Origin: Bolinopsis microptera
Lineage: Eukaryota > Ctenophora > Tentaculata > Lobata > Bolinopsidae
DNA: 64,000 nucleotides
Direction of reading: 5' to 3'
Assembly (NCBI RefSeq): GCF_026151205.1
Contig: NC_087074.1
Location: 2,852,001-2,916,000 of the forward strand
Under the pieces are notes generated by a model. It worked only from the letters and a program-made list of their open reading frames with translations. It had not been told where the DNA came from and did no database searches. Within the stretch, counting starts at the first letter, position 1, and each line of letters starts with the position of its first letter. Both the position numbers and the translations under genes were made by a program. Positions 1-64,000 of the stretch are shown one piece after another.

Positions 1-297
1 GAGGCAACCTATAATTACTATATCAATGAAAAAGAACAGTGTTTTGATGAGCGATATAAAAAATTTACGAATGACTTAAATCAAGAAAAATGTAATATTT
101 AAAGACTGTTTTATGCGGATAGTGCCGGACAAACCTAAGGAAGCAAAATAATATTAAGTTTTTTTTAAATCGCCAATGGTTTTTACATATCTTCAAGTAA
201 TATGCAAGTCATATATCACAGCAGCTCTATCTGAACTTATAAAGGTTTAATTTTTGACCACAAACTTAATAACTTCCGAGACAGATAGGAATTACAA

Positions 298-376
298 CTA
301 ATAGCGTTACAATAGCGTTACAATAGCGTTACAATTCGTTGACAATAGCATTACAATACGTTACAATAGCGTTATA
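298..376. repeat. 11-bp minisatellite
   Basis: About seven degenerate copies of an 11-base unit close to ACAATAGCGTT lie in direct order. There is no coding potential. Apart from this tract I see nothing in bases 1-698. Confidence 0.85.
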
Positions 377-698
377 GCTGACAAGTAAGCAATATGTTTT
401 GCATCTCATATGGCATCAGTATAGAACAATGAAAATCGACAAAATTTTAGCTCTCAGACACAGACGACTTGCCACACGTTTTTGTGTCCCCTTTTCTGCT
501 GGCGAGATGAGTACAAGAACACATTCAAGTGGAAAAAATTTCCGAGACAGTCAAAGCATAATGCGTTGAATAAGGTGATTTTTTTCCACTCTGCAGTACT
601 CAACTACTCATTAGCTTGTTCTTATTCTTGTGCTTTTCTTTAATTATCTATAATCCATCGTCATAAAATGTTATTAGGACACCATTAAATCTGCTGAC

Positions 699-2151
699 TC
701 TACCTTACAATATACTATCATGAACCCGTCTAACCCTAACGTGGTGTCCAAGACTCAAGAGACTAAAATAAATATTACCTATTAATTCGCGTTTTTGACA
801 CCAACCACTTGGGAGTCTTAATTTGGCACTAAATTACTTAATCTTTGGACAATCTTTATATGTTTATCACAGAGCTGATATTAAGTCCATTAAAGCATAT
901 GACCCATTCAAAAAAAGTTTCAGTGTAAATCTTTTACAGTTTTTGATGTTTTGGGAAAGTTCGCGTTAAAGTTGATGCCGTGTGTCAGTAAAATAGCACG
1001 GATCCATATATAATATCGAAAACCAACCGGAAGCTCAGTTTACTACACACTATCAAAAGTGAATTTAACAGCAGAAACGATACCTGAACCTCAGCTCAGT
1101 GAAGAAGAGGTGAACGGCTGGCGCAGTTCAGAATGAGTGCGCATAAGTTTAACATCTGAGGACCGGTAGATACGCCATCAACCGTGAAAATCCACTCGTC
1201 GCATTTTTATGCACTGTTCTTCATCAGACCTTGAAGCTGTCGGTATACTGGCTGAGTTACCCAATGTTTGAGCCGATCATTGAAGATGAGAAACACTTTC
1301 TCACCGATTGTTCGCTTTACCACGACCTGAGGCGAAACATAGTCAGCATGCGAGAACCATGATCACCTCTGGAGCGAGACCTTGCCGACCTTTTTCCAAG
1401 GATATCCTTATTTGCATGATCATAGAAACCTGCCAGATTTCTAGAGTAAAGTGAACATGCGGAGTTCCCCCCGATGACAGAAAAGAAAAGGAAGGACTAA
1501 CACCATGACTCATGGACTCAACATGCGAAACGTGGAATCCGACAGTGTGATATTTTTCGTGTGTCGTTTTCACACTTTTGATTTATGTGGAATTTTGTGT
1601 GGATCTTAAGCATGGACCCAAAGGACTGGTTGTTCGCGTCATGAAACATTAGAATAGTTCGGTATTTTTAAACACTTTAGACTATAACCTCAACCGTGAG
1701 TTTTTTTCAGGACAGGTATTCGGTTCTTTTTTCGTTTTGACTTTCATTTTATCTTTAATTTTTAAATAATAGATTCCGACACTATGTTTATTGTAATGAT
1801 CCATTTTATTTTTGAAATTCTTTCGTCTCGCTTTTTATATAGTAAGATAAATCGAGTGCGATATATATTGAGTGTTCCGTACCATTTTACTGACACCACG
1901 GCACAAACTTAACTCCGAACTTTCCGCAAGAAACCGTAAAAATATACAACTAACGTTTTGGACTGGTCAACGCATAAATGGCCCTCCAAATCACATGAAA
2001 AAATAAAAAAAGAGGCCAAGAAATAGGGAGTTTTCTAGAGCCCCAAAATTTGACCCCCAAGTGGTCCAAAAACCGCGAATTAAAATAGGAAATAATCATT
2101 TTAGTCTCTTGGAGTCTTGACACCAATTTAGGTTAAACAGGTTCCTGCTAG
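699..2151 (+). mobile_element. Non-autonomous Helitron-like element (outer), split by a second one
   Basis: The 3' part (1848-2151) aligns with the short element at 55018-55334. Shared landmarks are the ATTTTACTGACACCACGGC block, the AACGCGAATTAA-like block and the terminal GGTTCCTGCTAG followed by T. The 5' terminus appears to be the 16 bases at 699-714 (TCTACCTTACAATATA), which resume at 1848 with TAAATCGAG. This matches the TCTTACTATATATAAAGCGAG start of the other copy. TC at the 5' end, CTAG at the 3' end and a following T are Helitron hallmarks. There is no Rep/helicase ORF. A clear 3' hairpin was not found, so the Helitron assignment rests on the ends and on the insertion behaviour of the sibling copy. 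Confidence 0.6.
715..1847 (-). mobile_element. Non-autonomous Helitron-like element (inner, reverse orientation)
   Basis: Read on the minus strand it starts TCTTACTATATAAAAAGCGAG (complement of 1827-1847) and ends GACGGGTTCATGATAG (complement of 715-730), with ATAG where the family has CTAG. The minus strand of 720-1025 aligns with the body of the 55018-55334 element, including the ACTGACAC-ACGGCATCAACTTTAACGCG block. About 800 bp of unrelated sequence lies inside. It sits between an A and a T of the outer element, as expected for Helitron insertion. Confidence 0.5.
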
Positions 2152-5100
2152 TTATAAGCAACGTACACATTACACATGTTTACTTAAACTATGCTTAACA
2201 AAACCTTTGTAAGACAGGGGGAACACGAAGACCTTCCTCTCACTCACTGTTTCAGTTCCAACGGTTTTCGTCTGGCCTCTTACAAACAGATGGAGGCCTT
2301 ACACCGTTCCCACAGAATGCAACTCAGCTAGCTGCACGCCAGGTCTCCCAAAGTATATACGAAATCATAAAATAATAAATATCAATGCAACAGACCCCTG
2401 AGTCTTGAGCTGCACATACCTGTCCTCAGAGCAAACCACTTCCGTTGGTGTACTTCTGTTCTGTGGGCGGTGCAGACAAGGGACATCCGAGCAATGTTCA
2501 AATCCTGGAAATATGACTCTATTGCGGAGAGTGTCCTAGTTGATTTCCTAGCCATGGGATTTAGCGAAAGTTCCTGGTTAAGAATCCATAGGTAGTAACC
2601 CAAAGGGTTTTCCCTATCCTCTTGTCGACTGTTTCCGCAAAATTGAATATATGATTGTAGAATACTGTTTTTTAATTCAAAGTTTACCCAATTATTCCTC
2701 AATCTGAACGTCATGATCTGAAGCACTTGCAGATGAGTGCTGGTATGTTTCTGCTTCACCTGAAAATTGTTCACAATCTTGCGTCTCGAAGTTGACGTTG
2801 TTTGGCCACGTTTCTTAAAATAAACTAGTGTGCTGTGACCTATCCTAAAGCACCATGTAAGCCACTGATTTGAGTTCCAGAAAATTAAACATTCCTGTAT
2901 TTTATAATTGTGATTAACAATCTCAAGTGGAATGTTCCTTTTTCACGAGTGTGGCCTATTTGGGATGAAGGGTTCTGGTCTTATGGGTGTTGTGGATTAT
3001 CGTCCCAGCGAAAATTCACCGCTATTCTTTACCGAAGACACCTTCATGTCCTGGAACGAGTTCGAACCCGATGAGAATAAACTATGAGTTAGTTGGTCTG
3101 AGATGTTCAGACCTAACCTGTAGTTTTAAAACAGGTGCTGTAAAGCGCTTTAAATGCATCTGGGAATCTGATATCCTAAGTTATCAATAGTCCAGATACT
3201 TCCAATTTGAAACGCAAATACTGCCGTTTCGCACAGGAAAAGGCAGTAAGTCCATATTTGCCATTTCGAGATATAGCGACTTTTGCGTTTATGTTTTTTT
3301 CTTCCCCGCTTACTTTTTGCGTAAGATGCGAAGAGTAAACACGATTGAGGTTGAACAATAATTATTCAAATTCTAATTTCAAAAAAATTAAAGCTTTGAG
3401 CCGTCCAAAAGCATAGATATAACCATTTTTTTATGCCAAATACTCGAACGTATTTTTCCATACTGGATGGACTGACTGCCTTTTCAGAGAAACGTTGACT
3501 TACTTTCCTTTTCCAGAGAAAAATCTCTGTTCAATATTTTTCTGGAGAAGGGAAGTAAGTCCAAGCTTTTAAATTACTAAATTTTTTGAGGTAGTGACTA
3601 TGAATATTGATTATATATGTAAAGATGATAAACAATTAGTAAAAATAAAATTTGCTCCAATAACAAATAATAAAGTTTTTGAATAAATATGCCCTATTAG
3701 GGCACACTTGCCAATTTTGAACGATTTCAGTGCATTAAAATGATACTTATCGATATATTTGATGAAAAATGAACCTTTGATCAAAAAGATATACCTAAAC
3801 TAAACATTCACTGCGATTATAACAGCTCAATAACTGCTCCAATTTTATGTATTTGCGACTAAAATACAACCGGGCGTTGTTTTTTGAAAATCGCCACCAA
3901 ATTTTATTTGGAGGCTAAAAGAAAATTCGTATCACTTACTTAATGTTGAAATGTAATTATACATCATCGATTCTGAATTTCAAGCGAAAAATCAATCGTG
4001 GCAGTAAATTTACAGTTCTTTGTTGGGAAATCGCTTTCTAAAATTCCGTTTTAATCATTCTTTATTATAGGAAGAAAAAGTCCAGCTATTTCCTTCCTAT
4101 CCCAGATACTTTTATCTCAGAAAAGGCATTAAGTACCACGGATTTTACAATCCTTATCTCAGAAAATTTTTCAAGATTTTCTCAGAAAAGAAGGCAGTAA
4201 GTCCGGACAGTACGGTCCTTGCCCTCAGAAAATATTTGAGCCAAAACCGAACGATAATGTTTCTCAACCTGACTACTTCCTTAGGAAAAGCATCAATAAT
4301 GTTTGTCTATACATTAAATAAGTAGCTCATTTGTAGAGAATTTTCCTACTGAAAATTGAAACCAATATTGCCATTATTTTCGAAAATTTGGTGACCTTAC
4401 TGGTGCCTTTTCGAGAGAAAACGGCAGAATAGTGGTAAAGATTCCTCAATGAACTTAAAGAAGGATAACCTGTCCTGAAATGATACCAGTAACGACGAGC
4501 TAAAAAATGAAATCAAAAGATCTATTAAATTGTTTAATGTTGTATGTCCCTATTTGCATCCCCTAAAGGCATAGCATTGTATGTTATATTCCTGTCCCGG
4601 TTAGCTTTGCTTCTCAGAACTAAATAGGCCACTATGCTTTAGTGAGCTTGCTGACCACCAGGGTACTGTAGAACTAAGGGACCCGTGTAATTGGGCAGGC
4701 TGTGAAAAAAGCATCTCAGCATGATGTCCGAGATGAACTGTTTTCGAGTGTATAATAACATCCGATTAGAACTGAATAGAACCAGTGCAGTAGGGTGTCA
4801 GTCAGACACACTGCTGTCTACAAGATGATTTTATATCCGACCAGTCACATACATCAATAAAGAGTGTTGCAAAGCTAACCCTGGACCCCTGACAAGTGGT
4901 TCCTGTGGAGGAAGAGAGTGCCAGTCAAACCATCGCTATCAGGAGTCCTCGTAGTCCATAGTTTTGACAATCCCAAACACTGTCTTCTCACGAGCCTTTG
5001 TCTAGCGTGTGTCAGCCCTAACGCATTAACAGCTTTAACGAAAAGGACCTGAAAAAGAGGTTTACTGGAGGGATAAGTGCCAAGACTACACAATTATACA

Positions 5101-8100
5101 GTGTGTCCTTGTAGTCCAGGATGTAGCGAATTGGAATCCCTAGTCTGTGTGGGTGACTTCGAAGGAACCTGAAAGCTGAAGAGAATTACCTGGTGATTTA
5201 ATAGCTCTTAGATCTAGGTATCTGTGTCAAACGTAACGTTCGTTTGTTGTGTATTATCTTGTAACCGAATATCTGAAAGAAAAATTTTCCAGGTGCTAGG
5301 TAGCTGTAAGTGTTGCACTTCTGGTTCCTATGGGAACTTGAGATGGCAAGTCGCCCAACCTTAGTACACAACAGAGAGCACACCACCCGTTATTGCCAAC
5401 CATGCCACACCCACTTGGATGTTCGAGAGGAATTTCGTGACCCCTTCTGAAGACCTTACTCCTACTTACATAATGGGATAAGTAGCTAACGGACTAACTT
5501 GAGGAACGCAGGCTTGTAATGCCGGCAAATAGCATTGACTACTTGCAAAAGCTTTGTTTAACTGTTTCTCTTTGCTTAGAATTTAAATACGAAGAAATTT
5601 TGCCTTGTGGGTTTTACTCTACAGACTGACAAGCAATTCCATCCACTAATGATTACGGGCATGTTATGGATATGAGCGGTACTGTTTTTTGCTGTACTGA
5701 TCTTTACACCCTGAAGTTGAGTCTTAAACATCATATAATAACAAGTGTAAGTTAAGATATAGTGCTAAAAATATAGAGCGTACCTAAGGATTCATTTGCT
5801 ATAGAGAATGTCCATGGTAATTTTTGATTAATCGTATTTTATTAATTTACATAACAATGGAGGCAGAGAAATTTATAAGCTGGTCCATGTAAAGCAGAGC
5901 TGCTCTTGAAATGTTTACATTCGTTAGCCCAGGTTACAGCAGTAAATAATGTGGGACCGAATTAGGTCTCAAATATCTCCAATTAAATTATCCATCAGTG
6001 AGCCACAGAAAGTTCCAATTGTACTGTAGTATATACTATATTATAATAAAGACAAATAATTTAAAGTAGCTATAAAATGGCTAGTCCGAAGAGTTCAAGT
6101 GTCTATCTAAGATAGTTTCGATACTCGATAGTTGTTTGGCATACTAAACGGTGATCTCGCATAATGTCCTCGATTTTGTTGAACATTAAGCATGTACGGT
6201 ATTTAATACTTTATAGTTTTGTAGTAGTACTCTTCTAGCTTTTCTTTTAACACACTCTGTACATTTGTTAATAAACGGTGGTAGTCTACATTGCAGGAAA
6301 CTTTAAAATTACGAGGTCTGCACTGTGTTAAACACTGTTGACTGAAATAAGAGGGTACTACGACCAAGACACAACTGGAAGCAGATTCGTCTTTAACTAA
6401 AATTTGAACTATTTATTGTACACATGAGCGTGTCTATCAGTGCCTCTAAATTATCAGATCTTTACATTGTTATTTCTCAGATCTCAAATTGTTCATTATG
6501 TAAATATGTAGTTCCGTAGGACTTGTTAATGAGCAAACTCATTTTCTTAGTGGCGTAACACCGAAATTAGTGAGTTTTGTCACATCTGAATATGACGGGC
6601 GTCCAGTTAATGTACAAGTTCCTTAGTACATATTTGTTTGTATACAGGACTAACTAGTCTTTCCTTTCATAAAATGCGGTCAGCTCACTAGTTTCGTTTG
6701 AACGTCTATAACTTCATGTGTTTCAATCATAGATTTCAGCTGTTATCTTTAAGCGTAATTATACTGCTATTTTCACATTTCCAACTTGTAGATAGTTACC
6801 GTGACTTAAGTCTAATATATTTGGGTTAATTATTCATACATGTGATCGTGGAGTGTTGAAGACCTGCCCTTTAAAATATCCCCGATTCCCCGTCGGTGCC
6901 CAGAAATGGCAACTTTTATTCAATAGCTATTTACATTGTTCAGACATATTTTGCGCTAGACAAAACACAGTCTACATAGTTTAGATTTGATATAATAATA
7001 ATTACATGTAGTTTTTGTTCTGGCTTTTCCTATAAATCTCAAGTTTAGACAAGCAGGAGCATTATACATATAACAAAAAGTTAATTAACTAGTTTGATAA
7101 ATTTATTGCGTTTCAACATTGCTCCTAATTCATTGTTTTTATTTCAGTCGCAACACATGACTTAAAGTTTCAAAGGCATTCCTGATCACGTACCCGATTG
7201 TTGGCCATGAATGGCAACATCCTTGATCGATGAAGATAAACTCATATGATTGATGGTTAAATATTTTCATGCTTCGCTTGATGAAGCTTGTGATCAGCGC
7301 CGTACAGGCTGATAAAAGTGAACATCCTCCATCGTAGAATTTTAAAGTTTCAAGAAAAAAACTGTACTGTTTAATATTACGGCTAATCAGTCCTGATAAT
7401 TGTGTAAACATCTGTGAATCTGAAGTTAGAAGGAAGTTAATGAACTGAACAAGTATCGGTGAGATCATTGAAATTTCCACACTAGTAAAAATGTGGTGTG
7501 AGGGAATTGTCTGGGGCGTCATATGTCGCCCAACCCCACGTGTCGATACCGACCGTCATAACATTATAAAACTAGAAGTAAACAGAAATTGTCTGAAAAA
7601 ATTGCAAACGAATAACATAACTATAGATTTGAATGGCAATTTCAAGAAAAACAAGGAAAACGTATTTAACGTATTTTTGACGTAATTTAATTTCATACGA
7701 AAAAATACGCAAAAATACGGCGTATTTAAAAATAATCCTATCGTATTTTTTCACAACTAAAGCGAATGGCGGTGATCCCAATCGGGTATAAATACTATTT
7801 GGTCGTTTTAATCAATTTCATTTCGATAGTATCTGCAGATAAGAGGATAACCACTCATTAGAATCAGATGATCAATGTACATTTTAGTGGGTCAGCCATT
7901 AAAATTCTCCTCCAGTATCGAAATTGAGTTGGTTAAAGTTGATCAGCAACTGTCCGTCTCTCATCAATATTTTTATTATTTATACATTTGTCTTCGAAAG
8001 GCTATTAATTAAATATTTCCTAACAGTTGTAAACGGTAAATGTAAGACTGTGAATAACTATTTATTGTTTCACACTTAATCATTTTGTCTGAAGACTGAA

Positions 8101-9134
8101 ATTAGCATTATGGGAATAGGCAGTTGTATAGATATTAATTAATTAATATATTGTGACCTCTGAAAAACTGTCCTCTAAAAATAGTATCGGTATTGCATTG
8201 GCACCATATTTCAATTCTTGGCGTTTTAATTGTTTCACGAATAAGGTGTAGAGCTAATAACTTAATAACCTTCTTCTCGGATTTACAAATCTAAAATAAT
8301 TTAACATTTCCGGATTTGCGTGTCATAGTATTATAATCGTATGGATAAAATCTACTTTCAAACAGTTCGTGATGATATTTTTAGACGATTAACACACCGT
8401 TTAATCAAAGCTGAATTTTTGTTTGTCTATTTGAATCCACTTCATCTGGGTTCAATGAAATTCAAGATTCAATTATGCAATGTAACAGCAGTCCTCATGT
8501 CTTAAATTTTAGAACCCGGATAGAAAATATTATTACCATTGGTTTTTATGAAATCCTTTAATGGATGTAGTTGTGAATATTTGTATCTGTGCTCAACCTA
8601 TCTTTATAAAACATTCTTTCGATTATGTAACACAAATTATATTTTTCGTTATTTACGGTCTTAAAACAGTTCGCCTGACGTTGTGTGTGCAGTAACTCAA
8701 TAGTACGCTTTAAATACCAATTATATATATTGCTCTCAAAATGAAATAAAGCCATGAGATGCCAAAATTTTACATTTAATTTTTTTGATTCAGACGCAGA
8801 TCAAAAAATTAGCTGTCGATTTCCGAATGTCAATTCAGTTTCCACGTGACCTTTCAGTGCCAGTAAAAATAAATCTGTTCATTGTCTTATTTTAATTTAG
8901 ATTTAATTGTTGTTCTCCAGAACCAATTTTCGGTTATCAGTGAAATACTTTAAATTCAATTTTGACTCAGCTCTATTTTTCAAATAAACCGGAATGGAAA
9001 TAGCACAGTATCGTATAAATTATAAACAAATACTTTACTCTTCCCCATATCAAATTAAACTTGTAACAATCAACAGAATATGAATTTAGGATTGCCAATA
9101 GGGTGTCTGCAGGCAGGTTAGGACCCAGAGAATT
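2152..9134. other. Long gene-poor stretch
   Basis: I find no recognisable gene here. Scattered open frames of 60-130 codons (for example minus strand 2382-2774 and 7139-7522) have no family resemblance, no duplicated copy and no splice support. A motif close to AAAAGGCAGTAAGTCC recurs in degenerate form at about 3236-3252, 3545-3560, 4121-4137 and 4185-4205. The rest is AT-rich unique-looking sequence. Confidence 0.6.
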
Positions 9135-9852
9135 GTGACGAGAGTGCAAGAAGAAGGGGTATGTGGGGGTGCTGTTCATAGTTGCTGGTATACGGTAACT
9201 CTTTAATCGTAGCTAATCAGCGCTGCCTCCGTCAAATAAATGGGTATCGAGGGAAACACACCTTAAGTACACTAATCTCAATAACTACCAAATGAGATAG
9301 GCGGTATTAGACAGAAATTATGGAGGTTAAGTAAATTAATGAAATGCATGTAAAACATCGACTGTTCGATTGGTTTATCTCAGGTAGGTAGCTAACGTTG
9401 GTTTGACTAACTTACTGCGAGTTGAACATTCAAGCTTGCAGCAATGAAATAACAGGTACTGGCGCAATGTTTCAAAAAATTATGCACCACCTCCAAGCCA
9501 TTGCCTGCTCTAAAAATATAATATCCCTTTTTACTGCTCAAATTTCGTGGCAATTTCACTCGCGCTTTAAAACTCCATGTACAAATAAATCTTACTAAAC
9601 TTCCTCAGTGGGTTACAGAGTAACAAACCAAGATCAACAATCTTAAAGATCAATATAGTCCAATATGAAACACACGAATGCGTATGAATACACCAAAATT
9701 ATTGAGAAACAGCGCAAGGAAAATCGCACTAAGATCCCGAAGAATGAATAAAGTTCAATGCGTCAATCGCCACGATAAACTAAAAGCGTGGAACTGCAAG
9801 GCAATGGGGAGATCTCTTTTATTGTACGCAGCTAGCATTATGTCCCAAGTCG
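9135..9852 (+). pseudogene. Decayed K2P channel fragment (exon 1 and exon 2 relics)
   Basis: Bases 9135-9300 align with the end of K2P exon 1 of the copies at 18.7 and 60.9 kb. GCTGCCTCCGTC is followed by ATGGGTATCGAGGGAAAC, but a TAA interrupts the frame between them. Bases 9607-9852 align with K2P exon 2. An acceptor-like CCTCAG is kept, one frame reads NAYEYTKIIEKQRKENRTKI (functional copies: FEYEAIIEKQLQENYTRM), and after a frame change another reads LKAWNCKAMGRSL then YAASIMSQVG. The donor GGTATAAAA is kept at the exon 2 end. Stops and frameshifts make it non-functional. The intervening intron is only about 300 bp, against 674 bp in the intact copy. It lies just upstream of the TRPC gene, so the K2P family once extended across this locus. 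Confidence 0.8.
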
Positions 9853-9892
9853 GTATAAAACAAGATATAAAACCTTACCCCCAAAACCAAAA

Positions 9893-9923
<31 letters not shown>
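9893..9923. repeat. Poly-C homopolymer tract
   Basis: An uninterrupted C run of about 30 bases follows AAAACCAAAAAA. Its length is likely to be unreliable in the assembly. Similar G or C runs mark both ends of the foldback at 19239-20351. Confidence 0.9.
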
Positions 9924-9926
<3 letters not shown>

Positions 9927-10276
9927 TTACGCAATATGAGAACGATCCCTGTCCATAACTTTAAGGCAATTGGTTTGAAAACAGGCAGGAGGGGAATATC
10001 AAATAATGTTCGGAAATCTGTTTTGGATCGAAAAGAGATCAAAGCGACGAGTTAACAATGACGCTCGGCAAGCATTGCTTGCAACAAAATAAGCATGAAT
10101 TATTCAACTGCTCGTGCTGCACTGACTACAGTTAAAAGACACATTTTCGTTCACTACACTATTTAGTTACTACGCTTTTTGTTTCTCGAACAAAAATTTG
10201 GTTACAGTTTGAAATTTGTTCGGTTGCTAATTTACAGTGGTTACTTCATGTTCATCAGCTGAACAGGTGAAAGAAG

Positions 10277-13200
10277 ATGGGAGAAAACGGTAACCCCTTT
10301 CCAAGTGTATACCCCACTGTAGCAGACCCGCCAGACATGACATACTCCAGCACAGCTGATCTGGGACTTCCAAGTAACTTTGGCGGGGTTTCTAGCATGG
10401 ACAATTATCTTCACGACGACTCAGATATGCTCTTCATGAGCATACGGTCTGGTGAGCATGCGGGAGTGGAGAGTACACTGGCAGATAGAGGCCATGTTGT
10501 GGATATAGTTCCCAGAATAGGGTGCTCTCCATTGCACTACTCCAAATTCAATCTAGCTAACCGTGAAGCAAAGAACGGAGATACCCCTCTCATAATGGCA
10601 GCCCGAGTTGACAGTAAGATGGTGAAAATAGTATTGAATTACGGAGGTAACCCGAACCATGCTAACAAAGACAGGGATACTCCTCTAAGTGTGGCTGCTA
10701 GCAGGAGCGATAGAGAGGCCATTAATGCACTTTTGCTTGCAGGCGCTAACTTGAGAGCGGCGGTTGTGAAGATGACGTCACTGCTGAAATACATCACTTC
10801 AGAGGACCAGTTACAGGGCTACGGGGATATGGCGTACAGTGTCAAACCTCTCACCTTTCTCTTGTCCGATGACGTGTACTTGATGTGCAGGTGTCCGATA
10901 AAATCCGCATTTGATGTTGGCAAAGATATTGCTAACATTCAAAATGTGAGGGATGAATTTAAAATTGAGTTCGAGCTACTGATTGAGGATGCCAATGATT
11001 TTGCCTGCAGATTTTTGAACAATATTGACAGGATGTGGGAAGCTAGGGAAATCCTTACATCCCCAGTTGATCTGATTACAATGGCAATAGATCTCAAGAA
11101 AAAGAAGTTTGTGTCCCACCCGTTTTGTCAGCAGATCATTAATGGGCGTTGGTATGGAAAACTTGCCAACAAGATGTTCCACGGAAAAGCTGTTATAGCA
11201 ATAGAATACTTTTTCAGCCCCTTTTTGTTTTTGCCATTATTGCTGAAGTTCCTCTTTTTCGATGTCTGGAGGGGAGTCCCAGTCATGGATTCCAGTTTCG
11301 TATCTCTGCTCAGGTTGAAATTCACCCCTTTTCTATGCTTCATCACAGATACATTAAACTACATTGCATTTCTTTTTATCTTAATTTGTGTTTGTCTCAT
11401 AGAACAATCAATTGACGAAATCACCCCATTGGAGAAAGCATTATATGTCTGTGTTCTATCCCGAATATTCATTGAACTCGATGTCGCTGTTCAGCAAGGA
11501 TGGAGAAGGTATTTTGCAAATGTGTGGAACCAGGCGGACTGTCTAATATTGTTGCTCGTAGTAATCTCAGCTCTCTATAAAGGATATATCTTTAAAACAT
11601 ATGATCATGATTTTCGCTATCATTATTACTATGACTATGAGTATTCGGAGCTACTCTTCACTAACCTCACTTCCGTTAGAGACAACGGACGACCCATATA
11701 TTATTTACCCGATTATATTAAGGAATTTGCGATGATGGTTATTCGCTACCAACATTTTCTGAACATAAGCTACATGTACGCAGTGGCAGAATTCATTCTT
11801 TTCCTCAGACTGCTAACTCTTTTAGAAGTAACCAGATCAATGGGCCCAATGATGATCGCTTTGAAATACCTGCTGCTTGATGTTTTGAAGTTCTCGGTCC
11901 TACTTTTCACGACTATCTTTGGAGCATCCATAACGATTTACTCCATGAGTGTTACATTGGAAAAATTGATCGGAAACGTAAATGATCTATGTAGTACGTT
12001 GAAAGATCATCAGGCTAACTTCTTGTGGACAAATGAATTACTCTTGAAATTTTTTGGTGATATGATAGACAAAGAAACAGAATTGAATGATAGTTCTATA
12101 TTTTGTGAAAATGTAAAAGATATTAATCCCCCGCCATCATTTCAAAGTTTTCTTGCCACTGTAACAAGTATTATGTGGTCTACATTTGGTCTTTTTGATG
12201 TATCGGTAAGTTATAAGTTATCGAATTATTTTTACAGTTAAAAATAAAGTTCTGCCAGTAGAAATGTTTTAAAAATTCAAATCAAGTCCGTCTGAGTCTG
12301 TCAGGGGAATCTAGCGTTAAACATCAAACAAGAAGATATTACGATAGATATTACAATTTGTTAAATTCTAATAAATAATAATAATAAATTGAAATTTAAT
12401 AACACTGCTTTTAAGATAAAACTTATACTAAGCAGTGTTTAAACTATTAGCACTAAGACCACCCGGTTAAACAAACCATAAACTTTGTCATATCATTATA
12501 ATTCAATATATTTTCAGAAGGTGACAAAGCCATTCGATCCGTCAACAATAAATTTTGTCAACGTTATCTTGGTTCTCTATATCTTGCTTTCCTGCGTACT
12601 GCTGCTCAACATGCTTATTGGAATTCTCAGCAGTACCTTCGACAGGATCCAAGATAACTGTGACGTTGAGTGGAAGTATGCCAGAAGCGAGTTGCTTAAG
12701 GTTCGTCGGAATAAATAGCTCAGGATTTCCAGACTCTTAATTTCCAGATAATGGGACAATATAATAACTTTGCTCTGCTCTAAAATTTAGGAAACATTAT
12801 AAGTCAAAACGAATCCAACCTGTTAAACAAATAACAGCAAGTGCGCGTCATTTGTTCCTTTTAACTTTTTAAAAGCAAAATCCCTAAGTTTAAACTAAAT
12901 TAAAGAGGTCTTCGACATTTCTTAGGCTTAAATGTCTACAATTAAGGTAGGATACTAATAAGTTAAACAAATATTTGCTTCTATCAATCAAACCTCGATT
13001 TAACAGAGTCATATTTTGATGAATTCAAATAATTAGCGAAAATATTTTAATCGACATCTCCTTCCTTCCGCAATAACTAGCTGTTTAGTTTCCCGACATG
13101 ACAATGGACATTAATAAAATCTTCTTCCAGGAGTACAGCGAAACACAGCCTTTCTTCATTCCCTTTTCCGCCATTCTCCTCCCCCTGGTTATTTGGTTCC

Positions 13201-13463
13201 GGAGGAAGCTAAAGAAGGAACAGCGTAAAACATCCAAGAAGACTCAGGCAGCAGATCAAGATGAACGAGACAAGATTATTAGTGTGGTTTGTGGAAGGTT
13301 CCAGCTTGATTTTCCAGATGTAGCAGAGGAGTGCTGCAAGTGTGCAGCTAAAACGAGACCAACATCAGCTTCAAAACCACCGGGATCTACTCAAGATAAA
13401 TTCGATGCAAGAGTCAGGCGACTTAGAAGACAGCAATCCGTGCTGCAGCAGTTCAAAAAGTAA
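10277..13463 (+). CDS. TRPC-family cation channel (transient receptor potential, canonical type)
   Basis: Three exons join in frame at phase 0: 10277-12205, 12518-12700 and 13131-13463, giving about 814 residues (TRPC proteins are usually 750-1000). The first donor is GTAAGT, acceptors are TTTTCAG and CTTCTTCCAG, and the second donor, GTTCGT, is weak. Residues about 80-160 hold ankyrin-like repeats (GDTPLIMAA, then DTPLSVAA). Residues about 190-290 match the TRPC-specific region before S1 (FDVGKDIANI, then KKFVSHPFCQQ followed by WYGKL). Six hydrophobic segments follow from about residue 305. The pore carries IMWSTFGLFDV near 630-641, like the TRPC FWS-FGL signature. S6 is LLLNMLIGILSSTF, then the TRP-box region VEWKYARSELLK. 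The C-terminus is short and basic (FRRKLKKEQRK). The ATG is the first in the frame. The likely role is a plasma-membrane non-selective Ca2+-permeable channel downstream of phospholipase C; this comes from the family and is not shown here. The orthologue within TRPC is not assigned. Confidence 0.88.
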
Positions 13464-13945
13464 TGATGTGAATCCAGAACAGTGGACAAACCTTTTCATC
13501 TAGATTTTGAAACAGCATTTTCTTTATTTGCGTCTAGCTATTATTTAGTAGTCAAAGAACTGTAAACTGACAAGTTATGAACATTGGAGAGAGATTTATA
13601 CACGAAATAGGAGGTCAAGTTATACTTATCTTGAGTCGCTAGTAGAACTAATAGTAATATAATGGTATATGATAATAATAATAATAACTAGAAATTTATA
13701 CATCGCTTTATAGTCAAAAAGAACTCAAAATCCAAAGATTCGGTTCAAGCCATCTAAAGCGACTCATGAACATGTACATAAGAACTTTGAATTTTATGAA
13801 GTATGGTTTGTATGAGAAAGATATTATATGATACTTATATGAACACTTTTTCAAAGAGATGAGTCTCTTTTTAAACAAGACAATATCGGTCAATGTTCTC
13901 AATTGATAAGGAAGCTGATTCCATATTATACATATATATACTGAT
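13464..13945. other. TRPC 3' flank
   Basis: No gene is visible. It contains a short ATA-type microsatellite near 13672-13690 and a 26-base direct duplication (CTGATTCCATATTATACATA and following bases) at about 13914-13968 that leads into the dispersed repeat. Confidence 0.6.
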
Positions 13946-14282
13946 TCCATATTATACATATATATACATATTCAGGGATAGACGTTTGCCAGTCAATTGT
14001 AGCCTGTATCTAATTGTCCATAGATTCAAAAGTATAAAAGATACAGCCATTTCCGACCACAGGTCTTGCAAATAATTGTTTATACTTTAGTTTACATTGT
14101 ATAAAAAATTATATGACGTCATAAACACCCCTTGATGACGTCATCAAGTTAACCGTTTTTAAAACTTGATTTTTGACAAAGTAATAACTTTTAAAATTAA
14201 TTTTAAACCATTAAGGAGTAATTTTATTCAAAATCTGAGGAAATTTTCATCTTAGATAATTGTTTAAGCATTCTAAAAATTT

Positions 14283-14992
14283 TTTTAGTAGTGGAACAGC
14301 AATACTAAGGTAATGGGACTACTGCGGACCCTCTACCGGCCAAACCTTGTTAACAAAGCCGCAGTCAAGGTTCGGTGAACGGTAGTTAAAAGCGCTTAAG
14401 GGACATAAGTCATATTGGTAGAGCAAAATCATGTAGTGGACGTCTTAAGAAATGAGGAGTAGGTAGAATGTTAGGTTGCTCCTTTATAAATCGTCTTTTT
14501 CTCCGATAATAAGTTGACATCAAGTCTTGAAAATTATTCAAGATAAAGGCCTTGCTCAGCAATGGGTAGGGTTTGCAGTTTAGATAGCCATGTGGCACGC
14601 TGCAACTAAATTATTCGAGATTCTTCTCGAATAATTTTCAAGACTTGATGTCAACTTATTATCGGAGAAAAAGACGATTTATAAAGGAGCAACCTAACAT
14701 TCTACCTACTCCTCATTTCTTAAGACGTCCACTACATGATTTTGCTCTACCAATATGACTTATGTCCCTTAAGCGCTTTTAACTACCGTTCACCGAACCT
14801 TGACTGCGGCTTTGTTAACAAGGTTTGGCCGGTAGAGGGTCCGCAGTAGTCCCATTACCTTAGTATTGCTGTTCCACTACTAAAGAAATAATCCCGATAA
14901 CACTCAACCTCTGCCTGATCCAGAGGATATCACCATTTTACCTTCACACAGACATCGAACGCTGTAAGAAGATGACGATCAGACCTCATTAA
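14283..14992. mobile_element. Palindromic insertion with 13-bp target-site duplication
   Basis: The homologous repeat at 54.5 kb is uninterrupted here. The insertion is flanked by ATTCTAAAAATTT at 14270-14282 and 14993-15005. Inside, 14284-14539 and 14629-14884 are 256-base inverted arms that appear perfectly complementary, with an 89-base spacer that itself contains a small hairpin (AAATTATTCGAGA, then TCTCGAATAATTT). A unique tail of about 108 bases follows the right arm. There is no ORF of note. The long target duplication looks more like retroposition or an unusual foldback than a TA or TTAA DNA element. The superfamily is unassigned. Confidence 0.8.
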
Positions 14993-15714
14993 ATTCTAAA
15001 AATTTACCGGAAAGTTCTTCTAGCTTGCTCCTTCATAAAGATATTTGTCATTGAAGTTTGTGCTTTTTTGAAGAATTATTTTATAAAAACGTCAATTTTG
15101 CGATTTAGTATTCTCTGGTGTTGGGCCATGCCTTGGGTTGTGGAGCTCAGTTCTGCTTCCTATAGGTATAAATTGTGCATTAGGCTAGTTTTAAAGTTGA
15201 AAATCGAAAAGTTGCACACGTTGGGACACGCCCAAATTGATAGAAAATCGCTAAAATCACTGAAAATTGCTGTTTTCGTCATTTTCTGTCAACTTTAGAG
15301 TGCCGTTGTGATTACAGTTCTTCTTGAAATACTTTGAAACTTTGCATGCTTATCAAGCTATATATAAAACAATTACATGTAAAAATTTACGGCGATTCAA
15401 TATTGGATGCGCACGCAACGTCTGCTCAAAGTTTGCACGTGCGAAAGGTTCAAATTTTGCTCATTCGTGATTTCCAACAAATTCTGCTTTGCCACGACAG
15501 TTTAATGTCATTATATATGAATTTAATGCCAACTTGAATGAGTATTAAGTGGCATATTCAGTCAGTGATCGAACGATATGCTTCCCTAAACACAAGGAAA
15601 TGTTTTTAAAGGAAAAATTTCGAAATAGTTGAAACTTCCTCCTTATTAATGAATATATCAGTTTATATTTCGACTTTATAAAGTACCCTGACATTATAAT
15701 CAAAAAGAGATGAT

Positions 15715-16226
15715 ATTTTACCAAAACCCATAATCATGGGTAGAGTGGACCGCTGTCAGTGTCTCTCTTTCCCAAACAAAAGGAAATGATATTACTTTGA
15801 TTGACCGTTCTCAAATGCAAAATGATACCGAGAATGAAATCGGTCGCTCGCTTTTCCCATTCATTTACAATTGTAATAGATTAAGAAGAACTACCCAAAG
15901 GCAGCTGTACTCGGCAATGAAGATTCAATAAACTTCAGCTAATTCAATAAGTAATACTAATAACTACCACCCTTACCCCGAAATACTAGGTATCGACCCG
16001 AACGCAACCCAAAGAGATTTTTACAGCATCTGATTGATGTAATCAATCGAAACTTATTACAATTCGTAAGCCGTGAATGAATGGGAAAAGCGAGCGACCG
16101 ATTTCATTCTCGGTATCATTTTGCATTTGAGAACGGTCAATCAAAGTAATATCATTTCCTTTTGTTTGGGAAAGAGAGACACTGACAGCGGTCCACTCTA
16201 CCCATGATTATGGGTTTTGGTAAAAT
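15715..16226. repeat. Foldback MITE-like element with 154-bp inverted arms
   Basis: Arms 15715-15868 and 16073-16226 read inward from ATTTTACCAAAACCCATAAT and include GGTAGAGTGGACCGCTG and AATGAAATCGGTCGCTCGC. Related copies lie at 22242-27469 (expanded by insertions), 55541-55905, and as a half copy near 46913-47074. No clear target duplication was found. The superfamily is unassigned. Confidence 0.8.
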
Positions 16227-16320
16227 TGTGTATACTTAAACCACCGTTTAAAACTTAAATATAATGTAAGTAGTCGTTTAACTAATACTCTTATACCTGA
16301 GGATCTATTATTAGGATCTC

Positions 16321-16362
16321 AGGTTTCGCAAGGCCCGGTAGTATTGATGCCTTGCGAAACTT
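16321..16362. other. Conserved stem-loop upstream of K2P
   Basis: GTTTCGCAAGGC and GCCTTGCGAAAC form a 12-bp perfect stem with a 14-base loop. The same stem is unchanged at 58450-58490 in the second duplicate. It could be a structural or transcript element; function unknown. Confidence 0.5.
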
Positions 16363-18168
16363 TAAAAACTTGTTTATATCTGCTTTTTAATTTCAGTGCG
16401 AAGGAAGTATGGGCAAGTTTGTCATGATAATGTATCATCAGATCGAATGAAAAATATGTTTCACCTCCCCATCATCTATAGTCCAAAGAATTATAATTCA
16501 ACAGGTACCTTCGCAGCCCTTTTATTGACGGCCCTTATTAACTAAGCATTTTACTCTCTACTATTGTTAATTCAGCTCAAAATGTGGAGCAATAATTTTT
16601 GTCATCATGTTTTTTGACAAATATTTTTACAATATATAAATAATAATATATTCTCACACTTAAATGGTTAATTTCAATTTCCAGATTTATTTCTAATTGA
16701 GCAGGTACTGTTATTGCTGCTCATTCCTGATTACTCATCAGTGTTATCGTTATACTTTTTGAATCGGTTTTAATCAATCTGTACTGTAAATATACGCCGA
16801 TTAGGAATATATTACATTTTATGAGTATTTTTCTATGCATAATCTATCATAGTCATAAATGGAGGATTATAATTGATAGCACAAGCGTCAAACATGTCTC
16901 CCCATTAACAAATAATAATCATGTTACAGTCACACTGATAAGCTTTATTTAAGCTATACATTATTATCAATACTTCATATCGAGAAGCTTTATTATAAGT
17001 TATACATTATTATCAATAAATGATGCTAATACTTTATTTGTGGGTATATTTGTGGCGCCTAGTTTCTCATAATTGAACTTGGTTATACATTTAATAATAG
17101 AATAATGTTATCAAGCTAACTGTCGTCTGTCGCCAGTCATGACAATTGTTTTAGAAACTAAAATTAAATATGTCACTATAGTACCTAGTGTCTACGTTTA
17201 ATAATGGCAGTAATGTGACAAGTGAACATGTTACTGTTAGAATTCTGGCGCTGGTATTTAGTTTATTCCAGACGGCTTCAGTCCGTAATTTTGGTTTTTT
17301 CTTAATGAGTCGAAATTTCTGCTTTATCTGAATCAGCCATAATTCGGTCGCCTTGTAAATAGTAAGGGCTATAATTCCAGTTTAGATATTCACATTGACA
17401 AAGATCAAGTTACAATTTGATTTAATCAGCTTTGCCTCTAATTTCTGGCTTTATCTCTCTCTCTCGCTTTGTTTTTGCATTTATTTCTGGTATTATTTGT
17501 AGCTTTATTTATCAAACCTGGTCAATTTAACTGTCGTCTGTCATCACTCCTTAGTCTTTAACATTACGAAATTTTAAATAAAAAACTGAAACTGAATAAG
17601 GTATAGTTTTTAACCTCAAACCTGCATAAAAGCATGCGCCAATTATCAAAGCTGCACTGCAGCATGCAGCATCAAGCATGTAGATTCCCGTAATTTCCTC
17701 AATCGCTGTGTTATGTGGCACGCCAGTCTTGACTCTATTTTTTCATTTTTCACTTAGTCGTCATAAAATTAAAACACTTTGAGCTACCAACTCACAATTT
17801 TTTGACATTTGGTTTGACCTTTCCCAGAATTTCAAGCTTATATTCAAAAAGTTAAAATTTAGCCGAGTCATGACCATTTAAAAATCTGACGGATACGTGG
17901 TCTCGGCACCCAATCAACGATCATTTCGTACGCGTACTCGTAGTCATAGGCAATAGCTAGTCGCTAGTGTGCAACAATAAATCACAATTATAGGCCTACC
18001 AATAGTATCACTATCAGTATGTTTGCAATAGGGATCGTTGGTTGAGTTGGTCCTTCACCCAACCCCATATGAGAAGTCGCACAGTGTGACTGTGAGGTTA
18101 GGAGGCCAGTGTGTACACTGTACCCAGGTGCAGTCCGATGGTTCTGTGGGCGAATTTGTTGGCAAGTT

Positions 18169-18233
18169 ACTGGGCGGCGCTCAGCCTGTCATTCCGCTGA
18201 ATCTCTATTTTATGAAGCCTGGGGTCCCCAGGT
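18169..18233 (+). repeat. Short dispersed element (SINE-like, about 65-87 bp)
   Basis: It starts ACTGGGCGGCGCTCAGCCTG and ends GGGGTCCCCAGGT, flanked by AAGTT at 18164-18168 and 18234-18238. Relatives lie at 60358-60422 (same duplicated site), 27817-27903 (minus) and 49348-49432 (minus). It is not coding, although a short frame runs through it. Confidence 0.7.
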
Positions 18234-19238
18234 AAGTTGACAAGATGTTCTGTCATACTCATACCAATTGTGTCTAGAAAATTTTGAGTTTGTAGCTCAA
18301 AGCGTTTTCATTTTATGACGACCATAGCTTAAAATAAGGAGTGGTGTGCAACACCTACTGCAATCGATGAAATTTTACGAAACTGGCAGGAAATTTGAGT
18401 TTAACCCATATCTACTATTTGTGAAATTGTTGTGTAACTCTTGCACGAATTACATGAGTTATTAAAAGGTGGGCAGTATTACTTCTGGACCAATTTTTAC
18501 ATATTCAGCTGCAGCACTACTCGACAATTTCAATTATGCACTTGAAGAATTTTTGCTCTCATATTTCATATATTGGAACAACGGTCAGACATTATTATTG
18601 TGAGTTTGTCGCGTTCCTTTTTATTTTGGTTTAGCTCATTATCAATCTTAATCATCGTTTCCTGAACATCGGCTCATGAGTAAACCGTGGAGGCTGCATA
18701 AGCTCAACAAAATTCAGAGCTTATCCCTGGCCCCAGACATTGATGTTGATGGTATGAAGCCGGACGAGAATGGTGATGTTGTTATTAGGCAGGACTCACT
18801 CTCAGAGAAGGACTCACTCTCAGAGAAGGATGACGGGGAGCATAAGGAAAAGGGGAATATGTTGGTATTGTTCAAAAGTTTCTTGTAAACGGTCATCTTA
18901 ATTTTGTTTATCTTTGCTGCCTCCGTCATCTTCATGGGTATCGAGGGAAACCACCTCAAGTTTAAAAATCTCGAAAACTGCCGCCTAAGATACGATTTTG
19001 GCGAAAGATTGTCGAAGGTGAGTTTATTACACGAGAAAATAATATACGTTTATAAAAATATCATTATTTATTTCTAGAGTATAATTATAGACGTAAGTAA
19101 TATTGGGAAGGTGGTTGGAACATGTAACATGTATGTTCGAGCTTGTTTTGTCACACGAAAGCGATTAAATAATCTGCAGCTTACAGGATCGACCAATTAA
19201 ATTTCAGTTAACTGTGTAACTCATTGATGACAACTTAA

Positions 19239-20351
19239 GGGGGGGGGGGGGGGGGTTCACCCTGATTTTTTTGTGAAACTTGGTTTCGAGATAGCAGTTG
19301 ACCAACAAACTAGGACTGGTGACCGAACTTTTGAGGGGGTCTCGGACCCCAACCGCCAAACGGTGCCCGCGGGGCAGCCACGCCCATATTTGGTCCAAAT
19401 TAGGCCCAATTTAGCTGAATACCCTGAACATGCTCAAAATCAAGAATTGAGGTGCTCTACTTATAGCTAGTGGTCCCCTGAACTCGTATATGAATTTTCA
19501 TTAAGATTGGACAAAAAATGACTGAGTTATGAGCCAAAAACCATATGGCCATATTTGGGCATACCCACCAAATTTGATCGATTTTGGCCCATAAATTGGC
19601 TAAATATCAATATTTTTGCATGAAACCAACTTTATATGGAAGGTAAGCCTATACTACACATTCTCTATGATTATCAGCTCAGTATCTAACTAACTGTGGA
19701 TTCTGTGTTCAAATAATCGCAAAAAGTGAACAAAATCGCCTATATCTCAGTTCGCGATATTTGCAAAACTGATTTCGCTCAAAACAATAGAACTCAATAG
19801 GGTTTCAATATTTTACATGAAATTTTCAGAATCAACGTAGAATCGCATTTCGACCTTAAGTTTTGTATTGGAATTTTGAGTTAGGCCGATTTTGTTCATT
19901 TTTTGTGATTATTTGAACACAGAATCCACAGTTAGTTAGATACTGAGCTGATAATCATAGAGAATGTGTAGTATAGGCTTACTTTCCATATAAAGTTGGT
20001 TTCATTCAAAAATATTGATATTTGACCAATTTATGGGCCAAAATCGATCAAATTTGGTGCGTATGCCCAAATATGGTCATAACTCAGTCATTTTTTGTCC
20101 AATCTTGATGAAAATTTATATACGAGTTTAGGTGAAAAAAATCTGGTTTTTGGGCATGTTCAGGGTATTCAGCTAAATTGGGCCTAATTTGGACCAAATA
20201 TGGGCGTTGCTGCCCCGCGGGCACCGTTTGGCGGTTGGGGTCCGGGACCCCCTCAAAAGTTCGGTCACTGGTTCTAGTTTGTTGCTCAACTGCTATCTCG
20301 AAACCAAGTTTCACAAAAAAAATCAGGGTGAACCCCCCCCCCCCCCCCCCC
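19239..20351. mobile_element. 1.1-kb foldback element at a TTAA target (piggyBac-like MITE)
   Basis: Copy 2 of the duplication has the empty site CAACTTAAAGTTT. Copy 1 has TTAA (19235-19238), 1113 bp, then TTAA again (20352-20355). The element starts with 17 G and ends with 19 C. Just inside, TTCACCCTGATTTTTTT is mirrored by AAAAAATCAGGGTGAA, and the inverted similarity continues almost to the centre near 19795. It is therefore essentially one long imperfect hairpin with no transposase. A TTAA duplication is typical of the piggyBac superfamily; that assignment is inference, as the termini are obscured by the homopolymers. Confidence 0.85.
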
Positions 20352-20410
20352 TTAAAGTTTAAATTCGGCAAATAGATACAATAGCCAAAACGAAACACAA
20401 GTAATTGTCA

Positions 20411-20725
20411 GCTTCTAGCCGGCTGTTAGAGGGCTGTTGGTATTTTCCTTAAAACAAAGAGCTGACGAGGTGGGTGGAAAGGGCTGTTAGGTGGCTTTTA
20501 GAAATGCCATTAAAATAGCCATTACCCGGCTATCGGGCTATTGGCTGTTAGGTATTTGTCCCCCAAAATAGCATGAGAGGGCTATTAGCCGGCTATAAGA
20601 GGGCTGCTAGGATTTTTCAAAAACAAATAGCTGGCAGAGGTGGCAATTAGCTGGCTGTTAGAAATGCAATGAAAATGGGTATTAGCGTTGTCGTAACAGC
20701 CCTCTAACCAATAGCCGGCTGTTAC
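20411..20725. repeat. Degenerate GGCTGTTAG-type minisatellite in K2P intron 1
   Basis: Many direct and inverted variants of GGCTATTAGCCGGCTGTTAG and AGAGGGCTG occur. The array is shared by copy 2 (about 61490-61815), and its end is also seen in copy 3 (62873-62940). Confidence 0.7.
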
Positions 20726-21788
20726 TCAAAACAATCTTGCACTACCTTCTAACCTTCTGATTGCTCACGTATTTTTTAATTTTACATTCCTCAGTGGTTG
20801 AAGAGCGACAAACCAAGAGCACAATCTTTAAGAAACCAAATAGGACTCCATGATACACTCAGTGAGTTCGAATATGAAGCCATCATTGAAAAACAGCTTC
20901 AAGAAAACTACACTAGGATGCAGCAAATTGTTGACAAACAATGCTCCTTAGCAAACTATGAGTTGAAATCGTGGAACACCAAGTCTTGGGGAGACTCGTT
21001 CATGTACTCATCTAGCATTATGTCCACAGTAGGTATGAAAACTTGGTCAAAATACTATTCGGTTGTTTTTACAATTTTATAAACTTCAGCTCCAGTTAGG
21101 CTGGAATCTATAGATCTCGAAAAATCGTGATTGTTTCTTCTTTCCCACTATTCAAGAAGCTATCTTATGATAATATTTAAATTTTATTGTATCTTCTATC
21201 TAATTATAATAAAAACAGGTTGGGGAGTGTATTATCCACCAAATACAAGATTGAGAATCGTGACCCTCGCATACTTGTTTTTTGGAATTCCTATCTTCGC
21301 CTCCCTAATTAGTATGTATATCACTATCAGTTCATATTGATTTTGTTTGAACCAGGGTTTGTTGTTTCCTTATGTCATGATTTATTAGTGCATGCCATGG
21401 GATCACAAAATTAATCCGAAAATCGGTCCTCATTAATGGTTCGTAAATCACGTGACCAATTTTAGCCAGCAAAAAAGACAGAATTTTAGGATTTCATACT
21501 TGACAAAAATTATATTCACATAATCTTATAGTTTTAGTGGACTGCAAGGATAGGGTGAGCTTCATATTCACCAAGCACATGCAGTATCAAGCACTGGACA
21601 GTGATACTAATAAATTACAATCCGAAAAAAAAAACATATCAAGGTTTATCCTCGCATGACAAAGCTTACTATCCATTAGCACTAGCAGTTTGGTAAGCCG
21701 TAATTTTCCAACCACAGGAGTATGACGATGGTTATAGCAGCAGGGCACTATAATAATATAATATAACGCCTATTATGGACAATGAACA

Positions 21789-22241
21789 ATTTGTGTTGAA
21801 TGTAATTCGAGTTTTTTTTTGCGAGATCACGTTTTTTTGTGATACAGTAAACCCCGATTTACCGCGGAGTTTGGAAAAAGGAAACAGCCGCGGTAAATCG
21901 GGGTTTGCGGTAAATCGGGGGTTTGTTAGTATACATTGTGCATGTTCAGCCATATTTCAATTTGGGGAGCGTTTTATAAAATTTAGCAGACAATCACAAT
22001 GACAGACGTTGTATTATATTGCTTGGCCTGGCACGCGCACTGGAGCCGGAGAGTTTATCATTGATTGATTGACGGTGACAACCCTTCCTGACCGTCGTTC
22101 TGCGAATTAGCAGAGCAGCGATCTCGTCAGATGCGAAGAAAGAATGATAGTACGCGCGGCCGCGCGTCGAAGCGGCGAAGTCCTCCGAATGATTTAAAGT
22201 AGCCCATGACATTAATCAAAAAGAGCTGAGAGTGAGATGGT
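21789..22241. other. Spacer with a short inverted repeat
   Basis: AAACCCCGATTTACCGCGG (21849-21867) is reversed at 21888-21906, and a partial third copy follows to 21924. CAGTAAACCCCGATTTACC resembles the terminal repeats of some Tc1/mariner or pogo MITEs, but no target duplication is clear. The remainder to 22241 is moderately GC-rich and unrecognised; its last 40 bases resemble the edge of the 13.9-kb dispersed repeat. Confidence 0.55.
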
Positions 22242-22510
22242 ATTTGACCACAACCCATAATTGGGTAGAGTGGACCGCTGCCAGTGCAGTGTCTCTCTTT
22301 CCCAAACAAAAGGAAATGATATTACTTTTAATGACCGTCCGCAAATGCGAAATGATACCGAGAATGAAATCGGTCGCTCGCTTTTCCCATTCATTTACAA
22401 TTGAAATAGATAAAGAGGAACTACCCGAAGGCAGCTGTAATCGGCAATAACGATTCAATAAACATCAGCTAATAATTGGACACTAACTACCGCCCTTATC
22501 CCGAAATACT

Positions 22511-25126
22511 ACATACATGCTACATGAAGAGGTCTCCTCCTAGTCCTAGTCGTTGGAGTGGCCTGCATCACACACATCTCTTCTACCTTATCGGACCTTA
22601 TTTGGACGGACATTACATGAACGGACATAATTATGAACGGACATTAATATGAACGCTCGAAGGCATTCAAAACCATCAAAAATCCGAATTTTTTCAATTT
22701 TTTTGACGTTTTTTAAATTTCAGCAAATAATTTTTAAATCCATTTTTTATACAGTAAGTAAGAAAAGCAGTCATTGAGCAGTAAAAATGTTAAAATATGT
22801 GTACATGATCAGTGTCTAATATTACATATCATCTTCATCAAATGGGTTTTCGTGCATGAAATAGTCCATGCTTAAAGCATCAGTGATTTCTAGCTTTATG
22901 GAAACCTTTTTTATCAAACTACCCCGGTCCTGCATTTCAGTGTTAACTTTTACAAGCCATTCGGCGTGAAGTGGTTTTATCTTAGACAACTTAGGTTAAC
23001 CTTAACATCACGTGGAGCTTTCCTAGCACTGTTTCATGACCACCCCCGAGTAATATGAACTATAACAACGTCGGACAATGTCCTTGGAAACACGATTCAC
23101 CGTAATATCTAGAGGCTGGAACAAGTTTGTCATGTTGGCGGGGACTAGTTCATGAACTATGTTGTTGAGTGCCATAATTTCGTTGACTTTTTTCCGCCAA
23201 GTGACCCTTGAAAATATCATATACTAGTAAAGTTTTCTGTGCCTCCGGCAGACCAAGGAGAACCTTTCCATCGTTAACTTACGGCACAATTAAGTTTTCA
23301 AAGTTGTCATATTCTGGACAAAAAGTTCGAAATGAAAAAATGTTTGAAAAAATTTCAACGGACTTTAACTTGGACGGACATTAATTGAACGGACTTTATT
23401 TGAACGGACATTAAGATGAACGCTAGGGCCTCCAGCGTTCAAGTAATGTCCGTCCAAATAAGGTCCGATAAGGTAGTTCTACGGTGTAACATGTTCCTCC
23501 ATTCCACTCGTTTTAGAGCTAACTGTTTTACTGCGTCTCTGCTGATGTTATCGATACCTGTAAAGTCAGCCGCATCTTCGAGTACACAGGCCATCCAGCC
23601 TTTGCGGGGTCGTCCTCTCAGTCTCTTTCCATAGTTTGGTTTCCAATCCAGTAAACAATTTGGAAACCGTGTCTCTGGCATTCTGACAACGTGTCCGTAC
23701 CACCTTAGTCTAGCCGAAGTCGGAACCGATGAAAGTTTCAATAGACTTGATTCATAATTCCAGCACGCCTGAGAACTTCTTCATTGGAGACATGGAAGAA
23801 CCACTTTATCTTCAAGATTCTCCTCAGGGAGGTCAGATGGAAGACCTCAAACGGTTTCATCTGCTTCTTTGTTGTGTTCCAGACTTCAGCTCCATGTAAC
23901 AGAATAGTAATAACAGCAGCCTTGTAGATACGGATCTTGGTGGGAGTTCTTACAGTTTTACTTTTCCATATCTTCCAAAGCTGATGGAACGCACCATTAG
24001 CACGCTGGATCCTGATGTCAAAAGATGTCGGTCAATGGTACCATCCCCACTGATGTTGGCACCAAGATAAACAGTTACTGACCTGTTCTCCTTCCACTTT
24101 AGACTGTCTCTTTCGATGTAAGGTCGCTGGGACGCACACTTGCTGATCGCCATGCATTGTGTCTTTTTAGCGTTGATCTTAGCATAATAGGTGTAATAAG
24201 CGATAAGATCAGTGGACTCTTGCAGCCCTTCTTCGAAGCTTCAGTATTGTCCATCACTGCCAGATCATCAGCGTAGTGACTATCCATGATAACTTTTTCA
24301 TCTGCACGCTTCAGTTCCTTTTGCAGTACAGCACCATGACTGATTGCCTTGTGAACATCGGCCAAAAAGATTCCAAAGTTCAGACAAAAATTAAATATAG
24401 GAGGGCCCTGGATATCACCCTGTCCAGTGCCTGAATTGACAGTGAACCAATCAGACATTTCACCATTAAGTTTAACCCTGACTGCACTCATGGTTCCGTT
24501 GAAAAATGCCTGACAGATTCTAACATATTTCTCAGGAAGCCCATAGTGTCTCATGCTTGACCAAATAAACTTTCTTCTGATGAAATCAAACGCTGCCTTA
24601 AAATCAATGAAATTAACATAAAGTGGAATGTTAAACTCAATACAGTTATGAATAAATATAATGGTGCGGATGGAATAAATCTGATCAATACATGAGCGGT
24701 TCCGTCTGAACCCACACTGATTTTCCCTAAGAAGATACTCCATTCCAACATCCAGCCTCTTAAGAAGAACTATTTGAAGAACCTTAAAAGACGTTGCCCT
24801 AAGAGTTATAACCCTATTATTGCAGCAGTATGAGGTGTCTCCCTTCTTTCCGATAACCACTATAACCCCTTTAAGCCAATCCTCAGGGAATAGGGATCAC
24901 CTCTTCTTCCCATACCTTTTTAAACAGTAGCTCTAGTTGGCCAACAAGAGACTTCCACCATACTTAAGTTGCTCATTAGTTATCTCATCAACCCCCGCAC
25001 TTTTGCAGTTTTTCAATTTCTTTAGAGCATAACTAATCTCATCTCTAGAAGGAGGTCCATCAGAACAAGAAAGGTAGTCAAAACTCAGTTGTGAGGGCAC
25101 ACCATCGAGGTCATCTAGGTTGGCAT
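22511..25126 (-). mobile_element. 5'-truncated LINE with dead reverse transcriptase (minus strand)
   Basis: CCGAAATACT flanks it at 22501-22510 and 25127-25136 (10-bp target duplication; the uninterrupted foldback has this sequence once, at 15979-15988). The minus-strand frames 25175-24933, 24860-24099 and 23741-23475 give fragments of an endonuclease/reverse-transcriptase LINE. These include FDFIRRKFIW, SGTGQGDIQGPPIFNFCLN and HYADDLAVMDN (catalytic YADD kept), and a C-terminal [13 protein letters not shown], then RGRPRKGW. The ORF is broken into several frames. The C-terminal end (AGHSND and stop near 22545) is separated from the body by the pogo-like element. It is RTE/CR1-like by motif and not further classified. 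Confidence 0.88.
22586..23473 (-). mobile_element. Pogo/Tigger-like DNA transposon remnant inside the LINE
   Basis: Terminal inverted repeats CCTTATCGGACCTTATTTGG and following bases (about 31 bp, nearly perfect) lie at both ends, each flanked by TA (22584-22585 and 23474-23475). Removing the element and one TA restores the LINE reading frame. Subterminal GAACGGACATTA-type repeats occur at both ends. A minus-strand fragment (23220-23023) reads LVPANMTNLFQPLDITVN, like the end of the DDE_1 catalytic domain of pogo/Tigger/jerky transposases. Most of the transposase is gone, so the element is non-autonomous. Confidence 0.82.
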
Positions 25127-25360
25127 CCGAAATACTAGGTATCGATAATCGACCCGAAAGCAACCCAAATGCCAAAGTGATTTTTACAGCATGTGATCAG
25201 TGATTGATGCAATTAATCGAAACTTATTCTTTTATGTTATTACGATTCGTAAGCCGTGAATGAATGGGAAAAGTAAGCGACCGATTTCATTCTCGGTATC
25301 ATTTTGATTTTGCATTATATTTGCGGACGGTCATTCAAATTAATATCATTTCCTTTTGTT

Positions 25361-27398
25361 CATTTGACTGTTTGGAACCTGAGGTTGACCTGGAATCAAT
25401 GTGGGACAACTTCAAGAAAACTGTCCAACAAGTTTCCATGGAAATTCTTGGTGAAAGACCTCGAAAAAAGAAGGACAGGCACCAATCTCAGAAGACAAAA
25501 GAATTATTGAAGAACCGTAAGGAATTTAAGCGTAAAGACCCTAATTCGAACGCTAACAGGTCAGAGTATGCTAGATTGAATAAGCTCTTTAAAAAAAGTA
25601 GTAAGGTGGACGATAACAACTGGGCACGTAGAATGGCCAATGACTTGGAAGAAGCTGCGAGAAAAGGTCAGCAACGTGAGGTATGGCAGAAGATCAATGT
25701 CATATCTGGAAAGAAGAAGAAGCAATCAACTGCAGTTAGATACGTATCTGGCCAGCTGATTGCCCACCCACATGCCCAGAAAGAAAGGTGGAAAGAGCAC
25801 TTCTCTAGGCTATTGAACCCTCCCCCGCAAGAGGCCAATATTTCTGACCTAGACAACATCCCTCCGCAACCCAGTTTTGACGACCTTTCCGACTCGGATG
25901 GTATCACCAGCGAGCAACTTAAGTATGGACAGGATGGGTTGGTCGATCAACTAGTTGTGTTGTTCAAGAAAGTGTGGGAAGATGAGAAGATTCCTGAGGA
26001 TTGGTCCAAAGGTGTTATTATTATCGTTGGTAAGAAAGGTGACACCTCTCATTGCGCTAACAACAGAGGCATTACATTAAGATCCACAGCCTCGAAGCTC
26101 CTGCAGATGATACTCCTGCGGAGACTTAGCAATGGCATGGACAAATTTCTCCGGCAGAATCAAAGTGGTTTTAGACAGAATCGCTCATGTATTGACCAGG
26201 TTTATTCACTCCGCTGTATTATACACCAATGCATTGAGTATAATATCCCTCTGTATATTAATTTTGTTGATTTCAAAGCAGCTTTTGATTCGATTGACAG
26301 GCAGTTCATTTGGAGAAGTATGCAGCACTACGGCTTACTTGACAAGTACATTAGAATTATGAAGGCGTTCTTCACTCACACAGTTAGTGCTGTTAAGGTC
26401 AATGGAGAGGTTACAGGTTGGTTTGATGTCAACTCGGGTACTGGGCAAGGTGATATACAGGGACCACCAGTCTTCAACTTTTGTTTGAATTTTTCGGCAT
26501 ACCTTATGGAACTGAACAAGGTCATTAGCAAGGGGGCTTTATTACAGCTGCCAGCCCCCGGGGTAGAAGAGAAACACCTCTTGGATACTGATTACGCTGA
26601 TAACTCAAAAGAGGGGCTGCAGGAAACCACTGACCTTCTCTGCAAATACAGTGCCTATGCGGGTCTGAAGATTAATGCTGGCAAAACACAGAGCATGGTG
26701 GTCAGCAAAAGTGCATCGCAGAGGCCGTATTCTAAAGACGACACTATGGACATCAATGTGGAAGGTCTCCCAATACAGCAGGTCAGCAATTTCACTTACT
26801 TGGGTGCAATCATCAGTGCGAATGGAACAATTGACAAAAAACTATCAGCTCGAATTCAAAAGGCCTCTGGGGCATTCTATCACCTTAGCAGTATATGGTA
26901 CAGTCGCAACATCAAGACTCCAACTAAAATAAGGATTTACAAAGCGGCTGTTCTCACTATACTACTTTATGGAAGTGAGGTATGGAATACCACACAGACG
27001 CAGATGAAAAGATTTGAGGTGTTCCATCATAGATGTCTCAGGAGAATCCTGTTAAGCGGGCTAACATCGCCCCTGTTGATACTTTCGTACGAGCAGCTAG
27101 ACTCCGATGGTTTGGCCATGTGGTGAGGATGCCAGAAGAAAGAATACCCAACTATCTTCTGCACTGGATCCCAAAGCATGGTGAAAGGTCAAGAGGTAGA
27201 CCTCGGAAAAACTGGTTGTCATGTGTCCGGGAGGATGCAGCAATCTTCACAGGTGTCGATAACATCACGATAGAAGATGCAGAACAACAAGCTACAGACA
27301 GGGTTCACTGGAGAGGTCTAATACACCAGAGAAAGGAGTTACTATGTGGTGCAGGCCACTCCAACGACTAGGAGGAGACCTTTTCAAGTACAAGTAAG
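25361..27398 (+). mobile_element. 5'-truncated LINE with inactivated reverse transcriptase (plus strand)
   Basis: It interrupts the right foldback arm; TTTGTT is duplicated at 25355-25360 and 27399-27404. The main frame runs to 27126 and the C-terminal end is in another frame, to 27371. Motifs include NQSGFRQNRSCIDQV, NFVDFKAAFDSIDRQFIW and SGTGQGDIQGPP. The catalytic box reads DYADNSKEGL where relatives have DYADDMAVLDNSEEGL: a 7-residue in-frame deletion removes the second catalytic Asp. A second in-frame loss removes the segment between DDLSDSDG and EQLKYG. A small deletion near 27050 causes the final frameshift. The C-terminus is [18 protein letters not shown] with RGRPRKNW, ending AGHSND. 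The tail is CAAGTACAAGTAAG, a short tandem repeat typical of RTE-like ends. Confidence 0.9.
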
Positions 27399-27469
27399 TT
27401 TGTTTGGGAAAGAGAGTCACTGGCACATGGCAGCGGTCCACTTTACCCAATTATGGGTTTCGGTGAAAT

Positions 27470-28175
27470 ATGTTTATATGATTAACTTTTGAAAATATTT
27501 TCGATGAGAGTCCTTATTTTTAGATTTCCCGCGCTTATATTCAGCACCGCAATTGTACTATTACTGTTAGCGCTATCAATTATGCAGTCATGCAAGTATT
27601 TTTAATTTAGACAATTACAAATTCGTCATTCGTAACACTAATATATTTTGGATCGTATACTGTATATTAATTATAATACGCGCAATTTTTATTTCATTTG
27701 AACTCGACTCTTGATTTAATTTTGCACATGAATCAACAAACAAAATAAATCTTGTTCATATGCTTACAGCTTATTTTTAGAAGGAGGTGGCAGACTTTGC
27801 AGCAGTACTAGCACTTACCTGGGGACCCCAGGCTATTATATTTATGTTCATAATCATATCCGAATAGAGATTAGGCGGAATGACAGGCTGAGCACCGCCC
27901 AGTAACTAGTTACTGAGTAACAGTAGTATCTGTATAACAGTATATATATATATATTATACTGTCATGTATATACCAGTATATTATATATAATATGCATGG
28001 TAATATTATTATGTAGCATGGCACTAACAGCAAACGAAACATGATTCAGTAAATTTATAAAACACGCCTGACGTCACTTAGTAAAACTAAAACGCCGTTC
28101 TTATAGTTATGGTAATAGTATAGTGGCAGAGAGAGAGAAAGAGAAATTGTAATTATATATGATATGTATAATTAG
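27470..28175. other. AT-rich spacer
   Basis: No gene is visible. It contains the short minus-strand dispersed element listed separately, a TATATA run near 27941-27957 and a GAGAGA run near 28127-28144. Confidence 0.6.
27817..27903 (-). repeat. Short dispersed element (SINE-like), minus strand
   Basis: On the minus strand it reads ACTGGGCGGTGCTCAGCCTG at the start and CCTGGGGTCCCCAGGT at the end, related to 18169-18233 and 49348-49432. The target duplication is not clear here. Confidence 0.65.
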
Positions 28176-28470
28176 TATAATTAGTTAATTTAGTATAATT
28201 AATATAATTAGCATATTTAGTTAAATTATCAGAATTAATATAATTATCAAAATTAATATAATTATCAAAATTAACATAATTAGCAAAATTAGTATAATTA
28301 GAACAATTAGTATAATTAGCAAAATTAGTATAATTAGCAAAATTAGTATAATTAGCAAAATTAGTATAGTTAGCAAAATTATTATAATTAGTAAAATTAG
28401 TATAACTAACAAAATCATTGTAATTAGCAAAATTATTATAATTAGCAAAATTAGTAAATTAAACATAATT
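28176..28470. repeat. 18-bp AT minisatellite
   Basis: About 15 degenerate copies of an 18-base unit close to AATTAGTATAATTAGCAA. The long Ile/Leu-rich minus-strand frame across it is an artefact of the repeat. Confidence 0.9.
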
Positions 28471-29421
28471 AGCATAATAATCTCGTTGAGATTATCAAAT
28501 AGAAGATTATGTAATATTGTGGCCGATTTCTGCCAGTTATGATTTATACAGAATATTTTCTCACTCTTTAGTGTTTGCCAATAAGTTCATGTCATGAGCC
28601 ACTAGTTTTGGGTCTTATAGTGACATTTTGTTTAAATGATGAGTTTAGAAGCACTTACAGTACCTTGTTCAATTATTTATTTATTTATTATTATATATAT
28701 ATATGATGTATTATTTTATGGCCTTGATGAAATTTTTTATTCAAAAGAGAGTTGTGAGATTACACATTTAACTATTGCACCTGTTTGAAACAAATCATAG
28801 TCATTGCTAACGAAGTAATGTAAAACTGAAAAGTCAAAAGTAATACAACTATGTGCTTATAAATTAATACTTTAAAAAGTAATGTAAATTGTAAAGTAAA
28901 ATTTAATTAAATTTCTTATTTCAAAAAACATCAGTTAAAAATGAAAAGTAATAATATACACCTTAAAGAAAAATAATCACACTTCACACAACATTTATTT
29001 TTTAAATTTCAAAATAAATCTCTAAATTTCTCGGTGAATACCGATTTATAAAAACGTTCAAAATGATTTAAAGTTATCTCTCAAAAAAATCCGATTCCAT
29101 TTATCAATCGGTTGCATTTCTTAAAATGTTAAAAGAGACATCGGTTCTACTGTTAGGTGAGGTGTACAATGTTTACCATCTTCAGTGGTAGGTTGATACT
29201 AGTGAAATTGTTCATTAAGATAGCTTGAAATGTTTGGTTACAGCAGTATCTCACAGTGGCGGAGGTCTGTGTCTTTTCTCGTGATTTTCGTTTCAATATC
29301 ATGAGGCTCGTTCCTGGATTCTGAAATGGTCAAGTGACAAAAATCTGGTATTATATATAATAGTCTTTTGTAAGCACTTTAAACACCACAGTTCGTGTTT
29401 GAAACGTAAAAGTAGAAATTA

Positions 29422-29927
29422 CCTTACAAGACATATTTATGGCGGCCTAATTTGCGACGACCGAAATTTTGGCGGTCCGAAAATATGGCGAAATTGAACA
29501 AAAACCGTCAAATTTCGGACGTCACAGAAAATAAGGGTATTTTTCATCATTTTTTGTGACAGTAAGCAGTAAGGAAATTCCTGAAATTCGGTAAAATCAT
29601 GTTCAAACTTAGTCTGTATTAAGACTGTAAGACTTTCATGTTAGTACATACATGTATTTTAATGCAAATTTAAACTGTATTGCTTGACATTCAATTCGTC
29701 ATTGGTGTGATGATAATTTGTCCCAAGATGCCAGAATTTATTTATTTATTTTACTTGATATTACTTTTTAGAAACAAAATAAAGCAGTGAGGGCACAGTC
29801 ATTGAAATAAGCTAAAAGATAATGCGAGGGATTCTATTACGACGACCGAAATTTTGGCGGTCCGAAAATATGGCGAAATTTTCGGAAAACCGCCACATTT
29901 CGTACGTTATACATATGTCTTGTAAGG
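29422..29927. mobile_element. TA-flanked DNA element (mariner/pogo-type MITE)
   Basis: Terminal repeats CCTTACAAGACATAT and its complement lie at the two ends, with TA on each side (29420-29421 and 29928-29929). Other units of the tandem repeat give the uninterrupted sequence AAATGATCAC. An internal 40-base direct repeat (ACGACCGAAATTTTGGCGGT and following bases) occurs near both ends. There is no transposase. Confidence 0.8.
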
Positions 29928-31839
29928 TATCACATTTCATGAAATAATAATTATTGGATAGTGATTGAACAGTTTGTAGAAAAATTTAAACGAGAAGAAT
30001 ATTTTCACTTCTTGTACTTACTATTCACAGCTGCCTAAAAAGGTTTACAAAGGGTTCACATTTTGTTTTGTCAGTTGAAAGGTTCGTTCCTGCTGAGTAA
30101 GGGTCTGAAATATATTGTTATAATATGATATAATAGCAATACATGCAGAATCAGATTTATGAAAACGTTTAAAATGATTAATCCGATTCCATTTATCAAT
30201 CGGTTGCATTTCTTAAAATGTTAACAGGGACACCAGTTCTACTGTTCGGTACGGTGTACAATGTTTACCATCTTCAGTGGTAGGTTGATACTATTACTAG
30301 TCAAATTGTTCATTAAGATAGCTTAAAATGTCTGGTTACAGCAATATCTCACAGTGGCGGAGGTCTGTGTCTTTTCTCGTGATCTTCGTTTCAATATCAT
30401 GAGGCTCGTTCCTGGATTCTGAAATGGTCGAGTGACAAAAATCTGTTATTATGTAGTTTTTGGTGAACACCACATTTCGTGTTCGGAACGTAAAAGTAGA
30501 AATGATCACATTTCATGAAATAATAATTCTTGAACAGTTTGTAGAAAAACTTAAACGAGAAGAATATTTTTCACTTCTTGTACTTACTATTCACAGCTGT
30601 CTAAAAAGGTTTACAAAGGGTTCACATTTTGTTTTGTCAGTTGAAAGGTTCGTTCCTGCTGAGTAAGGGTCTGAAATAAATTGTTATAATCTAACTTATA
30701 ATCCCAGAATGTGTGTCTGTCTGTCTGTTTGTAATTTCCGAGCGGCTTAATCAAGAAAACGGTAAGAGTTGCGGGACTGATTTTTTCGGTAAAGTGCCGA
30801 CAAAACTCTGACGAAGTTAAATGATAAAGGTTTTTTAAATCGGTCGTTGGTAGGTGGTTTAATTGATGGTTTTGTACCACAAATGTTACATAATATGGCT
30901 TGAGCAGAACGGTAAGAGTTACGGGGCTCGCATATATATCCACCAGCGTGCGCTTTTTCGTATAGCGGGCTCTCACCAGCCCGCTGTCAAAGGGCCCGAT
31001 ATCTCTACAGCCCGCTCATGATATAGCCCGCTAACAAGTGACATTTAATTTGACCAGTAGCAATATAGCCCGGAGTTCTCTAAAATATTTTCAGTTTCTG
31101 TATCGTCTCCATGTGAAATTCCATAAGACAACAACTTACAAGTTACTTAGAACTATAGTTGAAACCGGTTTAATTCATTAACGATGAATTCAATTGCAAT
31201 AATCGTACAGTGAGCTAATTAGTGTAGTTTCTGTTTCTAAATTCCCACGGCAATATGCAGTGGATGTAAAGAATGTATTAACTGTAAACTCTGAGCTCAC
31301 CCTCTATCGGACGCTATATCAGTTGTCACGCAGTTTGCCATGATTGGCTCATAATTAACACGTGACACTGACACACTGTTACTATGGTTACCAAATTCGT
31401 GGAGACGTCCAGACTAAATTCTAAGCCGGTGATCTCTATTATAGTATCGATAATTGTTTTGTGTTTACCATTTCAGCTGTGTTTACCATTTTCATTTCAC
31501 TAGTTCAGTCGATAAATCTTGAAATGTAGGCCGAAATTTTACGTGTTATTCTATTGTGTTCCCGAAAGATATTTTGCCCTGTTTTTGTTTTGAAACTGCC
31601 ATTTAAATTGATGTTATGAATTTGATCTTTAACTTTCATATTAAATGTCCATGATCAGACTGTGATCTCGAGCTCTCTGGGTTACTACTTTTAAGTGTCC
31701 AGCCACTCAGTAGCTGCTACAGAAACTGTAGTAACTGGTTACCCGGGTAACCCTGGTTACCCAGGTAACTGACATGATAATGACAACTAACTTGGTAGTA
31801 GAGGGCTCTGTGGCGACTGGTGGTGCTTGTTCTGGTTCC

Positions 31840-32042
31840 AGGGAGGGAGAGGGGAGAGAGGTAGAGAAGTATAGAGGAAGAGTAGGAGAGAAAGAGAGGG
31901 AGAGGAGGAGAGAGGGAGATAAAGAGAGAGGGATAGAGGGAGAGAGGGACGTAAGGAGAGTGGGAGAAGGAGAAAGGAAGATAGAGAGAGAGTGAGAGAG
32001 GGATAGAGGGATAGAGGGAGAGAGGGAGAGAAGGAGAGAGGC
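31840..32042. repeat. GA-rich (GAGAGG) simple repeat
   Basis: A nearly pure purine strand of GAGAGGGA-type repeats lies inside the Helitron. It creates spurious Glu/Arg- and Ser/Leu-rich frames on the two strands. Confidence 0.9.
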
Positions 32043-32431
32043 CTATATTTTGATCGTTCACATTAAAATATGTACCTGAAACAATGAGCTGAAACATTGT
32101 TTGATAGCAGCCGGTTTTTCGTTCTATAGTCAGTCATTTTGGCATGTTTTACATCTTAAACCAAAAGCAACATGATTTTTTCGTAACTTTTCTGAAATCT
32201 TGTACATTAATTTGCTGTGATTGTTGCAAACTGAAGCTTCGTGATAAACACCCGCTGATGGATATACACGATATCATTCCTCGCCTCGAGGGCGGAACTA
32301 TCGTATTAGAAACATGTTGAAAGTAAAAGTGAAACTAAATTAAAAACGGATCTCTTGAAGAAACTAAAGTAAAAACTAATATCTGTAAGAAAAAGCTCAC
32401 GCTGGTGGATATAATCCACATCACCTCGACC

Positions 32432-32572
32432 CGCGGGCGGAAAAATCGTATAGCACTCGGGCCCGATGGGCCCTCCGTGCTATACGAAAATATGTCCTCC
32501 TCGGGCTAGCGCCCTCGGGGACATATGAAATATTGCACGCGCGTGCGCGTGCAATATTTTGTTCCGCCCGCG
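32432..32572. other. Cruciform-like cluster: outer stem enclosing three hairpins
   Basis: The outer stem CGCGGGCGGAA (32432-32442) pairs with TTCCGCCCGCG (32562-32572). Between them are three separate hairpins: 32447-32486 (CGTATAGCAC stem), 32490-32526 (ATATGTCC stem) and 32528-32559 (15-bp stem AAATATTGCACGCGC). The strand could thus form a four-way, tRNA-cloverleaf-like junction. It lies inside the Helitron; its role is unknown. Confidence 0.75.
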
Positions 32573-34450
32573 AGTCTCCGGTGATATGTATATATATATG
32601 TAGCTGCATAATTAGTGTAATTGAGTTACCCGGGTAAGATTCGCTGTCTATACTATAATCTCATTAGGGGAGGGGGCACTGTTTGGACTGCAGAGAGAGA
32701 GTTCACACTTCCATACGACAATGTTATGCGTGTTCACAAATATGATAGGCGGGTGTGGTGTTAAGGGTTAATTTCTATTGATTATTGTTTAAGATACTAT
32801 TACTATTGTTTAAGATACCATTGGATACGTGAGGGCACTCCGAATAGAATTGCTCACCTAATGCGGGTTCTGACTCAACGGGTAAATGCTCCTACCCTTT
32901 TTAACTGCGGCAGTGAAATCCCGGCCGAAGGCCGGGTTACACTAGTATGATATAATAGCAATAAATGCAGATTTATGAAAACGTTTAAAATGATTAATCC
33001 GATTCTATTTATCAATCGGTTGCATTTCTTAAAATGTTAACAGGGACACCAGTTCTACTGTTCGGTACGGTGTACTGTGTACAATGTTTACCATCTTCAG
33101 TGGTAGGTTGATACTATTACTAGTCAAATTGTTCATTAAGATAGCTTAAAATGTTTGGTTACAGCAATATCTCACAGTGGCGGAGGTCTGTGTCTTTTCT
33201 CGTGATCTTCGTTTCAATATCATGAGGCTCGTTCCTGGATTCTGAAATGGTCGAGTGACAAAAATCTGTTATTATGTAGTTTTTGATAAACACCACATTT
33301 CGTGTTCGGAACGTAAAAGTAGAAATGATCACATTTCATGAAATAATAATTCTTGAACAGTTTGTAGAAAAATTTAAACGAGAAGAATATTTGTCACTTC
33401 CTGTACTTACTATTCACAGCTGCCTAAAAAGGTTTACAAAGGGTTCACATTTTGTTTTGTCAGTTGAAAGGTTCGTTCCTGCTGAGTAAGGGTCTGAAAT
33501 ATATTGTTATAATATGATATAATAGCAATACATGCAGATTTATGAAAACGTTTAAAATGATTAATCCGATTTCATTTATCAATCGGTTGCATTTCTTAAA
33601 ATGTTAAAAGAGACACCGGTTCTACTGTTCGGTAGGTGGACAATGTTTACCATCTTCAGTGGTAGGTTGATACTAGTGAAATTGTTCATTAAGATAGCTT
33701 GAAATTTCTGGTTATAGCAGTATCTCACAGTGGCGGAGGTCTGTGTCTTTTCTCGTGATCTTCGTTCAATATCATGAGGCTCGTTCCTGGATTCTGAAAT
33801 GGTCGAGTGACAAAAATCTGTTATTATGTAGTTTTTGGTAAACACCACATTTCGTGTTCGGAACGTAAAAGTAGAAATGATCACATTTCATGAAATAATA
33901 ATTATTGAACAGTTTGTAGAAAAACTTAAACGAGAAGAATATTTTTCACTTCTTGTACTTACTATTCACAGCTGCCTAAAAAGGTTTACAAAGGGTTCAC
34001 GTTTTGTTTTTTCCGTTGAAAGGTTCGTTCCTGCTGAGTAAGGGTCTGAAATAAAGTGTTATCATATGATGTAATAGCAAAACATCAAAACTTTGTTAAA
34101 TCTTTGAATAGATTTTGAATTTTGTTTAATGTTAAATACTTATTTATAAATAATATGTGTCTAACATTGAATAATTTTTATAAATGTTTAAAAACACAAA
34201 TGTGTCTCACAGTGATAGAGTTATGTGTCTTTTTTTAGGGTATTCATTACTTATCAATGCCATGAAGCTCGTTTCTGTAATCTGTATTCTGAAATGGTGA
34301 TTTGATTGCTGAGTGACACATTATTTCTGGATTGTACATGTAATTTCTGGTAATCAACACGGTTCATGTTCAAAATGTAAAATGTGGTCACAGTTAAATT
34401 GAAAATAATAGCAATGTGTTTTAAACAGCAATTGAATTTTAGGAATTCAG

Positions 34451-35266
34451 CACAATAGAAGTGTTGCAGTATATGACGAAAAAAACAAACATTTTAAGTG
34501 GACATTTTTCTTACTAACCTTGAATTCTCTTAGATTAATTGGAGCTGATATTATCTCTCTTTCTTCCTGTTCATCTCTATTCTGTCGACATTCGTATAGA
34601 CTTTATAAATCATCGTCTTTGTTCTCCCTTAAGAAGGAGTAGATTATCATTAGACCTTATTAAGATCTTCTGTTTTTTGTCATTTGAAATGGAAATCACC
34701 GGATTTGCGGTTAGTTTCTAATATTTGCTAGACTATATCATCAAGGGTTTATGTTGTAACATTGAGCTAGATTCTACGTACATCTCACGATTGTATTAAG
34801 TGTTTTAGTTTAAGTTTAATATATTTATGAAACAAAGTGTTTTACTATGTTATAATGAAAATGCGTTCTTTGTTAAATTTTTAAATTTAAATTGATTTTA
34901 CATTTTATTTTGCTTTGTCAAATGCTGTCGTGTTGAGATCTCAGAGCAGGTCATCTCGACAACTTTTCTGGGAACTTATGGCTACTGGGTTTCTGCTGTC
35001 ATACTTTTCCACCCGGAAAACTCAAACATACATTTTCTTATTTAGATATCTAAGTTAGATTGCAGTATCATCTGAGCTATTTGTTATAGCCCATCAATTG
35101 TAAGATTAAATTAAATCAATTTTCTATAGTAATATAACCATTAACCAACTCTCCCCCTTACGACATTATTTTACCCCCTTTCGTCGGTTATGATGATACT
35201 ACCCTGGTTGTAGTTATCCTTTTGTAGTGATGCCATGGTCATTTAGTATATTCGCTTCTACAATAC
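34451..35266. other. Spacer between the tandem array and the minus-strand modular gene
   Basis: No gene is recognised. Further 3' exons of the minus-strand modular gene are expected here or beyond, because its last recognised exon ends in a donor, but I could not identify one securely. Confidence 0.5.
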
Positions 35267-38200
35267 CTGTATTTATACACTCGGGTTCATTAAAATCGAA
35301 AATAAATTCTGTTCCTGAGGTGCAGGTCACCTCGCTGCTCCCTTTATTGAGAGCTCTGGATTCAACACAATTCACTTCCACCACGGTTCCTGGGACTACT
35401 GGGAACTGTGTTGTTGTTCTGATCGCAGTTCTCCACTCAGCCTTCAGTCCCGTACAGCTCACTGTCGATATGTCATATTAAATCACGTTTAACTGATTAA
35501 TTGGGTTGTGTGATACAATTATAAGGGTTATTTTGACGGTTTCTTATGTTCTCTTCCGCAGTTCCGCGATTAAGTTCCCTGTCCCAACCCGAACCCTTTC
35601 AAGCAACCTCTTATATAACTATACTATCGTTTGCTCGGGGGTCCAAGTCTAAAATACTGTATACAGTTTACCATTCTGTAGCGCAGTTAAATAAAATTTA
35701 AAACATAACAATAATATAAGATTTAAAGTTATCTTACCACAGGCAGTTTTGCTAGTGTTTGGTTTCCATCCAGCGTCACATGTCTCACAGCTTGTCATAG
35801 CATCATTCCGATATGTTCCTTCTCCACACAGCTCTGGAATTATAACGTTATATATTATTACAACTGGTAAATCGTTGTGGAAGATAAGAAATTGTTATTA
35901 TAAAAGTACACTTTACAATCACATAAGATTTAAAACAATAGGTGAATAATTAAATATCCACACAACCACGGTTTTTTGATAGAATTATTACCACCGAGAC
36001 TCTTAAGGTTCTTGTCTTTTCGTACCACAAATATGCCTTCTTGATTCTAAGTCCTATCTGGCGCCTTATCCTTATCCCGTCTTAACCCTTAGCCTATCTT
36101 TGCCCATCTATATAATATAGATATAATCATCTCAGCTCGATTCTTGTTAACAATTCTTACCACATTTTGTTCTCCCTGAGTTTCGTTCCTGGCCAAGTTC
36201 ACAAGTTGTACACAAGGCTGCTCCTTCTGAACTGATCGTGTTATCAGGACATTCTTTACATGTGTTCATCTCAATGTTCTGGTAGCTTCCAGCTGGACAT
36301 GGCTCTGAAGAATTAGGAAATCTTTAAACAGCAATTCGTTTGAACTACCTTATTTAGAAGTTATTGTGAGTACTAATGTCCTCGGTTTTCATTCTATAGC
36401 ACAGTTAATTCAAATTTAAAACATAACAATAATATTGAATATAATAAGCTTTAAAGTTATCTTACCACAGGCTGTTTTGTCAGAGTTTGGTGTCAATCCA
36501 GCGTCACATGACTCACAGCTTGTCATAGCACCATTCCGATATGTTCCTTCTCCACACGGCTCTGGGATTAATAACGTTACAACTGGCAAATCGTAGTGGA
36601 AGATAAGAAAATCGTTATTATATAAGTATTTTAGTACAGTTTAGATGTGTTACAATAACATTAGACTTAAAACAATGTGTGAAAAATTAAATATCCTCAC
36701 AACCACGGTTTTTTGATAGAATTATTACCACCCAGACTCTTACGGTTCTTGTCTTTTCGTACCACAAATTTGCCTTCTAGATTTTAAGCCCTATCTGGCG
36801 CCTTATCCTTATCCCGTCTTAACCCTTAGCCTATCTTTGCCCATCTATATATAATATAGATATAATCATCTCAGCTCGATTCTTGTTAACAATTCTTACC
36901 ACATTTTGTTCTCCCTGAGTTTTGTTCCTGGCCAAGTTCACAAGTTGTACACAAGGCTGCTCCTTCTGAACTGATCGTGTTATCAGGACATTCTTTACAT
37001 GTGTTCATCTCAATGTTCTGGTAGCTTCCAGCTGGACATGGCTCTGAAGAATTAGGAAATCTTTAAACAGCAATTCGTTTGAACTACCTTATTTAGAAGT
37101 TATTGTGAGTACTAATGTCCTCGGTTTTCATTCTATAGCACAGTTAATTCAAATTTAAAACATAACAATAATATTGAATATAATAAGCTTTAAAGTTATC
37201 TTACCACAGGCTGTTTTGTCAGAGTTTGGTTTCAATCCAGCGTCACATGACTCACAGCTTGTCATAGCACCATTCCGATATGTTCCTTCTCCACACGGCT
37301 CTGGGATTAATAACGTTACAACTGGCAAATCGTAGTGGAAGATAAGAAAATCGTTATTATATAAGTATTTTAGTACAGTTTAGATGTGTTACAATAAAAT
37401 TAGACTTAAAACAATGTGTGAAAAATTAAATATCCTCACAACCACGGTTTTTTGATAGAATTATTACCACCCAGACTCTTACGGTTCTTGTCTTTTCGTA
37501 CCACAAATTTGCCTTCTAGATTTTAAGCCCTATCTGGCGCCTTATCCTTATCCTGTCTTAACCCTTAGCCTATCTTTGCCCATCTATATAATATAGATAT
37601 AATCATCTCAGCTCGATTCTTGTTAACAATTCTTACCACATTTTGTTCTCCCTGAGTCTTGTTCCTGGCCAAGTTCACAAGTTGTACACAAGGCTGCTCC
37701 TTCTGAACTGATCGTGTTATCAGGACATTCTTTACATGTGTTCATCTCAATGTTCTGGTAGCTTCCAGCTGGACATGGCTCTGAAGAATTAGGAAATCTT
37801 TAAACAGCAATTCGTTTGAACTACCTTATTTAGAAGTTATTGTGAGTACTAATGTCCTCGGTTTTCATTCTATAGCACAGTTAATTCAAATTTAAAACAT
37901 AACAATAATATTGAATATAATAGGCTTTAAAGTTATCTTACCACAGGCTGTTTTGTCAGAGTTTGGTGTCAATCCAGCGTCACATGACTCACAGCTTGTC
38001 ATAGCACCATTCCGATATTTTCCTTCTCCACACGGCTCTGGGATTAATAACGTTACAACTGGCAAATCGTATTGGAAGATAAGAAAATCGTTATTATATA
38101 AGTATTTTAGTACAGTTTAGATGTGTTACAATAACATTAGACTTAAAACAATGTGTGAAAAATTAAATATCCTCACAACCACGGTTTTTTGATAGAATTA

Positions 38201-41200
38201 TTACCACCCAGACTCTTACGGTTCTTGTCTTTTCGTACCACAAATTTGCCTTCTAGATTTTAAGCCCTATCTGGCGCCTTATCCTTATCCTGTCTTAACC
38301 CTTAGCCTATCTTTGCCCATCTATATAATATAGATATAATCATCTCAGCTCGATTCTTGTTAACAATTCTTACCACATTTTGTTCTCCCTGAGTTTTGTT
38401 CCTGGCCAAGTTCACAAGTTGTACACAAGGCTGCTCCTTCTGAACTGATCGTGTTATCAGGACATTCTTTACATGTGTTCATCTCAATGTTCTGGTAGCT
38501 TCCAGCTGGACATGGCTCTGAAGAATTAGGAAATCTTTAAACAGCAATTCGTTTGAACTACCTTATTTAGAAGTTATTGTGAGTACTAATGTCCTCGGTT
38601 TTCATTCTATAGCACAGTTAATTCAAATTTAAAACATAACAATAATATTGAATATAATAAGCTTTAAAGTTATCTTACCACAGGCTGTTTTGTCAGAGTT
38701 TGGTGTCAATCCAGCGTCACATGACTCACAGCTTGTCATAGCACCATTCCGATATTTTCCTTCTCCACACGGCTCTGGGATTAATAACGTTACAACTGGC
38801 AAATCGTATTGGAAGATAAGAAAATCGTTATTATATAAGTATTTTAGTACAGTTTAGATGTGTTACAATAACATTAGACTTAAAACAATGTGTGAAAAAT
38901 TAAATATCCTCACAACCACGGTTTTTTGATAGAATTATTACCACCCAGACTCTTACGGTTCTTGTCTTTTCGTACCACAAATTTGCCTTCTAGATTTTAA
39001 GCCCTATCTGGCGCCTTATCCTTATCCCGTCTTAACCCTTAGCCTATCTTTGCCCATCTATATAATATAGATATAATCATCTCAGCTCGATTCTTGTTAA
39101 CAATTCTTACCACATTTTGTTCTCCCTGAGTTTTGTTCCTGGCCAAGTTCACAAGTTGTACACAAGGCTGCTCCTTCTGAACTGATCGTGTTATCAGGAC
39201 ATTCTTTACATGTGTTCATCTCAATGTTCTGGTAGCTTCCAGCTGGACATGGCTCTGAAGAATTAGGAAATCTTTAAACAGCAATTCGTTTGAACTACCT
39301 TATTTAGAAGTTATTGTGAGTACTAATGTCCTCGGTTTTCATTCTATAGCACAGTTAATTCAAATTTAAAACATAACAATAATATTGAATATAATAAGCT
39401 TTAAAGTTATCTTACCACAGGCTGTTTTGTCAGAGTTTGGTGTCAATCCAGCGTCACATGACTCACAGCTTGTCATAGCACCATTCCGATATGTTCCTTC
39501 TCCACACGGCTCTGGGATTAATAACTTTACAACTGGCAAATCGTAGTGGAAGATAAGAAAATCGTTATTATATAAGTATTTTAGTACAGTTTAGATGTGT
39601 TACAATAAAATTAGACTTAAAACAATGTGTGAAAAATTAAATATCCTCACAACCACGGTTTTTTGATAGAATTATTACCACCCAGACTCTTACGGTTCTT
39701 GTCTTTTCGTACCACAAATTTGCCTTCTAGATTTTAAGCCCTATCTGGCGCCTTATCCTTATCCCGTCTTAACCCTTAGCCTATCTTTGCCCATCTATAT
39801 AATATAGATATAATCATCTCAGCTCGATTCTTGTTAACAATTCTTACCACATTTTGTTCTCCATGAGTTTTGTTCCTGGCCAAGTTCACAAGTTGTACAC
39901 AAGGCTGCTCCTTCTGAACTGATCGTGTTATCAGGACATTCTTTACATGTGTTCATCTCAATGTTCTGGTAGCTTCCAGCTGGACATGGCTCTGAAGAAT
40001 TAGGAAATCTTTAAACAGCAATTCGTTTGAACTACCTTATTTAGAAGTTATTGTGAGTACTAATGTCCTCGGTTTTCATTCTATAGCACAGTTAATTCAA
40101 ATTTAAAACATAACAATAATATTGAATATAATAGGCTTTAAAGTTATCTTACCACAGGCTGTTTTGTCAGAGTTTGGTGTCAATCCAGCGTCACATGACT
40201 CACAGCTTGTCATAGCACCATTCCGATATGTTCCTTCTCCACACGGCTCTGGGATTAATAACGTTACAACTGGCAAATCGTAGTGGAAGATAAGAAAATC
40301 GTTATTATATAAGTATTTTAGTACAGTTTAGATGTGTTACAATAACATTAGACTTAAAACAATGTGTGAAAAATTAAATATCCTCACAACCACGGTTTTT
40401 TGATAGAATTATTACCACCCAGACTCTTACGGTTCTTGTCTTTTCGTACCACAAATTTGCCTTCTAGATTTTAAGCCCTATCTGGCGCCTTATCCTTATC
40501 CCGTCTTAACCCTTAGCCTATCTTTGCCCATCTATATAATATAGATATAATCATCTCAGCTCGATTCTTGTTAACAATTCTTACCACATTTTGTTCTCCA
40601 TGAGTTTTGTTCCTGGCCAAGTTCACAAGTTGTACACAAGGCTGCTCCTTCTGAACTGATCGTGTTATCAGGACATTCTTTACATGTGTTCATCTCAATG
40701 TTCTGGTAGCTTCCAGCTGGACATGGCTCTGAAGAATTAGGAAATCTTTAAACAGCAATTCGTTTGAACTACCTTATTTAGAAGTTATTGTGAGTACTAA
40801 TGTCCTCGGTTTTCATTCTATAGCACAGTTAATTCAAATTTAAAACATAACAATAATATTGAATATAATAAGCTTTAAAGTTATCTTACCACAGGCTGTT
40901 TTGTCAGAGTTTGGTGTCAATCCAGCGTCACATGACTCACAGCTTGTCATAGCACCATTCCGATATGTTCCTTCTCCACACGGCTCTGGGATTAATAACG
41001 TTACAACTGGCAAATCGTAGTGGAAGATAAGAAAATCGTTATTATATAAGTATTTTAGTACAGTTTAGATGTGTTACAATAAAATTAGACTTAAAACAAT
41101 GTGTGAAAAATTAAATATCCTCACAACCACGGTTTTTTGATAGAATTATTACCACCCAGACTCTTACGGTTCTTGTCTTTTCGTACCACAAATTTGCCTT

Positions 41201-43708
41201 CTAGATTTTAAGCCCTATCTGGCGCCTTATCCTTATCCCGTCTTAACCCTTAGCCTATCTTTGCCCATCTATATAATATAGATATAATCATCTCAGCTCG
41301 ATTCTTGTTAACAATTCTTACCACATTTTGTTCTCCCTGAGTTTTGTTCCTGGCCAAGTTCACAAGTTGTACACAAGGCTGCTCCTTCTGAACTGATCGT
41401 GTTATCAGGACATTCTTTACATGTGTTCATCTCAATGTTCTGGTAGCTTCCAGCTGGACATGGCTCTGAAGAATTAGGAAATCTTTAAACAGCAATTCGT
41501 TTGAACTACCTTATTTAGAAGTTATTGTGAGTACTAATGTCCTCGGTTTTCATTCTATAGCACAGTTAATTCAAATTTAAAACATAACAATAATATTGAA
41601 TATAATAAGCTTTAAAGTTATCTTACCACAGGCTGTTTTGTCAGAGTTTGGTGTCAATCCAGCGTCACATGACTCACAGCTTGTCATAGCACCATTCCGA
41701 TATTTTCCTTCTCCACACGGCTCTGGGATTAATAACGTTACAACTGGCAAATCGTATTGGAAGATAAGAAAATCGTTATTATATAAGTATTTTAGTACAG
41801 TTTAGATGTGTTACAATAACATTAGACTTAAAACAATGTGTGAAAAATTAAATATCCTCACAACCACGGTTTTTTGATAGAATTATTACCACCCAGACTC
41901 TTACGGTTCTTGTCTTTTCGTACCACAAATTTGCCTTCTAGATTTTAAGCCCTATCTGGCGCCTTATCCTTATCCCGTCTTAACCCTTAGCCTATCTTTG
42001 CCCATCTATATAATATAGATATAATCATCTCAGCTCGATTCTTGTTAACAATTCTTACCACATTTTGTTCTCCCTGAGTTTTGTTCCTGGCCAAGTTCAC
42101 AAGTTGTACACAAGGCTGCTCCTTCTGAACTGATCGTGTTATCAGGACATTCTTTACATGTGTTCATCTCAATGTTCTGGTAGCTTCCAGCTGGACATGG
42201 CTCTGAAGAATTAGGAAATCTTTAAACAGCAATTCGTTTGAACTACCTTATTTAGAAGTTATTGTGAGTACTAATGTCCTCGGTTTTCATTCTATAGCAC
42301 AGTTAATTCAAATTTAAAACATAACAATAATATTGAATATAATAAGCTTTAAAGTTATCTTACCACAGGCTGTTTTGTCAGAGTTTGGTGTCAATCCAGC
42401 GTCACATGTCTCACAGCTTGGCATAGCATCACTCCGATATGTTCCTTCTCCACACGGCTCTGGAATTAATAACGTTACAACTGGCAAATCGTAGTGGAAG
42501 ATAAGAAAATCGTTATTATATAACTATTTAAGTACAGTTCAGATGTGTTACAATAACATTAGATTTAAAACAATATGTGAAAAATTAAATATCCACATAT
42601 TCCACGGTTTTTCGAGGAAATAATTGCCACCCAGACTCTTACGATTCTTGTAATTTCCTACCACAAATTTTCCTTCTTGGTTCTAAGCCCAATACTAATT
42701 CAAATTGTTACCAATCATTAGGATTAACGCTAAAAATTCGCCTCATTAACAAACTATGAAGCACAATGCACATTGCACAATGCACATATTGTGTAAACTC
42801 TGCAAAGTAAATATTGAACCAAAAAAGTTTTGAGTTTGTTTGGTAAAATACCTTACAGCTTATGTTCAAGATATTTTGTAAAAACATCAGTTTTCAATTA
42901 ATGATTGTTTCAACCTTTAGTAGCTGAAAATGGCTTGTCTCCATGATGTCTTCTACAAAATATGCAATATTTCTAAATTATAGTTAGCTATTTTGCAATC
43001 TGAAAGAATGTAATTTTATCTCATTCGGAGAACAGTAATTGATAAAATTATGACCACTTTATTACGTTATAAATAACAATATGTACTAACTATCCTATAT
43101 CCCATATCCTATAATATATGTGTTTATGTTAAACTTAAATACCTAAATAACATACTTGAAATTTAGACAGAAAACACGTAATCACGAGCTTACGTGAGAA
43201 TCAGCAAGTTGGCTTATTTATAAATTAAAGTTTAAAATGTTACTTTGTTAAACCAAAGCTTGTTGTTATTAGTCACCTGGTAGTGTTCCGTAGTAATCAG
43301 ATGCTGCGTCGCCGGAAGAGAACTTTATCTTTGTCACGTCCCTGTTCCAGTACGTGCTCCAGTCACTGCGACTACACGTTTGAGAGAGCAGTATGTTCAG
43401 CACCTCTACCTCGTTACAGTGTATCACTAGTCTAACACCTGCAGTCCTGGTTAGAGTGATACGCCAAACCTTGTCAGTAGCAGAGGGGGGAATAACAGGG
43501 AAGTTAGCGTAGGATATGCAGTAGCTGAGCCCGTATTTTAGAGTATAGCTGAAGTAGAGCCAGACTGCTCCTGCATCCTCTCCCTCAGCAGAGTAGAAGC
43601 GCACTCTCACATTATCGTCACTCCCCAGCTCACTATTAGTTTTAATTTCTAAAGGTGTCGACTCAAGATCCCACTCTATTTCCACCGCACGTTCGACTGG
43701 TAACCAAC
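35267..43708 (-). CDS. Secreted or extracellular Cys-rich modular protein (ephrin-receptor-like/GCC2-GCC3 modules plus sushi domain), internal exons
   Basis: Twenty-one exons are visible, all phase 1-1, read from high to low coordinates. The first is 43708-43277 (144 residues, domain unrecognised). Then A exons (96 bases) alternate with B exons (144 bases), and the last is 35461-35267 (65 residues). Lower edges of the A exons: 42364, 41627, 40890, 40153, 39416, 38679, 37942, 37205, 36466, 35738. Lower edges of the B exons: 42059, 41322, 40585, 39848, 39111, 38374, 37637, 36900, 36161. Module B is EPCPAGSYQNIEMNTCKECP and onward, six Cys. Module A is PCGEGTYRNGAMTSCESCDA and onward, four Cys. 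Both resemble GCC2_GCC3/ephrin-receptor-like repeats of proteins such as SCUBE and SVEP1. The last exon looks like a sushi/CCP domain (Cys, VVPGTVVEVNC, SSEVTC, then PEC). Donors and acceptors fit GT-AG. Joined, about 961 residues are open. Signal peptide and terminal exons were not found, so the gene is partial. Exact ligand or role unknown. Confidence 0.82.
35738..42459 (-). repeat. 737-bp tandem array carrying an A exon and a B exon per unit
   Basis: A exons recur at intervals of exactly 737 bases from 37205 to 42364; the two lowest steps are 739 and 728. Introns are as conserved as exons: blocks such as CCACCCAGACTCTTACGGTT and GCCCTATCTGGCGCCTTATC recur with only single-base variants. 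The edge units (35738 and 42364) are more diverged. This implies recent unequal crossing-over or continuing homogenisation. Confidence 0.95.
42460..43276. other. Intron of the modular gene
   Basis: AT-rich sequence between the first visible exon and the array; nothing else is recognised. Confidence 0.6.
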
Positions 43709-44445
43709 CTGTTAATTGTATGTTTGACTCATGACTACTGAGCAACGATTAATGAATATCATGAATTCAAAGAAGAGGTGTTCTAGCAAAATTGTAAAGT
43801 GATTGTATGAATGTTGGCTGTTTATTCTCAGAATTTAAGGGCCCGACCATACTATGATTGTTGTCACCATTACTGTTGTCACCATGACTGTTGTCACCAT
43901 GACTGTTTTCATGGTGCTGTCAGATGTAATGACCATATTATGTACGTAGTGTGTTTATAGGGCGTGCCAAGGATACGTGACAACTCCTCAGGCACTCGGC
44001 TTTTCAAAAGCTGTACCTAGTTAAAAATCCGTGCCTGACGTGACTGCAGACACAGTCTATTCAGTACTCGTGCCAACTGTCATGGATAACGTGACGTCAC
44101 GATTATTTTATAAGGTCTATATTTTGCGTGATATGGACATTGGCAGTGCAAAGATAGTACTATAGTACAGACAGATCCGTCTGAAAAATCGATCTATACT
44201 ACTACTGACACAAGAAGCTTCCAAAGGATTTATGTCGTTTTTAGGTTCAATTTTAAGTTTAATTCGGCTGGCCAACTTTTCCAAAATTTTCCACGTGTCT
44301 TAACTAGTTTTCAACCTCAGACACCACCCACAAGTCCACTTTTTGCCACTTTTGCCACTTTTTACTTCCTTTCTTGTTTGTCAAATATCTTCAGCTGTGA
44401 ACATCGTAGAAGGATACGAATTAATAGAGGTTAATTATCATACAC
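43709..44445. other. Upstream intron or flank with a 15-bp minisatellite
   Basis: Four copies of TGACTGTTGTCACCA-like units lie at about 43856-43916. No upstream exon or signal peptide of the modular gene could be identified before the LINE fragment. Confidence 0.6.
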
Positions 44446-45440
44446 TTTTTAATGTCTGCCTCAATGTGGCTGCTGAGAGAACAGAAAGAAACAAAGTGGT
44501 GTCCCAAGGAGCGGTTCTTCAAAGATATATCAGTCCGCTTGTTGACGATATCACTGTGTTAAATACAGACTATGCAGATGACATGGCTGTACTGGATAAC
44601 AGCGAGGAAGGTCTTCAAGAAACAACTGACCTTTTGTGTATGTATGGTGCCCAGGGAGGTCTCAGAATCAATGGTAAAAAGACTGAGGCTATAGTCATTG
44701 GTAAAGCAACCTCTCAACGGCCATACACGAAAGAAGCCACAGTGAACATCACTGTTGAAGACACGCCAGTGCAGCAAGTTAGTGACTTTACGTACATAGG
44801 TACAATTATTTCCAGCGACGGTACTATTGACCGTGAGCTGTCAGCTAGGTTTCAGAAAGCTTCCGGAGCCTTCAATCAACTGAGTAATATATGGAAAAAC
44901 GCAACATCCAGTCTTATACAAAGATCAGGATTTATAAGGCAGCGGTTTTGACAATATTGTTATATGGTAGTGAGGTTTGGAACACAACCAAAAAGCAGCT
45001 ACATCGCTTTGAGGTTTTCCATCAGCGTTGCTTGAGGAGAATACTTAGGATAAGATGGCTCGATCGGGTTAGAAACACTGAAGTGCTGGAGCGTGCAAAG
45101 ATAAATCCAGTAGAGACGTACATAGGAGCAAACCGCCTGCGTTGGTTTGGCCACGTCACCAGAATGCCAGACACTAGGCTTCCTAAGAGTAAGTACCTGC
45201 TTAACTGGACCCCTGCGCATGGGAGAAGATCTAGGGGTCGTCCAAGAAAGAACTGGATGAAATATTTGCCGGAAGATGCTGCAGCGTTTACAGGAAACAC
45301 TGACATAGACCTAGAAAGAGCGATCGAGATGGCTAGTGACCGCAAACTTTGGAGGGAGATGATACGTCACAAACGGGAGTTCATTGGTGCAGGCCACTCG
45401 AATGATTGAGGAGACTTAATCAAGTACAAGTACAAGTAAT
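44446..45440 (+). mobile_element. 5'-truncated LINE fragment with RT palm end and C-terminal domain
   Basis: The frame to about 44890 encodes FNVCLNVAAERTERNKVVSQ, then TDYADDMAVLDNSEEGLQET (intact YADD). A frameshift follows near 44890-44900, and a second frame (to 45409) encodes IYKAAVLTILLYGSEVWNTT, RLRWFGHVTRMPDTRLP and RGRPRKNW, ending AGHSND. The tail after the stop is CAAGTACAAGTACAAGTAA. It is the same family as the LINEs at 22.5-27.4 kb and is non-functional. Confidence 0.88.
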
Positions 45441-45584
45441 TATCATATCGACGAGAAAAACTTTTGTAAGACAAATGTTCATGTCAGACAATTAGATAAT
45501 TGGATAGTTACTAATTAGCAAGTAAGTATTGGCTCAAAATGACCGAATTTCTTGAAACACTAGGAAAGGTAGCTAGTTTTTGAA

Positions 45585-45765
45585 AAACTTTCGAAAATTT
45601 AAAATTTTTTTCCGCCAAAAGTTTTTTCGAATAGAAGTTCTAATGAAAGCATCAAACCATGGTTTGCATCCGACCGAATTGGTCCCCACTGGGAATTGAA
45701 CCCCAGTCGTCCGTGTGGTAAGTAAATGTATTAAAACCACTAAACCACCCGGCCGACGTGACAGC
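45585..45765 (-). repeat. tRNA-derived SINE, minus strand
   Basis: On the minus strand, GGCCGGGTGGTTTAGTGG (A-box-like) is followed by GGTTCAATTCC (B box, complement of 45692-45702), then a non-tRNA body with a T/A-rich end. It does not fold as a normal tRNA, and the spacing between boxes suits a Pol III SINE head. Confidence 0.65.
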
Positions 45766-46912
45766 ACTCACATTTTACTATTTTCATCCCAATTATCATA
45801 GTATGTTTAGAGATCGAGCCTAAAATCATGACAAATGGCACAGTGTGTTAAGAGGCCGTGCCTTTACTCGTGACAACAGTCATAGTATGGCTCTTACTTC
45901 CTTTTCCCATAGGTACTAGGTAGTATACAAATTTGCGAATTGTGACTAAAATTATGGTATTACCAAAATGTTTGTAACCAAATTTATTGTGAACCAAATT
46001 TATTGACCTTAAGGTATACGTTTATGCGATACATCGCACAAATATCATTATGGTAAACATTTAATCAGTATATTATGTAATCATGTGATTTAACCTGTTA
46101 TCCGGTTTGCAGGAACCATGTAATTCAAATTTTTCCCGATAACTTCATTTCCCGATTACTTCGATGCCTGTTAGGTGCCTTGCCGTCACTCGATAGGAAG
46201 CTGTATTTATGCGACCAGCTCTGTAAAAACCTTTTCTTACAACGACATATTATGCTATCTTTTATAATCCAATATTTTAGAACTTTACACCTTGTTTTAT
46301 TTGCGAAAGATCAAAGCATACAGACTGTTACAATGCTGAAAAACATCAAACTTTTTTCCCTAGAGCGTTAATTGTATTGACGAAGGTCACTAGTATCAAG
46401 ATCTTAGTTTTAAGTTATATTTAAACAAAACACTTATTTAACAATAGATGTATCTCCAATCAGATAATGTAACTACACATTAATCCACAGCAAATAAGTC
46501 TATGATATGTAGGCTGAGACATCTAGAAAATGCCGTTTTGAGTATAAGTTGTTAACTCAGAGTCAGACCTTTGTTTGTTTCAGCTCTTAGATTTAGCATG
46601 AAGCAAACAGAGGAGTGAATTACCGAGAATTAAACAATTTGAACTTATTGTAGTGACACCAGATGGATTTTCAATGTTATCATTTAGGTCTTGATTCTTT
46701 TCTGTTTGATCCCTGTCACCCTGTGGTCAATTCAAAGATAATACCTTCGACACTTGCACTTCTACTGGATAAACTTCACCTCATTGGACACACTACCTAA
46801 GCACCTACAGCTCTTATCTCGACGTACATAAGTATCAGCCCGAAAGCAGCTCAAAAAGATTTCTACTGAGTTTGATTAATGTAGTAAACCTAAATTCGTT
46901 ACAATTTGCAGG
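45766..46912. other. Spacer
   Basis: AT-rich, with no recognisable gene. The frame at 46180-46371 has no family resemblance. Confidence 0.5.
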
Positions 46913-47074
46913 CCGTGAATGAATGGGGAAAACGAGCGACCGATTACATTCCCGGTATCATTTTGCATAAATTTGAGAACGGTAACTTAAATTGATCTAC
47001 TTCCTTTGTGTCTGGAAAAAGGAGATACGGTCGATGGTCCGCCAATCTACCCAATTTTTGGTTTTGGTGAAAAA
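46913..47074. repeat. Diverged half copy of the foldback element
   Basis: CCGTGAATGAATGGGGAAAACGAGCGACCG and onward to GGTTTTGGTGAAAAA matches the right arm of 15715-16226 with many substitutions. No left arm is present. Confidence 0.7.
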
Positions 47075-48003
47075 TATTTAATACTATATTATCTCATTTC
47101 ACCGGGTATAAGTGGTACTATTTCTATTTTCTATAACGATAAATTATTGATCTATTTTTGATCAATGATAAGTAAAATAGCAACTCATGCATGCACATGT
47201 CGCGAAGCTTACCACAGAGAGATAGCGAGATGATTTGTAGGAATATTAACTTCGTTTGAAGATTCCGCATGTCTGCCATTCTACATTGTTAGAAAAATCG
47301 ATGTTTAACTTTAAACGAAATATCAACAACTGAAGATTGAGGAAAGTACATAATACAAGTTTACTAATTAACTCGCCAGAGTGCTATCACGTGAATTAAA
47401 TGAATTTGTGGATTTGCAGCCGCTATCATGTTAAAAAATGCGATTTTCCCTATTATTTACCTGTATAAGAAACGCTATAAAAATGGGCGTGGCACATGGC
47501 GACCTTATCCGGAACACTAGAGCCAAACATTTTTTAAAAGTTGTTCCTGACCCTATAGAGCAATAAGATATGATCTCTAATTATTTGAACAACTTTTGGT
47601 AAAATGAATCACACGTACTGTAGTGCGACAGAGGGTGTTTTTGTCGGACTTCGCACTAGAGTACGTGTCGCACTACAGTACGATTACCTAGCCCATAATA
47701 TGGAGCATTATACTATGGAGTCCATATTCATGAACACTACATTGTTGAACTCCTGGCTCATCCTACACCTTGGCGCATGATTTCGATTAAATGGTCTCTC
47801 TGGGCAGATGCCAAAAAGTCAAAGGGTATTCCCTCAACACACAAATAGGCAGCAGTAGCAAGCTCAGCCAAATTAATGGCGCAAACTAAATCTAACCATT
47901 CTCTCGGTTGGGTCAGTGGTTTAAATCATGCAGATCACTGAAAGTGAAACTAATTCTAGGCAGTAAGGTAGTACGTTTTCGTCAAAAGTCAGGGTGAGAT
48001 GTG
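47075..48003. other. Spacer with a 17-bp inverted repeat
   Basis: CGTACTGTAGTGCGACA near 47614 is reversed as TGTCGCACTACAGTACG ending near 47682, with a spacer of about 35 bases. Nothing else is recognised. Confidence 0.55.
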
Positions 48004-48082
48004 CAAAGAGCGGGAATTGAACCCACGACCTCCCGATGAACGCTCGGATGCTAAACATTTAGCTATCTTGCCACAAATCAGT
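48004..48082 (-). repeat. tRNA-like sequence (SINE head or tRNA pseudogene)
   Basis: The minus strand has a B box GGTTCAATTCC (complement of 48013-48023) in a T arm GTGGG-CCCGC. A plausible five-pair anticodon stem (TCCGA with TCGGG) has loop GCGTTCA. Base 33 would be C instead of the invariant U and the D arm is poor, so I do not call a functional tRNA. Confidence 0.5.
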
Positions 48083-48254
48083 CCCAACAATGCACTACTT
48101 TTACTACCTACAGATTACGTGCGTTATCAGCTGCTGTATTACACACAAGTGTGTAACAGTGATCCATAGTAACTATCACGACAGGCCCAAGTGTAACACA
48201 CAATTATGACCTTCCCACCAAATAAAATGTTTTCTTTCATATACAACCATTATG

Positions 48255-48402
48255 CAACTAAGAACCTCTCATTCCGGGACAACTAAGAACCTCTCATTCC
48301 GGGACAACTAAGAATCTCTCATTCCGGGACAACTAAAAACCTTTCATTCCAGGACAACTAAGATCCTCTCATTCCGGGGCAACTAAGAACCTATCATTCC
48401 TA
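48255..48402. repeat. 25-bp minisatellite
   Basis: Six copies of a 25-base unit, ACAACTAAGAACCTCTCATT followed by CCGGG, with a few substitutions. Confidence 0.95.
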
Positions 48403-48409
48403 AATCAGT

Positions 48410-49530
48410 TTTTATACCAAAATCAGTTGTTATCGATTTTACCCGAGGGAAAACGTCCGCGGTAAATTTAGATTTCCAGAGAGCGGGAGTTAAAACCAAA
48501 CGTCAGGCACAACTTTAAGAGAACTCTGGCCAGGTTTGTGTCCGGACATTGGGAGAGGGACAAATCTTAATATGCTAAACTAATGGTAAGCACCCATTAA
48601 AATAGAATAAACTATGCTCATCCACATGGGATTCCTTGTCTAAACGTTGACCGTTTAGAGCTGATTTGCATTGCCAACTTGGAGATTTTTCCGCAAGTGG
48701 TTGGTTTCGGGCTAGAGCATTGGGAAAGCAGAAAGGGACAAATCTTAATATGCTAAACAGAAACTAATGGTAAGCACCCATTAAAATAGGATAAACTATG
48801 CTCATCCACATGGGATTCCTTGTCTAAACGTTGACCGTTTAGAACTGATTTGCATTGCCAACTTGGAGAATTTTCCGAAAGTGGTTGGTTTCGGGATAGG
48901 GCATTGGTTGTCATAGTCATACGTTGTATGACCCGCCGCGCACGAGTGCGCGGCTCCCCCTGTAACGTGAGTGCGTGGCTCCCCCTGTATCGTAGAAACT
49001 CTATAGTGAAACGACCGTGGGGCCCCCTGTGGGGGTCACGACGTGATACAAGGCATTGGGAGAGCAGAGAGGGACAAATCTTAATAATAATATGCTAAAC
49101 TAATGGTGAGCACCCATTGAAATAGGATAAACTATGCTCATCCACATGGGACTCTTTGTCTAATATAACGGACGGTTAACTTTAAGAGCTGCTTTACTAA
49201 GAAACTTGGTACCTTGAATTATTGAAGTGGTGGAATTGCCTGCCCAGTCTACAAGACGCAGCTTCCTGTACTAAGAAACTTGGTACCTTGAATTATTGAA
49301 GTGGTGGAATTGCCGGCCCAGTCAACAAAACGCAGCTTACTGTACTTTACCTGGGGAACTCAGGCTATCATGTTCATAAACGAATAGAGAATAGGGATTA
49401 GGCGGAATGACAGGCTGAGCGCGGCCCAGTAAACTGTACTTAATCCTTGATCTGGAAGATAATAAGAGTCCGGGTGATCCTGTAGAATTGCAGGTCACTC
49501 TGTCTCTATAATATGCAGAGACCACAGTCC
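48410..49530 (+). repeat. Dispersed repeat with internal tandem copies
   Basis: It is related to 51195-52115 (ACGTCCGCGGTAAAT near the start, GAATTATTGAAGTGGTGGAA near the end). Within it, a block of about 180 bases (AATATGCTAAACTAATGGTA to GGTTGGTTTCGGG) occurs at about 48571 and 48752 and in part at 49091. A GC-rich insert with repeated GTGCGNGGCTCCCCCTGTA lies at about 48905-49055. A 73-base unit (AAGAAACTTGGTACCTTGAA) is doubled at about 49197-49342. Confidence 0.75.
49348..49432 (-). repeat. 85-bp dispersed element with 9-bp target duplication
   Basis: ACTGTACTT flanks it at 49339-49347 and 49433-49441. The minus strand starts TTACTGGGCCGCGCTCAGCC and ends CCCCAGGTA, related to 18169-18233 and 27817-27903. 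It interrupts the dispersed repeat, whose sibling at 51.9-52.1 kb lacks it. Confidence 0.8.
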
Positions 49531-49623
49531 AAACGGTATATATTAATATCTTAATCTAACTATGGTCCAGTTATGAGGGTTATTTTTATTGTTGATTGGG
49601 AGTGGCCAAAAAGTGCTAACTAA

Positions 49624-50267
49624 TGTTAACGGGGTCATTCGAGCGAATACCAATACCATGGCCTATCGGGCGCCTATCGGGCGCCTATCAGACGCCTATC
49701 GGGCGCCTATCGGGCGCCTTGCCTCGGCGAATACTACGGCACAACTTGAAGGTACTGTTTCCAGGGCAGACAGCCAGAAAGCAGAAGTCTGTATGTCGTT
49801 GAACTCCTCCTGCCATGTTCCCTGGACAGGCCGTCCTCTGTTGAAGTTCTGCTTCCCGAACGTCGCTTCATCAATCTCCATAATTGTAGAGGGTCCACCG
49901 ATCTTAGGGCTCGTCTGTATATCTTCTGCCATCTGCTGTCGTATTGTGTATATTGTGTGGAATAGGACAGTAGACACCACCTGTTCCCTTGGCTAGTAGT
50001 AGTACTGACACCTCCAGAGTCTAACATAGGTATAGCACTAGCAGTGCACAGCTGTAACTTGGCAACAACACTATAATACATGTAAAATCAGTCCAAAAAT
50101 TGATCGTGTCACGTACCTTCAAGTTGTAATTGACCGATAAAATAACTAAAAACGGTCCAACAAAATGTGCCGTAGTATTGGCCATGGCAAGGCGCCCGAT
50201 AGGCGCGCGATAGGCGTCTGATAGGCGCCCGATAGGCCATGGTAATCGCTCGAATGACCGTTAACGG
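49624..50267 (-). mobile_element. Foldback element with Merlin/ISXO2-like transposase fragment
   Basis: The left arm from GTTAACGG-TCATTCGAGCG is mirrored at the right end (CGCTCGAATGACCGTTAAC). Both arms contain an 11-base minisatellite, CTATCGGGCGC, four to five copies. A minus-strand frame in the left half reads KIGGPSTIMEIDEATFGKQ, then NRGRPVQGTWQ. This matches the IGGP-x-VEIDES-FGK-NRGR-V-G-W core of ISXO2/IS1595-type DDE transposases, the hallmark of animal Merlin elements. The first catalytic Asp would be the D of EIDE. Sequence after GTWQ is no longer similar, so the transposase is a fragment. Confidence 0.75.
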
Positions 50268-50505
50268 AATAAAAATTTAATGCACAATAATTATGTGAGT
50301 TGTGAAATTTCTGGAGTCCTACACACCTAATGGTAATATTATTTATTCATTATCTTTTCTTAATGTTATTATTGTAAGAAAATATAATGAAAAATGATAA
50401 AATACCTACAATTCTACGTGCTTATTGCAATTGTCACAAAATCTTAATTTCGCTTTTAAAGTAAAAGAAAATAATCTGAACATTAAGATTCTAACGAGCT
50501 AGCCA

Positions 50506-50680
50506 AGCTCGCAAGATTCGTCGAATTACCGGCTTAGTGGCTCAGTTGGTTAATCCGCCTGGTATTGCTTGAGGTACCAGGTTCGATTCCCGACTCTGTC
50601 ACGACCTGGTACCTCAAGCAATACCAGGCGGATTAACCAACTTAGCCACTAAGCCGGTAATTCGACGAATCTTGCGAGCT
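50506..50680. repeat. Perfect-looking 76-bp inverted repeat built from a tRNA-like SINE head
   Basis: Arms 50506-50581 and 50605-50680 are reverse complements with about one mismatch, around a 23-base loop. The left arm and loop contain GGCTTAGTGGCTCAGTTGG (A-box-like) and GGTTCGATTCCC (B box). A head-to-head SINE pair or foldback is likely; the RNA would be a long hairpin. Confidence 0.8.
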
Positions 50681-51194
50681 ATAGCCGTGGGGTGAGCGTC
50701 GTCGACGCTCAGCTAAGGAATGATCCTGAGTGGTCTATGCAGCCCCCCGGTCCACTCAGCCAAATACTCGAGAAATCGGGTGTGAGGGTTAAATGAGGAG
50801 CTGCCCATTGCAGCAAAGTCTCGGGCGAAGAAAGTATGGTACACACTACCTTAACCGTCACTGGCCTAATGTATAATTGAATCCTTCTGCTTCCTGTAAT
50901 TGGCTGGTTACACACTTGTGTAACAATGTGGCTGTTGGAATGTCCGAAGTAAAATAAGTGTTGAGATAAAGAAATTTTATGTTATACTTATAGGTACTCA
51001 TTTTGTGTCATTTCCTTGTAGCCCAATGCGATTGTTTAACTTTAACTTTAAGTTTATGAAGAATTATGTAATTAAAGATAGTGTCATTTCCTTGTAGCCC
51101 AATGCTAATGTTTAACTTTAAGATTTATGAAGACTTATGTAATTACAGAGAGTAGCAGAGAATTTTTGCGTGTGGCTCGAAAACACAATAATTA
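50681..51194. other. Spacer
   Basis: It is unrecognised, apart from a direct repeat of TGTCATTTCCTTGTAGCCCA at about 51006 and 51080 with about 45 similar bases following each. Confidence 0.55.
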
Positions 51195-52115
51195 GACCAA
51201 AAATAAGTTTTTAGCAATTTTAAACGGGAAGAACGTCCGCGGTAAATCTAGATTTGCAGAAATCAGGAGTTAAAGCCAAAGGCAAAGGTGAGGCACAACT
51301 TTAAAATATCTCCGGCCAGTTCTGGGTCCTGGCATAAGGTAAGAGACGTCATGAGACAATCTTGATATGCTAAAATGAATGTAATGGTAAGTGCCAATTT
51401 TTTTTTAAATTAAATACTTTTCAAATTTTACAGAGTACAGCAATGCCAATAGATGAATATAAAATAGAATCGTTCAGAATATCGCCCCCATCTGTAAAAT
51501 ATGATGGGCACCCAAACACGGTAAACACATAGTGAACTATATCCGCAGTAACTTGGACCCATTACATCGAATTAATCTAAATCCAAAAATTTATGAAAGA
51601 CTATTTAATAACAAACAAATCCATGGTGAATAACTGTGGATATAGAGTCAAAATTTGTATTTCAATACGTCAAATTCCAGATACATTAGATACAGGTCTG
51701 ATATGGTCATTAATGTGTGAGAAGGTGTGCGGGTGAAGTGTGATATCAGATATGATGTTGAAAGTATAGGAAGGCCGTAGTTAAAAAATTAATAAAACAA
51801 AAATAATAGTAATATGGGGAGCAAAGAGACTAGGCTAGACTGTTGTTTCACATTAAATCAGGATAAACTCTGTTTATTAACATGAGACTCCATGTTGACA
51901 GTTCAGCAGGTTTTATAAAGTTATAAGCAACGTTATACCGTGAATTATTGAAGTGGTGGAATTGTTGGTTGCAGCCTGCTCGACGCAGATTACTGAACTA
52001 AACCCTTGACTGGAGGATAATGATTAATGATGTCCTTTAAAAGCTGTGCGGAGAATTGCAGGTCAATCTATAAGTTTATAACACACATTACGCAGACACG
52101 CACAAGGATTACATT
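51195..52115 (+). repeat. Dispersed repeat, sibling of 48410-49530
   Basis: It shares AACGTCCGCGGTAAATCTAG near the start, the GATATGCTAAA block in the middle and the GAATTATTGAAGTGGTGGAA block near 51942, ending after AATTGCAGGTCA. No ORF. It lacks the 85-bp insertion of its sibling. Confidence 0.7.
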
Positions 52116-52171
52116 TTAATTTCCCGCGACGAGTGCGAAGCACGAGGGATTGTTCTCTTACTATATTGTTC

Positions 52172-53416
52172 TCTTACTATATTAAAAGCCCAAAGTGGTG
52201 TCAAAAAACGCGAATTAAATAGGTAATAATAATAGGCAGTGCGCCATCGACAGTAAGACGCGCGCGCTGACCATTGAATGGTTTTTTAGCTCTTATTTCG
52301 GCCAGCACATTATTTTGGAAACAATCTGCAATCGAAATTAAGTTATGATACTTCCCATATAACAATTTTGTTGAAATTTGGTCAGCTTACATAAACACTT
52401 ACGAATTTGAGTTATCAACGAATTTATACCTATTTTGTCATTTTTAGACCTCTTAATTGTTAATCAAGGCCAATCTCTCCCAACTAAATTAGGTTTGGTA
52501 GTTAAGTATGATTGGAAGGTTCTGACAAATTTTCAGCATGATTCATGTTCAAGAACTAAAGATATTACAGAATAATATGACAAAAATCAACAAATTTCGT
52601 CAAATTACGCGACTTTTACACCTAATTTTGCTCCAAAAGCCGCGCACCATCAAAAATGGCACCTAGGCGAAGCTCACTGATCATTCTAAAAAAGTATAAC
52701 AAGTTTGGTACTGTGAAAATTCTCACAGTCTCTAGAAAACAATGGTACAAAAATTTTGAAAATGCGAACAAGTTTATTTTTATCGTGCACCCCCTAGTAA
52801 TAATCATTTTAGTTATAGTGTTGAGTCTTGACAATGACACCGTTTCGCGGTTTCGGTTTAGGGTTATTTTATCGCTCCTACTAAATCGCTCGCCCAAATT
52901 TTAAGAAAATTCTTGTGAAAAGGCCCTTTAGGCATGAAAGTGATTTAAATCGGTGTATTTTTGGACGCTGATTCCGAATCACCCCCCCCCCCCCCCTGAC
53001 GTAGTGTTAAAATGCTTCCCTGGAGAGTTATGGGCAAAAAACCGTTTTGGTCACGTGACAGGCTAGTAAAACGTGAATTCGATTATTTAGGGCTCGGGTT
53101 AGGGTTAGGGTTGTGGTTAAGATTATGGATAGCTTCGGGGTTATGGTTAGGGTTTGATTCACGATGTCAATCCTTCGCAGCTCGGTGAGGCACAGTGGTG
53201 CATCTCGCCGATCTACCGAAGTGTGGTTGCGAGAAGAATTATTTGATGCGCGGCGCGACCCAGTAGTGCATCGCGCTACAAGGTTAGGGTTAGGGTTGGG
53301 ATTAGGGTTTATGTAAAACCGTTTTGTACGGCTGCAAAACCAAAAAAACCAAAGTCACGTGAAATTTTTGGGCGAGCGATTTAGTAAGAGCCTTATTTTA
53401 TACGGGTTCCTGCTAG
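52172..53416 (+). mobile_element. Helitron-like element, about 1.25 kb
   Basis: It begins TCTTACTATATTAAAAGC and ends ACGGGTTCCTGCTAG followed by T, the same ends as 55018-55334. CAAAGTGGTGTCAAAAAACG near the start also belongs to that family. The interior is different, with a 15-base C run near 52982 and TTAGGG-like repeats. No Rep/helicase ORF. The empty site is unknown, so the boundaries are less certain. Confidence 0.5.
53090..53310. repeat. Degenerate telomere-like TTAGGG repeats
   Basis: GGTTAGGGTTAGGGTT occurs near 53098 and again near 53281, with degenerate GGTTATGGTTAGGGTTT between. The runs are short and interstitial and are not a chromosome end. Confidence 0.7.
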
Positions 53417-54164
53417 TGAAAATAACGCTGACTTGCTTTAGCACGAGGGTTGACCATTGTTAAACTTAATGGTCTGGCCCGGCGCGCGCTACTAGCTTCG
53501 TAGCACTTGCCATCGAGAAGAAAGCGGCGCGCGCTACTTCGAAGAAATTTAGACGAGTAACATCCGTCAAGCACGAGGGGTTATTTTGATATAACTTTAT
53601 ATGATATTGATATCACAGTGCTGGCAAGCACGAGCGGTGTCTTTATTGGGGGTATACTATGTACCCCCTTTACTATTCTATCCCCTTTACTATTATACCC
53701 CCTTTACACCCGGACACCCCCTTTGGTACACGTCGGAAGCCTCTTTCGTGCACGCGAAGCGTGCACTCCGGCCGAAGGCGGCGGCCGAAGGCCGACGCCT
53801 CCGGCAGCAGTTTTTCAGGCATTAAGACTCATCGGAAGTCGTTCAGCAGATTTATTTTTTGTTCAAAATATTCTAATTTGATGTCAAAGATGTCAGAAAT
53901 AAAAAATAGTTATGTTGAGATTTTTAAAAAATTTGCATAAAATACTCGCCAGCACTGTTATACGAAATTCGGTAAAAAACCCGAAATCGCCATATTCAGG
54001 TGCCTTAAAAACCATGTTAAAATTGAGTTAGAGATCTGAAACTTTGCAGGGCGTCTAGACGTTGACCTAATCGACTGTAAAAAAAGTTTCAAGTTTCAGG
54101 AGCATCGGGAAATTGGTTTTCTAGAACCCCTGTTTTACGACAGATTGTCGTGATATATACATAC
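53417..54164. other. Spacer with GC-rich hairpin-prone tract
   Basis: Bases 53740-53815 are GC-rich with GGCCGAAGG and CGAAGCG repeats, and GCACGAGGG recurs (53455, 53567). No gene is recognised; overlapping frames here are repeat artefacts. Confidence 0.5.
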
Positions 54165-55017
54165 ATATATATATACATATATACATATATATATTCAGGG
54201 ATAGACGCTTTGCCAGTGAATTATAGCCTGTATTTAAGTGTCCGTAGATTCTAAAGTATAAAAGATACAGCCATTTCGGACCACAGGTCTTAAAGATAAT
54301 TGTTTAGACTTTAGTTTACATTATGTTAAAAAGTAATTCAACGTCATCATCACCACTTGATGACGTCATCAAGTTAACCATTTTTAAAACTTGATTTTTC
54401 ACAAAGTAATCATTTTTCAAATCGATTTTACGCCATTAAGGAGTAATTTTATTCAAAATTTGAGGGCATATTGAAGTTAGACAATTGTTTAAGCATTCTG
54501 AAAATCTACCGGAAAGTTTTTCTAGCTTGCTCCTTCATAAAGATATTCGCTATTGAAGTTAGTGCTTTTTTAAAGAATAATTTTATTAAAACGCTAATTT
54601 TACGTTCTAGTATTCTCTGGTGTTGCACCATCCCTTGGGTTGTGGAGCTCAATTTTGCTTCCTAAAGGTCTAAATTGTGTCATAGGCTAGTTTTAAAGTT
54701 GAAAATCGAAAAGTTGCACACGTGGGAACACGCCCAAATTGATAGAAAATTGCTAAAATCACTGAAAATTGCTGTTTTCACCAATTTCCGTCAACTTTGG
54801 AGTGCCGTTGTGATTACAGTTCTTCTTGAAATACTTTGAAACTTTGCATGCTTATCAAACTATATATAAAACACCATCATGCAAAAATTTACGGTGATTA
54901 GATATTGGATGCGCACGCAACTTCCGCTCAAGGTTTGCACGTGCGAAAGGTTAAAATTTTGCTCATTCGTGATTTTGAACAAATTCTGCTTTGCCACGAC
55001 AGTTCAATGTCATTATA

Positions 55018-55334
55018 TCTTACTATATATAAAGCGAGACGATATATATATGTGTATATATCCGTGCCATTTTACTGACACCACGGCATCAACTTTAACG
55101 CGACTTTCCGCAAAAACCGTAAAAGATATACAACTAAAACTTTTTTGACTGGGTCAAATGCTTTAATGGCCTTCAAATCAGCATGAAAAGCTAAAAAATT
55201 GGCCAAGGAATAATAATTTTAGTGCCCAAAATTTGGACTCTCAAGTGGTGTCAAAAACGCGAATTAAATAGGTAATAATTATTTTAGTCTCTCGAGTCTT
55301 GACACCACTTTAGGGTTAGACGGGTTCCTGCTAG
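55018..55334 (+). mobile_element. 317-bp non-autonomous Helitron-like element
   Basis: It begins TCTTACTATATATAAAGCGAG and ends CGGGTTCCTGCTAG. It lies exactly between A (55017) and T (55335). The other copy of the host repeat keeps the uninterrupted CATTATATATGAATTT (about 15509-15524). No bases are duplicated. Siblings are at 699-2151, 715-1847 and 52172-53416. The 3' hairpin is not evident. Confidence 0.8.
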
Positions 55335-55540
55335 TATGAATTTAATGCCAACTTCAATGAGTATAAAGTGGCATATTCAGTCAGTGATCGACCGATATGC
55401 TTACCTAAACACAAGGAAATGTTTTCAAAGGAAAAATTTCGAAATCGTTGAAATAACCTCCTTATTAATATTAATGAAGTTATTAGTTTACATTTCGGCT
55501 TTGTAAAGTACCCTGACATTATAATAAAAAAAGAGATGAT

Positions 55541-55905
55541 ATTTTACCATATTTTAACCCATAATCATGGGTAGAGTGGAGCGCTGCCAGTGTCTCTCTT
55601 TCCCAAACAAAAGGTAATGATATCAATTTGAATGACCGTTATCAAATGAAAAATGATACCGAGAATGAAATCGGTCGCTCGCTTTTCCCATTCATTTACA
55701 ATTGAAATAGATTATATGTTATAAATCGAAACTTATTACAATTCGTAAGCCATGAATGAGTGGGAAAATCGAGCGACCGATTTCATTCTCGGTATCATTT
55801 TTCATTTGATAACGGTCATTCAAATTGATATCATTACCTTTTGTTTGGGAAAGAGAGACACTGGCAGCGCTCCACTCTACCCATGATTATGGGTTTTGGT
55901 AAAAT
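55541..55905. repeat. Compact foldback element
   Basis: It has the same inverted arms as 15715-16226 but a much shorter spacer, around 55705-55740. It begins ATTTTACCATATTTTAACCC and ends GGGTTTTGGTAAAAT. Confidence 0.8.
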
Positions 55906-56153
55906 AGTACCATAGACTATTTCGGTAAATATATCAAAACTTTAAAACAGGTACTTTCCTTCGACCTTCGTCCTAACAGCAGTAGTAGTACCTGTACAAA
56001 TGGAAAAATATGGAAATGTATCAATATCATATATAAGTGGACGCGTTTTAATTAATTTTTCATTTTTGCACGTGTCTGTCCTTTGTTAAACATTTATTTG
56101 TTATAATTGTTTGTCAAATAACCTTCAATTTATAATTTTGTAATATTTTACAG

Positions 56154-56880
56154 ATTGCATATCGGGCATACTCGACTCTTTGGAAAAGTGTATAGTAAAG
56201 AAAAAAACAATACAGAAATGTATTGACAATCATATTCATACGGTCTTAGAAATCCTTTGGGTAATCTGTGTGATTCTCGCAGTTTTGATATATGGTTAGT
56301 TTTCTATATAATTATAAATATAAAAAGGTCCTGTCACGGACACGATTTTGCCTCACAATTAAAAACTGAAGTGATATTTTTTATCTTTTAAATGTCTATT
56401 AGTATCAACAATTAAGAAAATTAGGGGTGAAGAGTAAAAATTAAGAAAACTGTTGTAGTTCTACTTACACTTATTATAGTTATATTGATTTTTACTTTCC
56501 TAACAGCTGTTATCTGTGACTTTTTCGTGGAAGAAGGCAGAGCCGACGTTTTAGAAGCGCAACTTGAGGACGCTGTTCTCAACTACTCCTGGACTTATTT
56601 TATCTCTGTTTACTATACTATTATTACCGTAACGAGTATCGGGTTTGGAGATATTTACGTTTATAGCCCAAACCACTTCCTTTTAAACATCAAACCAGTT
56701 CTTTGCTTGTTCTTAACTGCTTTTCTCGTTGCTTTCTTTGCTAGAATTTTTACTAAAATACAGAATAAGGTGGACAAGGCTGCTACAAAGAGAAGTGAGA
56801 GGGCTCATAAAAGTGTGACAAAATTGAGACTGGGTATTATGCCTGTAGTTCAGGAAATTGAAGATTCCAATGATCAATAA
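56154..56880 (+). CDS. K2P potassium channel 3' half (M3, pore 2, M4, C-terminus)
   Basis: Exons are 56154-56294 and 56507-56880. Acceptors are TTTACAG and CTAACAG, the donor is GTTAGT, and both junctions are phase 1. The first exon encodes a basic linker (KCIVKKKTIQKC) and M3 (VLEILWVICVILAVLIY). The second encodes a short extracellular segment, pore 2 (YFISVYYTIITVTSIGFGDI, filter T-S-I-G-F-G), M4 (VLCLFLTAFLVAFFARIF) and a 45-residue basic tail ending SNDQ before TAA. Paired pores with GFG in the second are typical of K2P leak channels, which set resting potential as plasma-membrane dimers. The entry phase matches the end of K2P exon 3 seen at 21311 and 62403. The upstream half on this strand is the broken copy 35 kb away, so either a very large intron or an orphaned 3' half. 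An AATAAA lies at about 56959. Confidence 0.82.
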
Positions 56881-57730
56881 TAATTTTGATAATTTTTCCT
56901 CGAATTCCTCAAACATGTATTCGAGAGATGGAAATAATAACTGTTTTTCCTTTGGAAATAAACATTATTGTAGATGTTTTTATGGGTGGTGATGTTTTGA
57001 TTATTAAGTACATTTATTTATTGAGAGTAACAAAAAAGGTCGCTTATTCTAGTTCTCGTTCAAATTACTTAATAAATGAAACATGCTTAAAGATGGATTA
57101 ATTACACTTACGCCTAGAAATTGATTGATAACACTTAAACCTAAAATAATACTTACAACTAAAATAGGAGGCTGGTTTGCTATGCAACCCACTTATCTTA
57201 CTATGTTTATATTGTACATAATAACAATCAAATTTGTTTATCATTATCATGTCACTCGTTCGAGATTACATGCTGTCTTCACTAATTATCGAGGACTAAA
57301 TCAAATAAAATACACGATCATAAATAAAGTTATATTTATCCCTCGGCCAGCCGTTCGTTTTCTCCATTTTTAGGCTTTCTGAAGGTTTGGATAACATATT
57401 CTTGTTTGCTGTGTCTTAAAAGATATCATAACTCTGTCATTTCATCTCCTTTTTGCCTACTTCTTCAATTTGCCATTTGACGGGCAATGACAGCATGCAA
57501 GTGCAACAGTCGAGTTCTTAGCATGCTTAAGAAGGCTATCTGCAATATAAAGATATAAAGCCAAAAGAGTTAAGGGTGTGATCTTGTCATTGAACCAAAG
57601 GTTTGGGCTACCGTTTACTTGTGGCTTGTATGTACATTGTAGTTGTTACTGCGTGGAAAGTACCACAATTTGCTTGTATTATTCATATTCTGGTATCCCC
57701 ACCACACATAGACAACTATATAAGTATAAC
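56881..57730. other. K2P 3' flank
   Basis: AT-rich sequence without a recognisable gene; frames at 56886-57373 have no family resemblance. Confidence 0.5.
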
Positions 57731-57818
57731 TTATTTTAATTAATTGTCTAATATCATATCTTTCACTGGATATATATATCCAGTGAAAGATATGATATTA
57801 GACAATTAATTAAAATAA
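57731..57818. repeat. 88-bp perfect palindrome
   Basis: TTATTTTAATTAATTGTCTA and onward to the centre GGATATATATATCC, then the exact complement back to TAAAATAA. There is no unpaired spacer. It can extrude as a cruciform. Confidence 0.9.
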
Positions 57819-58370
57819 TTAATTATATATAGTATACAATATACATATGACATATCATTAGTTATAGCTCCTTCGACCCTTTGTTGTTGAGCACTTTCAA
57901 CAAATCACCCTCAAATATGGATCCTAACTCTACCAGCTTCACGGAACTCAATAAAGAATTTTCATCTACCACTTTTCGAAGGCCAACGAAATTAGCATTT
58001 ATGAAACACCCTGTATATTTTAAAGTCACTATTGTGACGGTACATTAGAACTAGACAGAAACAAAGTGTGGAGGGCCTGAACGGAACCCCTCGGTTTCAG
58101 TTCCTTGTTTAACACTGCCGTACAGCAAGGAGTAAGGACATCCACCGGGTTCTCCAAGGATGCAGGCACATAGCTCACTCCACACTATGCTTTGTCAAAT
58201 GTTGCTTATATACCAAGGATCTACAGGAAATATTTCCTTAGACATAATAGTAGGCAGTTTTAAAATCAGCTACTAGACGTCTGCTGAGTGCTGACACACA
58301 ATGAAACATTGTCATGACATACATGTTACATAATATGTATATTGTATGTACTATTACATTATGTACATAT
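57819..58370. other. Spacer
   Basis: Nothing is recognised. The sequence becomes GC-richer around 58050-58200, without family resemblance. Confidence 0.5.
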
Positions 58371-60357
58371 ATTGTGTATACTTAAACCACCGTTTAAAAC
58401 TTAATATAATGTAAGTAGTCGTTTAACTAATACTCTTATTAGGATCTCAGGTTTCGCAAGGCCCGGTAGTATTGATGCCTTGCGAAACTTTAAAAACTTG
58501 TTTATATCTGCTTTTTAATTTCAGTGTGAAGGAAGTATGGGCAAGTTTGTCATGATAATGTATCATCAGATCGAATGAAAAATATGTTTCACCTCCCCAT
58601 TGGCCCATCATCTATAGTCCAAAGAATTATAATTCAACAGGTACCTTCGCAGCCCTTTTATTGACGGCCCTTATTAACTAAGCATTTTACTCTCTACTAT
58701 TGTTAATTCAGCTCAAAATGTGGAGCAATAATTTTTGTCATCATGTTTTTTGACAAATATTTTTACAATATATAAATAATAATATATTCTCACACTTAAA
58801 TGGTTAATTTCAATTTCCAGATTTATTTCTAATTGAGCAGGTACTGTTATTGCTGCTCATTCCTGATTACTCATCAGTGTTATCGTTATACTTTTTGAAT
58901 CGGTTTTAATCAATCTGTACTGTAAATATACGCCGATTAGGAATATATTAAATTTTATGAGTATTTTTCTATGCATAATCTATCATAGTCATAAATGGAG
59001 GATTATAATTGATAGCACAAGCGTCAAACATGTCTCCCCATTAACAAATAATAATCATGTTACAGTCACACTGATAAGCTTTATTTAAGATATACATTAT
59101 TATCAATACTTCATATCGATAAGCTTTATAAGTTATACATTATTATCAATACTTCATATCGATAAGCTTTATAAGTTATACATTAATATCATCAATAAAT
59201 TATGCTAATACTTTATTTGTGGGTATATTTGTGGCGCCTAGTTTCTCATAATCGAACTTGGTTATACATTTAATAATAGAATAATGATATCAAGCTAACT
59301 GTCGTCTGTCGCCAGTCATGACAATTGTTTTAGAAACTAAAATTAAATATATCACTATAGTACCTAGTGTCTACGTTTAATAATGACAGTAATGTGACAA
59401 GTGAAAATGTTACTGTTAGAATTCTGGCGCTGGTATTTAGTTTATTCCAGACGGCTTCAGTCCGTAATTTTGGTTTTTTCTTAATGAGTCGAAATTTCTG
59501 CTTTATCTGAATCAGCCATAATTCGGTCGCCTTGTAAATAGTAAGGGATAGAATTCCAGTTTAGATATTCACATTGACAAAGATCAAGTTACAATTTGAT
59601 TTAATCAGCTTTGCCTCTAATTTCTGGCTTTATCTCTCTCTCTCGCTTTGTTTTTGTATTTATTTCTGGTATTATTTGTAGCTTTATTTATCAAACCTGG
59701 TCAATTTAACTGTCGTCTGTCATCACTCCTTAGTCTTTAACATTACGAAATTTTAAATAAAAAACTGAAACTGAATATAGTATAGTTTTTAACCTCAAAC
59801 CTGCATAAAAGCATGCCCCAATTATCAAAGCTGCACTGCAGCATGCAGCAATGCAGCATGTAGATTCCCGTAATTTCCTCAATTGCTGTGTTATGTGGCA
59901 CGCCAGTCTTGACTCTATTTTTTCATTTTCCACTTAGTCGTCATAAAATTAAAACACTTTGAGCTACCAACTCACAATTTTTTGACATTTGGTTTGACCT
60001 TTCCCAGAATTTCAAGCTTATATTCAAAAAGTTAAAATTTAACCGAGTCATGACCATTTAAAAATCTGACGGATACGTGGTCTCGGCACCCAATCAACGA
60101 TCATTTCGTACGCGTACTCGTAGTCATAGGCAATAGCTAGTCGCTAGTGTGCAACAATAAATCACAATTATAGGCCTACCAATAGTATCACTATCAGTAT
60201 GTTTGCAACAGGGATCGTTGGTTGAGTTGGTCCTTCACCCAACCCCATATGAGAAGTCGCACAGTGTGACTGTGAGGTTAGGACTTCTAGCCGGCCAGTG
60301 TGTACACTGTACCCAGGTGCAGTCCGATGCTTCTGTGGGCGAATTTGTTGGCAAGTT

Positions 60358-60422
60358 ACTGGGCGGCGCTCAGCCTGTCATTCCGCCGAATCTCTATTTT
60401 ATGAAGCCTGGGGACCCCAGGT
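60358..60422 (+). repeat. Short dispersed element (SINE-like), duplicated site
   Basis: It is the counterpart of 18169-18233 and was present before the duplication. It is flanked by AAGTT at 60353-60357 and 60423-60427. Confidence 0.7.
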
Positions 60423-60870
60423 AAGTTGGCAAAATGTTTTGTCATACTCATACCAATTGTGTCTAGAAAAGTTTGAGTTTGTAGCTCAAAGCGTTTTCAT
60501 TTTATGACGACCATAGCTTGAAATAGGGATTGGTGTGCAACACCTACTGCAATCGATGAAATTTTACGAAACTGGCAGGAAATTTGAGTTTAACCCATAT
60601 CTACTATTTGTGAAATTGTTGTGTAAGTGTAACTCTTGCACGAATTACATGAGTTATTAAAAGGTGGGCAGTATTACTTCTGGACCAATTTTTACATATT
60701 CAGCTGCAGCACTACTCGACAATTTCAATTATGCACTTGAAGCATTTTTGCTATCATATTTCATATATTGGAACAACGGTCAGACATTATTATTGTGAGT
60801 TTGTCGCGTTCCTTTTTATTTTGGTTTAGCTCATTATCAATCTTAATCATCGTTTCCTGAACATCGGCTC

Positions 60871-62403
60871 ATGAGTAAACCGTGGAGGCTGCATAAGCTC
60901 AACAAAATTCATAGCTTATCCCTGGCCCCAGACATTGATGTTGATGGTATGAAGCCGGACGAGAATGGTGATGTTGTTATTAGGCAGGACTCACTCTCAG
61001 AGAAGGACTCACTCTCGGAGAAGGATGACGGGGAGTATAAGGAAAAGGGGAATATGTTGGTGTTGTTCAAAAGTTTCTTGTATACGGTCATCTTAATTTT
61101 GTTTATCTTTGCTGCCTCCGTCATCTTCATGGGTATCGAGGGAAACCACCTCAAGTTTAAAAATCTCGAAAACTGCCGCCTAAGATACGATTTTGGCGAA
61201 AGATTGTCGAAGGTGAGTTTATTACACGAGAAAATAATATACGTTTATAAAAATATCATTATTTATTTCTAGAGTATAATTATAGACGTAAGTAATATTG
61301 GGAAGGTGGTTGGAACATGTAACATGTATGTTCGAGCTTGTTTTGTCACGCGAAAGCGATTAAATAATCTGCAGCTTACAGGATCGACCAATTAAATTTC
61401 AGTTAACTGTGTAACTCATTGATGACAACTTAAAGTTTAAATTCGGCAAATAGATACAATAGCCAAAACGAAACACAAGTAATTGTCAGCTACTAGCCAG
61501 CTGTTAGAGGGCTGTTGGTATTTTCCTTAAAACAAAGAGCTGACGAGGTGGGTGGAAAGGGCTGTTTGGTGGCTTTTAGAAATGCCATTGAAATAGCCAT
61601 TACCCGGCGATCGGGCTATTGGCCCGGCTGTTAGGTATTTGTCCCCCAAAATATCATGAGAGGGCTATTAGCCGGCTATAAGAGGGCTGCTAGGATTTTT
61701 CAAAAACAAATAGCTGGCAGAGGTGGCAGAGGTGGCAATAAGCTGGCTGTTAGAAATGCAATGAAAATGGGTATTAGCGTTGCCGTAACAGCCCTCTAAC
61801 CAATAGCCGGCTGTTACTCAAAACAATCTTGCACTAACTTCTAACCTTCTGATTGCTCACGTATTTTTTAATTTTACATTCCACAGTGGTTGAAGAGCGA
61901 CAAACCAAGAGCACAATCTTTAAGAAACCAAATAGGACTCCATGATACACTCAGTGAGTTCGAATATGAAGCCATCATTGAAAAACAGCTTCAAGAAAAC
62001 TACACTAGGATGCAGCAAATTGTTGACAAACAATGCTCCTTAGCAAACTATGAGTTGAAATCGTGGAACACCAAGTCTTGGGGAGACTCGTTCATGTACG
62101 CATCTAGCATTATGTCCACAGTAGGTATGAAAACTTGGTCAAAATACTATTCGGTTGTTTTTACAATTTTATAAACTTCAGCTCCAGTTAGGCTTGAATC
62201 TATAGATCTCGAACAATCGTGATTGTTTCTTTTTTACCACTATTCAAGAAGCTATCTTATGATAATATTTAAATTTTATTGTATCTTCTATCTAATTATA
62301 ATAAAAACAGGTTGGGGAGTGTATTATCCACCAGATAAAAGATTGAGAATCGTGACCCTTGCATACTTGTTTTTTGGAATTCCTATCTTCGCCTCCCTAA
62401 TTA
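60871..62403 (+). CDS. K2P potassium channel 5' half, copy 2 (open)
   Basis: Exons are 60871-61212 (phase 0 end), 61887-62124 and 62311-62403 (phase 1 ends). Donors are GTGAGT, GTATGA and GTATGT; acceptors are CCACAG and AAACAG. About 224 residues: cytoplasmic start MSKPWRLHKLNK with a doubled DSLSEK, M1 (FLYTVILILFIFAASVIFMG), an extracellular cap of about 100 residues with two Cys and one N-x-T site (ENYTRM), pore loop 1 (SWGDSFMYASSIMSTVGWG) and M2 (TLAYLFFGIPIFASLI). Joining exons 2 and 3 makes the filter T-V-G-W-G. The last donor implies M3-pore 2-M4 exons beyond 64000. The first ATG in frame follows a TGA-rich leader. It is open throughout, unlike the 18.7-kb copy. The family role is a background K+ conductance; subfamily not assigned. 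Confidence 0.85.
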
Positions 62404-62872
62404 GTATGTATACCACTATCAGTTCATATTGATTTTGTTTGAACCAGGGTTTGTTGTTTCCTTATGTCATGATTTATTAGTGCATGCCATGCATGGGATC
62501 ACAAAATTAATCCGAAAATCGGTCCTCATTAACAGTTGGTTAATCACGTGACCAATTTTAGCCAGCGAGAAAATCAGAATTTTAGGATTTCATGCTTGAC
62601 CAAAATTAGATTCACAATTTTATAGTTTTAGTGGACTGCAAGGATAGGGTAAGCTTCATATCCACCAAGCACATGCAGTATCAAGCACTGGACAGTGATA
62701 CTAATGAAATACAATTTTTTTTTAACGTATCAAAGTTTATCCTCACAAAGCCTACTATCCATTAGCAGTTTGGTAAGCCGTAATTTTCCAACCACAGGAG
62801 TATGACGATGGTTATAGCAGCAGGGCACTATTATAATAATATAATATAACGCCTATTATGGACAATGAACAT

Positions 62873-64000
62873 TTAGAAATGCAATGAAAAGGGTATTAGC
62901 GTTGTCGTAACAGGCCCTCTAAACCAATAGCGGCTGTTACTACTCAAAACAATCATGCACTACCTTCTAACCTTCTGATGCTCACGTATTTTTTAATTAT
63001 TACATTCCCATGGATGAAGAGCGACAAACCAAGAGCACCATCCTTTAAGAAACCTAATAGGACACCTGATACACTCAGTGAGTTTCGAATATGAAGCCTC
63101 ATTGAAAACAGCTTCAAGAAAACTACACTAGGAAGCAGCAAATTGTTGACAAACAATGCTCCTTATCAAACTATGAGTTGAAATCGTGGAACACCAAGTC
63201 TTTGGGGAGACTCGTTCATGTACCATTCCGAGCATTATGTCCACAGTAGTATGAAAACTTGGTCAAAATACTATTCGGTTGTTTTTACAATTTTATAAAC
63301 TTCCAGCTCCAGTTAGCTGTAATCTAAGATCTCGAAAAATCGGATTGTTTCTTCTTTCCCACTATTCAAGAAGCTAACTTATATAATATTTAAATTTTAT
63401 TGTATCTTCTATCTAATTATAATAAAAAACAGTAGGGGAGTGTGTATTATCCACCAAATACAAGATTGAGAATCGTGACCCTCGCAACTTGTTTTTATGT
63501 GAATTCCTATCTTCGCCTCCCAAATAGTATGGTATATCAATATCGTTCCATTTGATTTTTGGTTTGAAACCAGGGTTTGTTGTTTCCTTATGTCATGATT
63601 TATTAGTGCATGCCATGGATCACAAAATTAATCCGAAAATCGGTCCTCAATAATGGTTCGTAAAACACGTTGACCAATGTTACCAGCAAAAAAAGACAGA
63701 ATTTTAGGATTTCATACTTGACAAAAATTATATTCAATAATCTTATATTTTAGTGGACTGCAAGGTTAGGGTGAGCTTCATATTCACCAAAGCACATGCA
63801 AGTATCAAGCCACTCCAGTGATACTAATAAATTACAATCCGAAAAAAAAAAACAATCAAGGTTTATCCTCGATGACAAAGCGAACTATCCCTTAGCAACT
63901 AGCATTTGGTAAGCCGTAATTTTCCAACCACAGAGTATGAACGATGGTTATAGCAGCATGCACTATAATATATAATAAACGCCTATTATAGACAATGAGA
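62873..64000 (+). repeat. Third, partial copy of the duplication, dense in single-base indels
   Basis: It aligns with 20659-21784. It shares copy-1-specific bases (GCGTTGTCGTAACAG, CCACCAAATACAAGATTGAG) but differs every 20-40 bases by single-base gains or losses. It starts abruptly next to the end of copy 2 and runs to the window edge. Confidence 0.85.
63010..63528 (+). pseudogene. K2P exon 2 and exon 3 in the third copy, frameshifted
   Basis: The exon 2 relic (about 63010-63248) has its acceptor altered (CCTCAGTGG became CCCATGG) and several frame changes, for example TCTTTGGGG for TCTTGGGG. The exon 3 relic (about 63433-63525) has the GW region altered (CAGTAGGGGAG for CAGGTTGGGGAG). No open frame survives. 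If the indels are sequencing errors, the locus could instead be an allele of copy 1. Confidence 0.75.

Follow-up and report, generated by a model that had tools for sequence, protein, structure and literature searches.

A homogenised 737-bp array of two cysteine-rich exons within a probable extracellular protein gene of Bolinopsis microptera

The KIV-2 repeat of human LPA is a two-exon unit with near-identical exons, for which the excerpted text of PMC7613587 gives about 40 different alleles; the same excerpt cites a report whose title states that KIV-2 exons and introns are highly conserved. In human DMBT1 (SALSA), an excerpt of PMC4851238 describes molecules that may hold 7 to 20 SRCR domains and an allelic copy number that varies. 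We analysed a comparable array in a 64,000-nt stretch of genomic DNA (the window). Its units measure 737 bp and encode Ephrin_rec_like/TNFR-like modules, whereas LPA KIV-2 units measure about 5.55 kb and encode kringles. DMBT1, as far as that excerpt goes, resembles it as a Cys-rich extracellular domain array inside one gene, but SRCR is a different domain family. Allelic variation is known for LPA and population data exist for DMBT1, whereas the present array was read from one allele. The mechanism is not new, being already known from LPA and DMBT1. In the literature we recognised general precedents and no paper on this array, which is not evidence that the array is unpublished.

Exon limits were set by splice sites and reading frame on the minus strand of this single allele. 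A sequence-only reading of the DNA had counted ten A exons and nine B exons between 35738 and 42459, and our analysis returned exactly that count and span. The A exon (96 nt, 4 Cys) and the B exon (144 nt, 6 Cys) alternate (Table 1). All 19 exons are phase 1-1 with lengths divisible by three, in agreement with the phase given earlier. GTAAGA donors and CAG acceptors were intact at all 19 predicted exons, and the joined translation (10 A and 9 B modules, 752 aa) contained no stop. The proposed unit length of 737 bp also held, except in U8 (739 bp) and U9 (728 bp): the nine short introns were each 161 bp, and seven long introns of 336 bp were followed by one of 338 and one of 327 bp. A 300-bp reference was found in nine copies, 737 bp apart (739 bp once), and self-identity at lag 737 reached 87%, compared with at most 29% at lags 700–780 in 20 shuffles of the segment. 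Repeat homology extended beyond the outermost exons, wider than the ends first given. As the reading had claimed, any whole number of units keeps the frame, and so does the skipping of any exon. A coding intragenic VNTR of the LPA KIV-2 type is characterised by frame-neutral tandem units with whole exons and introns, homogenised across both, as seen in this array, and by a unit number that differs between alleles. We conclude that the array is probably an intragenic tandem repeat of this type, built from a two-exon module in the gene of an extracellular Cys-rich protein.

Table 1. Positions in the window of the predicted exons, the repeat region and a second tandem array.
Feature	Position	Strand	Remark
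Preceding exon	43277..43708	-	144 aa, phase 1-1, no Pfam match at E ≤ 1
A1 exon	42364..42459	-	5' edge copy, diverged at 4/96 sites, all nonsynonymous
B1 exon	42059..42202	-	
A2 exon	41627..41722	-	GEGKYR type
B2 exon	41322..41465	-	
A3 exon	40890..40985	-	
B3 exon	40585..40728	-	NSW variant
A4 exon	40153..40248	-	
B4 exon	39848..39991	-	NSW variant
A5 exon	39416..39511	-	
B5 exon	39111..39254	-	
A6 exon	38679..38774	-	GEGKYR type
B6 exon	38374..38517	-	
A7 exon	37942..38037	-	GEGKYR type
B7 exon	37637..37780	-	QDSG variant
A8 exon	37205..37300	-	GLKP variant
B8 exon	36900..37043	-	
A9 exon	36466..36561	-	
B9 exon	36161..36304	-	QERN variant
A10 exon	35738..35833	-	3' edge copy, diverged at 9/96 sites
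Following exon	35267..35461	-	65 aa, phase 1-1, Cys spacing sushi/CCP-like by eye
Whole repeat homology	35672..42693	-	including edge introns, ~9.5 units
Second array, copies	29043-30119 (split by 29420-29928), 30111-30685, 32943-33508, 33500-34060		

The suggestion that the modules belong to an extracellular protein was strengthened by Pfam, in which the exons matched extracellular Cys-rich repeat families. Joined over two and a half units, they matched Ephrin_rec_like (PF07699) at 3.4e-15 (56 bits against a cut-off of 23.1). The B exon alone just passed this cut-off (23.9 bits), whereas the A exon alone fell under it (13.6 bits). The joined units therefore belong to Ephrin_rec_like, yet the family assignment is not unique, because TNFR_ELAPOR1_6th (3.5e-15) and NCD3G (2.1e-13) also passed their cut-offs. 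The best matches among PDB sequences were Mst1 (8tx1, E = 2.8e-23) and ELAPOR1 (9vqm, E = 9.8e-13), Ephrin_rec_like repeat proteins that resemble the array in the sequence of their Cys-rich repeats. Compared by sequence match alone, the modules of these two proteins are clearly diverged from one another over the aligned stretches, unlike the array modules, which are nearly identical at the DNA level, introns included. The 80-aa unit consensus contained no N-X-S/T site. A search of viral contigs in a non-eukaryote collection with the A/B module gave 32 pattern matches and no confirmed relative.

The array is part of a larger gene. A 432-nt exon precedes it and a 195-nt exon follows it; both are open, lie in the same phase and have plausible splice sites, and together with the array they form 21 predicted consecutive exons of a single phase. 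For the preceding exon, PDB sequences gave only matches to enoyl-CoA hydratases at E ~0.5, which we took as chance, and a search of genome contigs in the non-eukaryote collection gave 32 pattern matches and no confirmed relative. AlphaFold, run without an alignment, returned a mean pLDDT of 34.8 for it. The Cys pattern of the following exon resembles, by eye, that of a sushi/CCP domain; we retain this as a resemblance only, as the exon had no Pfam match at E ≤ 1 and matched only an scFv in PDB (E = 1.4). In a tblastn search of the window, no further copies of the two flanking exons were found except at E above 1. Scanning downstream for further splice sites with consensus weights gave no candidate exons, at a threshold that would also have missed three of four array exons used as controls. 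We located neither the start of the gene nor its 3' end, and no exon for a membrane segment or a cytoplasmic part. On the minus strand, an exon-like frame (NRDEQEEREII...) with a GTTAGT donor lies at 34450-34602. It had no Pfam match and is a possible candidate for a cytoplasmic exon of the array gene.

The interior units were compared from U1 to U8, with the diverged A exon of U1 set aside and the 2-bp intron insertion of U8 left out. Nine sites varied, in addition to that one indel, and outside the A exon pairs of units differed by 0.45% on average. The statement that introns are as conserved as exons was upheld (variable sites: 4/240 in exons versus 5/497 in introns; Fisher p = 0.48). Such uniformity would also be seen if the introns were kept identical by selection, for example on regulatory or splicing elements, instead of by exchange. 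We regard this as very improbable: at the edges of the array the same introns are 7.5–10% diverged and carry indels, and therefore the intron sequence is not under constraint as such. Within the array, no Rfam family reached its gathering score.

Variants were mixed among the units, as the sequence-only reading had described. GEGKYR occurs in A2, A6 and A7, and GEGTYR in the other seven A exons. Among six informative sites in U1–U8, 8 of the 15 site pairs showed all four combinations in a four-gamete test, which indicates that variants have been exchanged between units. At this low divergence recurrent mutation is unlikely, so exchange is the simplest reading. Neighbouring units were no more alike than others (Mantel r = -0.23, one-sided p = 0.88). 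The earlier attribution to gene conversion thus stood in part: the four-gamete result and the lack of a neighbour gradient supported exchange, but conversion could not be separated from unequal crossing-over, since the four-gamete test is blind to whether conversion, unequal crossing-over or the mixing of haplotypes by an assembler produced the combinations. In the last case, the true unit number would differ or two haplotypes would have been merged, and the variant mosaic would be partly made by the assembler. The pairwise identity of U1–U8 (98.6–99.7%) and the complete identity of U1 and U5 outside the A exon are in line with such an artefact. However, U1 and U5 are the sole identical pair, and therefore no run of at least two adjacent units is repeated exactly within U1–U8; moreover, the edges of the array grade into unique sequence and the window contains no N. 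An assembly artefact thus appears quite unlikely.

The edge copies were diverged, as reported earlier, differing from the interior by 4–10%. Besides the edge A exons (Table 1), 24 of 233 sites differed in the intron 5' of A1, and 24 of 318 sites, plus indels, in the long intron of U9 before A10. We aligned the left edge, the right edge and a single interior copy, comprising the long intron of U2, A3 and the short intron of U3, and scored the sites where the interior matches only one edge. Of 19 such sites at intron positions 106–198, the interior shared the right-edge state in 15; of 25 from position 214 through the A exon, it shared the left-edge state in 21 (Fisher p = 4e-5 for the switch). 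As clustered changes are possibly single events, we merged them in a permutation that allows for the choice of cut point. Merged substitutions alone gave p = 0.073 or 0.065, not significant at 0.05, and merged substitutions with four indels gave p = 0.019. The interior repeat therefore looks like a hybrid of both edges, as unequal crossing-over would leave, and its polarity, with a right-like 5' part and a left-like 3' part, is that expected of unequal crossing-over between the edge copies. A step model had a slightly lower AIC than a smooth gradient of conversion (41.8 versus 43.5), and the pattern slightly favours unequal crossing-over, although conversion fading towards the edges would give a similar pattern and fits nearly as well.

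At eight sites all interior units share a substitution that sets them apart from both edges, suggesting that the interior descends from one founder; the interior units thus look like its young descendants. We left out a ninth interior-specific site (long intron position 239), as the interior units themselves differ there (site 640). Gene conversion acting alone, which would homogenise a fixed number of units and leave copy number unchanged, would mix variants in the same way. But it makes no new units, so that the origin of the units needs another process, and the eight fixed substitutions point to one founder, though conversion could also have spread them. We consider conversion alone unlikely. 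Under unequal crossing-over, two old diverged copies of a segment comprising a long-intron end, an A exon and a short-intron start would have served as direct repeats, and crossing-over between them would have created, then multiplied, the unit. The interior would have been kept uniform by continued crossing-over or gene conversion.

We then considered whether selection acts on the exons. By hand count, the distinct exonic variable sites of the interior and edges comprised 14 nonsynonymous and 1 synonymous change. The nonsynonymous fraction expected without selection was ~0.757, a weighted mean, entered by hand, of the A (0.747) and B (0.773) expectations. No purifying selection on the exon sequence was detectable from this 14:1 count, and the excess of nonsynonymous changes (one-sided p = 0.089) does not establish positive selection. 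No exonic change strikes a Cys codon; given the small number of changes, this could easily be coincidence. The count agrees with a decaying array that has lost its function and selection, in which the frames are open only because one intact unit was amplified recently. So does the divergence of A10, as fast as that of its own intron (p = 0.53); that of A1 was lower than in its intron, but not significantly (4/96 versus 24/233, p = 0.08). Against decay, both diverged edge exons are also free of stops, frameshifts and lost splice sites, and the flanking exons are open in the same phase. Indels occur in the edge introns and in no exon, a weak contrast given so few events. Decay is, in our judgement, improbable. 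It is also rather doubtful that the array diversifies the length and sequence of a surface protein that evolves fast and serves recognition or adhesion, with the 14:1 ratio reflecting diversifying selection and not drift; recombination would in that case set the length of the rod and mix amino-acid variants between modules.

With a VNTR-type array, the protein would bear a rod of ten A and nine B modules (752 aa), and each unit gained or lost between alleles would change its length by 80 aa. The protein could lengthen or shorten block by block, as known for human lipoprotein(a). Differences in unit number between individuals are likely, as a natural consequence predicted from the array structure, and alternative inclusion of the interchangeable exons is possibly a further source of length change. 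The array offers a clean, small example of the growth of an extracellular repeat protein: all its exons are interchangeable in frame, ordinary long reads suffice for units of this size, and the founding exchange has left traces at its edges. Should unit number prove variable in the population, the array would be well suited to measuring exon-array turnover in an invertebrate gene.

Several other features were observed in the window. On the 3' side of the gene lies a second, insert-interrupted tandem array with ~565-bp units, whose long pieces are 91–95% alike (Table 1). On the minus strand, all four copies contain a SAGTNLST stretch, and three copies were the top off-array matches of a joint A/B exon profile, at only E = 0.083; the A-exon profile alone gave E values of 0.69–0.71, and the one copy tested had no Pfam match. 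They are possibly relics of decayed exons, or chance matches. A 620-aa reverse transcriptase frame (RVT_1, 6.4e-20) lies at 25264-27123 (+), and frames similar to reverse transcriptase by eye lie at 23.4–25.2 kb (minus) and 44.3–45.4 kb (plus); therefore, non-LTR-like elements seem to flank the array gene. An Rfam tRNA match at 48002-48071 (-; 37.3 bits) was absent from the ARAGORN output. A large segmental duplication links 14993-21792 and 54495-63998, with pieces ~91–97% identical, and 61750-62868 is repeated in tandem at 62873-63998 (88%). The duplication includes an ORF at 20780 that resembles a two-pore potassium channel, with an Ion_trans_2 match under the cut-off (E = 0.052). At 10271-12238 (+), a 656-aa open frame contains ankyrin repeats and narrowly passes the cut-off for YVC1_C (TRP-like channel).
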